Below are positions 1 through 64,000 of a stretch of 64,000 nt of DNA, in pieces. The notes below the pieces were generated by a model that worked only from the letters and a program-made list of their open reading frames with translations, was not told where the DNA came from and did not search any database. Position 1 is the first letter of the stretch, and each line of letters begins with the position of its first letter. The stretch is from Polytrichum commune (lineage: Eukaryota; Streptophyta; Polytrichopsida; Polytrichales; Polytrichaceae). The position numbers were made by a program, and so were the translations under genes. Location of the stretch: the NCBI GenBank assembly GCA_950295325.1, contig OX485808.1:3784501-3848500 (forward strand), read 5' to 3'.

Positions 1-2977
1 ACTTTTGCCAAAAATATGTCAACAAAGATTTGGGACCTCTAAGGACTTGATTAATTTAGTGGTGGGTGAGGTTGTGATATGACTTGGATGATATGTAGCG
101 GAAATTTAGGATGTGATTTAGAAGTGTTCTTTCCTCTAAGGCCATATGTATTACCCATGCCCTTCTACTAAAGCAAGAGGCCACAAGCCCCCTCAAAATT
201 CATTTGACCTCACCAAATTTGCGTCATGCCTCCATGATTCAAACATACACCTTGCTTAGTAGACATCAATTTCTTTCCACAACCCAAGTTTTAGCACTTG
301 TTTATGCATGATGAAAGAATCCAATAAAAATGACAACAATGCCATGGGGCAAATTGAGTTGATGGCATGTTGTGGATTGCTTTGAAGGGTTGAGGTCTGA
401 CTTGGGAGGAGGGCCAACAACAATTGGTTGGAGGTGGCCAATCATTTTGTTGTTACATACTATTTAGCAACCATATGGCCTCTTAAAATCCACATTCTTA
501 AGACTTTTGAACTATGTCTGCATGGCCACTATGCTCAATAACATATCATAGTTTTGAAAATTTACATATCTTCCCCAACTTAGGTGCCTTTACCAACCAC
601 CCTTCAAATAATCATTTATTTTTGGAATCCATAAATCTCACTTCATTTAGGCTTTTTTACTTGTATGCATGTTGCACCATGTATTAATATTTGGGAGAAG
701 AATATGTTACAATGTTATCTACTTTCAGGCAATTACAAGTAATTGAGTGTCAATATGAAAAATTAATGAAAAATTGTACATATTCATAAAATAAATATAA
801 ATATAGGAAAAAGAAAAATCTAAATAACCACATTAACTACACATGTAAAATTAAATTTGCAATTGCAAGTTGCTGCCAGAAACCACGCTTTGCATAGAAA
901 CTATGATTGCATTCACCATATCCAAATTGCGGCAAAATAACTTCAAAGGGTGCAAATCATTTCTGTCATTAGTAACCTATTGGAATAAATTAGTATCTCC
1001 TTGCAATCAAATAATATTAATTATCAATTTTTTGGTTCTACATTGAACATCCTTATCATCATTGGGCATGGCTTTGTTTCGGATAAATATGGCTATTAAA
1101 GAAATGACATATCCCAATAAAAGGGTTAGCTAGTTGAGGGACCATTTGATCTTTTAATATTCTATCAATAATTTACTTGAAGAGAAATATTTTTCAATAC
1201 AATTTTGACCAATTTCCATGGGTAAACAAGCAATCTATTTGCGAAGGCAATCCAATTCCACATATCAGTGTAGGAGTTAGACCAGTGAAGTATTGCACTA
1301 AAAGCTTAATCTTGTCCCCATGCAGTCTTGGCAATTCGGGCAATCTGTAAAATATTTAATGGCCTAAGGCTTGAAGAAATTAAAAAAAAACTTGGTCATA
1401 GGGACCTACTCCATGGAAATAGAATCACCTAAACATGAGCAGGATCACATGAGCCTACTCATGAAACAACATCCCTTAAGGGTTTGCACTAAGGTCCAAG
1501 TCTAAATGTTAAAAAAGAATGAAGTGGTGATGATGTTCCCATAATTTCTTTTCAGTTGTAACTCAAGAAAACACTCCTCCTAGTTCGAGAAACTAATTTT
1601 CAAGACTGGGGGTCCAATTTTGAGTCAAGAAGTAAAGCTCATTATTAAGTAGTGGTGTGGACCCCAAATTTCTCGGATCCGGATCATAATGTAAACCAAC
1701 TAGTAGTGTCTTGTGCATCATTTGTGAAGTGTTGCACTATATTGCCTAGAAGCCTAGCAATGTCACATCTCCTAACTATCAACATGACACTATTTGTCAA
1801 TGATAGTGATTTAAGAAAAAATGCTAGCCTTAGACATAGGCCTCATATTAATATTGAACATATTGATGCCAAGTGTCATATGATTACACTCATTGTTAAG
1901 TTGTTGACCATTAGTGTAACATGGATACGCCTCATCATAGGGTAAGTGACATTGTTAGACCAATAACGCTAAATACATAAATTTTTTATAGAATGCTTAG
2001 AAATTAAGCAACTTTCTTGGAAAGGTAGAAGGAGGACAAGAGAGGATTGTTGCATACGAGCTCACCTCTCATCCATTTAAAAAAAAATCCAATTAATTGT
2101 ATACACCAAATTCCTTATCACTTGAGGACAAACCCAAGGTATATCAGCCATTGAATGGATAAGACTACACTCTTCTATTTCACTTCTAGAAATTGCTTTG
2201 GTAACTTCACCTATCCACCTCTAAATTGGAGAGAGTTTTACACCCACCACCTTTGTGATCTCACTAGGAATTCCCAAATTCAAGTGGCTAAGCTGTACAA
2301 AAACTTGAAATCCAAAGAGTATAGTGAGCATAGCCATAAAACGTTGTAAAGCTAGAAGAAAGAAGAGTAAAAGAAGAATAACATATATGAATTGCAATCT
2401 TTGAGTATTCGTTCGGTGTTGACCACCATTATTCTTTTAGGACATAAGGCATATTAACCGGGAATGAACATGTTGAGCCTTTCAAAGCATGCAAATGGCT
2501 ACACCACATAGAGAGAGTGGGTTAATATTGTGCTATGAAATTAGTGTCACAAGAAGATCTAGGGTTTTGGGAGTCTAAAGTGTCAAAGTGCCGGAAATTT
2601 CTAATACAAGCCCTCTTTAATTTCTTAATGTTAGGAGATGCCTCAGGAGTGAGTGGCATTGATTGAAAAGATGGAGAACCTTCTTCGAACTCACCAAAAC
2701 AAATTAGCTACCCTACAAACACCTTAGAACATGCACTAACTTTCTTGAAAGATATGGTAAATGAGCATGTATTCATGAATTTATTATCACTCAGTAAAAA
2801 AAATCAATCCTCACTAATTTTGAGATCTGACAAAATAGTGAGTGTCTCATAAATGAGTATGTGACACACTAAATTGAATAATCAATGTAGTTGGATTATT
2901 GCCTAAAATTAAGACCCTTAAGTGAATTGTTGATCACTGTGAATTGGAGAGCATTATTGGCGATGGATTGCCTCCCA
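1..2977. other. Intergenic, no gene recognised
   Basis: A+T-rich sequence with only short chance reading frames. The stretch around 1863-1975 is related to 35558-35681 (shared words such as GTTGTTGACCATTAGTGTAA followed by GGGTAAGTGACA), so it holds a fragment of the CTACAC-ended repeat family described at 2978. I see nothing else that can be named. Confidence 0.6.
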
Positions 2978-3200
2978 CTACACAATTTATGGTATTTAGT
3001 GCCACTTACTTTATGGAATTACACATTTCAATAGCATTTTATCGTTTAAGTAAATTTTTACCAAATAAAGATGTTGATGGTATGTAGTGTCCAAACAACC
3101 AATTTGACCTTTGTTAGTACAAAATGAGACCCATACTAAGAAGTTATAGCACAACGTAACTTCAATTAGTAAGTGACACTAAATACCATAAACGGTGTAG
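2978..3200. repeat. MITE-like inverted repeat (CTACAC family)
   Basis: A 223-bp unit bounded by terminal inverted repeats of about 33 bp. The left end reads CTACACAATTTATGGTATTT and the right end, reverse-complemented, reads CTACACCGTTTATGGTATTT; both continue into AGTGNCACTTACT. Longer relatives with CTACACTAAATAT termini lie at 6841-7218 and 12939-13281, and partial ends at 7399-7511, 35590-35681, 44043 onward and up to 50655. I could not find a convincing target-site duplication, so the superfamily is left open. Confidence 0.6.
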
Positions 3201-4015
3201 AGAGGTGGAACACTTTCATTTTAGGAAATTGAGTATATCAACCTTGAAGGCTACTTCCAATGTTGGACCATATTGACACCTATATACTGTTTGGGGTATT
3301 TGATAGTAATTTTTGTTTTCGATACCGTTTGGGTCTATAAATCATGCAAGAACTTTCATACCTAGGTAAAGTCACCCTAATATCAATACAGTTAGAATGG
3401 TATTGAGCCAAATAATAACGTGGGTATACACAAATTCTCTGACCTTGACATACTCACCAAATATCAATATTTAACTAGTATTATAATTTTCATACCCACA
3501 TGTAGATTCTTTGATGCCATCATTGATGTTGATTATTGACAACATATCAACCGAATACACATAAGCCCACTAGCAGATCCATCTAGGGTCATCGTTCATA
3601 CAAGATCGCAACCCCTATAAGAACTCTCAACCACCATTCTATAAGTTTATGATTCTTTCTTGTAAAGCTACACAAATATGTGCAATTATGTTTCCCACAC
3701 TACTACATCGAAATTTCACACTATTTTGAATATTTAGGAATACTTTTTTTTTGATGGTGATTGTTGTACAGATAAGAAAATAAAAGGATATAAATTTATG
3801 TTCTCTAAAGTATATATTAGTGCACACATTGCTATGGAGGAATCCTAGTCTTGTGTTTACATCTAATGGTTCTTTGTGAAAACCATGTATATCCAAGGAT
3901 GATGCAAATCATTTCATGACATGCTTTTTCACTTCATCATAAGCCATTGAACATCCATCTCTCGAATTTACCCCTTCCCCCCACCCTTTTCAAAGTGGAG
4001 TTTGGCTACTTGATA
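3201..4015. other. Intergenic, no gene recognised
   Basis: No credible coding signal. It contains a short T-run and chance open frames on the minus strand that show no codon bias or domain I recognise. Confidence 0.5.
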
Positions 4016-4211
4016 TGTGCCTAACCTTGAGGAGTTTGGTTTCAAGGTCGGTCCCTCCCTTATTAAGTAGAAGCTTCTGTTTTCAATTCCGATTCAAGAC
4101 AACATTTTTGTAGGCCTAAAACATCCGTTTCTAATCAAGGTTGAGAATGGACTCTTCTACCTAATAAAAGAGGGACCAACCTCAAAATCAAGCTCCTCAA
4201 GATTAGGCATA

Positions 4212-5832
4212 CAGTGACTGCCAAAACTGAGTACAAACACAACATATTGAAATTCAACAAACAATGTAAGGAAATTAGATGCACCAAAAATGAAACCATA
4301 AATTGCATAGGATTACCATTGCAACCAGTCATACTTCCATGGGAATTGAGGCCTATTACACACAAGTATGCATGTACAAACAAAAAGTAAAGTGAAGTTC
4401 AATCCAAAACTCAGTTTTGCTCACACAAGCTGGAACAAAGTTAAAAATTTGTCCACCTACCCTTAGCAGCTATAACAACTGCAATGCGCATAGGCATGCT
4501 CCTATACAAGTTCTTACACTCATTGGGAGTAATTGAAGCCCAACAATCCTCAACACGCTCCCACAATTCTAACATTCCTTTGGGAGGTCGATCTCTCATA
4601 TTGGTTTAGTCGACGTTTTAAAGTTGCCCACAAGTGTTCGATTCGATTCAAGTCTGGAGATTGCGCCGGCCACTTCAAAACAGTAAATTCTTGCGAATTC
4701 AGCCAACGGCGCACACTCTTGGATGTATGTTTCGGGTCATTATCATGTTGAAAAATCAAATTGGCAGGATCCAAATTGCATGCATGCAGCGTATGAATCA
4801 ACTCTCGCTCTAAAATTTCTCTATACATGTACTGATCCATTCTTCCCTCAATCCTACACATCATACCAGGGCCACTCGGAGTCATGCAACCCCACATCAT
4901 CACTCCCCCACCTCCAAACTTGACAGTTTGTTGCACCATTCCAGCACTTCTACTCTGTCCATCACGAAACCAACACCAACTGCGACCATCAGAGCAAAAT
5001 CGGTTGATTTTTGTTTCATTGGAGAATACTACACGATCCCAATCATCATCAGTCCAATGGCAATGACGTCTACCAAATTCTAATCGTCCCTTAATTTGAA
5101 GAAGTGTGAGCTTTGGTTTCTTTTGCTTCACTTCACATTTCAAACCTGCTTTTCGTAACACTCTCCTCACAGTACTATCGCTCATACCAACATGAAGCTC
5201 CTCTCTCAAGTAATTTCCAACTTTGTGTGCAGTTTCTAAGCCACCCACAGTGATTTCTCCCACACAAGCTCTACGATCAGCTGCACTGTACACCTGTGGC
5301 CTGCCACCAAAACTGTGATTGACATCACTCAATTCACTCAAATGTTGCTTACGAAATTGTGCAACCCAACTTTGGGATACCTGTAAGTCTCTAGCAATAT
5401 TTCTAGTACTTTCACCCCTCCTCAACTTTTCTAAAGTAGCTTCTTCTATTTGCTTTCTACCAGCAACAGAGAGAGACCTCAATGAAACCATTTTGCTCAA
5501 TTTGCATACATGATGTGCACTGAATGGGGACACAATTATAAATGTGAAGGCCAAGAACATGCCCACCCAAAAAATCGGACCTAGAAAACCACTTGTACAT
5601 GTAAGATTGCGTAATCCAAGTGTGAGCATAACTGGGTTTTGGAGCTAATTTACTTTGATCTAGATCTTTCTCAAATTATCTTGCATTGCTGAACTTGTAA
5701 TTTGGTAGTCACATCATTTACATGCATGTATACTTGAGCCGTCAACTGATTTGGCATTAAATGCAATAATTATAAAATGTGAATGGCTAAAGGTAGACTA
5801 GGCTTTTTTGTACTCAGTTTTGACAGTCATTG
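4212..5832 (-). mobile_element. Tc1-type DNA transposon, nearly full length
   Basis: A 1,621-bp element with terminal inverted repeats. The left end begins CAGTGACTGCCAAAACTGAG and the right end, reverse-complemented, begins CAATGACTGTCAAAACTGAG, both followed by TACAAA. It is flanked on both sides by TA (4210-4211 and 5833-5834), the Tc1/mariner target duplication. Length and the CAGTG...CAAAA terminus agree with the Tc1 family. It carries one transposase gene on the minus strand. The element lies inside another inverted-repeat element whose uninterrupted copy at 6230-6475 confirms both boundaries. Confidence 0.95.
4441..5491 (-). pseudogene. Tc1 DD34E transposase, inactive
   Basis: Encodes about 349 residues from the Met at 5491, the usual Tc1 length. 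It starts with a paired helix-turn-helix region (IARDLQVSQSWVAQFRKQ), followed by the DDE domain. The second catalytic Asp is in HDNDPKHTS and the Glu in DLNRIEHLW; exactly 34 residues separate them, hence DD34E. The first catalytic position reads F-S-N-E instead of F-S-D-E: Asn at about residue 158 (codon at 5018-5020), a G-to-A change that should abolish catalysis. The family's DLNPIE also reads DLNRIE. One extra base near 4589-4593 shifts the frame about 50 codons before the natural end; past it, the expected C-terminus (ending G-R-W-T-N-F, stop at 4441) is readable. The open frame extends upstream to 5629, but family length and the start of homology favour 5491. Confidence 0.92.
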
Positions 5833-5885
5833 TATGTCAAGGCTAGAACGCTTCTTTTACCTTGGCCCACCGAACTTCGTTTCCA

Positions 5886-6229
5886 AACCGGCGTTCTCAA
5901 ATGTGTGTGTGGCCTCCACATGAGTGCATACATTATGTTTTCATGAAGTAATGAGCCTCCACTATCATACTACAAAAAGTCCACAACCTAAAAAAGATAG
6001 GACTATCGTAGAAACGTATTCATATGGCTGATTACCGTACATTTTACAATTGCTAAGAGAAAATGGAGGAAACCTTACCAATGATCGGGATCGATGGCTG
6101 ACCATTATTCAATCTATCCTCATAGATAATAGGAGGTGGGGAGATGCCATGTGGAGGCGACACGCGTTTGAAAACATTGGTTTAAAGAAACCGACTTCGG
6201 TAAGCCGGTCAATAATTTCAACCTCTACA
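5886..6229. other. Flank between two inverted-repeat copies
   Basis: No gene. Around 6186-6210 the sequence AAACCGACTTCGGTAAG loosely resembles the reverse complement of the outer end of the neighbouring repeats, so the repeat units may be longer than the cores given here. Confidence 0.4.
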
Positions 6230-6475
6230 TGTGCCTAACCTTTGGGAGTTTGCTTTCAAAGTTGGTCCCTCTTTTATTGGGTCAAATTGTCTATTCACAA
6301 CTCTAATCTAAGCCAATAGTTTTGTAAGGCTTAAATCTCCATTTCCGATCAGTAATGAACATGGAGATTTGTAACCAAAGAAAAGGGGACTACCCTCAAA
6401 ACCAAGCTCCTCAAGGTTGGGAGCATGTTAAGACCAAACTTCTTTTTACCTTGGCCCACCAAAATTTGTTTCGAA
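6230..6475. repeat. Inverted-repeat element, copy 2 (empty site)
   Basis: Begins TGTGCCTAACCTTTGGGAG and runs through a palindromic core to CTTGGCCCACC near 6450-6460, matching copy 1 at 4016-4211 plus 5833-5885 end to end. At the point where copy 1 carries the Tc1 element this copy reads straight on (AGCATGTTAAG), giving a natural pre-insertion reference. Confidence 0.75.
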
Positions 6476-6489
6476 ACTAGAAATTTCAT

Positions 6490-6504
6490 GTCCCCCCCCC
6501 CCCC
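6490..6504. repeat. Poly-C tract
   Basis: A run of about fourteen consecutive C residues just after the second inverted-repeat copy; a simple homopolymer. Confidence 0.9.
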
Positions 6505-6840
6505 ATAAAGGCTAGGGAGTTGTGATGTCTATGTAAACTCATCCATTGAGTAGTTGAAAATGATGTGATAAAATATTATAGAGTTCAAATTATTATTTTA
6601 AGGTTTTTTGACTCCAAAAATAACATCAAAGATCCCAATAATATAGCGGAATCTAGCTGGAATGAACCAACCCTCAACCTCATAGAGGACTTATTTATAC
6701 TAGAGCCCCATCATCCATGATGGATGAGTTTCCACAAACACCACAAATCCTGAGCCCTTCATAAAGGCACTCATCTACATAGGTGGTATCACTTTGTAAA
6801 TTTCTAAGCATCCTTTGTAGTGACACATTTAGATTGGATA

Positions 6841-7218
6841 CTACACTAAATGTGATATTTAGTGTCACCAACTCTAGTTTTCTTGCTCAATACTGATGGT
6901 AAACCATGGTATACTGCCACCAACACTAAATGTTAACCCAACATTATTTGCCATTCCTTGTAAATATTTTGAGGGATTATAGATTTACAGTGTAGCAATT
7001 ACTGTTACTTACCAAGTAAAATTTCATCCAGATTTCAATCATCCACGGCAATATTTCATCATAAGTTGTTGACAAGAGAAGCTAGGGTTTTGGCCAATGG
7101 ACGAACTCATCCATCATCCATGACATTATTTTTTTACTTATTCATAAAAAATGTTATCCAAAAAGTTACCATAGTGACACTAAATACCACATGACACTAA
7201 ATATCATATTTAGTGTAG
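6841..7218. repeat. MITE-like element (CTACAC family)
   Basis: Bounded by CTACACTAAATGTGATATTT on the left and, reverse-complemented, CTACACTAAATATGATATTT on the right, both followed by AGTGTCA. The interior from about 6960 is about 80% identical to 50405-50655, in the same orientation. No clear target duplication. Confidence 0.65.
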
Positions 7219-7561
7219 TGTCCGCGGAGATTTTTGGGCATAATCTATCCAAGTCCAATTGGTTACATAGATAATTTCCAAGTCCAATTGGTTACATATT
7301 GTGATCTTTTGGTTCTTCTGCATTAATTTGAAGAATATTGTATAGATTCCTCTAGTAAGATAGATAATTTTCCTGAAGTCTTAAACCTCAACCGGTTCAC
7401 TAACACTAAATTCAAACATATAACTTCCACATATTACCATAGTTGATATTTAATGTTTTAGTTTACATTTAATGTTACTTACTTTCATAGGGTTTTGACA
7501 TTTAGTGTAATGTTTGATTCTCTTCATTACATACAGCTGATTCCACGTAGTTACCAAGTCA
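7219..7561. repeat. Intergenic with a fragment of the CTACAC family
   Basis: 7399-7511 matches 13127-13240 (shared words CACATATTACCATAG and TTACATTTAATGTTACTTAC). The rest shows nothing recognisable. Confidence 0.5.
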
Positions 7562-7634
7562 GGGGGTGTAGCTCAAATGGAAGAGCGCTCGCTTTGCATG
7601 CGAGAGGTACCGGGATCGATACCCGGCGTCTCCA
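7562..7634 (+). tRNA. tRNA-Ala (anticodon UGC)
   Basis: A 73-nt complete cloverleaf. The acceptor stem is 7562-7568 with 7627-7633 and includes G-U wobbles; the discriminator is A7634 and CCA is not encoded. The D arm is GCTC/GAGC with the conserved GG in the loop. The anticodon stem is CTCGC/GCGAG with loop TTTGCAT, so the anticodon is TGC at 7595-7597. The T arm is CCGGG/CCCGG with loop ATCGATA, as in plant nuclear tRNA-Ala. The internal promoter boxes fall in the usual places: A box around 7569-7580 and B box 7613-7623. The first T-run, TTTT at 7669-7672, can serve as the polymerase III terminator. No SINE-like tail follows, so I read this as a real gene. Confidence 0.95.
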
Positions 7635-8050
7635 TTGCTTCTCACTTGCGTGAAAGTGTAGATTCTGGTTTTGGTTTTTCGTTTTTCGGGCCACTTTGTA
7701 GTGTCACTATGGCAACTTTCCATAATGCTTTTGTAGGATTATTTGGGTTGCCATGGGCACTGGCAATTGTAGCCGTTGAATCAAAATGCAAATAAATTAT
7801 CCGGTTGGTTGGCAGTTGTCCTTTCAAGTTTCAGAATCAGAGTTGAGATGCGAAGTGTAAGAAGGGGTCAAGGTGTATATAGTTTGTCCCTCCCAGTTGT
7901 GTTGCCTACTGAACCAAGTAGTGTGGTATCTATATACATTTTGAGCATGTAGTCCATTCTCATAACACATGTCTTTTGGGTGTTTCTTTTTAAAATCAAA
8001 AGCCTTGCCATATAGAGCGTGTCCAATTGGCCTTCGATCCATGGCTGTTG
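7635..8050. repeat. tRNA downstream flank with a repeat fragment
   Basis: The segment 7935-8000 (ATTTTGAGCATGTAGT, then ACATGTCTTTTGGGTGT) resembles the right arm of the fold-back element near 12262-12330. The rest of the flank shows nothing that can be named. Confidence 0.45.
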
Positions 8051-11000
8051 GAGTCGAAACTTACCCTGGGAATTTGCACTGAGGCACCAGGATCATTGCC
8101 CTCCCTCAGTTTAATTTGAGGCTGCATCCATCGGGAGATGTGATGGGCGCTCTCACAAAGCCATATGGTCCCTAGAATGACTTGAAATAGGGAAAGCTTG
8201 AAGATTCAGGAAACTTATATACCTAGGGACTTTGCGATTCCAACTCGCATCACTTGCTCAGGCTTCAAGTGTTGCGCACAGCCTGATAGCCAAAGCAGAG
8301 TCATTGAACATGACATGCTATATACCTTGGCCATCGCAGAGGGAGCTTTCCTGGTGCTGCAAGTTTTTGTCTGGTAAATCATCCACCACAATCTATTAGT
8401 GCACAATCAAATATAATTTCATAGCACTGATTCTGACGAGAAGAGATCCTCACTCTGGTCCAGTCCTTGAAATTCAGGGTACTTGGGCTGGCAATTCCCA
8501 GATCTTAGGTAATTTGAATGAGATATGTCAGAGATTTGTTTCCCATAAACCAGGAGGATTCCAGATTTGTGTCAAAGATCAAGGCTGAGAATATATAACT
8601 GCTTGGTGTATCATCTGCCTGTGATATCAACATTCATGCCTGTCATCATCTAATGCAGGTTCCGAACTCCAGGAAGGATGTTCGTCTGGGTTGCATGTGA
8701 GGTGGCCATGTCATTAGCTATCAATGCGGGTGATAAGCAAGTGCAACTTCCAGTTCATTGAAATTATCATTAGAAAAATTACTGCACACAATGATGTTAG
8801 TTTTGGCTGGCCTTATTGATGTGAAAGTATTCATACTCAAAAAATTGGTGTGGGGTGTTGGCCAACATCCTACTCGTCAAGTCTTATGTCCATGAGGTGC
8901 TCATTCCTCCCCATTAACATTTCCACAATCAAGCTGACAACAACGTATAGGGGTTTGTAACGATGGGGAGAAATGGAAAGTGGAGGTTAAATATTCAATG
9001 TTTCAATTGCCCAAAACCACACTCAACAATAGATTGAAGTCTGTACCTGTTAGCAGAGGCTCAGAAGAAGGCCCTCATGACCGTGAGGTTGTCAAGAACT
9101 ACAGTGGAAATGTCAATGCCTCCTCAACCTTCAGCTGAAATTCTTTTTAAACTTGCACCTGCATGTTCCAACTCACATCATGAAAAGGCTCCTGTGCACA
9201 CCCCGATTGCAAGAGCCTGGACATGATGAGCCACTCGTATATCTGCCGGCTAAACATAATGAGGGCGATTCCCTGGCTTTGTCAGCATACAATATAAGAT
9301 CTGGGGGGACATTTTCTCACAGATCATGTCAAGCAGAATATACCATACACCTCCTCAGTTGTGCAGGTTATGCTGAGGATTAGTCAAAGGGTTAGTTCCA
9401 CACCTTTGAGGACCATCAAAGCCTTGCACTCCTAAACTAACTATTGAGGTAACAAAAGAGGTTCAGCCACTAGGTGTCACTCACAACACCCTGGCCTATT
9501 ATTAACTTTGTCGGGCTTATTATTAAAGGGCAAGAATCCATCACGTATCCTCGCCATAACACAAAAACTGATGACGAGTGTTTATGAACTGGTGATTCTG
9601 CCACAACTTCTGGTGTACATTCCACCTCTCAAGACCCTGATGGAAAAGATTTTTAGAAGCTTGCTTAGAAACTCCTGGATTATGCTTCAATTGAACGTGG
9701 ACCTGATGATAGTCGGCTCAAGATAATACTATGAAACAGAAGACCTCATGGTAATCTTGGAAGCTTGTGACTATCTGAGTAGGACACATACTGTGTCACC
9801 AATGTGAGCACGCAATCTGAAGCCACCAGGAAAACATTTGGTCACTCGCCTTGTGGCCAAATTCACAAGATCCTCTCAGTCAGTATGGTCACTCCCAAAA
9901 CTGCACATACCAACAATCTCAATGTCTGGTCTGCGAGATTTTGCATCAAATCTTTGCTCTAACTGTGCATCGAATTCTTTGTAAGCTGTCACTTCTTAAA
10001 TTATAACGAACATCAGTACCTGACCATGCCCTATTGCATTAATTTACACCAGGCACATGTCGAGAAGGTGAAGTATATGTAATGTACAAGGACGATTTAA
10101 CAAATTAAGTATTGACGAAGAAGTTAAACTGAAAGACATCACCATGCCGAAGAGAAGGAGAGAAGGAGCTGATTGAGGTGTTCCCCTGACTTCTTATTAT
10201 AATAAACTGTTGCAGACATGAGTCTAACCAGTCCCTTAAACCTGCTTCTGCCTGATGATTCTAGGGAAAATAGATTCACAAAAAGTGGTTTCCCCTGAAG
10301 TTTCTAATTGTTAAGGTCGGCGCTGATCTCTTTGTACAAGACCTGCTGGGAACTCTCACTAGATGTTTTGCAATCTGTCTCCACAGGTTGGAGAAGGATG
10401 AGATTTTCAGTCAACATTGAAATTTATTTGCCAATGATATACAAATAAGAATCCTCAAGACTGACCCTCCAAAGTTGGGTTTTGTTAAAATTGGCAAATC
10501 CCGAGCCCCTCCATCTCGATCCAGGCTATTTCTTCCAAGTTCCCTGTCACCTGCACCCGTTCTGTTCTAGCTTTTAAAAATCTTTTACTATGACTAATAT
10601 GTCATTCCTGTTGCAATTTCCTGCATTAACTTATCAATTGTATTTAACAAACAAATTATGATATATACTGTCCCCCCAGTCTGGAGAATAGCAACCTTCT
10701 TATGAGAAGGTAAGCACCTGAATAAACAGTCTACCTGCTCATGGGATTGGCAAGCATGGGTGAGACTGGGAGCTAGTCTACGTTGTCTAATTAGTGTGGG
10801 CCACGTTAATTTTCAACCCACACCAGTTCTTTGATTAAAAATAAGTGAGGGCCACATTGATTGATTTTGTAAGAGATTGATGTTGTGACCATTTTGTTTT
10901 ATGTTACTTCTGTCCTTGAACTAATACTTGATTCGATGTAAGTGTCAGTTAGAAGTCTCCAGAAAGGCTTAGGAGAAAACCCAGGGTCTTGGGCACACAT

Positions 11001-11082
11001 TATTTCCACCACGACTAGACCCTTAGAATGGCCCACATTAAATATTTCCACATTGAAGTTCCATCCACACTAAAAGGATAAT
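8051..11082. other. Unrecognised, probably decayed sequence
   Basis: This stretch is visibly richer in G+C than its surroundings and has several short open segments with splice-like borders, for example the minus-strand segment 8222-8330 ending in a CTAG|GTATAT donor. It looks like the worn remains of genes or old elements, but no domain can be named with confidence. Confidence 0.35.
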
Positions 11083-11347
11083 CTAGTGTACATGCTGATA
11101 ATACACATCTTGTCTTTCATGGATCAAATATTGTTTGCCTTCCATATTGACAGTTAACAAGGATATATGCACCAGAAGGTTTAGCAAGCTGAAAACAATA
11201 TCATCTCGACATGATAAACATTGCAGCAAGGCCAACACTCCAGGAAGAAGCTCCAAACCTTGCTTAACATCTCTCCGGTTTTCCTCACAGTACTCCACCA
11301 TCTTGTCCATGACCTCTTTCAATCTAGGCTTAACAACTTCCACTCCT
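11083..11347 (-). pseudogene. Exon-like reading frame, unknown helical protein
   Basis: About 86 codons read without a stop on the minus strand, starting after a plausible 3' splice site (GCTCTAAG|GAGTGG near 11347) and without a convincing own ATG. The translation is Leu-rich and helical with many charged residues (KPRLKEVMDKMVEYCEENRR, then LLQCLSCRDD and LLNLLVHISLL), like one or two ARM/HEAT-type repeats, and ends in KQYLIHERQ close to a possible GTGTAT donor. Composition and internal periodicity suggest a real coding exon of a host gene. I do not recognise the family and cannot find the neighbouring exons, so it may be an isolated relic. Confidence 0.4.
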
Positions 11348-11726
11348 TAGAGCAAGTATTACTTCAGTGGCAGCCAAACCCAAAGTTGTCAATGTTCCAA
11401 AATATATTTACACCACAATAGCTCTACGGGATCATATTGCATATATCTCAAAAAATTGATCCAACTCTAAAGGTGAGACAAGGATCACTTACTGCACATG
11501 GAATGCCATAGTACTCCAGGCAATCAAGGATGATCATGTGATTTGTCTTGCCATGAACACACACAAAACAACACCACACAACTTTTTAAAAACTCATTAT
11601 ATATAAAAGCACAGTAATCCAGATTCACCCTAGCCCCTCCCAATCCGATGCACATTCTTCTTTCTATCACCAGCATATCCATATACACAAAAATTCATCA
11701 CCTACAGAGACTACACTATAAGGTAA
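11348..11726. other. Flank, no gene recognised
   Basis: Lies upstream (in minus-strand sense) of the exon-like frame. I see no further exon or repeat that can be supported. Confidence 0.4.
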
Positions 11727-12390
11727 GCAGGCTTAAATCAGTTACTCGTCGTCTTCAACAGACACTCGTCTTGAGTGGTGTGTGGTTGGGTGTGGATCTA
11801 AGAACAGACACCAAAAAGACATGTGTTTCTAAGAACAACATCAAAGAAACATGTGTTCAAAAGAGATTGGACTATATAGGCAAAGCTCAGTAACCACTCT
11901 AAGCTCAATAGTCAACTTAATTGTGGGGGTCCTATATGATCATTTGATGAGGGAGAGTTTTCACTTTGACAATGGATAAGATATTCATATGAGCTACAAA
12001 AATTATGTGAAAAATGGCTATGGGCACAATTTGGATATGCAAATGATCTTGCATTAATCGTGATGCGTTTATTATCCTACAAGAACTGGGCGCAGAGCTA
12101 GAAATGTCTGTTTAAGTCCACCTCTCGTTACACAATTGGTGCGAGATGATTGCCAATTCCAAATCACATCCATGACCATTTTCCTCGAGCTCATTAAATG
12201 GTCATACATGGTCATATAGGCCCCCTAAATTACATCCGCTAATGAGCCCAGAGTGGTTCACAAATTTTGAGCATGTAGTTCAATCACTTTTAAGCACGTG
12301 TCTTTTCGGTGTCCTTTCCTAGATCCACACATAACCACACACCACTCAAAAACAGGCTTTCTGATCCAGAAAAGTAACCGAGTAAGGCCC
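11727..12390. repeat. Fold-back (long inverted repeat) element
   Basis: A left arm of about 200 bp (11727-11935) is matched in reverse complement by 12215-12390; the best stretch is TGAGTGGTGTGTGGTT followed by GTGTGGATCTA. The spacer contains TTCACTTTGACAATGGATAA and GATATTCATATGAGCT, words shared with the spacer of the long inverted repeat at 36991-37183 and, in reverse complement, with 50340-50395. No transposase is present. I could not define a target duplication. Confidence 0.65.
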
Positions 12391-12938
12391 GCATACATTA
12401 CTTAAAAAACCCTAACGACAGAGCTCAATCACAAGAACTGCAACAAATGCGCAAGAAATTGGATATAATTCCAAAAATCATTCACCAGAACAGCCTCCAC
12501 GGTGACACACACACCAAATATTTTCTCGAATGCTTACTCGAATGCGCGCTTGTGGAGCCAGTTCGAAATTTTCCCAATTTCGTGGGCGTGCCGTCCACAT
12601 CGGAAGGTGATCGACACGTTCTTCATCGCGGCTGCTCCGATTTACAAGTCACTCCGCCGTATCGCCATTGCAATGAAGAAAATAGAAATCGAGGTCTTGT
12701 GCATCAATTTCTATTTCCAAAATCTGAGTGCACATTGCTACGCTTCTTGGATTTCGATCGAAACAGAGATCACCAACGATTCGTCGTCAAGATTCAACCG
12801 GAGCTCTTAAAAGAGATCTGGATGCAAATACGTGGATGATATTTTTAGATTACATAATTGGATGAAAGTATAGACTAGGATAGTAATAACTTACCGTGAT
12901 TAATCTTCCAACTTAGTCGACACCTAAAATAAGTTAGA
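12391..12938. other. G+C-richer segment with overlapping open frames
   Basis: 12447-12839 is open in two overlapping forward frames (130 and 102 codons) and is less A+T-rich than its surroundings. Neither translation shows a domain or consistent codon use, and two competing frames usually mean composition rather than coding. Listed as unclassified. Confidence 0.35.
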
Positions 12939-13281
12939 CTACATCAAATATGATATTTAGTGTTTGATTAGATTTAGTGTTTTACCACCCTACTATGCTC
13001 AACACTAATGTTCAATTCTTTGATAATTAGTGTTAGACATAAATGCGGCGCCGCCGCCTTCCTTGTTGCCACCTCTTTCTTGGAAACAGTCAATCGCCTT
13101 CCTTGTTGCCACCTCTTTCCTACTAAACACTAAATTCGTGCATGTAACTGTCACATATTACCATAGATGATATTTAGTGTTTGAGTTTACATTTAATGTT
13201 ACTTACTTTCATAGGGTTAGTGATATTTAGTGTAGTGTTCGTATTTAGTATATCTAACACTAAATATCATATTTTGTGTAG
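12939..13281. repeat. MITE-like element (CTACAC family)
   Basis: Left end CTACATCAAATATGATATTT; right end, reverse-complemented, CTACACAAAATATGATATTT; both continue with AGTGTT. It contains TTAGTGT words throughout and a small G+C-rich insert (GCGGCGCCGCCGCC) near 13045 with a short tandem repeat (CGCCTTCCTTGTTGCCACCT) at 13051-13110. Confidence 0.6.
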
Positions 13282-15400
13282 TTGTATATGGTTTCTTTTT
13301 CGATTAGCCCACTCTCTAGGATATTAATTCCTTAATGTTCTAGTAGTTTTTCATTTCATATATTGATTTACAATTTTGCGTTTTTGATTTAAAGATTCCA
13401 CCTTCATACAAAGTTGTGGATGATTGTTTGTAGACCACATCCATACGGTTATAGCGTTAAAAAACCTTCATGAAGTCAATAATTTCAATTTGAAAGAACT
13501 CCACGTCAAAAGATATTGTAGTTGGTGATTCACAACTGATAGTTGGATGAGACTATCCTCGATCTGATCAAGTGGGTATGATTGTATGTGAAATTGGAAA
13601 TTCCCAACATAGGGCCAGGTATCTTATAAATGAGGTAATTAATAAGTAATCAAAATTTAATCTGAGAGTATCTCAAATTTTTTGAGAGGCCATCTCTTGG
13701 AAATGGAAATCGTTTAGTGAAGGTTGTTGTGTTCTCTTATATATACGAACGATTGTCTTGATTGTTGAAGGATGGAAGTGAAAGGTTGCAAGGAGGAAGG
13801 AATTTTGTTTCACAACACCTACCGAGGGAGAATAAAATGAAACAAAATGGAATTGGTTTTAAAGTTCAAGAAGTCAAAATGTTAGCTTTAGTGCCTTCAT
13901 CATACAATTACCTTCGTCTGCATTCATCTGATACCGAAACCCCAACTTTTCCCATCAATGTCTTAGGCACAACTTACACTGAACAATCTACACCCTTCAT
14001 TCACCTAATATTCATCCCATTAAGCACGTTTGTTCAACACCCCTGGGTTATCTTTAATTTCTTGGGAAAAATCTTCTTTCACAACCTCTAGCTTCAAAAA
14101 TCCATAACTAATTCATTATAACTTGGATTGGGGCTTGCCATACACCTTTGGAAAGGTAACAAAAAAAGATATACTAGAGAAAAAAATACGAGCTTAGGAA
14201 ATTAAACCTGCATGGATCCCGCAACCTCATTCTAACGCATGTAGTCAAACCAACAACCTAGAAACTATGTTCAACTTTGAAAAAAACATTAGTAATTTAT
14301 ATCCCACTCAATTCCAATATGCAATACATATCTAGAAAGAAAATTAACAAAATTATAAGGAAAATTTATCAAACTAGGTATGTAACTTTACCTCAAATCA
14401 ACAACATTGATTTAACGCACATAAGTAATAGCAAGGCCAAAAAAATATATGCAATTTTTCCAAATTCATATCTAATGCATTACTTGATCAAATCACACTT
14501 TCTAAACGGAATAGAGATCTAATTAGAAAAAAAATACGACATCGGAGGTCGAAGCTTACCTTAAGCCAACATGTTTGATTCAACAGTTGCTGCCCAAATG
14601 AACACCTTACTTTGTACTCCAACTTTGAAAATCCATAAGGCCTTGTATCCTCAACCAAAATGACAAAAAATGACTATGAAAAACTAGAGTAGAAATCTAC
14701 AATAAAAAATAATGAGTTTTAAATTTAAAATAATAACTTAAGTATATTGGTCATCAACCGCCAAGGTGCACAAGACCTCAACCTACTGCCAAAGGAGAGA
14801 AAGATAAAGTCTACATCCACATATATTGAAGGGACATAGAGAATGAAAGAGAGGATATGCGGCCAAACGAAGCCACCCTTTTGAACCCTAGTTGTCAAGT
14901 TGCTAAGGCATTGGTAAGTAACTGTAGTTAGGGTTTTGCTATCACTTAAATACTTACACCAAAAACAACCCATGGAACTAGATCATAGGGAAGATTGAGC
15001 TAGTGTCTATAAGGGTTAATGTCACATTGGTTTAAGGATTACAATAAGAATCTAAGTATTTTATTCTTTTGTTCCTTCTCTATTATACTTAGTTTTTACT
15101 CGTATGATTCCTTGTGCCTCTTTTGTCGTGGGTGATTTCCGTCCTATTTGTGTGGATTCTTATCACTCTAATTCCATCCTCTAATTCGTCGTGAAGCTCA
15201 AGAGCTTGGCAAGTTGTCAATGGCTAACCGTCAAGACAAAATCTGGGGTAATGTCTCTTGAATGCCACATTGTCTTTAAATGTCATGAATTATGTTTTGC
15301 AATAATCTCATATTTAATTTCTCTTAATTCAACTTACAATCATTCGGTCATTTTTTTCCAAGACTATAATTACCATCTTCATCTTCAACTTATATGGTAA
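13282..15400. other. Intergenic, no gene recognised
   Basis: One forward frame of 109 codons (13762-14091) and one of 81 codons (14277-14522) are present, but their composition is that of A+T-rich background and no domain is visible. No repeats of note. Confidence 0.45.
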
Positions 15401-18400
15401 TTTCTCACAACCATTATCCACAAGATTATGTAAAATCAATGCATCAACAACTAGGCTATATTCAATAATCAAAGCCTTAGTCCACTTTAATCTCAAGTTG
15501 AATTGCTTTTGCTAAAGTCTTACTCTAATTAAAAAACTTCTCCTTCTTTGGTTGGTATTGTCTCTTGCAGCTTATAGCCTACTACCGTGCATGTCCATTG
15601 CATACATTCATGCCATTAGCCTTATGCTAGATAAAGTCTAGTAATTGTTTCCACACTATATTCTATCAACGTTGCCTCTTTGCAATCTTCCTCTTTTTTT
15701 CTTTTTTTCTTAGGGAAGACACATGTTAAGCCTATGGCCTAGTCAATCCTTCCTCTCGTGACTCTACCTCTTTAAGCTTTCAATGTCATTTCCTCTCCCT
15801 CTCCGGCTAATCGCCTCTCTCAATCTCTATTGACCTTTCATTTTCTAACTGCCCATTCCAGGCTTCTCCATTGTTGCCACACACTTGGCAATATCCTTAC
15901 TTCCTAGGCTATAGCCTTTCTTGGGCATCTCGGCTTCCTCTCACTTCAATAGGTGATCACCTCTTCCTAACCAATCGCCTCCTTGACTGACTCTAGACTA
16001 TAGCCCTTTCAATCAATTCTTTTGAGAGTATTGCTCTCCTTTACTCCTTTTTGACTAATCGCCTACACTAACCTCTCTCAAGCTAAGTGCTTTACTCTAA
16101 GATTATTGCCTAAGAAATTAATCTCACGATTTTTTCCTCTCAAACTCTTCTCAATTCTTAAGTCCTCTCTCAGGCAATTTGACTTTATCAATAATTGGCC
16201 TATCGCCTAAGACTATTTGTCTTTGCTAACTCATACTCTCACAACCTTTAATTACTTACTCGCCTTTCTGACATTCACAAGACTATTGCCCTTCTTCCTC
16301 AGCAATTAGCCCTCGCTCTCTATCTCACATTGAGGTGATCGTTTCTCATGTTTATGGCCATAGTCTGGCTTGTGATCATTGCTGACTTTCCAACTTTGCC
16401 ATTGATCTTCCTCACCCTCTTAGTAGTTTATCTGTCTATTTCAACGCTCATAGCCATTGACAAAGATCACACAAGGCATTGTCTTTGCTCTCGAAATATT
16501 GCAATGTCAATCACACTTTCATTCAAAGTATTGAATCAATTGCCTATAGTGCTTTCAATTGCTTACTTAGCAAAAATATATTTAACATTTTGAGTTCGTA
16601 CCACATGAGTCTTCTTATTCCACTCACTACTCAAGCTACATGCTTGGAGAAGCGTCTATGGCCAAGCTCAATTACTAAGCCTCGACATTTATTGTCAATC
16701 GCTAATCTACACTGAGACTATGCAAGGTTCTATGAACTGTAAAATAACATGCTCAGGTGATGGCCGTCCTCCTCTTTATCAACAAAGAAGGGAAGGTGGT
16801 TGTAGCAACCGCCTTGAATCGGCAATAGCCATTTGTTCCTAATTGGGATGGGTTCCCAATTATCTATTGCCTTTAGTTCTCACTAATATCTCAAATTGAG
16901 CCTACAAACTAGGCTATAGCCAAAAATTTAAGCGTACATAGCTCCATGGTAATCTTTTTGCATTTCGTGAAAACTTATGTCTTCATGTGCTTGTTGCTCC
17001 CATCCGTCTGCTTGAATGGCCTTTGAGATGAAAAGCCATAGTCCTCGACGTATTCTAGTGCCATTATTTCTTCCTGTGGCACTATAGTATTATGCAACAA
17101 ATGTTAATTCTTTAGAGCTCGAATGATCGCTCCATATCGGGTCGCTCCAAACTCGTTCATCAAACTGTGGTGAAAGCCAATGATGAAATATGTCGAGCAC
17201 ATTACCTCTAAACATCTATATCATCACGCTGAATTGTAGTTGATCTTAGTTAGGAACAATGCCTCAGCTAATTTTGTTTAGCAAATTGACATTATATACA
17301 AAATCATTCCTTTTACACCAAAAGGCTAAGATACCCGTGAATGTCGCCGCTTTGAAACAAACTGGATCTTGATGCTCTTGGTGTGCCTAAGAAAACTGCA
17401 TGGAAGATTCTTAACAATCCCACGAGGTCACAAAACTTCCTAGAATTATTGGCAACTTGTAATCCAAAATGTCAATCAAAGCTTGAGGTGGCCATTTTCA
17501 TCTCTTTGGGCAATCGCAAAATCTCGGGTCATTTGTAACTGTCACCAGAGGTGTCGAACTCGTACCGTGGCAAATTCTCTTGTAAACTATATCGTGTGCC
17601 TCCTCTCGCTTAGTGTTAATTTGCCTTGAAAGTCCCACATCCTCGAAGATCAAGTCAAAAACCTTCCAACTAGGTATTGGCTCCTCAATGTCAAAAGAAA
17701 AAATGACAGTATAGTTATCCAAATATTGATGTGCTAAGGGCGAGATTGGTGGTCTTCTAGGAAAATGCAACACTCTTTGCACCAAATTGGTAACGGATAT
17801 GAAAAACGTGACCTAATTTTGTAGCTGCACCTACATTCGTCCGTTAGACTGGGCGATAATTTGTAAGCTCCTCGTTAGTCAATTGTCAATTTTATCAATT
17901 TGTAACTCATATTGTCCTAGTCTAATGTCCAAATGCTTGGCTATGGCCAGTCTCGCTCTCTGAAGTTGCATCCATTACAGACTGCAGGTAGTTGTCATTG
18001 CCCACGCTTGATCTTAGTCTTCCCAGCTCAATCTGCCACGGCTGCATCAGAAGAGGTGGATAGATCACCAACGTTGTGTTGACAACTTGGTTCCATCGTC
18101 GGAGGTCGATTTGCCCGCTGGGGTTACTTGCCTTTGTCTTTGAGACTAGTTGCATTTTCACACTTAAAAATAACTCTAACTAACTATAATATAAAATACG
18201 TGAACCCCCATGTTGGCTATAGTTTGGAACCTTTTGAACATGACTTCCAATGTAAGCTGGCATCTTACTAAAATCTCTATCAGAAGATGCTCATAGCTAT
18301 CATTAGTGACTTCCTCCCATAAACTTTGAAACTTAGAAGGTTCTAAGACTTGGGATAGTTTGAGGCTATAGACAATAGAAAATATATCCCTTTGCAACTC

Positions 18401-18516
18401 GTAGTATTTAAGGAGGTTTTTGAAGGGTGGACAAACACTTTCTACAGTCCAAATCCCTGCCTTTAACCGCTTTATTTTCTATGTGGAGGACTCTATAACT
18501 GCCACTTGGGCGTTAT
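15401..18516 (-). pseudogene. Broken coding locus, downstream part, unknown family
   Basis: The minus strand carries a series of open segments, the longest at 17498-17785, 17922-18161 and 18176-18397, whose translations look like genuine protein (soluble, mixed, Trp/Tyr/Pro containing), while 15500-16500 is purine-rich on the minus strand and reads as low-complexity, helix-like sequence with many breaks. Words of the type GGCTATAGCC, CTATCGCC and ATTGCC recur every few dozen bases. The same locus continues on the other side of the Harbinger element at 23035-23630. I do not recognise the family; it could be a host gene or an old element's own gene. It is clearly broken, with numerous breaks. 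Confidence 0.5.
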
Positions 18517-18952
18517 TTAGGGGCGGTTTACACTATGGACCATGAAGTCGTCCCACGGCCGTCTAAGCGATGTGATTGGACGTTGAAGTCGTCCCGGGAC
18601 GACTTGGGTTTACACCAAGGAAAAAATGGCAGAGTGACTACGGAGGTTGAGGTCCACAAATTTTGTATTTTAAGCCTACTATATCCACTGCTATGGTCCA
18701 ACGGGTTTTCCGTTGGGAGGGGCAAAAGAGGTGGTCCTGGAAAAACAGTCAGGGGCCCATGGCAGAAAAATGCCAAAATAAAAAATTTAATAATTTTTTA
18801 TTGTCCGCTGCAGGTTACTGTTAAAATGGATTAACGGTTTAATTTCAGGGCACAATGAAAAGGCCGTTATATGAAGGATTTGTCATTTCTCTTTCTTGCA
18901 ACATAGTGATAGAGTGATAGATTTTTTTTCGCAGAATTTTTTTTTCGCAGAA

Positions 18953-20326
18953 ATGGAAGGATACTTTGTTGATGAGGAAGCACGTAGAGAGTCACAAGGA
19001 GAGTGGTCACAAAATTCAGAGTGGATGCAACGAGTGTCAAATCAAAATTTCAGAGAGAATCAAAATTCGATTTCACGAATGTTGCAAGGTCCAAATGTGC
19101 TCCCCAACACTTTTAGTGTATTTCATCCTCCTCCACTTCTGAACATGATAAATTACAGACAAGGAGGACAGTTAGATAGTCATCATGTTAGAGAAGAAAT
19201 GTTTGAAGAAAAAGAGGAAACCGAGGGAGCAGCAAAGAGCCAACTAGGAAGAAGAAAGAGGGGGCGTGTTACAAAAGAATCAACAAAGAAGATAAAGAAA
19301 GGCGACAAGAAGAATACAATCGAAATTGACGAATCGGAAGAAGAAGAAGAAGAAATGAGCAGAATCAAATGGAAGGATTTTGAAGTGCATCACCTGATAG
19401 CAATTCGCGGGGAGATGGAGGAAGAATTCACAAAAACAACAAACAAGCAAGGTAATATGTTTTTCAATTTTTTTTGTAATTTGGATTTTGGTAAAAGGTA
19501 AATGTGGTAAAAGATAAAAGGTAAACGTATGATGGGCCCGTAGAGGCCTTGGCCTTCGCCTTCGCCGTAAGCCCCTATGCCCCCCCTCCCCCCATAGTCG
19601 GGCGGCCGCTGCCGCGGGGGCTTCGAGTTTTGTTACTGTATTTAGTAAAAGTTTGCCAAGGTCGGGAATGGAACGCGCCTCTCCTCTACCCTAAACCTCT
19701 ATCCTTACCACTACATTACACTCCCTACTTCGATACCAATGACGTCGCTTATGTCCTTATACTACACTTCAACTATGCTGAATTTTTTTTTTCAGGGTCA
19801 ATTTCAACATCTTTTAGCTTCTGGTTTGGATTTTTTAATGTGTTTTCTTGTTGCTACTGTAGGTACCAACTCTTGGCTCAAATTGCAGATTTGAATGGTC
19901 GCTGCAATCAAAGGTTTCAACCGTTTCTGGTTATCGTGCAAAAAGAAATACAAAACCATCTTAAATGAATACAGAACTGACAAGAGAGCAAATGAAATTT
20001 CAGGCAGTGATAGAAAACAAGAATGCAAGTGGTTTACAGAGATGGATCAATGGCATGATAGTAGGGCCAGTGTTCACAATGAAATTCCTGCTAGTGCTAC
20101 AGAATCTTGGGCAGAAGATAATATTTCTTCTACCCCTACACCGTCTCAGACAACAACTTCTGCACCGCCAACACAAGAGAAGAAAAAGAAGACACAAGAG
20201 AAGATTGAAAATCTTCAAGAACATGTTATAGGAAATTTAGGGGCACTTCTTGCTTCATTCCAAGAATCTACTACTATCCTCAAAAATATGGATAAGAATT
20301 TTGCAGCTCTTATAGCTAAATTCTAG
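18953..20326 (+). pseudogene. Harbinger Myb-like (trihelix) DNA-binding protein
   Basis: Two exons: 18953-19451 and 19863-20326, separated by a 411-bp GT-AG intron (donor G|GTAATATG, acceptor CTACTGTAG|GT) that keeps the frame. Exon 1 has an acidic, basic and Ser/Glu-rich N-terminal half with a nuclear-localisation-like block (RRKRGRVTK, KKIKKGDKK) and the first helix of the Myb/trihelix domain (RIKWKDFEVHHLIAIRGEME). Exon 2 carries the third helix (FNRFWLSCKKKYKTILNEYR), then a Pro/Thr-rich linker and a C-terminal coiled-coil-like tail. In PIF/Harbinger such proteins bind the transposon ends and help import the transposase into the nucleus. One in-frame TGA (19892-19894) interrupts the domain, compatible with a former CGA. 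The ATG at 18953 is chosen because upstream sequence in frame is T-rich leader. Confidence 0.8.
19520..19735 (-). mobile_element. tRNA-derived SINE inside the Myb intron
   Basis: Read on the minus strand, the segment from about 19731 begins GGGAGTGTAATGTAGTGGTA, which resembles a tRNA 5' end with a polymerase III A box (around 19708-19718), followed about 40 nt later by GCGTTCCATTCCC, a degenerate B box (19665-19675). A G+C-rich body (GGCCGCCCGACTATGGGG region) follows towards 19520. Composition differs sharply from the surrounding intron. Exact ends and target duplication are unclear. Confidence 0.55.
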
Positions 20327-20328
20327 AT

Positions 20329-22705
20329 TTAATCCATATCACTATCACTATCAGTTTCCATAATACTAGATTTATGTCGTAGTTTGTATTGCCACAAACT
20401 TTCTACCAATGTCTCGTGCATCGTTGTAGCTTCTCGCAGAAGGTCATTAGCCTTCTCATTTTCTTTCAATAAAAATAAATTTGTCTCTTCATCATTCTCT
20501 TCATCTGCAATTGACATATCTTCCCTAGCTAATATCCTTCTTCGCACTTCCGCAATTCCAGCTCTTTCTCCTCGTAATTCACTGCCTTCTCCTACTTCAC
20601 CCTCGCTAATTCTTTTAATAATTTATTTTCTGCTTCAATAATCCAATCTTCTTCTATACCTTCGTTATTGACAATGCATATATTGTGCAATACTATACAA
20701 GTTGCTACAATATCAGGCATATTCCTCAAAGGTACCTCAGATCGTTTCATTATCAATCTCCATCTGCCCTTCAAAATTCCAAACGCCCTCTCTACGCACA
20801 TCCTCGTCGAAGATTGTATGAAATTCCAATATCCCTCTTTCCCGGATAGCGATGTTTTTCCACCCTTGAATGGACAATACATCCAAGGTCGTACCAGATA
20901 TGCCGCATCTCCTATCAACTTGTATGGCTGGAATTTACCCTCAATACAAGCTCGTCCAATTTTTGTCACTTGAAATATTGCCCAATCGTGAAGACTCCCT
21001 GCCCACCCAAACTCATAATCCCAAAACATGCAATCAGGTCCAACAATTCCCTGCAAAATCGCTGAATGAAATGACTTCCTACAGTAATAATCTTCTCCCC
21101 CGAGTATAGGAGCTAAAACAGAAATATGTGATCCATCTATTGCACCTATAATGTAAGGTATTCCGTGCAATTTTTCGAACTTTGAAGCTAAAACCCTAAA
21201 CTGTGATTCACTTGGAGTTTGCACGAAAATTGGTTGAAGATGCTTTCTTACGGCTCTGCAAAATTCTCTCACTATTATAGATATTATGTCGCAACCCTTA
21301 CTAGGTCCCTTAATCATCTTGCCAATTTTCGTTTCTAGCAAAGGTTACGAGCGCTAACCCTTCGCATTCCGCCATGCTAATGAATAGCTCCTCTTACCCC
21401 GGACCAATAGTTCATAGGAGGGAACCAACCCTCCTACTTTGCTTTCGGGACTCATCCCTTAATCGGTAACCCATTTCCCCAATGTGGACTTCCATCCATG
21501 GAAGTCCAATCCTATGTTGATCATCGCGTTGCCGGAGCAACACTACAACAACCCGAAGCATACTAGGCAACTATGGCCTCACAATAGGCCAAAGCCCATG
21601 GAGGCCTTGCCGTTCGGCCTCGGGTGGGTGAGGCCACACCACCTCACCCATATAAGCCTCTAGGACTTCACGCGGGGCCCCTACCCCACCGTCAACCAAC
21701 CTCTTGTCTCTCTACCAAGAGTTGGGGCCAAGTGGACATTTTCCTTTAGCTGCTGGGCATAGAACCCCCCAGCAGCTTCAGACCATCATAACTTCCTTGT
21801 ATGATGTCTGATCATAACAACCAACCACTTCATCTTCATCTACGCTTCACGTAGATGCCGATGGACTCCTCACTTGCCCCATTCGGGCAAGTATTGAGGA
21901 AGTTATGCCTGTTTGAACCTTGGCAGTCCCGGGAATCACTCCCAGGCACTGCTGTACCAGGGCGCTGTCCCGGGACAGCGCCCCACTCAAATGGCCATAA
22001 CTCCTAGCTCACACCTCCGATTGAGGTGTTCTTGAGCTTTCTAGAATCACCACGTCATGAGCTACGCATAACTCATGGCCTTACCCTTGTGCCTCCTAGT
22101 CTTCGTGGGTGGGAGGCGTTCCCAACGCCCGGGGCCCTCACCCACACTAGGATCACTTGGGCCCTCTCACCAACGGCGCCACAAGTCCCGGGTGTCACTC
22201 TGGGGTCCCCCTTGTGCCCATGGTGTTTCGGGCACTCCTCATGGAGAGGTGCGCGACATATTGTGCTTTTATGTACTCCATATAAATCACCTATTGTTTG
22301 CAATCCATCACCACTAACCAACCGATGCAATGACATCACTATCCTCTCTTGCACCGGCACCGAAACCCTAAAACGAGTATCCTCTTTCTTCAAATAAGGA
22401 CCCAACCTCTCACACAAGAACCCAAATGTCGTATATGTCACTCACGTTCGCTTTCTAAATTCTTTCTCCGTCCACGAACCCAATAACAACCGGTCCACAA
22501 AACCTAACATCCTCTCTTGACTTCATATGTTCCTCTCTTTACGTCCAATGCTATCGTAAACCACGCTCAAAATTGCAAATTTTTCCCATTCTCCTTGCAA
22601 AATCAATGTTTGAATGCCTACAACATTCTTCACAAGCATGTACAAAAATATGTACAATCCTAGTAGCACAACTAGCTTCCTCCTCCTCTCTTCCATTTCG
22701 ACCAT
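20329..22705 (-). pseudogene. Harbinger DDE transposase (DDE_Tnp_4 type)
   Basis: The N-terminal part (22705 downward) begins MVEMEERRRK and includes a helix-turn-helix region ending GVHKST near 22265; the solo LTR 21287-22258 then interrupts it, and the catalytic domain resumes with IIVREFCRAV. All three catalytic residues are visible: Asp in GAIDGSHI, Asp in LIGDAAYL, Glu in VERAFGILKGRWRLI. The coding part would be about 470 residues without the LTR, normal for the family. Two in-frame TGA codons lie in the N-terminal part (22523-22525 and 22442-22444), both where Arg CGA would fit, and a small frame change near 20590 separates the catalytic domain from an acidic C-terminal tail ending D-S-D-S-D-M-D (stop at 20329). 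The gene is therefore dead although its active site is intact. Confidence 0.88.
21287..22258 (+). mobile_element. Solo LTR of an LTR retrotransposon
   Basis: A 972-bp G+C-rich insert with TG...CA ends that form a short inverted repeat, TGTCGC at the left and GCGACA at the right. The flanks TATTA (21282-21286) and TATTG (22259-22263) form a 5-bp target duplication with one difference. No internal retrotransposon coding region is present, so it is a solo LTR fossil, plausibly Ty3/Gypsy-like by length and termini. A TATAAG box at 21651 within CACCCATATAAGCC suggests forward orientation. It is younger than the Harbinger element in which it sits. Confidence 0.82.
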
Positions 22706-23034
22706 ACTTGCTGAATTTTAAGGCGAAAAGAAGAAAAACCTAAGTGAGAAGATAAGTGAAGGCATGTGTAGACAAGTGAAGTCAATAAAATGGTCAAACT
22801 TTGTTTTTTACTAAACTTTTGGGCTTTATATTAAAAAAATCAGCACATCCACTCCTTGCCGCATGGTCATTCCTCTTGGTCCACATTCGGTTTACACCTA
22901 GTGAGGGGCCCAACGGCTTTGTAAATCAATTTTTTAATAACTCGGACCATGAAATGTAGACCATGAACTCGTACCAAGGAATAAAGCATCTTCCGTGGGA
23001 CGAGTTCATGGTCTATGGTGTAAACCGCCCCTTA

Positions 23035-23630
23035 GTAACTTCAGGCTATGGACTTGTTGGTTTAGGTACATCACTGTGCTTCCCTCAATCAGAAAAGAAC
23101 GAAGTTGATCTTCGAGGCTCCTAACCTTCTTAAACTTAATGGCTATAGTTTGCTCATGTCTCTCTCTCGGCTTTGACCACTCTAGTTTTTTCTTGGTCAG
23201 ATTATTTACTACTTTATCCAACTTTTAAAAAAAAAATTTGTTAATAAAGGTAGTTGCCTCCTCACTCTTCACTTGCCATTCTTTTTTCTAATCCTTAGAC
23301 TAGCTCAAACTTCTAGACAAGCTATGGTTTGACTCACTCAATTTTAATTTTTTAACTTTTAACTCTAACACTTCCTCTCGAACTAGGATAATTTCTTTTC
23401 GTTATTTGTCAATTAGCCTCTTTTATACTTTCAATTCTTCTAAGATTCTTGTTATTTTCTCCTTCCATTCATGTTCTGTAGCTTGGCTATAAGTTGTTGA
23501 CTTTCACTCTTTTTTTTAGGGAAAAATAAAAATATTAGTTATTCCTTTCAGCTAGGCTATCGCCATGCACTTCCACTATTTTCTCTAAAATGACAGAAGA
23601 CTTCAAACTCGAAGGTGGGTTATTTGTTAA
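23035..23630 (-). pseudogene. Broken coding locus, upstream part, unknown family
   Basis: Minus-strand sequence whose longest clean segment (23006-23221, its last bases inside the Harbinger end) reads as a Lys/Glu-rich coiled coil, for example HEQTIAIKFKKVRSLEDQLR. Further upstream to about 23570 it continues as coiled-coil-like coding sequence with several breaks. It is the upstream half of the locus at 15401-18516, now separated by the Harbinger insertion. Family unknown. Confidence 0.5.
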
Positions 23631-23686
23631 GAGCGTACAAAATATAAAGATAGAACTCGCTCTTATTCATATGGGAATAAGGGCTG

Positions 23687-23729
23687 CATATATATATATA
23701 TATGTGTATGTGTGTGTGTGTGTGTGTGG
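23687..23729. repeat. (TA)n(TG)n microsatellite
   Basis: Alternating TA followed by TG dinucleotides at the start of an otherwise ordinary stretch. It gives rise to an open frame with runs of His-Thr and Ile-Tyr that is not a gene. Confidence 0.9.
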
Positions 23730-23730
23730 A

Positions 23731-24349
23731 GCTCATTAAGGAGGTGAAGAAAGGTAGAAAGTAGAGGAGACATGGCCAGGAGGCGGAGCCCTGCCGCAAT
23801 GGGCATTTTTTATTTAATTTTTTCTTTCGTGTTGGTTGGCAACTGTTCCAAGGGATCTGATGTATGGGTTGGAGGGTAACAAACATAGGTAAAGTAGAAA
23901 AAGAGACATAATTTGAGGGAGGGGAGTTTTACATGGAATGCACTTTATGGTTTCATCTCAGTGGTAGGGCATAGTGGTGATTGTGAATAAAGAATGATCT
24001 TGATGTATTCTTTGTCATTGACAACATAGGCATCGCCTCCAAAGTTAATTTCTCGCTTTCACTCGGTCGTATTTGCTTGGGATTAGATGCCCTCTTCATT
24101 TTGCATCTCCTTCGTACGTCTTCATATCGTCGTTTGATGATGATGTTCCATTTGATTGAATTGTACCGCTAGAAATCTCTTCTATCTATTCACACCAACT
24201 TCCATTGACCGCATTAAACATATACATTGAATGTAGCAACTCAAACTCCAAACACGATGCTTTGAAATTAAAAAACAATAAATTTACATAACGTACATAT
24301 AAGTTATAGAATCTCATACTTCCCAAATGAATCACACCAAATTACATAC
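23731..24349. other. Intergenic, no gene recognised
   Basis: No domain, repeat or RNA recognised. It is the downstream flank of the minus-strand unit at 24350-25116. Confidence 0.4.
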
Positions 24350-25116
24350 TTATTTAGATTCCTCATGCCATGAGGAGGTTTTTAAGGACCCGTAAGAGAT
24401 CTCTGTGCTCAATACGATGGATTTTTTACTTGTACTGCTAAAGTCTGATAACTTACTTATAGGCTCCTTTGACATTGAGCGTGCAAGGGGAGATACACTT
24501 CTACGAAAGTTTGACCTTCTTTTGTCAATATTGAAAAGATTCTCCACGTGAGGGTATGTGTACCATTTTTTCCACTGTGATACCAAGTTTGGCCATCGCC
24601 ACTTCTACCGAGCTCTGCATTGTATTAGATTTTTCATCGAAGGCTCTTATCTCTGTCCTCATCTCCTCAAATCCTACATTGACCGTGCGGCTTACATGCA
24701 AAAATATCCGAAATCCGTATTTGTATTGAGCATCGCTAACCTCCCCTCGACATAGTGGAAGACGTTCGACGACCACCTTTGAAAGTGATGTGTTTTTATC
24801 CCTAACAAGCTCCACCTCAATATTATTTTGACGGGGGTATGTATTCAATTCTGAGGCCTGCACGCATGTAGCTCGTGAGCAAAAAATCTCTGACAAACAT
24901 ATATCGTTTTATATTGTAATTCAATGAAACAACAAATAGACGACAACTTACCAACTTGGCTCGCACCTCTCCCTCGGATCGACCATATGTAGATATCTTT
25001 TTATCGCATTTCTTCGCCCTCCGTTTAACATTTGTCTGCTCAATCTTATTCAGATCACGAGTGTGCTCCACCATGTTTAACCAGTGATCCAAACAAATAG
25101 TCTTCAGTTTTTTCAT
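24350..25116 (-). CDS. Two-exon protein of unknown function, possibly decayed
   Basis: Exon 1 (25116-24952, 55 codons, MKKLKTICLDHW start) is joined in phase 0 to exon 2 (24857 downward) by a 93-bp intron with a perfect TTG|GTAAGT donor and GTGCAG|GCC acceptor. Exon 1 is basic (KRRAKKCDKK), exon 2 mixed and helical (TVNVGFEEMRTEIRAFDEKS), giving 165 residues to the stop at 24525. Just before that stop, around an A-run at 24560, a second frame becomes open and continues with Ser/Lys-rich, plausible protein sequence (FRRSVSPLARSMSKEPISKL) to 24350; I cannot tell whether this reflects decay or alternative use. No known domain recognised. The clean intron makes a once-functional gene likely; it may belong to an unknown repeat family rather than the host. 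Confidence 0.5.
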
Positions 25117-25259
25117 ACCTTTCAGTATGCGTATCTTTATTTGAGCTCTCTCATCATTGCATTTCCATTTATACTTGTGTCGTTAATGAAGAAGAAGTGC
25201 GGCACTACGTAAGTGCTCTTACCCTCTCGGGATGGCATAATAAGATAACACTAATAGAA

Positions 25260-28060
25260 CGGTTTTCAAAGTGAATGAACTAATTAATTTATAAATGATT
25301 TTTGTATCTTGTCATAGTTGTTACCAATTTTAGAGGGTAATTCCCGAATCATAGTGCGAAATTAGGTATAAGAGGATGATGCTTCGGTATTTAATGTAGC
25401 GCGTAAACGGCGGTCAACCCCTGAATTGTGTTTTGTGATCTTTGTACGAGATTTTAATTCTCATTCTTAAGGGGCCTTCTATTTAAATATTCGACTATAC
25501 CCTCATATATAGATACCTCAATTAGCTGTCTAAATTTTTATTTTTTTTATTTTTTATTTTATTAAACTTCGCTATGCTAAAAAATATGGATAATATATAT
25601 CATAATTAATAGAGTCTATTTTTTTAATATAGTTTTTTTAATGCTTCAAAGGTCAACGAACAATAAAGAAAATAAAACCCGTATATTCTTATGCTTGTAT
25701 AAAATCAAATCTTATGCTTTTATTTTGAATATGAAATTTTTTTATTTTGTTTATTTTTTATAATTGAACCTCTAATTAAATATAATAAAAAAATTAGTTA
25801 TTATAAAGTTCCTAAATATTTGTGAAATTTTAATTTAGATGATCTTAAGGTATATTTGAATTTTAAAATAAAAAGAACATAATGAAATTGTTATATTATC
25901 TTAATGATTTCTTATTCTTATTGCAATTTTTGGGAATTTTCCAAAGTTATTAAGATGATTTTGGATTATCTCGTAAGCACAAGACTTTTCATCATGATAC
26001 TGATTAAGTTATTTTCTTAATATATTCCACTTTCTTACACCTCAGTTTTAGATTCTTTTTATGAACCTATTATACTTTAGATACAGATAATTAGATACTA
26101 GTTTTATGCTTCATATAAAACTTGATATACTTATAGAGTACCTTACTAAGAATTTATACAGTTAAAATTATTCCTAAGACAACTCTAATGAAGATGTTAT
26201 GTATGATTTACTAACTCTAAATTTCTAGCATTTACGCACTCTTATAACATCATGTTATTAAAACACTTAAAACTTATAACCTTCAGATTCCATTGACACA
26301 GTTTAAATAAATAAGATTTGATGATACTGTCAAATTCTTGTAGCTATAGCCATAATATTTTACAAGATTCATGTTTTCTAACTTCGCTTTTCTTGTTACC
26401 TATGTTTTAACACATAATTGACCTTAATTCCTTATAATTTTTTTCTACAGAAAGACTGAATCTTCTAAATTTTGAACATAATTCTCATATGGTATAAAGA
26501 ACATCCTTTCAAAATATATATATATTAAATACTTCAATCATCCACAATCAACAAAATTCTTCACTCCACAGTTTTGCTCACTTAATAACCAACGAAATGA
26601 CACAAATAATGCACTTAATGCAACCTATTGATTTTAAAAACTTTCATTTCGACATAATCAAGTATAATAGAGTTTTTTAAATATTATCTATCCGAAATGG
26701 TCAATTATGTTCCAAATTTCATAGAAGTATCAACTTCAAAATTCTAACTCACTCTCTTATCAATAATTTTTTACCCGTTAAATTTTTTTCGTTGCCCCTT
26801 CGGCCTATAGGTTAGAATTGACGTTAGGGTTTCTGAAATTCTTAAGCGAATAACCAATAAGAAAACCATTTATTGTTTGTTTTAAAATTCCTAACCCGTT
26901 AGTAATTAAAAAACCATTAGATGCAATGATAAGATATTTATTGCTTGTGATGAGTTGGTGGCCTAAGAGATGATTATGATTGGTTGGTAATAAGTCTTGA
27001 AACGTTATTTTTAAAATTATTGTCTCTTGATGTTAAACTTTCGAAAAAATAGAAATATTTTTAATCAAAGAAGATAAATCATGAGTGTCAATTAAGTGGA
27101 TTTATATTTATCAGAATATGACTTTAACAAATAATATCTTTTAATTAAATATAAATTAGAATATGTGTTTTAAATTATTTAAATTGTTAAGTCAGTTTTT
27201 TATAAAGTGTTTATTTTCTTTAAAATGACCAAAAACTAAGTAAAAATTTTGGAAGCCAAGGGTTCAACTATCTTAATTATGATTACGTTATATTTTTTTT
27301 TTAATTTTGTTATGATTTTAATTAAAATTTCAAATTTTATATATAATTATCATATTGTCATAAAATTATGAATGATATCTTTTGGCATCTAACATCTTGT
27401 GTTTATTATTATTTTGTTGAACTGAATCCAAAGAGTATTCATAGCCATGATGTTAATGAAAAATAATTTTATCTCTTATTGTGATATTGCAGACATATTT
27501 TATCATCGGCTTTAAGTGGCTATGGATACCAGAAAACTTCTTTGAAATTATTATTTAAATTTGTTTTTATTTTATTTTTTAACATTCGTGAAATATTTTT
27601 TAACTATTTATATTTTATCTTCTCGCCTACTTCGTTATTGATGAACACTCTGAAAAGCTTGAGTGACCTAGAAATGTTTGTATAAGATTTCTATGATACA
27701 GACTTGTCACAATTATTACGTTTCCATAAATTAAAATATCATTTGAATTTTTGATTTTATAACCATATATATTATATATATAATTATAATTATTTCTAAT
27801 GTATTCGTTTATCTATCAACATAGTTGAGTCTGCATTTAAAAAAAATATAATTGGTTTTAATATAATATAAAATTATTTTTATTTATTATTTCTTAAAAT
27901 TTTATTATGATGTATAACCCGTGTTTCTTATACTTTTAATGTGGTTAATTCCTAAAAGAGTACTTGTAGAATAATATTTTTTGACATGTTTTAAATTAGG
28001 TGCATGTCATGATATTTTTCTTATTCTATCATAATGATTATCGGATAGTAAAAAATCAGG
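25260..28060. other. Extremely A+T-rich block without reading frames
   Basis: From about 25,260 and especially 25,500-28,060 the G+C content falls sharply; sample lines have 6 to 15 G+C per 60 bases. No open frame of 60 codons exists on either strand across nearly 3 kb, and no tandem repeat, plastid or mitochondrial gene is recognisable. The block ends where ordinary composition returns near 28,060. Confidence 0.8.
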
Positions 28061-28679
28061 TCTAATATAAAATCCAAATGAGCATAGGAAGTTGCATTAG
28101 GATGTTGGACAAATGACAATGTTGGTGATATTTAATAAAGAGAAAGTATTCAATGCCATCATTTGTAAAACTAAACTTCATATGTATAATTTCTCTAGAC
28201 TTGATTTGCCATATGCATTCAACGCATGAATGCATTATATATAAATGAACGGGTGGTATAAAAATATGAAGCCGCATTCTATTGATGCATCTTGGTACAA
28301 GAACTCCTTCCTCTTCCTTCACTATTGGTCTTACATGTGTAGATATCAACATTACATGTTTTTAATGTACAAATATTACTTCACTTACATTGAATGAGTT
28401 GCATATTTCCTACAACAAAGTGTCTTTTGCTAGTTTTTTTTTAACCTTTTTATTTTTTAGATTTTCGGTAATGCCAATGTGATTTAAATTTATTCTGTCA
28501 GTGGCGTATGTATCCTTACCTTGTAGCTCCTCGTCCGCGCTTCTTGTTTTCACAATTTCTTCACCGGAGACTACAATCTTTAGCACTTGGATCTTTTGAT
28601 GATTAAAAGTCTCATTTCAACCAAGAGGTATTCATTACATATCAACAATCTTTCGCAACAAGAATGAATCTACACTATT

Positions 28680-29065
28680 GTTTCGAGGAGCTGGATTATT
28701 TCTACATATTGCACGTGAAGAACTTGTAGCGAACGAAGAGAATGTTGGACAAACTCTTTATCTCATAAATGTTGCAAAGGACTTTCTTGCTTTCATATGT
28801 CTTTTTCAAATTTTTATGTGTGCAAGTTGGTTGTCTGCCATGTTGAGGCCGATAATGGACATGCATTTTTTACACGTCTTTGGTACTCCTTCAACACTTT
28901 GGGATCCGCATTGGAAGGTGGAATTTCCTCGGATCGGTCCATAATATCCCAAAGGTCCATGGATACCAACAACATTTCAATTTTGAACTTCCAAAAGTTG
29001 AAGTTTCCTTCATTGAACTTGTCAATGACTCTAACGGCCTCGTTCTCAAATGATGTCATCGTACG
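28680..29065 (-). mobile_element. Ty1/Copia gag fossil
   Basis: The minus strand encodes a recognisable Copia Gag segment of the UBN2 type, with the hallmark KFNEGNFNFWKFKIEMLL and a downstream LCNIYE-like stretch near 28770. Only the gag region is present; no LTR, protease, integrase or reverse transcriptase was found nearby. The element is broken and incomplete, with several breaks, and looks old. Confidence 0.75.
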
Positions 29066-29550
29066 TTTAGATAAATTCTCAAAACACTCAAAACGGCATT
29101 TCTTGGCCTACAATAAATCCAATTCAAACCAAAAAAATAACCTCTTACACTCAAAATATGCGTTTGCACCTCAATGGAATGGAAACATGTTTGTATGGTC
29201 TCAAATGGGCCTCTTGGTCTCTAAAATATGTCCTTTCACCTTGAACCATTTAAATAACTCAAATAACTCAAATAACTCAAATAACTTAAATAAAATATCT
29301 TTCACCTCAAATACCTCAAGTGAGATCTTCTATACCTCAATAGAGGTTTTAAGACACTCAATCACTAAAGTAAGATCGTCTTCATCTCAAATGTGCCTTA
29401 CACTCTTAAATACCTTAAGTTAAATCTTCTACACCTCAAGGCACTCAAACAACATTTCTTTTAACTCAAAATACTTTCAATGGTTTCAAACAAACCTTAT
29501 AACATTCAAGCCTCACAAATAAACCCTAAACCCCATACACCACTTAAAAC
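29066..29550. repeat. CTCAAATAA short tandem and related low-complexity DNA
   Basis: Around 29250-29290 a 9- to 10-bp word (AAATAACTC) is repeated about four times within a longer stretch enriched in ACTCAA and CCTCAA words. Non-coding. Confidence 0.7.
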
Positions 29551-29785
29551 ACTCAAGTCATATATTTTTGAAGTCTAAAAACCTCCAAACCTCTCAAATA
29601 AAAATTTCAACACCTGAGCCTCTCAAGTCATGTGCTATTGGAGTCTAAACACCTTCAAAGCTCTTAAATAAGCCCTTAATGCCCAAAACACTCAAGTCAA
29701 ATATTTTTGAAGTTTAAACACTTTCAAACCTCTCAAATAAACTTCTCAACACACAATACACTCAAGTCACATGTTCTTGCATCAA
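29551..29785. repeat. Diverged ~70-bp tandem repeat
   Basis: The word ACTCAAGTCA (or TCTCAAGTCA) recurs at 29551, 29621, 29690 and 29760, with similar intervening sequence containing GAAGTCTAAA and CAAACCTCTCAAATAA. Three units and the start of a fourth are visible. Confidence 0.75.
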
Positions 29786-30759
29786 ATATATGTTCAAGCA
29801 AAAAGAAAAGACAAAGAAACACCTACAACAACCAAGTGCGCCTCATGGTTTGGGTTTAGGGTTTAAGGATATGTTACGTGTACACTAATAACATAATCAC
29901 TATAAAAACTTAGAAATTAATTTCAAACTTTTGATAGTCACAAGACTTAATCATTAGTAGAATATAGCATAGACCTAGGGCATGATATTTGGACCGTGCT
30001 CTCACAAGCGCCTCATGGGGATGCGCGCATGAAAAGGCTTGGCAAGTGGAATGGGTTTTTTTGTGACTTTGACGGTCCTTGATGCTGAGGGCGTCCTCTG
30101 TGTGTGGGGGTTTCAGTAGATGGATTTGCAAATTGAGATTGTTCGCAAATGCAAGCACAAACACATGGTGGGACAATTTTGTGGTCGGAGGAGCAACGAT
30201 GAATGGTGGTATGTGCAACACAACATGAATATTGGTGGCCATGAATTGGGCTTTGTTTGAGGTGAGGCGAATCTAGGTAATTCAACAAACTAGGCAAGAA
30301 TGGATGGAAATAAATTGCATGCCAGTGAGTATCTTAGAATGGTTCCTTGAGCCTTATGGATTGCAATAATTTGTGAATCCTCCCATGACAAAACAATGTA
30401 TGAAAACCTCATATTGTAAGCAATACATCCTTATCTCACCATGGTTTTGTTGAGAGCTCGGTTATGTCAGGCTTGTGTTGTATGATATGATGCTACGATC
30501 ATGGAATAATCTAAATGTTACCAAAGATTGGATATGCTCGTGCCCAAATTCTCAACAAATCCACTATCTTGCCCATCCTCATGGTTTTGATTAAAGTGGC
30601 TTAATAAGGTGTGCAAGATGGGGTCATGAAGTTGTATATATACTCAAATTTTACGAATAGGTTGAAGGTGAAATACTTAAATCATACATTTGTTGATGTT
30701 TGGTTGCTTTGCATAATGAGGATGGAATATGTTACATTTTTTTAATTTCCTTTTTTTTT
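29786..30759. other. Intergenic, no gene recognised
   Basis: Two overlapping minus-strand open frames (29910-30297) compete for the same bases and have unusual His/Pro composition; neither shows a domain. Nothing else seen. Confidence 0.45.
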
Positions 30760-31392
30760 TTTGGTCAAGGTCAATGCACACAAATTGCAATGTTTTGTTG
30801 TTTGATTATTTGAGCGCAGGGGGCCAAAATCTTTGTAGAGGTTACGTATTATCAAGCATGGTTCGAGGTACACTATATACATGTAACGAAGTTGAATTGA
30901 AGCATCATTTTTGGTATGCTTCAGGTTTGTCTTTCTATATTATCACTAGTGTTAGGAAAGATGTTCCCAATAAAGATGATATCCATTTTCCCAATGATTG
31001 GATTCTCTTGTGTCATTTTTTGAGCAAACGTAGCTATTGTGCTTATCCTTGTCGAATAAGAAGATGATTAGAAATAATGGAACAAGGCAAACAAATCTAA
31101 GCCATGAAGTCAATTATATAAACGTTAATTTCACTCAAGGATGAAGGTATATTACTCCAAGACACAAATCTTGTTGAGCTCCAACTACTCTACATAATGA
31201 TGTTATTTGCACTTGCATGTTTCAGTTTACACATATATTTTCCCCAAGTGCACACAAACTGCAAAGTTTTGTTGTCTTGATTCTCTAAGAAAGGTTGACT
31301 ACATGTATGTCATACAAATAATTTGAAACATCATTTTCGGCATGCTTCATGATTGTTTTTCTCTTACATCACTAGTAGAAAGATGATCCTAT
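30760..31392. repeat. Diverged direct repeat, two copies
   Basis: 30765-30970 and 31245-31385 share a series of words in the same order: TGCACACAAA, GTTTTGTTGT, ATGCTTCA and ATCACTAGT. The forward open frame over the first copy is not conserved in the second, so I treat the region as non-coding. Confidence 0.5.
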
Positions 31393-32550
31393 ATATAATG
31401 CATGCACCACATATGATGATTTACTCCAATCTACAACTTTGTTAATTTTGATTCATTTTTGTCACAATGTTCTAATTCTTTCTCATATAAAAACATGTTT
31501 TCCAACATTGTTGAAGGCCAAAGAAAGGTCTCTTTGGAGGTGTACATGGAAAAATAATTTATTCTCCATATGGAATGTAGCAAGTTGGTAGAAAATTAGG
31601 TTTTGTGGGGAGAAGTTTTAGTGTTGTTGTTTAACTTGGTATCTTTCATGGTCTTTTGTGGTTCTTGAGTTAATTTATGGAGGTTTGGTATACCTTGTCA
31701 TTTCTTATTTGCCAAGTATTGGAATTCTCATAAACTTTGAACATATCTACTTTAATTTATATTTCTCTTTCTCAAGGCAATACTTTCCAATTTTATTTAT
31801 TTCTCTACTAAAGGGTTGCATTGAAACATCTAAAAAACCCACAAGTTGTACTTACATTTGTGAAGGCTTACAATACCCATGTTGTTCTTTACATGTGGGT
31901 GATTGTCCTCCTTTGGACATTTAAGTTTGTGGATGTTGGAGATTTTTGAAGAGTATTGTATCATAAGCAAGTGTATATGTATTAGATCTCATGTAGTTTG
32001 TAGTTTGTAAATGATGATTTGTAGCATCTACCAAAGGAGAGGGTGTACATGCAAATTGTTGTGTAGAGAAAATAGATTGTTACTTTTAGCCAAACTAACA
32101 CATAAATTGAGGTCAAAGTTCCAAAAATAGGTAGTCTATTGGCATTAGATTAGGATGAATCAACAATAAACTTATTGGGGGTAGTTTTTCACTGCATTCC
32201 CCATGGTTGGCACTAGGAAACGGAATCCATAGTCAATTTAATGCGTTTAAGTTCCATTGGACTAAATTAAGTAAGGTTCTCTAGTATAAATCATACCAAC
32301 CTTGTAGTATATTTGGCATCATATATTTCATAGCAGTCAAACCTATGTATATTCAAAGTGAATGATTTTGTGCTACCAGTTTAGCTTGGGTTAAATGACA
32401 TATGAATAGTTTCAAAGACATGACTTGTGCAACACAACCCAACCCAACAAAAATAGCATGTCTGCCTTAAAAGGTGTTGCAGCGGACACATATACACAAA
32501 GCTCATTTGAAGCAGCCTAAGTAGGTTTTGAAACCCAAAGCATGAAGTAC
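31393..32550. other. Intergenic, no gene recognised
   Basis: A+T-rich; only chance open frames. Ends at the TAA duplication bordering the Harbinger relative. Confidence 0.45.
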
Positions 32551-32553
32551 TAA

Positions 32554-33477
32554 GGGCCGGTTTACACTATGGACCATGGAAGAGGGCCTTTTTCAATGGT
32601 CAAAGTTCATGGTCCAACTTCCATGGTCCGACTTCTTAAAAAATTAGTTTTGAAAGCCTTGGGCCCCTCATTAGGTGTAAACCAAATGTGGACCAAGAAG
32701 AATGACCATGATTGTGCTAGTTTTTAAAAATATATGCCCAAAAAGGGCATTTTGGGAAAAAAAATCAAGTTTGCTCATTCTCTTATCTTCTCTTGGGCTT
32801 TACTTGTCTTCACTTCTTGTTAAATGTGTTGAGGATGTGGCTTACAAATCTTCTCACAACAAATTTTACAACAAAAAAAGAGTGATTTAATTTGTACATG
32901 TTCAATTTAATTTACATGTGACATGTACCTTGTGTTGTACATTGAGCATTATTTGCAACCCACTTCACCATATGTACTCAAATTCTTGAGTTCTAAATGT
33001 CCCATATTGTTTAATAAAACATGTGGGAGCAAGTTTAAGGGGTAGGGCATGGAAGAAATGGTATGTCTCATGGGCTATGATATGATCTAGGCACATAGAG
33101 GACGGGTTTGCTTCTCAAGATTCATTACACCATATAGATGTTGAAAAGTGTGCTTTGTGAGCCTTACCTAGTGGGAGGAGTTGTATATAAAGCCCCCAAA
33201 AAAATATTTGTTAAAAAATATTATAACAGTATTTCTTTGCCATGGGCCCTTGCCTTTTCCTACCAGACCACGTCTTCTGCCTCTCTCACCGCAAAACTTG
33301 TTGGACCATGTATTAAGTAGGCCTTAAAATATGTCTTTTGGGGACCTCAACCTTCATGGTCACTCTGCCATTTTTTCCTTGATGTAAACCGAAGTGGTCC
33401 CAAGACAAGTTCAACAACTAATCAACGCTCTTACAATGCATTGGGACAACTTCCTCATCCATAGTGTAAACTGGCCC
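32554..33477 (-). mobile_element. Non-autonomous Harbinger derivative
   Basis: A 924-bp element flanked by TAA duplications (32551-32553, 33478-33480). Its ends GGGCCGGTTTACACTATGGA and (reverse-complemented) GGGCCAGTTTACACTATGGA match the terminal repeats of 18520-23031. The left ~250 bp resemble the right end of the big element, with shared words such as GGGCCCCTCA, TTAGGTGTAAACC and TGTGGACCAAGA; the right ~300 bp resemble its left end, with AAGGAAAAAATGGCAGAGTG on the reverse strand and GGGCCCATGGCA. It therefore lies in the opposite orientation and lacks both genes: an internal-deletion derivative that would need transposase in trans. A 60-codon open frame near each end is not a gene. 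Confidence 0.9.
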
Positions 33478-33639
33478 TAAGTTATGTGGCAGTCATTATG
33501 TGCTCTTTGTGTTGTTAGGCAATAACTTTTGGAGTTGCGTGTAGAGTGTGTGCTATGAAACATGCAGAGATATGATACAATGCTTCCAAAGTTGGTCCAT
33601 AAAAGCTTTTGAGAAACTGTATATGGAGCAAAGATTTGC

Positions 33640-35263
33640 ACCATTGTTGGCATTTACTGTCACATACACTATTTGTGAAGGGTGTGTGAGCCCAAAATGG
33701 TGCCCACATGTGGTGATTAACTCTTCGAAACCAATTTTAGTTTGACTTTGATGTGTTATGATTATTCACAAAACATAAAAAGAGTGAAGTGTGGTTTGGA
33801 TTTAAGTTTAGGCTTTAGAATGTGTTGTGTGATTATTTCAAGGTTGAATTCAATAAGAGTATGCCTTGATATTGTGAGTAGGGGGTAAGGTGAGCTCCGC
33901 GGGTTAAATGCCCACTTTTGGATCCACCTTGGTAGTTTAGGAAGAAGGAAGCTTGGTGGAAGGGGATTAGTCCCTACTTTGAAGGTGAAGGTTAAGGGAT
34001 TGTGATTGGAGGTGCTAATCCTCTCACCCTATCCTCACCTCTCTCTCCCTCTCTCCCTCTCTCCCTCTTTGCTACTTAAGGTGGTTTCTCTCTCATTTTC
34101 CTCTCTCTCCATCAAGCGCTCTCAAGAGAGCAAGCTCTTAAAGAGCTTGGGCCACGTGTGTGAGACATTAGTTCTTAGTGAAGTTAATTAGTTAAGCTCT
34201 CTCTCTCAATGCCTCCCAATTGAGGGAGCTCTTAGAGTTTAAAGTTGCACGTGTTGATTAGTTAGTAGTTAGTGGAATTAGTGTGTTAGGTTAGTTTATT
34301 ATTTAGGAGCAAGGAAAAAGAAAGAAGAAGAAAAACTTAGAAAACATGTGATTAGGGAAGGAGAGAGTTTGGATTAGGGTGCAACTAGTGGTTGGGATAC
34401 CCATTCGGGTATTATAACTTCATATACTGAAATCAGAAGGCAGCTGGGCTTGGAGGTTAGACCACCCGGGACTGGAACAGAAGGCAGCTGGGCTTGGTAA
34501 GTTAGGCCACACCGTGACTGTAATCAGAAGGCAGCTAGGCTTGGAGGTTAGACCACCCGGGACTGGAACAGAAGGCAGTTGGGCTCGGTAAGTTAGGCCA
34601 CACCGCGACTGTAATCAGAAGGCAGCTGGGCTTGGAGGTTAGACCACCCGGGACTAGAATCAAAGGCAGCTGGGCTTGGAGGTTAGACCACACCCGGGAC
34701 TGGAATCAAAAGGCAGCTGGGTTGCCTAACAACAATTCATTTAGACTATCTAGGGGTTAGCAAGGCTAGCTCAAGTAGTAAGTATTAGCACATAAAAAAC
34801 TAGATCACATTAGGCCATCTTTAGTGGTAGCTAAGAAGTTATATTCATTTAGGCTAGTTGGTGCCACGTGTGGGTTTGTATGAGTGTGTTTAACCATTGA
34901 GAAAAGTGTTTTTCAACACTTGCACCTCTTGGTCAAAATAACTCACTTGCATTATTAATGGAGAATGTGGAAGATTCTTGCAATGGCAAGAAAAAGGAAG
35001 TGAAGATTAAACGAGCGAGGGGAATGTCCTTAAGGGCATGTGTGGCTAAAGCCACGGGTTGGACGCTTGAGAAAGCCAACTCTACCACAAGCCAAGAGGC
35101 TAACATTAATAAAGTACAATGAGTGGAAACAATATGTGTTCTTTTGGACATAAAAATTACTTTGCACATGGTTCAAGTTGTAAGAGATACATGTGACTCG
35201 CAAAGCCATCACCCGGACTAGGACGCTTAAGGGTGGTGGATTTGGCCTCACAGGGTGTAAACT
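33640..35263 (+). repeat. Dispersed repeat with tandem core, copy 1
   Basis: Matches, in inverted orientation, the sequence 60150-61330. Shared landmarks in order are TTTTGGGCTCA (33670s), AAAAAGAGTGA (33777), a CT-rich stretch (34030-34110), a ~47-bp tandem array (34441-34730) and CCGGACTAGGACGCTTAAGG (35214-35233). No coding capacity, long terminal repeat or terminal inverted repeat was identified; it could be a non-autonomous retroelement or an unclassified repeat. Confidence 0.65.
34441..34730 (+). repeat. 44/47-bp alternating tandem array
   Basis: The word CAGCTGGGCTTGG (with small changes) starts at 34441, 34485, 34532, 34576, 34623, 34667 and 34714, giving spacings of 44, 47, 44, 47, 44 and 47. 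This is a higher-order repeat of about 91 bp built from two monomer types, one continuing GAGGTTAGACCACCC and the other TAAGTTAGGCCACACC. Confidence 0.9.
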
Positions 35264-36659
35264 ATATGCCTAGAGGTCTCAAAGTGTCACATTAGCTAAT
35301 TGCCAATACAATATTATTTGTCAACATAAGTTTAAAATAAAATAAAATAAAGTGACAATTGATTCAAATTATGACATTCAATGTAGGACATTGGAATACT
35401 TAAGATGATAGTTTACGTTTTATTATTGAGCATAATTATGACAAGTGTACTTTGTATTCATTTTTAGTCAACTTGTAGACCATTATGTAGCTTAAGCATA
35501 CACCTCATTACATCATAGAACATACTCTTGCCAAGATATTAGTAAGCGCACTTGAATGCCAAGTGTCATGAGGTGACAACGATGATGAAGTTGTTGACCA
35601 TTAGTGTAACCTAGCATATGCCTCAAAATAGGGTAAGTGACAGTATTACGCATGTGACACTAAATACCATAGACAGTGTAGTACCTAAGCTTCTAAGTAA
35701 GCCCAGGTAGTCCACACTATTTATTTCCATAAAGTAGTGATTAGCACATGAGATGGCATAAATTACATGGAGAGGACCCAGTGGATTTAAATTATGTGTG
35801 TGTAGATCTTTCAATTTTAGTAGACTTCTTAGAGTGTATTTATTTCAAAGGTTAGCGTTGGAACATCCTTGTGCAATACATTTCAACATTACATTTTCTT
35901 TGGGTGGGTTATAAGGAATTGTTTTTACTAAAAATGATTTGTTGGGATTTTCAAATAAAAAACCAAAGATTTTTTTTAAATTGTGTGGTTTGGATGTGGT
36001 GATTTCTTATGGTACTTAAGAAATGTCCATACAAGTAGCAAATAGTTGTTGGGTGTCCCAAAAATTTTATTCAAATTTCTACGGAAATTCAATCTATAGA
36101 TATAATTTAGAATTGACCATTGCTATAGATTTTTGACTCCTTTCCATGTACATGTGAAAAGAGAGTTGCAAAATAATTGCACATGTACATACAAGAGATT
36201 AAATTTGTATTCACAAAGAGAAATATAATTCCGCAAATCTACAACGGAATGTAATTTACTAGAAACACATGGTGCATAATTATATATGTTGATCCCAAAA
36301 AGGTTTTTTTGACAAATAGAGTATTCTACAAGGTTCTCACTATGTTGCTTCACAAAACTAGATTTTGATGATGACGACAATTTCCAAAAGTTTCGAACAA
36401 ATCCCGAAATAATAACATAACAAATGTCAAAACCACCATGTTACCACAATACATAGTTGTACATATTAACTCTTGATACAACTCAGTGGCCAAGGAAGGG
36501 AGCTCTAGATTTATTTGTAGTTATGTTTGATACACGGTTTGATAGCCATGTCTTCCTCTTTTTAAGAAAAAAAATTTAAAACCACAAATGTCAAGCCTTC
36601 AAAATAAAAATAAAAAAATAAAAAATCTTATTCAACTTTTTTTTTTCAATTTTGTTTTA
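35264..36659. other. Intergenic with a CTACAC-family fragment
   Basis: 35558-35681 contains a repeat end (GTAAGTGACA, then ACACTAAATACCATAGACAG and GTGTAG) related to 1863-1975 and 2978-3200. The remainder is A+T-rich without recognisable genes. Confidence 0.5.
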
Positions 36660-37501
36660 GGGGATTGCTATTTCTACACCTTATTTGGCTAGATTCACAC
36701 CTTTTTGCCGGTTCGGTTGCCGTGTCACTGAGGCGCTATATATGAGATCCTTCATGGTGCATCCGGACCGTTGATCCACCAAGGCCCATCCAAGGGCCTC
36801 AATGATCCTAGGTGGCGGTGGGGTGGGGGGCGGGGGTGGTGCTTGCCACCAAGGCGGGGTGGGGCCGTGGGCCTCATGTCTTTTTTGGGGAGGCCGGATT
36901 TAGGGTGGTGTAGGGCCTAGTGGCTAGGCGGGCCCAGTGGCTAGGCCTACTTATTATATAACTAGTTGGTTACCCTTACTCTACTTATGGTCACTCTTCT
37001 TAATTGGGCATGTATATTTGAGTGGTATATGTGCAAGTCTTGAAGTTAGGTATGGACACCTATATGATCATTATTGACACCATAATCTTCACTTTGATAA
37101 TGACTAAGATATTCATATGAGCTCCTAAATTTTGATTTGGATTTGCTAACCATCTCGTACTAACCTACTTGTTTCATATCATGCCATAAGTAGAGTAAGG
37201 GTAACCAACTAGTTATATAATAAGTAGGCCTAGCCACTGGGCCCGCCTAGCCACTAGGCCCGACACCACCCTAAATCCGGCCTCCCCAAAAAAGACATGA
37301 GGCCCACGGCCCCACCCGCCTTGGTGGCAAGCACCACCCCCGCCCCCCACCCCACCGCCACCTAGGATCATTGAGGCCCTTGGATGGGCCTTGGTGGATC
37401 AACGGTCCGGATGCACCATGAAGAATCTCATATATAGCGCCTTAGTGACACGGCAAAAAGATGTGAATCTAGCCAAAAAAGGTGTGGAAATAGCAATTCC
37501 C
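36660..37501. mobile_element. Long inverted-repeat element with near-identical arms
   Basis: The left arm 36660-36990 (331 bp) and right arm 37184-37501 (318 bp) are reverse complements with only a handful of differences plus a 12-bp indel near 36711; the inner ~240 bp are almost identical. Termini are GGGGATTGCTATTT and (reverse-complemented) GGGAATTGCTATTT. Flanking octamers TTGTTTTA and TTTTTTTA could be an imperfect 8-bp duplication but lie in T-rich DNA. The arms contain a G-rich run (GGTGGCGGTGGGGTGGGGGG) able to form a quadruplex. The 193-bp spacer shares words with the fold-back element at 11727-12390. Superfamily uncertain (MULE- or hAT-like). Confidence 0.85.
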
Positions 37502-38858
37502 TTTTTTTATTAGAATCTTCCAATTTTTTTATTTCATTATTATTTTAAACCACCATGCTACCACGGTACATAGCCAAACATATTAACCCTCAATATTGTA
37601 TTTGAGCTGCAACTTTCAATTTTATCTCATTATGTTCAAAGTGGCCCTATCTAAAATCAACTCATTCTCCAAGTGCACAGTTCAAATCATATGAATACCT
37701 TGATGCTATTGAGGATTTAAGTTTAAATATGCAGCTTGGGTGCCCTTGAAAGCAAACATGTGTTGTATTTTGATCACCAATTCCAATATGGATATATTTT
37801 AATAACTCCTCGATATGAACAATGTACAAAAAAGAAGGTTTCCAAACCATATATATATATAATATTATTTTTGAACTTGACAAGGCCGGTACAAATTGTC
37901 TATTGAAAGCATATTGAGACCCTACGTCCTCTAAGGGTTAAGGATTTAGAAATAGCTCGAAGGCATGTTTTCCCTTATGTACGTGGGTCTATTCTCATAA
38001 AACAAAGTCATGTATAGGAATCTTTGCAATGTCACACATGGTTTACAACTTCAAGAGTGGATTCCCCGGGCATTTAGTACTTTAATTATGTAAGCAAAGG
38101 GCTATCAAATTGGAGCACATAGAATTCTTAAGTGGTTTAGTGAGTGCTCACCACTTGGTGAGATTCTTTTTGGCAAGTTCTTTGTGTTGAATCTTGGTAG
38201 ATTGGAGAAGACTTTGTCAAAGAATGAACATTGAGTGTCAATCGAAGTCGATTAATACGCCCTTCCACGTTGATTTTGTTGGGCTTACACGGAGACCATA
38301 CAAACTTATAATTTTATAATTTATTCATGAAAATAACAAGGATACCCACTTCTTTTGACATCGCGATGAACATGTTTCCTACAATGCCATATTTTTATTG
38401 TGCAAGATATTATGTATTGATACCATGCATTGAACCGGTTCACTATAGGAGTAAACCATCTATTATCCGTCAATGGTGGCGTGCAACACTTATTTAAAAT
38501 TGGAGTTTGCATCTCACGTCGCCATGTGTCCAAATGAAGCATTTTGTGTTTTGGCCCATTTGATGAAATCCGTCCCTCAAAGCTCAAAGACTAGACCCAC
38601 CATCGAGATACTCGGCCAATCAACATGGGCCTAAAGATTTCGAGAACAGGAGCACACTGTGCATTTAGTGCACAAATATCTAAGAAAATATCCACACCTA
38701 CCCCCCATTCCAATCTTCACATGGCGTAGATTCTATGCACCTACTTTTCTAAAAATAGAGTAATATGTTCATATTGATGCTCTTCCTTATAATTGCCTTT
38801 GCCGTTGACCTCCTCCAGTGCGCTAGACAGTCACTACGTAGAGGCCTGGAAATTCAGC
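37502..38858. other. Intergenic upstream of the 39.6-kb gene
   Basis: No gene recognised. Composition becomes less A+T-rich from about 38,700 as the promoter is approached. Confidence 0.45.
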
Positions 38859-38866
38859 CACGTGTC
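38859..38866. promoter_or_regulatory. G-box / ABRE-like element
   Basis: CACGTGTC, containing the palindromic G-box core CACGTG bound by plant bZIP and bHLH factors, about 140 bp upstream of the TATA box. Regulation by light or abscisic acid is a reasonable inference, not shown. Confidence 0.55.
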
Positions 38867-39003
38867 CAGAGAAGGCGCCAGGTGTCCCAAATATTCAGAA
38901 ATCTCGGAGATTTTGACACGCGGCGTGCAATGATCACCAGCACACTCTCACAGTCAATCTCCACCTCCGATCCGTTATCGAACCCAAACTCTCCCTCGGG
39001 GCC

Positions 39004-39009
39004 TATATA
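39004..39009 (+). promoter_or_regulatory. TATA box
   Basis: TATATA within GGGCCTATATACCTCGG, in a locally G+C-rich promoter. Transcription would start near 39035-39040, leaving a leader of about 580 nt before the coding ATG at 39621. Confidence 0.55.
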
Positions 39010-39039
39010 CCTCGGTGCTCAATTCAGATCTGCTGCAGC

Positions 39040-39620
39040 AAAATTCCGAGCTTTGTAGAACGCAGAGGAGGTTAGTGTGAAACCCAAGCTTTGTAGAACA
39101 CAAGACAAGTTAGTGTTGTGAAGTCTGTTGCAAAGCGCCGTGGTAGATTGTACACAGGAGTTTGCAGAACTGAAACCTGGTTCAAAGAGCTCCGAGTTTG
39201 TGAGGTGACGGGAGCTGAGGAGTTCAGCAGTAGACATTCGTGTTAAATCTGAACCTTTTTTTTTTGTCAAGGTCTCTTGAATCACGGGTTGCGGAAGTTG
39301 CAAGGATTTTTGAGGTTTGTTAGTTTACAATAATCAGAGAGCTCAGTTGGGAGACTACAGAGACAGACTAGGTGACGGGCAGTGACGACGAGCGGTAATT
39401 AATAGACATTTGTGTTGAGTCTCGAATTATCAAGGTTTGTGGGCTCTCTTGGTTTATGATTCTGTGTGGCCGGGTTGATCTGGAAGCATCATTTTTCTTG
39501 CCTTTCTGGTTGAGGGGGTTCAGCTAGCCGGGGGTTAGGTTATCGAACAAGGCGAGCTTCGTGCGGGAGCTCGTCGTAGAGTTTTAGCAATTCTTTGGTG
39601 ATTGTTCGGAGATTCTTTCT
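39040..39620 (+). promoter_or_regulatory. Probable long 5' leader with a short uORF and internal duplications
   Basis: The leader contains an imperfect tandem duplication near 39047-39118 (AGCTTTGTAGAAC twice, each followed by GTTAGTG) and a second, more diverged pair (TAGACATTCGTGTT near 39233 and TAGACATTTGTGTT near 39404). An upstream ORF of 23 codons runs 39456-39527 (MILCGRVDLE start, TAG stop) and ends 93 nt before the main ATG, so it could reduce or condition translation. Confidence 0.45.
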
Positions 39621-40268
39621 ATGGCTTCAGTAGGTGCTGTGTCCGCCGTTTCATCGTCTCAGACAACCCGGTGTTTCTCCGGGCCCATTGCGAGGGATTC
39701 CTTCGGAAACTCCGAAGATAGATTACATTCCTCGTTGGAGTGTTCGAGCCAGCCTTGCTTCCAGGGCAGATCGTTGAGCGTGACACGTAGGCCGACCCAG
39801 GGCGCAGCTCCTCGCTCGCCCTCAGCGCTCGCTGCAAGGGCAGCTTCGTCGTCCTCTTTCACAGCGAATGAGAATCAAGACGACGTTGCGGAGTGGACTA
39901 ACGGAGACGACGATAAGGAGAACATTCTGGACAGTTCCAGTGAGTTTCTGGAGACTATCAACGCAGTGGTGGCCGATGTGGTGGACGGGCAGAAGTACCT
40001 GAAGGAGACCGGACGGACGAAGCCCAGGCCAATGAAGCGACGTTCGTTGGTTGTCTGTTTGGCTCTCGGTGTGGTGCGTCCCTACGTGAGTGATGTGGAA
40101 CAGAGACTGACGAACTTGAGACGCACTTCGTCGAATACCTTCGCTAAGACTTGTGCTCTCGTTTCACAACTTTCGTTCGGTGCTTCGAAAGCAGGCAGAT
40201 ACATAGCTGAGCAACGAGAACTTGAAGAGGCTGAGGCTAAAAACAACTTGATACCGGCCATGGCCTAA
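39621..40268 (+). CDS. Hypothetical protein, possible plastid transit peptide
   Basis: A 215-residue single-exon frame starting TCTATGGCT, a favourable plant initiation context. Residues 1-80 are rich in Ser, Ala and Arg (MASVGAVSAVSSSQTTRCFS start), like a chloroplast transit peptide. Residues 83-105 are acidic and contain a KEN tripeptide (99-101). Residues 137-153 are basic then hydrophobic (RPMKRRSLVVCLALGVV). The C-terminus (about 155-208) is probably helical, ending in Glu/Ala-rich sequence. The codon composition is clearly different from the A+T-rich surroundings, and a G-box, TATA box and leader precede it, so I regard it as the best protein gene in the window. I do not recognise the family. 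KEN could be a cell-cycle degron or chance. Confidence 0.7.
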   Translation: MASVGAVSAVSSSQTTRCFSGPIARDSFGNSEDRLHSSLECSSQPCFQGRSLSVTRRPTQGAAPRSPSALAARAASSSSFTANENQDDVAEWTNGDDDKENILDSSSEFLETINAVVADVVDGQKYLKETGRTKPRPMKRRSLVVCLALGVVRPYVSDVEQRLTNLRRTSSNTFAKTCALVSQLSFGASKAGRYIAEQRELEEAEAKNNLIPAMA

Positions 40269-40278
40269 AAATGTCCGA

Positions 40279-41363
40279 ACTCATGTACAGATTTTAAATT
40301 AGCAACTAAAGGCCAAACGGTCGAATTATTACCTGTTCAAACGATTCAAGCATTCATATGTACATATGGTGTTCTCCAAGCGGTCGTCCCATGCCGCAGC
40401 CCACCGTCTTTAGGGTTTTAGCATGGGTAATTTTTTAACAGCAGAGTAGGAGAATTCTACTCTGATTAGATTCGTCGAGTGTACAAAACTAGTGCAATAC
40501 TGTGCCGATTGTAAGAGATTGGCAGCAGAGGTATGTAGATGTTGCATATGTGGGTGGCAATTGCCCAAATGGGCTTGCCGAAATCTGGGCCACATTCTCC
40601 TGTATCATATGTCCTGTGTCACATATTCTGTGTCCAGGCAATTCAAGCGCACGTATTGCGCATCACTGATCTATTTTTTACTCCATCAAGGCTTCCATTT
40701 GTTACATTATTCAGTTTTTATGCTTCTTGCAAACTGTGAGTGTTTGCCTTATCGTTTTGATGTAATTTCTGCCGAATAGCAACTTCGTTACAGTGCTGCA
40801 GTTGGAATTGAAGCTTGCTGGTGTCTATGTTGATTCATGTACAGATTTTTCATCAGCAAACCAAGGCCAAACGGTCAGATTATTGTCTGGTCAAACAATT
40901 CATTTCTATGTACATATGATGTTCTCCGAGTGACCTTCCCATGTTGAAGCTCACCGTCTCATAGGATTTCAGGAAGGGGGAATTCTGTAACAATTCTACA
41001 CCGATTGCAATTGTCGAGTGTGCAGAATTAGCTCACTACTGTGTTCAGTGTAAGAGATTGGCAGCAAAGATATGTGGATGTTGCATATCTGGGTGGCAAT
41101 TGCCCAAACGGGCTTGGCGCATCTGGCCTCACTCTCCTGTATTGTATATCCTGTGTCGTATATTTTGTGTCCAGGTAATTCAAGTGCATATATTGCTTTG
41201 TAAATCTATCTTTTGCTCCACCAGCTTTCCACTTGTTACGTTGTTCAGTTTCTACATTCTTGCAAACTGTGTGTTGTTCTTGTCGCTGTGATATGACTCT
41301 GCCGAGTAGCAAAGTCATTGTAGTGATGCATTAATAACTGAAGCTTGCTAGTGATTATGGTGT
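40279..41363 (+). repeat. Tandem duplication downstream of the gene
   Basis: Unit A (about 40279-40830) and unit B (about 40833-41363) are co-linear and roughly 80% identical, sharing GGCCAAACGGTC, TAAGAGATTGGCAGCA, GGGTGGCAATTGCCCAAA and GAAGCTTGCT in order. Unit A starts about 10 bp after the stop codon of the 215-residue gene, so the duplication covers its 3' UTR or immediate downstream region. Cys-rich open frames in the two units diverge in register and are not conserved as protein. Confidence 0.85.
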
Positions 41364-42781
41364 TAAAATAGGGACTAGATACGTGTGCAATGGTGATCAA
41401 TTGAATGCAACCCCAAAGCAGGTATGTACCATTGTTTGCATTTGCAAATCGCACATCAAAGTAATTAAATTACTTTCGTGTTTTCTTAACTTAAAATCAA
41501 TTTGGATGAGAACACCTATGGCAGCATATGCTCCAGGATCGATGGTGAGGGTGAAAAATTCAGATCCTCGTGAAGGCCAGCTTTCACCTGGCTTTCTCTC
41601 CAATTCCTTCTGATGTGAATGACTTTGCTAAAATGTTATGGAGATGATTTGACGCAGTTTTGATGATCAGTTTATGGTATTTTTGTGGGCGTAGATTTGA
41701 TTGAAAGTACATACAACACAGTTTTTAAGCCACTCCAAAGACTCATGCCCCAATTACACCAATGTTTCCGCCCGGTTCCAGCCGTGAAATTGCTGGGGAT
41801 TATGTTTACAAATAGATACTGGCCAACTACTTTTCACACTATTACAGCCAAGGATGCCGACAGATGGTGCTGGAACTAGCTGGTGTGATAAGCCCCTTCG
41901 GGCTTTGTGGCCTCTACACTAATATGTGCAATTAAGTTGCCTTAATGAACATGTTGCACTTTTACCCAACCAAATAACAACCATGGAAAAACATGATTCT
42001 TGTATTTTGTCGTTGTCATTGGTAATAAAATATTCAAAATGTGTGGAATGTTGATATATTAGCGTGGGGTAACTTGATTGCACATAACAATAAGTTAACT
42101 CATCGATTGTGGATGAAGAGGCTCTAGTAAAAACAAGCCCCCAATAGATTGAGGACCAATCCATTCCAATTGGATCCGACTACACTAATTCATGGATGTG
42201 GCTTAACTACAAAAAACTTTGCCTTGAATGATGATGCATATGTATGTGGAAGATAGTAGCGATAGATGTAAGAGCACATTAGCTCACATGACACCATGCA
42301 TGTTCTTGTCTGGTTTGACAAGTGAGTGTAACGTAACTCAAGCTAGATGAGGCTAATTCGGTTAGCTTCCTTAACCGGACACCTATTTTTGGCTCCTAAT
42401 GGGGGGTAAAGTTGCTTTAATTCAATGGGTGAGCAATACATGGTGATTTTGCCACCACCTTGACGATATTTGGGTTAGTCACCTTAGCAAAAGTCAAACC
42501 ATCTTCTATAATGAGGAGTGCTATCCACTGAACTATGACATGCTTGGATTTTGTGCCCAAGGTGGGCATATTAGGAGGTGGCTTGTGGTTGTGAGGTGCT
42601 AAACAACTTCGATAGTGGGTATTTTATAATGAAAAACAATTCGGCAACATTTTATCTTACATGTGACCACTTTAGAGACATAACACAACCAATATTGGCA
42701 TTAAACTTGGTTTTCATTGGCAAATGATCCATGTAAGATATGCTAATGATGTTGTCCACTACACAACATTGAATGATAAAA
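41364..42781. other. Intergenic, no gene recognised
   Basis: Only short open frames on both strands, none with domains. No repeat boundaries seen before the hAT element. Confidence 0.45.
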
Positions 42782-42789
42782 AGGGTTCC

Positions 42790-43349
42790 CACGGGTAGGT
42801 CACTCTAAGGCATTTTTGTGCACCACGTGCGGCTGGGGTTTTTTTTTGTTTTGGGGCTATTTACCTTCAAGGGCCGAATTAAAGCCTCCCTATAATTACT
42901 TAAATTTCAAAAATGGCCCATTTGTTTGCACCCTTCCATTACTTATATTGTCCAAGTCACTGTAATTTTTTGTACTCTATATTCCTTTTAAGTAATAAAA
43001 GCTAATCTACTTCCTAACGCATTGACGAGTGTTAAGGGAAACCATGGAAACAAAGAAGGGTGCAAATAGTAATATCATTGCAAACAAAGTTATGAAGACA
43101 ACACATAGGAGACCATAGCAAACATACTAAACATACCTTCTAGGATCCTTATCTTTAGCCCCTATATTAATTTTACAAAAAATAATGGCCCACATTTTAT
43201 GTCACTAACTTACTTATAATGGGATTGTCTACATTTAATGGCCCCTTCATTACTTGGAATTCCTTTATAATTTTTATTTCAAATGATTTTAATCCTTTCT
43301 ATATTATGCCGCACGTCGTTTTTAAAATGCACTAAGTGACCTACCCGTG
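42790..43349 (+). mobile_element. Non-autonomous hAT-type element, copy 1
   Basis: A 560-bp element with perfect 15-bp termini CACGGGTAGGTCACT, flanked by a perfect 8-bp target duplication AGGGTTCC (42782-42789 and 43350-43357). An 8-bp duplication and CA-initial terminal repeats are typical of hAT transposons. It has no transposase. Subterminal regions match the second copy at 57712-58802 in inverted orientation (GTGCACCACGTGCGGC, CCCTATAATTACTTAA, AATGTGGGCCATTATTTTT on one strand or the other). Confidence 0.92.
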
Positions 43350-43724
43350 AGGGTTCCCCCCTATAACACCACATTAGAACATTGAATCATTAATTCTGGA
43401 GCCTAGATCAACACCTTCCTCAACTCAAATTTTAGCAATTTCAAATTCTTTGGTCTTGATCCATGATTGCCAACCTATTCAAACTTCCAATGCTTGAATC
43501 CATTAGCTAGATTACTCCACAAAGCTAGAGGTGTCCAAATTAGCCTCATCTACCTTATGTATAGACAAACTTGGGTCTTGGACATCAATAACTCAATACA
43601 TGCACAATTTTAAGAGTTGCAATGTTGTGGATGATTCCACATCTATAAGTTAACAACTAATTCTGGAATAAAATCCACTATCCTATACTACTACTTTGAC
43701 CCCTACTTTTATTTGGTTCTCCCA

Positions 43725-43811
43725 AGAGAGCGGTGTCTTAAACCCCAAGGCCTAAGGCTAGAATGCTACTTGGATGGATGACCTTCTTGATAATTGTTTT
43801 TGATACACCCT
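43725..43811 (+). mobile_element. 5S rRNA-derived fossil (Cassandra-type TRIM or 5S SINE)
   Basis: The segment GGCTAGAATGCTACTTGGAT and the following GGATGACCTTCTTGAT, ending near ATACACCCT, aligns along its length with the 3' half of plant 5S rRNA (GGCGAGAGTAGTACTAGGAT, GGGTGACCTCCTGG, TTGCACCC). The 5' half is less similar. Cassandra TRIM elements carry such a 5S sequence in their LTRs, and 5S-derived SINEs also exist; flanking LTR ends were not delimited. It is degraded and old. Confidence 0.5.
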
Positions 43812-44580
43812 ATCACCTATGGTCCACCAATCATAGTGGGGGCATTTGGGTGAACTAGATATTGCAACAAGCTTGCAAAGCTTGAATTACAAAACTCTTT
43901 GGAAAACCACGAGGAAGAGAATCTATTGTGGCATGAACTGCCCCACCATAGAGCCAAAAGAAAAATGGCCATTTTCATGGAAACCCTCCTCATGCAAAGT
44001 GCTCACCCTTATGCCTTTTTTCTAACTTGAGAGGAGTTGGTACTACACTAAATATACAAATTAGTGAGGGTGATACTAATTCAAGTCATTCCCATAATCT
44101 AGCTAAATCTCAAAGTTATCGAGGGCTAAAATTGCTACTGAGTGGCACTAAAGTCATGACTATAGTAAATTCTATGCTCATTTACCATAGATTTCAAGAA
44201 CATTAATGCATTCTTGTGATTAGTGCACTCCACATGCTTGTTAGTGAATAGTGCCAAGTGCCAATACATTTAGTGATTAGGGCCAAGTGCCAACACTTTA
44301 GTGAATAGTGCAAAGTACCAGTACTTTCATGCCAAGTGCCAATACTTTCTTGCCTCGGGGGGTTCACTCCCTCTTATATTCGAGGAGGAGGCTTATAGCC
44401 TCTTCCCAAAATGCCGCCCTCTGGGCCGGCCACGTCACCTCAATCTTTGTTTAGCCCTAACCCTAGCTCTCTTCCCGCCTTCTCTTTGGTGGTTTCTCTT
44501 TCGAACCTCTTGTCCATGCACGCTTCTTTTTTTGAACCTCCTCCTCTCTGGATCGCTTCTCTCACTCTACGAACTTGTGA
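43812..44580. other. Intergenic with a short repeat end
   Basis: CTACACTAAATATACAAATT at 44043 resembles the left end of the CTACAC repeat family. Near 44215-44340 the words AGTGCCAAGTGCCAA and related CCAAGTGCCAATAC recur several times. Overlapping forward open frames at 44301-44608 compete for the same bases. Confidence 0.4.
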
Positions 44581-44931
44581 TCTGTTAGCGTCCCAAGACG
44601 TGGTGTAGATTTTTTGCAATCAAGGAGAGTGAGTTGTAGCGATGTGGAGTACTCACTGCCGGTGACGATCGGAAGCCGCTTCAGCGATGCTGCAATTGGG
44701 AAGCCTATCCAGTACTGAAACTTGCAGCAGGCGGATGTGGAAGAGCTCGAAGCGGAGGTGGAAATCCTTCGAAGGAATCTAACCACGAAGACAGCGAACG
44801 CAAGAGGAAAAGAAATTTATAAGCAGATCCTTGAACTTTTGAAGATTTTTGAACCCTTCATTGTGGTGAATTATGCCCTAGAATCGGCTAATCATCGAGG
44901 AATTCCAATGTGGTTTAGGTTGGAGACTTAG
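44581..44931 (+). pseudogene. Exon-like relic with coiled-coil coding
   Basis: One forward frame is open for 116 codons except for a single TGA at 44716-44718 (TGG would fit). After it the translation is strongly coiled-coil-like (QQADVEELEAEVEILRRNL) followed by YKQILELLKIFEPFIVVNYA. Codon usage and G+C content differ from the neighbourhood. No ATG with good context begins it and no family is recognised; the minus strand is also open for 75 codons, so coding is not certain. Confidence 0.35.
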
Positions 44932-47125
44932 AAAAAGAGACAGTCTCGTGAGCAAATCTTTCAATTTTGCCATGAAAGAAATCTCTTTGAATTGAAGAAC
45001 TTGTGATGACGTTTCTTGAACCCTCGTTATGCTAAATTTTCCCAAGAGCGGGCATTGGATTCTTAAGCATGTGTAGTAGGTCACTTTCTATTCCAACTTC
45101 AAGAATGAAATTAAGAGTCAAGGTCACCGGTTACATGCATTGTCAAGTGGCATTAAGCTCTCATTAGTTGTTGATACCTCATTGTTACCTATCTGTCTTT
45201 GGACATTGGACAAAACTCTCAACTACCAAGATTCAACTCAATGAACTTGCCAGAAAGAAATCTATGAACTGAGTGTATCCATCTCTAGGGTGAACACTCA
45301 CTAAACCACCTGGAGTACGTCTTGGTGTAGTCTCGGTGTATAGCGAAGGTTTCTTTTCAAGTTTTCTGCGATCTGTGGAATGAATGCCGTTAAAAATGTC
45401 GGTGGATTTTTGTAAACTTTCAAAAGGTGTGCAAGGTTTGAATAATCAAACAACTGGCGCCGAGCTTGAAAAAGTGAGATGTTGATCTTTCTTGAGATCA
45501 AATGGGGATACATGCTCAAAGGTCTCTTGCTTTAGTTGCAGGAATGACTTTGATGGCTTACATGAATGGAGTCTGGGCTCTTGTCGTGTTGCGAGAACTC
45601 TGTCATGTGATGGTATGTCGCAATAATACTAATGCAAGAAGGCTAACAAGAAATGATTAAGAGGTGTCTCGACGTCCTGATGCAAGTGTTCATCGCAAGC
45701 AGATGTTTAACGGCTTCGGTGCTTTACGTTGAATGAGCGGAGCCTTTTCATACAGTTTTGGTCGGCAGATGAAGGAGGTGGTGTTTCTTCAGCAACTACA
45801 GTACCTTCATTCACGTAAATCACATTGTCGTAGAAATTGTTTTTAGCAGACATCTTCGTAAACAACACCAAAAATGGACACTGAGTCTAGTAAGTCAGTA
45901 AAGAAGAGCAGAAATTTTGAAAATTGTACATGATATGGTTGATATTCCTAGGTCTTGGAGATGCAAGTGGTTTTACCTGTCTTTTGAACGAGAGTTCATT
46001 TCTTTAGTCCACTTAGGATTGGAACTAGACGTCAGAATTTTCATGCAGTCCTGCGCCATTTGTATAAATATCCTTCACCATGGATCCAGAAACAAATTTA
46101 TGATTGGAACCCCTGCTTTTGAGGAAAGAGAATGAAAGCAAATAGGGACTGATGTAATTTAGAAAGGGGGGAATTGATAGAAAATAGCGACTATTTTTTC
46201 TCTTTAGAAAATCCTCCTAGTAGCTCTTAACCTGTGAAGAATTTCAAGATGACTTGGAAGAGGTAAAGAATCTCGCTGCTTGAATTTAAGTGTCAAATCT
46301 TTCCTTCCTTATCTGCATGAAAAAATTGGAAACCTAACATGGTCTTTTCGCTTCAAGCTAGAGTCTATGCCACTGTGCTAATCACTGTTTTACAATCGAA
46401 GTTGTTCTGTGTTTATTGTCCTCCATTTTTCTTTTGTATGCTGTGTCCTGATAGCTTGACAAGGAAATCTTTGTGACTTTGTTATCAAGTCCGTTCGAAG
46501 TTGATGTGAAGTTTTCAAAGACTTGAACAGACTGAGATATATGCAAACATGGTTGAAACAATTGCAGTTAAACTATCAGATGCCCAACGTCTCCAAACTT
46601 CACCCGTTTAGGATTTTGCGGCTTGTGCTCATTTTTTTGGTTTTATCTACTCTTATGTAGGGCTATTTGTCGTATAATCGGGGGTTATGTGAAGAATGTT
46701 ATACATTGTGTTTCTAAACAAATGCAGTAAAGAGTATTGAATTTCATGTTTGTATTTGCAAATTAGATTATTTTCATGTTGATAATGGAGCATTTGTGTT
46801 TTGTTTGGACCATTCCTTGATAACTCAATCTTAATTTTACATTCAAATTGTTATAAACATATTTGTCTTTGATTGTTGGATTTTCCTTTCTTCATTCACT
46901 TTAGTTTGTTATAATAGATTTAAGGGCTGAAAAAATGCTCCCCTTCACAATTTATAAGTAATTAAATGAACCCTTAAAACACCATCAATTAGATAACTAG
47001 GTAATTGAATGGTCCATTTATTTAGTCTGGGCCATCAAAATACTCCCTATAATAATACCCTTCAGTCACACGTGATATACAACCCTCTCCAAGGAGTCAC
47101 CCCTCTCCCTTGTGATATTATTAAT
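44932..47125. other. Intergenic, no gene recognised
   Basis: Moderate composition with scattered short frames (for example 45917-46135) but no domain. 46915-47080 shows words reminiscent of the hAT ends (CCCTATAATAATAC, CACACGTG) but no matching boundaries. Confidence 0.4.
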
Positions 47126-47352
47126 AAGGCTCATTAATAGCCTTGCTCACACTATTAGTGGTAGTATGGCTTTGACATTAATTAGCTCCCACTAGTTGAA
47201 TCGCCAACAATCCTTATGGTTAAGGCTCATTAATAGCCTTGCTCACACTACTAGTGGTATTATGGCTTTGACACTAGTTAGCTCCCATTAGTTGGATTGC
47301 CAGGAACTCTTATGGCTAAGGCTCCTTAATATCCTTGTTCACACTACTAGGG
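47126..47352. repeat. 96-bp tandem repeat
   Basis: Units begin with AAGGCTCATTAATAGCCTTG at 47126 and 47222 and with a variant at 47318, an exact 96-bp period, 2.4 copies. Each unit contains ATGGCTTTGAC and TTAGCTCCCA. Each unit start is itself a small palindrome (AAGGCT...AGCCTT). Confidence 0.9.
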
Positions 47353-48879
47353 CGTTACAAATGTTTTCAATCAACCATGTAGAAACGTAGAGGCTTGCCC
47401 TTGAGATAGATAGGTGCTTGTGGGCTTGTCCATGCCCATTCAAGGTGAGGCACCTCCAAAGAGAGGCATTAGTCATCAGCGGGGGACCCTCTAATTCTAC
47501 ATAATGCTAGTTTGGAATTACATACAAACTTAGACCAACTCAAAAATGAGGCAACACTTTAAGTCACGCTAGTGGCAACATCGGAGTTGTCTTTCAATCT
47601 TTCTCTTTCTTAGTCCCAAGAGCATTACAAGTGATGTTTCTCTATCGAAAACAAAATCAAAGGAAATTGCTATCAACGAGACATTTATGTATGTACAAAT
47701 CTCTGAAGAAGCTGCATACAGTAAGATTTTTTCTGTTGTATTTATTGAAGCAATGTTACCATTGGCCTCAATGCAGGACCTTTTCATTTGTTCATGAACA
47801 CTGAGGTGTGAGGTGAACAAACAAACAAAGATAATCCACTCAATGCTGCTTTTAGAGTGCAGCAGAAATCAGCAAACAATGCACTTCAATCTCTTGGTTA
47901 TACACACCAAGGAAACAAATACCAATCTAAGTTTTTGACAGTCGGTAGGAGCACAAATCAACCCAAATTTCATCCTTACAGCTTAGAGTAACTTGCATTG
48001 GAGATTGTATCTAGTGTTATAACTAATAAATTTACATATGATACAAGTACATTACTTGAATTATTGGATGCAGTACGGAACACACATTTCACCAATTTCC
48101 AAATCATCCCAAAATTGTGTGCAATAGTCTTCCCTCTCGAACTCCAACTCAACATCAGAAGAGTTAGATTACTTTGGCTGGTTAGTTTCAAATTACTGCT
48201 TTGAAGTGAGGAAGCAACAATTGAATTGCAAACCACGCAGTACAACTTTTGACGTGGGGGATTATTTTGTCCTGCCTTTCAGTCTAGCTTCCAATCGCAA
48301 CCAACTTCTCATCCGCCATTTGAGATTTCAAAGTGGAAAGAATGGGGAACTCTAAGTGACACACTGATCGTATTATAGAATGAAAAATATGCTCAGAATT
48401 CTTAAAAGCGATCCCGTGCATTTATATATTACATACATGCCGATAGGTACCCTGCACCGTTATTTGCATTGAATTTTGCCACCTATAACGGGCTTATAAC
48501 TTGTATTCACATCTCTACTGCGCTCAATCTGAAATTGCTACATTATCTTACAATCAACTGCCGATGTTATATCTAATTTCCAGATGAAGAACATCGGTTC
48601 AAATCCTTCACTGCACTCGGGATGATTCACTTGCAATCACAGCAATCCTCCGAACTCGGAATCGGCCTCAAGTGACCGTCGGTTCACCAAATGCTCCAGG
48701 TAGGTTAAATGTCCATCGAAATCAAAATCTTCGTACTTTCAATGCTAGTACTAGGTGGGAGCAATGGAAAAGAGTATTTCCATCCTCGATTTACTGAGCT
48801 CGCCTGCTCAACATTGTACTCTCGGTTGCAGGTAGATTGTTGGGTGATTTCTGTATGTTCCGTCGCACCTTTCATTCGC
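47353..48879. other. Intergenic, downstream side of the first microprotein gene
   Basis: No domain recognised. From about 48,560 to 48,880 G+C content rises; this probably holds the 3' UTR and flank of the minus-strand gene at 48880-49080. Confidence 0.4.
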
Positions 48880-49080
48880 CTACTCAACGTCGAGGAAGAT
48901 GTCGAGGAACGCCACCTCGTGGTCATTAAGCCGATATTGAGGGAGGATTCCGAAATCTTGTTCTTGTTCTTGTTCTTCCTCAAAGTCAAAAACTAAGAGG
49001 CCGAGGTACGCTACCTCGAGGTAATTCAACCGGTACTGAGGGAGGATTCTCAGCTCCTCCATCGACTCCGTTGAGCCCAT
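48880..49080 (-). CDS. Microprotein A with doubled ILPQYR motif
   Basis: A 66-residue frame starting MGSTESMEELRILPQYR and ending in FLDVE. It contains two copies of one motif 33 residues apart: ILPQYRLNYLEVAYLGLLV and ILPQYRLNDHEVAFLDIFL, separated by an acidic Glu/Gln linker. A homologous 65-residue gene with the same layout and the same C-terminal FLDVE lies at 56121-56318. In the last 23 codons the two genes differ at five synonymous codons and at mostly conservative amino-acid positions, with no stop or frame change, which points to selection on protein. An in-frame ATG at 49176 would add 32 residues (MATSAESQVRS start); I prefer 49080 because only that part aligns with the sister gene. 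The family and function are unknown to me; F-box-like or protein-interaction roles would be guesses. Confidence 0.6.
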   Translation of the reverse strand: MGSTESMEELRILPQYRLNYLEVAYLGLLVFDFEEEQEQEQDFGILPQYRLNDHEVAFLDIFLDVE

Positions 49081-49604
49081 AGCCGCGAAGAAATAATCAG
49101 AAAACCTCACTCTCCTTCTGCAGATTTCGGCGAAACTGTGTAGAGATCGAACTTGAGATTCTGCTGATGTTGCCAAGCCCTTGGAATGTAAGCCAGCCGA
49201 TCGAGTAGTTCATAGTCAAGCTAGCTAGTTCTGAGGTGCGAGTGACTGAAGCAGGAGTTGCATTTGTAGTAGCTAGATGGCCAAGGTATATTTTGATTAA
49301 ACCAAAAGAATGCTTCAGAGATCTCCTCAGCAACCTGAGTGGAAAGAGAGAATCGTTCATTCCCTCTGCTTACCGATTATTGCATGGTCAATTCAAAGTG
49401 AAGCAGTCTACATATCAATCGAGATGATGAGTTCCTGCAATCCGTCAACGCGCCGAAAACGAACGAATTACAACACGGACGTTTGGGATTCAAAAGTCGA
49501 CTCCAAGGATCTGACGTGAGCATCCGTAGCCGACTCTGCTACGTGACATAAGCTGTATAAGTGCAGTCTTCATACGTAGTAATAATAGTACACAAAACCA
49601 TACT
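49081..49604. promoter_or_regulatory. Upstream region of microprotein A
   Basis: Moderate G+C content. It holds an alternative in-frame ATG (49176) and overlapping minus-strand frames that I treat as leader sequence. No clear TATA box seen. Confidence 0.3.
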
Positions 49605-49800
49605 CCACCGTATTATTCCATTTACCTGAATTCATTGTCTTTATATAAAGCTTTGTGCCTCCTCCTATATTCAGAAAACCACACTCCACCGTATTATTCT
49701 TTTTCTTTTCTTTTTCTTTTTGAGACAGAAGGCCAACCCCTCCACCGTATTATTCCATTTATTCTTTATACAAAGCTTTGTGCCTCCTCGGATATTCCTG
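49605..49800. repeat. Imperfect tandem duplication
   Basis: ACTCCACCGTATTATTCCAT at about 49609 and CTCCACCGTATTATTCCATT at about 49740 are each followed by TATA.AAAGCTTTGTGCCTCC and then ATATTC, with a CT-rich tract between. A third partial start lies at 49684. Confidence 0.75.
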
Positions 49801-50269
49801 TATGAGTACGGATATGTGCGGATTGCTGAAGCATAAATGGCACCGACCACCGGCAGCATGGTTATATATTACACTACCATTGATCCTTTATGTCATGGGG
49901 CCCTACTGTTTTCATGTCAAACCACCCCTACCCTCCTTGTAGTGATTTTTACATTTTATTTTACATTTTACATTTTATTTACTTTTATTTAATTTTTTAC
50001 ATTTTTACATCTTATTTTATGCAAGTTTGTTGAACTAACTCTAGTCTTTACTGGACGATTACCGAAAAAATCACTGAATGGGATATTAACATTCATCAAG
50101 AGCATCTCAAAGAATCCAACATATCGGACATGTCGCTAATCATATTAGAGTTGTTGATGTTAGAATGGGAACTGTCCGAACCCACCTTGCTTCTTGATCT
50201 CAAATGTTGGGCAAGATAGTAATGTATGTACACATGTCTTAAGCTTACATGATTACTTTTATTTTACTA
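49801..50269. other. Intergenic, no gene recognised
   Basis: Contains an A+T-rich low-complexity stretch of TTTTACATTTTATTT words at 49950-50010. Confidence 0.5.
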
Positions 50270-50655
50270 GCCCACGTCTCGTAGGATATAAAACACACAA
50301 CTAATACGAGATGATTAGCAAATCCAAATCAAGGTTGCAGCCACTTTCCTTATTATTGCTAGAGCTCATATGAATGTCTTATCCATGTCAAAGTGAAGAT
50401 TCTCGTATGGGGATTATATGTTTACAGTGTTGCAATTACTGTCACTTAGCAAGTGGTTTTTCATCTGAATTCCAATCATCCATACACTACTTCATCACAA
50501 GTTGCCGACAAGAGAAGGTAGGGTTTTGCCCAATGGATAAACTCATCCATCATCCATGACAAAATTTGTTCACTTATTCATAAGAAGTGTTGTTTGAAAA
50601 GTCACCATAGTGACATAAAATATCATATGACACTGATTAAACATATTTAGTGTAG
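50270..50655. repeat. Composite of two repeat families
   Basis: 50270-50400 contains, in reverse complement, the spacer words of the inverted-repeat elements at 11727-12390 and 36660-37501 (AGCTCATATGAATGTCTTAT). 50405-50655 is a truncated copy of the CTACAC family, about 80% identical to 6960-7218 and ending in GTGTAG. Confidence 0.65.
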
Positions 50656-52615
50656 TTACAGATCAAATCTCAAAACCAAAACTCTAGAAAATGAATCAAA
50701 CCATATTTTGGAATTTTTTAAAAAAAAAAAACATGTTATAAAGGGCATAACAAGGGCAACTTTGGACTATGATCACTACATTGTTAGTATAATATGTCTT
50801 TGAAATTAATCGCGTTGAGGGATTAGTTTATATACAATACATGTATTCAATGAGCTTTTCAAATAGAAGCATTTTTACCCTTGTTAGCAATACGTTTACC
50901 ATGTCATCTTTAACATGTAGCGATGAAAATTGCATTCAAAATTTGGTTGTTTTACAATTCTTATGCAATAAGAATTTTGTATTATTGAGATTTATTTTTA
51001 TTTTTATTTTTTTTGGTTGCAACACATAAGTAAATGTAAATTCCATGTCTTCATACTTCCATTAGAACTTAATTTCATTAAATGAATTTATATAAGACTC
51101 ATAATTCAAGAGATCTACAATAATTTATGGAAGAGATTTTTTGTATAATTAAAATCTATAATAAATTGGATACAAATAGAGAGTGCCATACTATTCTATG
51201 TACTAAGTAGAAGTTATCAACTTTATGTTAGTTACTTTAGTCCTCATTTCTCACAATTTAATTTTCATCATCTAAAAAAAAAATTGATTGTGAAGCATGG
51301 TATTTGTCCATTGTTTCTTCAACTTAAATATTCGTATAAAAATTTTCTTCAGTATGAATATGCTTTCACACTGCAATGTATGCTTTGACCAACCTTATTT
51401 TTCAATCCCCATAAGAGGTTAATATATTTTCACTTGAATGGAGCTTCAAACACTCTCGAATGCATGATTGTCTAGCTTTTCTCCACGCATCCTACTTTTT
51501 CTTATTAAATGCCTATTTTAGTACCTTGATTTTGGAAGTCTGCTTGGATTTAACAATGAGGTCAAAAAATGCTTGCATGTTCCACACCCCAATCTTCAAG
51601 TTATTCTTTAAGTTGTGATTTAATGATTATAGTAAGAAGAGGTTTTCAAGAGTAATTTTATCATTAAGTGCCCTCTTAGGTTCCACTTCTTCTCTGTAGT
51701 TTTAACCAATGATGTCCATATTGTTACTCGTATTTTTGCTTCCACCTCAAATAATCTTCAAGAACAAGTGCGTTCATCTTCTAATGGTCTTATTTATTTA
51801 GACCATCATTTCTTGTTGATGGATGACCATTTTATTGTGACGAATCCAATGGTCATGTTTCTTCTTCGTGTGTTGCCTACACAACTCTAAATCATGCCAT
51901 GGCCCAAGTATCTAGTAGATTTTGTACGTCAACAGAGAGCAACAATTGTGTGCTTAATCATTTGAAAAATACTCTTTCGATTGACATATATTTTAGTGAG
52001 TTCATGATGGAGGTATCAGAAAAACCGGTACTTCTTTCAAAGAAAATCACCAAACCTATTGCTCTAGAATCTTACTGATTCATGTAGGGGTGCAAAAAAC
52101 TACCCTATTGAAGTGCTAGAGGTTGGATCTCAAAACTTGTTGAAGCGGTGTTACTATTGGTTATATCCAGTTTGAGACCTAGTTTGAGTTCATGAATCGG
52201 ACCACTTATAGTGATTGCTTGTGTAGAGTTCCACATTTGCATTGTCCCTCATGAATACCTGTAGAACTTGACATTCATTTGAGACTCTAATACACCACAA
52301 CGCTAACTTTGTAGATATTGCAACCCTAATTTTACGTAAACATCAAGAACTATACTCATATAATAGATAGAGGTAGAATTTGATGTTAAAATTGATGCTA
52401 AAATTAAATGTTAAAATCAATATGCAATACATGTCATAATATTATTCAGCCATGTGGGTCAGTTCCATGACCCTAGAATATGTCAATTATATTCCATAAG
52501 TCCCTCGACCTAACCGGGCATACTTTTTATTATTATTCATACATTCAAGTTGAACTTGGAAATTTGGGTGTGGAGTTATAGACGTCTCGGCACTATGCGC
52601 AAGAATTACTATTCG
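50656..52615. other. Intergenic, no gene recognised
   Basis: A+T-rich with long T-runs and one 62-codon chance frame. Nothing recognised up to the minisatellite. Confidence 0.45.
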
Positions 52616-52739
52616 TACCAGTAATATTCACAAGGAACACTATTCATACTAGTAATATTCACAAGGAACATTATTCATACCAGTAATATTCACAAGGAAC
52701 ACTATTTATACCGGTAATATTCACAAGGAACACTATTCA
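52616..52739. repeat. 31-bp minisatellite
   Basis: Four units with an exact 31-bp period start at 52616, 52647, 52678 and 52709; each reads TACCAGTAATATTCACAAGG followed by AACACTATTCA with a few changes. Looser relatives (ACTATTCATAGCAACACTAT, CACTATTCACAATATTC) follow to about 52850. Confidence 0.95.
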
Positions 52740-52959
52740 TCCCAATATTATTCCATGGAAGTACTATTCATAGCAACACTATCATTGAAAATACTAGCAC
52801 TATTCACAATATTCTCACTAATCAATCCGGCATTATTCATTATTTGTACCGGCGTCAGTTTCTTCCTATTCTTTAAGTTCCTTCCCAAAAAGGATCAGGT
52901 AGTGGAAGCCCATGTCATATGCTAAATATAGAATGGAACACAACTATGCAATTGAATAA

Positions 52960-53175
52960 TGTTATGGCAGCAGCAGCCAGACCTGACAAAAGCGGGAAGA
53001 AAGCGGAGTTCGTAGTGAAGAAAAAGAAGAGAGTAGAGAGGGAGATTGACATAAGTTGAGTGTCCTGGTTGTCCTGCCCAAGCCAGGGAAATTAAAGTCT
53101 CCATGAATCACTGTGCAGCAATCTATGCTTTCGGACGCGTTTCCCAATTGTCGCAGCAATTCGGTATAAGTGAAC
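52960..53175 (-). pseudogene. Possible LINE endonuclease fragment
   Basis: The minus strand reads YTELLRQLGNASESIDCCTV and then IHGDFNFPGLG. The GDFN core (codons at 53091-53102) after a hydrophobic strand is a hallmark of AP-endonuclease domains of non-LTR retrotransposons. Only this short piece is recognisable; no reverse transcriptase follows, and the motif alone could be chance. Confidence 0.35.
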
Positions 53176-53636
53176 TACCGATGGGGAGAGGAATCTCAAG
53201 TGGCCAAGTGGAGCTCCTCCCCGGGTTTGAGGACCAGTTTGCACACTGAAACACTCCTTTGAAAGCTACTTTAGTATTCAATGTCCACTTCCAAGGAATC
53301 CCATCATTGAACAGTTACAGTCAGTGATGCCACATTCCAATCCTATCCGAAGTGGCAGGCATCGGTCCGAACTCGCACGTGCTTCGATGCACATACTTGG
53401 ACTGGACAGTCACTCGGACTCCATGCCTTGCAGGATTAACGTTGTTGGAGGTATTGTTAGTGATTAGGTCAGCTCATGTTCAGACGCTCTCCACAGTTTT
53501 TCCCTCACAGCTTGCAAGCGTTAAGAGATACAGCACCCGGCCATATTCACTCCACTGTGCATGAGAGATATTAAAGAGTACTGCAAAGATGACAGATATG
53601 CCCCAGATCCTTCAGTCCTGTGAAAAAATTCTTGTT
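53176..53636. other. Flank, no gene recognised
   Basis: One 70-codon forward frame (53352-53564) without a domain. The local composition is less A+T-rich, as in the rest of 53-56 kb. Confidence 0.4.
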
Positions 53637-53965
53637 AAGCCTAACAAAACAACCAGTTGATCATTTATTCAAGTGAGGAACTGGAACTTTTGTAGGATAT
53701 GAACTTGTCTTACATTAAGTTCGGAAAGGAACCTCGTGTCTTATCGATAGGGTAATCTGCACCCAACTTGGCAGTTGTGGAAGTCGTCGAAAGGAAAAAT
53801 CCTTCAAAGCCTAACAAAACAGCCAGTTAATCATTTATTCAAGTTAGAAGTTATATGTGATACGAACTTAAAATCTTACACGAGATTCGAAAAGGAACCT
53901 CATTTCTGATCGATAAGCTAATCTGTACCCAACTTGGCAGTTCTGGAAGTCTTTGAAGCTCCCCC
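53637..53965. repeat. 170-bp tandem duplication, diverged
   Basis: Units start with AAGCCTAACAAAACAACCAG at 53637 and AAGCCTAACAAAACAGCCAG at 53807. Both continue with TCATTTATTCAAGT, GGAACCTC, ATCGATA and ACCCAACTTGGCAGTT. Identity is roughly 80%. Confidence 0.85.
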
Positions 53966-54129
53966 ACTCACAGCGTACAGTTTGACAGTTGCTCCAGAAC
54001 CAAAGGGAACCACATTACTTCTCGAGTTATGGCCAGTTCATCGAGGTGGAAATTGGAGCTCGACGGTCTTAGAATTCACTCTTAGTACTACTATTTGACA
54101 TTGTGCGACAACGTGGTAACTAATCTACG

Positions 54130-54438
54130 TCAGGATTTTCTGATACGCGTCCTGAGGAATTCGAACAACCAACCAACCTGCCATTGCTGAAGCTTTTGAA
54201 AGCTGTTAGGCAACTTGGTGATGATCACAATACCGAGGTTTATGCAACCGGGGAGGGAGACAGGTCCAACGATACTTCCTTGTCCGCCAAATGAGTTGAA
54301 TCGACGTTTACTAACTTGCAAGTAATTGCTATCGATCGCGTGGGGCAAGATCGATGCACAAGTAGCAAAAACAGTGACGATGAAAGCTATAATGACTACA
54401 AAATGCACTGGACAAAAACAACTTTTTCTGTCGTACAT
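54130..54438 (-). CDS. Possible small secreted or membrane protein
   Basis: A 102-codon frame starting MYDRKSCFCP, with a single strongly hydrophobic segment (residues 12-30, FVVIIAFIVTVFATCASI) that would serve as signal peptide or anchor. A dibasic site (KRR, 44-46) is followed by a Gly/Ser-rich stretch (FNSFGGQGSIVGPVSLPG). This layout resembles plant peptide-hormone precursors or short secreted proteins, but no family motif is present. A potential splice donor (CTCG|GTATTG) lies about residue 69, so the last third may be intron. The frame sits between two tandem duplications. Coding is uncertain. Confidence 0.35.
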   Translation of the reverse strand: MYDRKSCFCPVHFVVIIAFIVTVFATCASILPHAIDSNYLQVSKRRFNSFGGQGSIVGPVSLPGCINLGIVIITKLPNSFQKLQQWQVGWLFEFLRTRIRKS

Positions 54439-54539
54439 TACATTAGGCGCAATCTGGCAAATCTAACCACGTTCAGGTTGCAGTTCCGCGGGATTCCATA
54501 GGTCTGCCGTCACCTTCTTTCTTTCTTTTTCTTTCGTAC

Positions 54540-54965
54540 CAGAATGTCCCGTAGCCGCAGCAGATGGATTTGTTCTAAATGGGCTGTTACTTGCAGTTTG
54601 CCGCAAGGTCGACCACAACATTCTGGGAGAATTTTTGAGAGGTCGATAAGTGCAGCTACGACTTCAATATTCTAATGCATGTCATCTTGACTAACCCCTT
54701 GCATCCGAAATCCCACAACTCCGATTCGGTGTTCTTTTCGGGAAAATGCGTGCAGAATGTCCCATAGCCGCAGCAAATGGAGTTGTTCTGAATGGGCTGT
54801 TACTTGCAGTTTGCCGCAAGGTCGACCACAACATTCTGGGAGAATTTTTGAGAGGTCGATAAGTGCAGCTACGAATTCAATTTTCTAATGCATGTCATCT
54901 TGACTAACCCCTTGCATCCGAAATCCCACAACTCCGATTCGGTGTTCTTTTCGGGGAAAAGCGTG
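54540..54965. repeat. 213-bp recent tandem duplication
   Basis: Two adjacent units, 54540-54752 and 54753-54965, begin CAGAATGTCCC and share long identical runs (TGCCGCAAGGTCGACCACAA, CATCTTGACTAACCCCTTGC). Only about ten differences are visible, so the duplication is young compared with the other repeats here. Confidence 0.95.
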
Positions 54966-55759
54966 CATTGCAGCAAGAACGTGAGTGTTTTGAGCAGCAG
55001 GGAGCCAGCCAGAAGAGGTAGAGGGTGCTGCAGATATCGATTTGGATAATAAGAGAGAACACCGTCATGCTGCATGCACTCTACGCCAACACTTTTCAGC
55101 CAAGACATAAGAAGTAGAAAACGTTCAAATGTAATTTTGGTACTGATGTTCCTGTAAGATGAATAGGTTGTGGTGTCTGGTATTGTTGATGATCAAGTAA
55201 CCAATGTAGCTAGGAATCACTGTACGTCCTCGCCAGACTTCCGAGCTTTATAGATTCAGAAACTCTAGCAACAATAACGCCAACCATAAAGTACTAGCAC
55301 ACTTACCAAAGAACCTCTCACCTTGTCGCACCCGCGGATTCAAAAGCAGGGCTCATGAATTGTCCCGGCACTCGGACAATCATGTATCCCCGGCCCACAC
55401 TAATTCTCTAGATTTCTCACTTACAACCAAACACCAAATGATATCCATTTAACCGTATTCACATTATTCCAGAAATCTTCCAGAAACTTTCGCAGTATAT
55501 ACACTCAGCAAGGAAATTTGCTCTTCAACAAGAGCATTGCCATCTAGCTATTTGCTGCCGGCTACTACTTGTGTACTAACGCATCACAGAACCAATCTGA
55601 AACAAACGGATGATTGTTCTTGTATTCTACACCGAATGATTTGTATCTACTATAGTATCCCGCTGGAGATTAACATCGTTTCCTTGGCTGCCACTGCAGC
55701 ACTGTAAGTTGTCTCCTGCACCACCACCTGCTTCCGAGGCTCCAATCTTAAAGAGCACC
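54966..55759. other. Intergenic, no gene recognised
   Basis: Composition remains moderate. No protein domain or repeat found. It precedes the hairpin. Confidence 0.4.
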
Positions 55760-55847
55760 AAGCTTTCTTGATGGTGATGCACTTGTAGTCGCAGAAGTCA
55801 TCGGTACTCATCCCGTGACTACAAATGCATCACCATCAAGGAAGTTT
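55760..55847. ncRNA. microRNA-precursor-like hairpin
   Basis: Arms 55760-55792 and 55815-55847 are reverse complements over 33 positions with three G-U wobbles (plus-strand sense) and one mismatch; the central run CTTGATGGTGATGCA pairs perfectly with TGCATCACCATCAAG. The loop is 22 nt. Length, near-perfect pairing and small loop fit a plant microRNA foldback. It lies about 270 bp downstream of microprotein gene B (minus strand), so it could sit in that gene's 3' UTR or be a separate transcript. The mature strand is unknown; I do not recognise the sequence as a known miRNA. Confidence 0.5.
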
Positions 55848-56120
55848 GACGCGCGTCAAAGAAGTTGATCCGGAACAAACTCGCTCGCAATCATCGGTCT
55901 CGATTTCTCTCGCCCTGGGTCATCATGTGAAAGTAGAAGACCATTCCATTGAAGTGAAAAATGCAATGTACATTTAAATGCTTCCATTACCACTCCCCCT
56001 CCTCCTCCTCTGTTGCACCATTACCCTCGCCATGGCCAACAATCACAGGTTGATTGCTCGGATGAATTGTTCTGCGTGGCATTCCGAGTGGTATAAAATG
56101 GAAGCTCTAAATCTCCCCTC
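55848..56120. other. Probable 3' flank of microprotein B
   Basis: A short stretch with a TCCTCCTCCTC-rich run, no other feature. On the minus strand it would be the 3' UTR of the gene at 56121-56318. Confidence 0.35.
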
Positions 56121-56318
56121 CTACTCAACATCAAGGAAGACTCCGAGGTAGGCAACCTCACGGTCCTGAAACCGGAACTGAGGGAGGATCCTCATCTCCC
56201 GATCCTCGTGATGATGCTGCTCCTCCAACACCTGAAGGAAGAGACCGAGGTGAGCCACCTCCCGATGAGTGAACTGGTACTCGGGTAGGATTCCCATCAC
56301 CTCCAACTCCATGACCAA
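56121..56318 (-). CDS. Microprotein B with doubled ILP..R motif
   Basis: A 65-residue frame starting MVMELEVMGILPEYQF and ending YLGVFLDVE. Two motif copies 34 residues apart, ILPEYQFTHREVAHLGLFL and ILPQFRFQDREVAYLGVFL, are separated by a His/Glu-rich linker (EEQHHHEDRE). The layout, length and final FLDVE match microprotein A at 48880-49080, about 7 kb away on the same strand. The pattern I-L-P-x-[YF]-[RQ]-[LF]-x4-E-V-A-x-L occurs in all four copies. Conservation of the motif between genes and between the two halves of each gene argues for an old internal duplication followed by gene duplication. No known domain recognised. The ATG is in the right place for the alignment but no TATA box was identified. 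Confidence 0.62.
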   Translation of the reverse strand: MVMELEVMGILPEYQFTHREVAHLGLFLQVLEEQHHHEDREMRILPQFRFQDREVAYLGVFLDVE

Positions 56319-57711
56319 GATGAATCAAACAGAAACTTACAGAAAACTAAGAGACTCTTCAAGTGCACATCCCAAACACCACACTCCAGCCACATGTGGA
56401 GATCAAAACTGCAAACATGCACCAACAAGAGCCCAAGAGACCATCAATATGAGCTTCAGGAGTCCAATGATTGTAACTTAAGTAGGGGAGGCAGATCGTG
56501 TTGAGGCTACATGTAGGTGATCTCGCAGGAAGAATTTTGTACACGGACAGGGTGACGACACAATTGGCCCCGTGAGGTTCATTACTTCAGTCTGTCATCT
56601 AGAAACATGGTATCTAGAAACATGTTATCTAGTCATTTCAGTTTTAATGATTAAAAAAACATGGGTAGATGGTATCACTGGTGATAGTTCGACATCTACA
56701 CCAATCCTAGATATTTGGAGGTCTCCAGACAGTCAGGACGAGGGTGCAGTAGTCCAGTCTAGTCTACAGGGTCCCAGAATCATTTGTTTATCTGTGTGGG
56801 GTCAAGTGAACAAGAGTCCACATCCAGATGGGGTAGAAATTAGAAGATCCCTCACGCGTTCAGACTCGAGTAGGCAAGAAAATATATATCACAAGTACTA
56901 GGTGGTGGAAAGGTGCTGGCGTCATCCCACCAGGAGGTCTACAGCAGCTTTGATGAACCAATGATACTTATTACTCATGAAGGCCTGCTCTAGGTTTAAG
57001 TTCATGTGGCCCTATATTATTGTACGACTCCGCCCTTTCCCACTCTGTGGACAAACTCCGGCTGTTGTCTCATCAGGTTAACTTAGCAATTGCAAATCGT
57101 GCAGATTGTCGCTTCAAGTGTTGAGTTTGAAGTTCAGATGCAAAAGTTACGAGGATGCTCGTGCTCCCTACGTATCATGTGGGTCGTCCTTTTTCAAACA
57201 ACGCGGTAACCAATTTGCATGGTATAGTCACCGCATCCTATTATCTAGTAGTGTGTCCACACTAAAACTTGGCATAACACTCAAACGTTTCGCTTTCATG
57301 GGCCAAGGCTTGTGTTAAGAGGCGTGAAATTGGTACAGGCCCTTTGGTCTCATTCACACGGATGTCGGTACATATTGGGTACAAGAATTTTGGGGCAGAG
57401 GGTGGGGGGGTCTTTTGCAATAGAGGTTTGACATGAGTTGCACAATTTTATTCATTTGAATCCTAGTTGTTGTAGTGGTCCTTGGGCCCTATTCAAGTTG
57501 GTTTTCTTGTTGTTAGGTTTATGTTTAGTGCGTCATGATGCATTGATAGGGCATCTCCTTCTACATTAAAAAAAAAAAAACATACTATAGCCATAAAAGA
57601 GTGCAATTTTGAAATGGATTCCTCTTGAGTATAAATAAGGAGATGCTATCGGAGTAAGATGTTACCATGTGTAATTACCTCATGTGAATCCATATTCATC
57701 AATGCTTATCA
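56319..57711. other. Intergenic, no gene recognised
   Basis: Forward open frames at 56572-56901 (109 codons) and 57106-57318 show no domain and no codon preference that I can see; treated as chance. Confidence 0.4.
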
Positions 57712-58802
57712 CAAAGGCGGGTCACTTGGTGCATTTTACAAACGACGTGTGACATAATATTGGGAGGATTCATTTTATTTGAAATAAAATTATTAAGGAA
57801 TTTTAAGTAATGAAGGGCCCATTAAAAGTAGACAATCCCGTTACAAATAAAGTAGATAAGTATAAAATGTGGGCCATTATTTTTCAGTATAACTAATATA
57901 GGGGTTGCAGTTTAGGATCCTAGGGTTTATGTTAAGTATTATTTGTTTGTAAGCATGTACTATGCCAACTAGTGCCAATAGAAATGGAGATGCTACTAAT
58001 GTTTTGTATGGAGCAGAAGAGAGTTCGTGATTAGGAGGGTGCATGCCATGAAGTGGCATGACGGCCATACATTTGAGGTACTAAGGCAGTTGGTTGACCT
58101 CTTGGCATGAGTCAAAGAATTTGAGAGGCGAAATCCTCACAATCCCTATATTGAAGTAATGATGCAAAATTACATAAAACATTTGGGCCATAACAAATTC
58201 AAATATGATTACACCGATAGCACATGGATGGATGTGGATTGCATCGTTCTACTATGACCATGAGCTACAATGCTACCAATGAAGTATATACACTAGATAG
58301 AATTGATACATAGAAGCTGGAAAAGTTTTGTGACCGAGAGAAATGTATAGGGTTCATGTACGAGATTTGGGCTTGTGCACAAACTTCTACGGAGCAAGTG
58401 TTGTGCTTTTTTAGCACAAAATTGTTTTTTAAGGTGAGCACACTTGAACTTTTGTAATGCACAAAATCATATTTTAGTTGTTGATATGGTTGTGTATGAT
58501 ATGCAAGTGTGATGTGGCTATGTTTTGTTTGAAGTCCCTTTGAAGTTCATGACTTCATGAATTGTTTCTGTGACGGCATGTATGGACATGGGTTATTAAT
58601 AAGTACTTATAAGGAATATAAACTAAGATATATTATTGACATGGGAAATATAAGTAATAATAAGGTACAAAAAAAATTTATTTTAGAGAATTAAGTAATT
58701 ATAGGGAACCTTTAATTCATGTCTTGGAAATAAATAGCCCTTAAAAAAATACCCCTCCGCCACACATGGTGCACAAAATTCCTATAAAGTGACCCACCCA
58801 TG
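57712..58802 (-). mobile_element. Non-autonomous hAT-type element, copy 2
   Basis: A 1,091-bp element with ends CAAAGGCGGGTCACTT and (reverse-complemented) CATGGGTGGGTCACTT, flanked by a perfect 8-bp duplication GCTTATCA (57704-57711 and 58803-58810). The outer ~200 bp on each side match copy 1 (42790-43349) in inverted orientation. The longer interior has only short frames, so it is non-autonomous or decayed. Confidence 0.92.
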
Positions 58803-58810
58803 GCTTATCA

Positions 58811-60149
58811 TCTACAATTATATAGTTAGGCATTAGTATTGAACACACATAGTTCATATTATTCTATGTAATATGCAATAGTGTAATTGTATTTGGATCT
58901 TTCCAAAATTAGATTATGGTATTTTGTGAACTTGATGACCACATAGCTATTTTTTTGTTCTTTAAAATATTTGGCATAGTAGCACCCACACATTAACTTC
59001 ATGGTTTTTATTATTGTAATGCATGAAACTTGTAGATGTCTAGTAGCTTGGGACTATGACTCACACAGTTGATAGATTGGCAAGATAGATAAGGTACGAT
59101 AATTTATAGTTTTGGAAGAGATTATTGTAGATAAAGTGCAAAGACGGAATGGTTTGTACTTAAAGAGTTCACCTACTAACCATTCAATGCGACATAAAAG
59201 GAGTCCTGAGTCCACTAAGATAATTGACATTAACCAGAATTGCACAATGTATAAGTGAGACATGGTAGGAAGGAAAGAAATGCACCCTATATATCACCAC
59301 TTGTGTAAAAATCATCCATGTGACAAATAGTGTTAAAAACTAATACATAGTGCCAAAATGTCAAATTATTAATAATAATACGTGGGAGTCCCAGAATTGT
59401 TACATGATTTCTTGATCAAAAAAATTACTCATGTAAATAGAGGATACAATCATAATGGTATAAAATCAACTACTAATGATAGACGTAATCAAGTTACAAC
59501 ATATCTTATCACAACAGCAAAATCCAGCTTCTTATAATTTCAATAGATTATGTGGACATTCATGGGGAGTGCTCTATTTTTGTCTACTTCAGAGGTCATC
59601 TAGTAACCGAATCCTCTTTTTTCCAAAATATAATATCTTATAACAAGTATTTAACTAATATCAGACAATTAATGAGTCTAAATTTACATTTAAACTAATT
59701 AATGATGTGTTGATTAGAAATTTAATAATAGAAGTCCTAAAACATTCTAGTAAACAAGAATGAGACCGGGGTCACTCCTGATGCCCATATTATTCTTGGC
59801 TTCAAGTAAAAGAACAAGTATTCATAAGCTATGATCAGGGAGAACCAATAATTAGTTACAGATGAACCAGTTGAGTTTGAGAAATAACCAGTTGAAGTTC
59901 AAGACTTCAGGAAAATTACCGATCATTTCAAAGAAGTTTGTAGAATGTACCCCAATTTAACAAAGGTAAACTAAAGGATGTCAACATGTAACCGGTTGGA
60001 CTTGCAAACACTAGGATCACAACCAATTTTGCCCAAAAATCTCCCCTATCACTGCTCATAAGATAAGAGAAGTTGTAAAGTATACTACAAATTTCAAAAT
60101 AGATTATTATAACTAGTTAAATCTCCAAGAGCATCAAGAGATCTCCCTA
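58811..60149. other. Intergenic, no gene recognised
   Basis: A+T-rich; only short chance frames. No repeats beyond those listed. Confidence 0.45.
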
Positions 60150-60587
60150 TCTATATGTGAGGCCAAACCGCCCACCCTTAAGCGTCCTAGTCCGGGTGAG
60201 GGCATGGGGATCACATTCATCCTAGCCTAGCTAAATCATTCCAATACCATTGACTTCCATTTCATCTCACATCATTGGTAGGTACCCCAATTTATACCAC
60301 AACAAGATTACAAGTGTTAAGAAACACTCTTTTCTATTATGGCATTATTGACTCCCTCCCTTACAATTCCACACAACACATCCACACGTTCACCCCCTAA
60401 TACCACCTTATAATGCCGGTGTTCTCCTAACTTGTTATAATGAGCTATCTACCTAAATAAATATTATGTAATGACTAATTCACTAACTACACCATAGCTA
60501 GTAGAACTATTAGTTCCTTCCCCCTACACTACCTTGGTCTTAGCCCTTAACCGACCCCATCAAACCCCCTTCTTCGGACCTTGAGAC

Positions 60588-60880
60588 CAGCTGCTCCTCG
60601 GCCTTTGGCTGACTGATAATCCCTTGGTCTGAGCCAGCTGCTCCTCGGCCTTGGCTAACTACTTAATCCCTTGGTCTGAGCCAGCAGCTCCCTCGGCCTT
60701 TGGCTAGCTAATTAATCCCTTGGTCTGAGACCAACTACTCCTCGGCCTTTGGCTGACTGATAATCCCTTGGTCTGAGCCAGCTGCTCCTCGGCCTTGGCT
60801 AACTAACTAATTAATCCTTTGGTGTGAGACCAGCTGCTCCTCGGCCTTTGGCTAACTAATTAATCCCTCAACTAATCAAC
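60588..60880 (-). repeat. 47-52-bp tandem array
   Basis: CAGCTGCTCCTCGGCC (or a variant) starts at 60588, 60635, 60682, 60732, 60779 and 60831, spacings 47, 47, 50, 47 and 52. Units continue with TTGGCTAACTA or TTTGGCTGACTGATAAT and TCCCTTGGTCTGAG. The basic period equals that of the array in copy 1. Confidence 0.9.
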
Positions 60881-60943
60881 TATTTTTCTAAGTCTCACCT
60901 AATCAACTATATTTTTCTACCACACGACACACACATACTCTCC

Positions 60944-60985
60944 CACACACACACACACACACACACACCCAAGAGAGAGAGAGAG
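60944..60985. repeat. (CA)n and (GA)n microsatellites
   Basis: An uninterrupted CA run at 60944-60968 is followed, after CCAA, by a GA run to about 60985. Confidence 0.95.
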
Positions 60986-61330
60986 AATGAGAGGGGAGGG
61001 AGGAAGATGAGAGAGGGCATCCCACAACCACGACCTCTCTAACATTTTCCTACTTAGTAGGACCTTATCCTATCTACTAACTCCCTACCCCCTAAACCAA
61101 CAAGAACGTGGTCTAATTCAAATATTTAAGCCAAGGCCCTTCCCCTTGCTTCGCCAAACACTACTCCTCTAATCAAAACACTCCCTAATGCCACTGATCC
61201 TCTACTTAACCACACAAAATGGCTTAAGGCGTAAACCTAAATCCACACTAAGCCTCACTCTTTTTATACTTTTAATTGTTTCAATAACACTCCAATTGCA
61301 ATTCTAAATAAATTCTAAACATAAAACAAA

Positions 61331-62339
61331 TATGAGCACTAATTTTGGGCTCATACTATACCACTAGAATAAAATATACTCAACAAAAAATATAAAATGA
61401 AGCACATGTGGAGAGTACAAATGGGATATGGAAAATATAACTTTATTCATAAAATCTCAAACACAAGTTATGCATTGAAATGAAATGAAATGAATTTGAT
61501 TTTAAAGTCCGAGAAGCCAAAAAGGCTAATGGGATTGAAAGTACACCAGGATGGTTTCAAACTAGCTAATTCTTTAGAGTGGCAAAGTGCGGTAGCCTTT
61601 GTGAGATAGAGGCTAATATCAACTTGTTGGTCTAACTTTAAGAAAGACTTGAGGTTCCCTGGAATTACATTTTCAAATAGTGATGGAACTTATCTCTAAT
61701 GGGGTTATATAGGGGATATTTCAACACAAAATTGCAATGTATAGTAAATTAAAAAAAAACTACAATCCATAAACGTATAGAAATCCTAGACTACATACTT
61801 TTACTAGTTTAAGCCAAAGATCGGGAGGGCTCCCAATGGCTAAATAATCATGAATCAGCCACCATCTCTAGAGCCTCCTAACGACTTTCATGCCTTCTTG
61901 TGGAAGAAATATACTACATAGGATCGGGAGAGCTCCCAGTGTTTTTGTAGTCATTAGTGACTCCTCTGTAAAGTTGGCTAACTCTTGTCTGGGAAAAACC
62001 TTGAGGTATAGGAAGCATATGAGAACTCAGAATGAGATGAGTTGGTTGAACTCGCAAAAGACTAAAACCAAAATATGTGAGCTTTTATCAGTATATTGAT
62101 GAAGCCAATAAAATTAGAAAACAATGATCTACTAATGAAAAGTCATACTACCTCCTAAAAGTTGTAGACGTCATCTAATGTGCAACCTCTTGCATTGTGG
62201 CAAGAAAGGATTAGTTGCAATGATTTGCTTGAGGTGGTAACCAACATAAGAATGACAATTCAATAGCTTTGTGAGTCGCAACTCCACATGCTTCTTTGGA
62301 GATTTCTTGGGTTTCAAAAATGTGGACATGTTGGATGTC
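61331..62339. other. Intergenic, no gene recognised
   Basis: An imperfect ~100-bp repeat (GATCGGGAGGGCTCCCAATG at 61820 and GATCGGGAGAGCTCCCAGTG at 61922) is the only structure noted; each copy holds a short palindrome GGGAG...CTCCC. Confidence 0.5.
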
Positions 62340-62900
62340 CACATGATGGACACGTCAAGGTCCAATGCATTCTCCATCTCCAATCCAACACCATGACCTA
62401 CCATCTGAGTTAAACCTATTTATCTTTGTTTCATCAATGAAAATCATGCATTTCCAACCATTCATGGTCCAATTCTCATACCTTTGAGCAAACCTCAAGT
62501 GTGCGAGAACATGTTTACGACTTAGAAACGGCTTCCTTTGTAGCACTTGTGCACCCAATCCAACCTCTCTTAAATCATGCCTCACAATGATGTCAAACAA
62601 CAATTTACTTATTTTAGATCAAAGTTGTTTTGATGTCACAAATGCAGTTCCAAGTCGACCTTCAATAACAAGAGTGGCACAACGCCTCTTCTCTCGGTCT
62701 GCAAAAAGCTTTGGACACCCTCCTCTTTGTCTTTCAATCTCGCCCCATGCATCCTTCCTCAAATACGCTACAAAAGATTGGCTCATGCCCACTAAAGTGG
62801 CAACTTTGTGAGTAGAAACATTGATTCTAGGTTGCACCAAAGTTTGATGCTTCTATTCTTGAGACAGCAGAGGGATATGGCTACAAATGATTCTACAAAT
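62340..62900 (-). pseudogene. Tc1 transposase fragment
   Basis: Minus-strand frames read the helix-turn-helix part (KVATLVGMSQSFVAYLRKD) and then the start of the DDE domain (MIFIDETKINRFNSDGRSWC), closely matching the first element's NETKINRFCSDGRSWCW. Here the first catalytic Asp (I-D-E-T-K) is still present, unlike the copy at 4441-5491. At least one frame change lies near 62605 between the helix-turn-helix part and the catalytic part; a TGA follows the WCWIGDGECIGP block, and homology ends soon after. It belongs to a related but distinct subfamily. Confidence 0.8.
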
Positions 62901-63219
62901 TGCACCTCACGTACTATGGAACCAAGGCTACACAATGCACAAGAAATCTCACGATGTATAGAACTATGCAATACACACAAAGATGTCGATGTTGGAAGAG
63001 TGGCGGCAAAATAAAAGCGAGTTATGTAACCCTAAGCACTTCACCATTTCCTATTTTAGAAACCCCAAATCCTTTTTACTTGTTGGTTTCACATTTATGC
63101 AATTGATTACTTGGACTCTTGCTTTGATCACTTGATCCCTTTATTTTTTGATTTGAATCGGCTGACAATGGGACCCGAAGTTGAGTTTGTGTAAAACATA
63201 CTCAGTTTTTTTGTACCTG
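62340..63219 (-). mobile_element. Second Tc1 relic, truncated
   Basis: The right end resembles the terminal repeat of the first Tc1 element: ACTCAGTTTTTTTGTACC before CTG|TA at 63219-63221. No matching left end was found and the C-terminal half of the transposase, including the second Asp and the Glu, is missing, so the element has lost its left part. Confidence 0.65.
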
Positions 63220-63221
63220 TA

Positions 63222-64000
63222 AAATGAGCCACAATTTCTAAGAATGATTGTGAAACCATTCGAATTTTCTTCAATCTACTAGACCTACACGTGCCTTCAT
63301 TGATAGAGCCTTTTGACATTAACTGTGTTACCTATAACTTAGGCATATTTAAAATCAACGCATAACCTAATACCAACACTATGTATCATTCTCACACATT
63401 TTAGCCCTCAAATATGATTTTGGTACACAATGTTGGGTTTTATTTATGTGTTGGTTTTGGGTACAACTAAACACACCTTAGCCTGCTTTCTGAGCACATC
63501 GATGTGTCATGCTGCAAGCATAGTTCAGAAATTGGGCATCAATGGGTACAATAGAGCAACAATCTTCCAATCCCATTCCAATTTAACCCAAAGTAGTCAT
63601 GCTTGTCAATGCCAGTGATTTTGCAATGCTGATTTGTTTCCCTTCCGTTGCTCCTTATATTTTAAGTATAATGCTAGAATTGGTACCTCGCATTTGGCCT
63701 CCTGCCTAAAACATGGAAATAGAATCATGCACTCTTTAAGAAGAAGACTGCTTGGGAAGTTGGGATCACCTTCTTCCATGTTGAACTGACATGATAATCC
63801 TACCCAAATAGCATATTTTCCAGTACACTTCCGTCGGGAAAAGTCTTCGTTTATATACACGGTGTATGTTATTGTCCATCTCTTCAAAACATACAAAATT
63901 AATAGAAAATCTCTGTGTGTTCTGAAACTATATACAGATTCTCTTGAAGTAACTTAGGGTCACTTCACACACGAGCCAAGAGCCATGACCATGAAATTGT
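63222..64000. other. Intergenic, no gene recognised
   Basis: A minus-strand frame of 96 codons (63606-63896) has fairly protein-like composition but no domain and no supporting context. The window ends in unremarkable sequence. Confidence 0.4.

Follow-up and report, generated by a model that had tools for sequence, protein, structure and literature searches.

Two short open reading frames with a doubled motif

Two short, similar open reading frames on the minus strand of this 64-kb stretch of DNA, the whole of which we call the window, raise the question of whether they encode proteins and, if so, to what kind of gene they belong. Both frames, first picked out in a first-pass annotation, were recovered in the readout of open reading frames and by tblastn:

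48880 to 49080, minus strand: ORF A, 66 residues from the ATG at 49080, with a second ATG at 49062; two motif copies and a terminal FLDVE
56121 to 56318, minus strand: ORF B, 63 residues from the ATG at 56312 or 65 from a TTG at 56318; two motif copies and a terminal FLDVE

The length first given for ORF A (66 residues) held, and that given for ORF B (65) is reached only from the TTG, the first ATG yielding 63. An in-frame TGA lies 5' of ORF B at 56327-56325, with four codons between it and the ATG at 56312, and the ATG of ORF A sits in the context GCGGCTATGGGC, which we take to be good by plant rules. The two proteins are 47.5% identical over 61 alignment columns (29 of 60 aligned residues), and their DNA is 68% identical over 180 aligned bases, with 57 differences. 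When each protein was used as a tblastn query against the window, the pair found one another at an E value of about 7e-15 and the next matches scored 8.4 (query A) and 0.88 (query B), indicating that there is no third copy within the 64 kb.

The pattern ILPx[YF][RQ][LF]x3EVAxL matches all four motif copies, two per protein; the motif as originally described thus stands in its ILP and EVAxL elements and its copy number, and its x4 spacing, which fits none of the four, gives way to x3. The terminal FLDVE is indeed common to both proteins, each of which is acidic (pI 4.05 and 4.90) and devoid of cysteine and lysine. The hydrophobic moments of the EVAxL segments are low (0.09-0.26 at 100 degrees), which leaves an amphipathic helix without support, and an AlphaFold model of the two sequences was of low confidence (mean pLDDT 47.4) and yields no fold. 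Comparison of the repeat units over 57 nucleotides gave 13 differences for A1-A2, 17 for B1-B2, 16 for A1-B1, 15 for A2-B2, 13 for A1-B2 and 20 for A2-B1. The layout common to both proteins agrees with the earlier proposal of an internal and a gene duplication; that the internal event came first is not settled by these repeat differences. The best explanation of the sequences is that A and B represent old tandem copies of one short, putative plant gene.

We then considered whether either protein resembles a described family. A Pfam search with both proteins returned no family at E<=1, in agreement with the first-pass annotation, which knew of no described family with this pattern and had named a known transposon or larger known protein as the finding that would overturn its view; Pfam gave no sign of either. 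The B protein found no PDB sequence at E<=10. Scans of IMG/VR and GTDB, which rest on short peptide patterns, gave 32 pattern stretches for the B protein in IMG/VR and, for a profile of A and B, 600 stretches in IMG/VR and 353 in GTDB genome contigs, none of which was confirmed as a relative. A search of the main text of a collection of published papers for four exact strings of the motif, taken from A and B, found none.

Substitutions between the copies point to selection on the protein

Given that the two copies differ at nearly a third of their aligned bases, the distribution of these differences can be used to judge whether the protein itself has been retained. The comparison covers 60 aligned codons; it leaves out the six N-terminal residues of A and the two with which B begins at its ATG, and one codon of B stands opposite a gap. 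The two copies have the same codon at 17 of these 60 sense positions; 12 more show a synonymous difference, always at the third position, and 31 a nonsynonymous one, so that the silent differences reported earlier are real. The 57 base differences fall 15, 11 and 31 on codon positions 1, 2 and 3, a third-position excess with a binomial p of 0.0009. Pairwise maximum-likelihood estimates of omega were 0.36, 0.346 and 0.246 under three codon-frequency models, with likelihood-ratio p values of 0.0044, 0.0032 and 0.0036 in the same order, and the NG86 method gave a dN of 0.316 and a dS of 0.946. These omega values (0.25-0.36) with their p values (0.0032-0.0044) indicate purifying selection on the protein and bear out the protein-level conservation first suggested; the Ka/Ks near 1 that would have spoken against it was looked for and not found. 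Between internal repeats, omega was 0.13 for B1-B2 (p 0.0025) and 0.36 for A1-A2, the latter not significant (p 0.20).

In simulations the same substitutions were placed at random (5000 runs per starting ORF). Unconstrained copies reached the observed BLOSUM score with p 0.0002 from A and 0.0052 from B, and a stop codon was gained in 75% and 86% of them, respectively; residue identity alone was not significant (p 0.08 starting from A and 0.16 from B). Among the six frames the real one scores highest by BLOSUM, at 153 against 112 for the second, and it alone is free of stops. One antisense frame, broken by stops, has 35 of 59 identical residues against 29 of 60 in the real frame; antisense coding was rejected, as the other five frames hold stops in both copies. 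We also examined whether a conserved DNA or RNA element might be the main account, given the near-palindrome GAGGTnnnnnACCTC in the EVAxL codons, whose outer GAG and CTC are invariant in all four copies, and rejected this because the A-B differences track codon positions. The weight of the sequence evidence thus suggests that purifying selection has preserved the protein.

Similarity continues into the 3' flanks

Past the stop codons, a weak, colinear similarity between the copies continues for about 430 nucleotides at A and about 620 nucleotides at B:

48449 to 48879, minus strand: 3' flank of ORF A, in weak, colinear similarity with 55503-56120
55503 to 56120, minus strand: 3' flank of ORF B, in weak, colinear similarity with 48449-48879; includes the hairpin described below

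Three pieces make up this similarity, counted from the ORF ends. The first pairs +12 to +168 of A with +39 to +176 of B. The second, which covers most of the hairpin at B, pairs +173 to +284 of A with +273 to +383 of B; it overlaps by 20 nucleotides in A with the third, in which +264 to +431 of A matches +422 to +618 of B. To judge its strength we compared the flanks with 294-700 other window segments per length, taken from both strands with 47500-58500 left out. Under both long-gap schemes the 3' flanks were matched at 300 nt by 0 of 700 segments from either side and at 500 nt by 2 of 418 (from A) and 0 of 418 (from B), and at 700 nt under the long-gap schemes by 6 or 1 of 294 (from A) and 0 of 294 (from B). 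The signal was weaker under a strict gap scheme, with 51 and 66 of 700 segments as good at 300 nt, 4 and 6 of 418 at 500 nt, and 10 and 17 of 294 at 700 nt. Single-base shuffles did as well in 4 of 200 cases, dinucleotide shuffles in 10, 7 and 32 of 300 at 400, 600 and 1000 nt, and further dinucleotide shuffles, at 500-700 nt under three schemes, in 1 to 8 of 300.

Tested piece by piece, with the pieces picked after inspection of the flank alignment, the first was equalled by 2-28 of 878 other segments, the hairpin-containing piece by 0-3 of 876-878 under three schemes (0 of 880 for a narrower version), and the third by 0 of 878 under two schemes and 13-21 of 878 under the strict one. The 5' flanks showed no similarity above background, being equalled by at least 35 of 418 segments and 48 of 300 shuffles. 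We read the duplicated unit as a probable transcript comprising the ORF and its 3' region.

A predicted hairpin lies downstream of ORF B

Closer inspection of the 3' flank of ORF B revealed a strong foldback:

55748 to 55859, minus strand (strand inferred from the ORF): pre-miRNA-like hairpin, a predicted fold 261 nt past the end of ORF B

Its two 43-nt arms are 81% complementary and 26 nt apart, and on the minus strand they form 24 contiguous base pairs, one of them G-U. The 112-nt fold has a minimum free energy of -55.4 kcal/mol on this strand (z -8.85), folds with more flank gave z values of -7.6 and -8.05, and the plus strand folds as well (z -10.2 for 112 nt); in each of these four folds, 0 of 200 shuffles did as well. 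These dimensions fit the usual criteria for plant pre-miRNAs. The 21-nt core of the arm has no second occurrence in the 64-kb window at up to 3 mismatches. Another 12 inverted-repeat pairs of at least 24 nt within 400 nt occur in the window, two of which have longer arms.

Searches for a described counterpart of the hairpin were negative within their scope. An Rfam scan of 47000-58000 at E<=5 found no match at the hairpin, and over the window no miRNA family reached its gathering score. Elsewhere in the scan three matches appeared at E of at least 1, below gathering score, and were taken as chance: SNORD83 at 50497-50570, IS009 at 51996-52082 and, antisense to ORF A on the plus strand, the animal mir-136 at 49026-49074. 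The mature miR160 sequence has no site with up to 3 mismatches in the 64 kb, and neither this search nor Rfam mir-160 at gathering score placed a miR160 hairpin downstream of ORF B. The exact arm pattern did not occur in IMG/VR, and among the three published papers whose text matched 13-mers of the arms (all four searched as RNA letters, two of the four as DNA letters) none concerned plants, judged by title. For four chosen 21-nt registers of the hairpin, no window site beyond the hairpin itself scored below 5.5. Targeting of the ORFs by a small RNA from the hairpin was rejected, as none of the sites listed for these four registers, with scores up to 6.5, falls in ORF A or ORF B.

We next asked whether the corresponding stretch at the A locus folds in a similar manner:

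48590 to 48700, minus strand: stretch of A colinear with the B hairpin, with no better fold than shuffled sequence

Minus-strand folds of this stretch had z values of 0.53 and -0.27, and even at z -0.27 as many as 67 of 200 shuffles were as good. The sole inverted repeat of at least 18 nt in 47000-50500 has 22-nt arms, 73% complementary and 141 nt apart. Because the A stretch folds like shuffled sequence, the hairpin was either lost in A or never there.

What kind of gene the pair may represent

With the 3' similarity and the hairpin at B taken into account, a free-standing microprotein gene becomes less likely and an ORF carried by a MIR-like primary transcript more so. Genes for plant miRNA-encoded peptides (miPEPs) are laid out in this way, with a MIR-like hairpin 3' of the ORF and on its strand. 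For this reason we favour a tandemly duplicated microprotein gene of the miPEP or lncRNA type, in which a function of the protein would have outlasted the hairpin in A. The A/B pair may accordingly be a gene of the microRNA type with a conserved small protein as a second product. In its specific form, in which ORF B and the hairpin belong to one primary-microRNA gene with a miPEP-type ORF and A and B are its tandem pair with a conserved protein, we hold this reading tentatively and at a little short of even; that the association of ORF and hairpin is seen in copy B only counts against it.

A closely competing account, which keeps the lineage-specific microprotein family proposed in the first-pass annotation and to which we would give a real if lesser chance, is that this family is free-standing, the 3' similarity being ordinary UTR homology and the hairpin an unrelated foldback or young inverted repeat. 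In its favour are the selection on the protein, the occurrence of the hairpin in one copy only, and the 12 other inverted-repeat pairs of the window, two of them longer-armed; against it stand the uniqueness of the 21-nt arm core in the window and the participation of the hairpin stretch in the colinear A-B similarity.

If ORF B does lie on a primary-microRNA transcript, both copies would be transcribed from the minus strand into RNAs whose ORF encodes a microprotein of 63-66 residues, acidic, free of cysteine and lysine, and made of two ILPx[YF][RQ][LF]x3EVAxL units, and the RNA of copy B would in addition carry the candidate microRNA precursor 3' of the ORF. This RNA would be translated into the microprotein, and its hairpin would be cut, presumably by Dicer, into a small RNA. 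As its unit is doubled, the microprotein may offer two equal contact sites, which makes a bivalent binding peptide its probable nature. Published miPEPs are said to act on their own locus or RNA; candidate targets here would be the peptide's own locus or RNA, or a protein partner. A further step, that after the tandem duplication A lost the hairpin and kept the protein, B kept both, and the microprotein has its own selected function, we regard as somewhat unlikely.

Two systems described in mosses come close to this arrangement. For miPEP160a, PMC9917039 describes conserved short proteins 5' of miR160 at two P. patens loci and in other mosses. These resemble the A/B pair in that a short protein lies 5' of a microRNA-type hairpin, which in the pair is a predicted one at B, and in having paralogous copies with a conserved block in common; unlike the pair, the P. 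patens protein is 122 residues long and lies on pri-miR160 (PMC9917039), and A and B are not a case of it, the window having no miR160-like sequence. Moss lncRNA-encoded microproteins of 40-61 residues, some with mutant phenotypes, are reported in PMC11055055; they resemble A and B in size class and in a putative encoding on otherwise non-coding RNA, and differ in having mass-spectrometry and mutant evidence, the evidence for A and B being that of sequence.

How far peptides encoded on primary microRNAs are selected for their own sequence is unsettled in the field. According to PMC11055055, Arabidopsis miPEPs have no significant similarity among themselves. If the protein is indeed retained in both copies and the hairpin in one, the two outputs of the gene would be genetically separable. 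Should the microprotein have its own selected function, the peptide would be more than a feedback signal for its microRNA, and both the microprotein family and the microRNA would be undescribed, judging by the searches of paper text and of Rfam. Even without the link to the hairpin, the pair would constitute a microprotein family that is new and whose clear, doubled motif could be tested for a binding partner.

Readings as a leader or as a mobile element

The ORFs could also be regulatory upstream ORFs of the CPuORF type, placed in the leader of a larger minus-strand gene that is perhaps spliced and without a Pfam domain. Short conserved ORFs near the 5' end are typical of such leaders, and CPuORFs resemble A and B as short ORFs conserved at the protein level; in contrast to them, no convincing main ORF was found 3' of A or B. 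On the minus strand, no open stretch within 2 kb 3' of either ORF exceeds 110 residues from stop to stop, the longest having 99-110:

47569-47868 and 47976-48278, minus strand: longest open stretches 3' of ORF A
54869-55192 and 54130-54462, minus strand: longest open stretches 3' of ORF B

Pfam, searched with all six frames of 43000-56999, gave nothing at E<=0.2 and two matches at E 0.23, below cut-offs. We consider this reading quite improbable.

That A and B are transposon remnants or an exon of a larger known protein would fit the transposase frames and other repeats of the window and is nevertheless given very little credence, in view of the empty Pfam search with both proteins, the presence of only two copies in 64 kb, the in-frame stop shortly 5' of the B ATG, and purifying selection, unlike what is seen in a dead element. 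The frames concerned are the following:

4550-5629: Tc1/mariner-type transposase frame, matching DDE_3 and HTH_Tnp_Tc3_2
19895-20326: Myb/SANT-like frame, match below cut-off
20592-21344: Harbinger-type transposase frame, matching DDE_Tnp_4 and Plant_tran above cut-offs
62355-62618: HTH_Tnp_Tc3_2-like frame, match below cut-off

The three plus-strand frames of 33000-43000 had no Pfam match at E<=1. In view of its transposase frames the window was taken as plant-like DNA; its GC content is 38.4%.

A pre-miRNA-like hairpin and an Rfam match at the predicted microprotein loci

Closer inspection of the sequence 3' of ORF B, the homologue of the predicted microprotein frame ORF A, revealed a pre-miRNA-like foldback, for which we express fold energy relative to shuffled sequence as z:

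55748-55859, pre-miRNA-like hairpin; both strands can fold; z -7.6 to -10.2, varying with stretch and strand

Searching this hairpin against Rfam returned zero matches at E<=5. Antisense to ORF A, plus-strand positions 49026-49074 matched animal mir-136 in Rfam below threshold, scoring 22.8 bits (E 1.1) where the gathering score is 64. We attribute this resemblance to chance.

Mobile elements and other repeats

Two frames of Tc1/mariner-type transposases, which are unusual for a plant, were identified in the window:

4550-5629, minus strand, open frame of 359 aa; DDE_3, E 2.5e-16
62355-62618, minus strand, short frame; HTH_Tnp_Tc3_2, under its cut-off

Additionally, a 155-nt repeat is present at 7049-7203 and 50485-50639 with 83% identity, and ACTAAATATCATATTTAGTG-type sequence lies in inverted repeats at 6836-7223 and 12938-13282, which suggest a MITE family. 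Nested inverted repeats were also observed and form a large, probably young foldback:

36717-37456, arm lengths 147 nt (97%) and 134 nt (99%)

We also observed two tandem repeats:

54540-54965, tandem duplication of 213 nt; copies 96% identical
52563-52779, period of 31 nt; detected as five overlapping 93-nt matches

A further open frame yielded zero Pfam matches at E<=1, and its start, as read from the sequence, appears to resemble that of a chloroplast-targeted protein:

39621-40268, open frame of 215 aa
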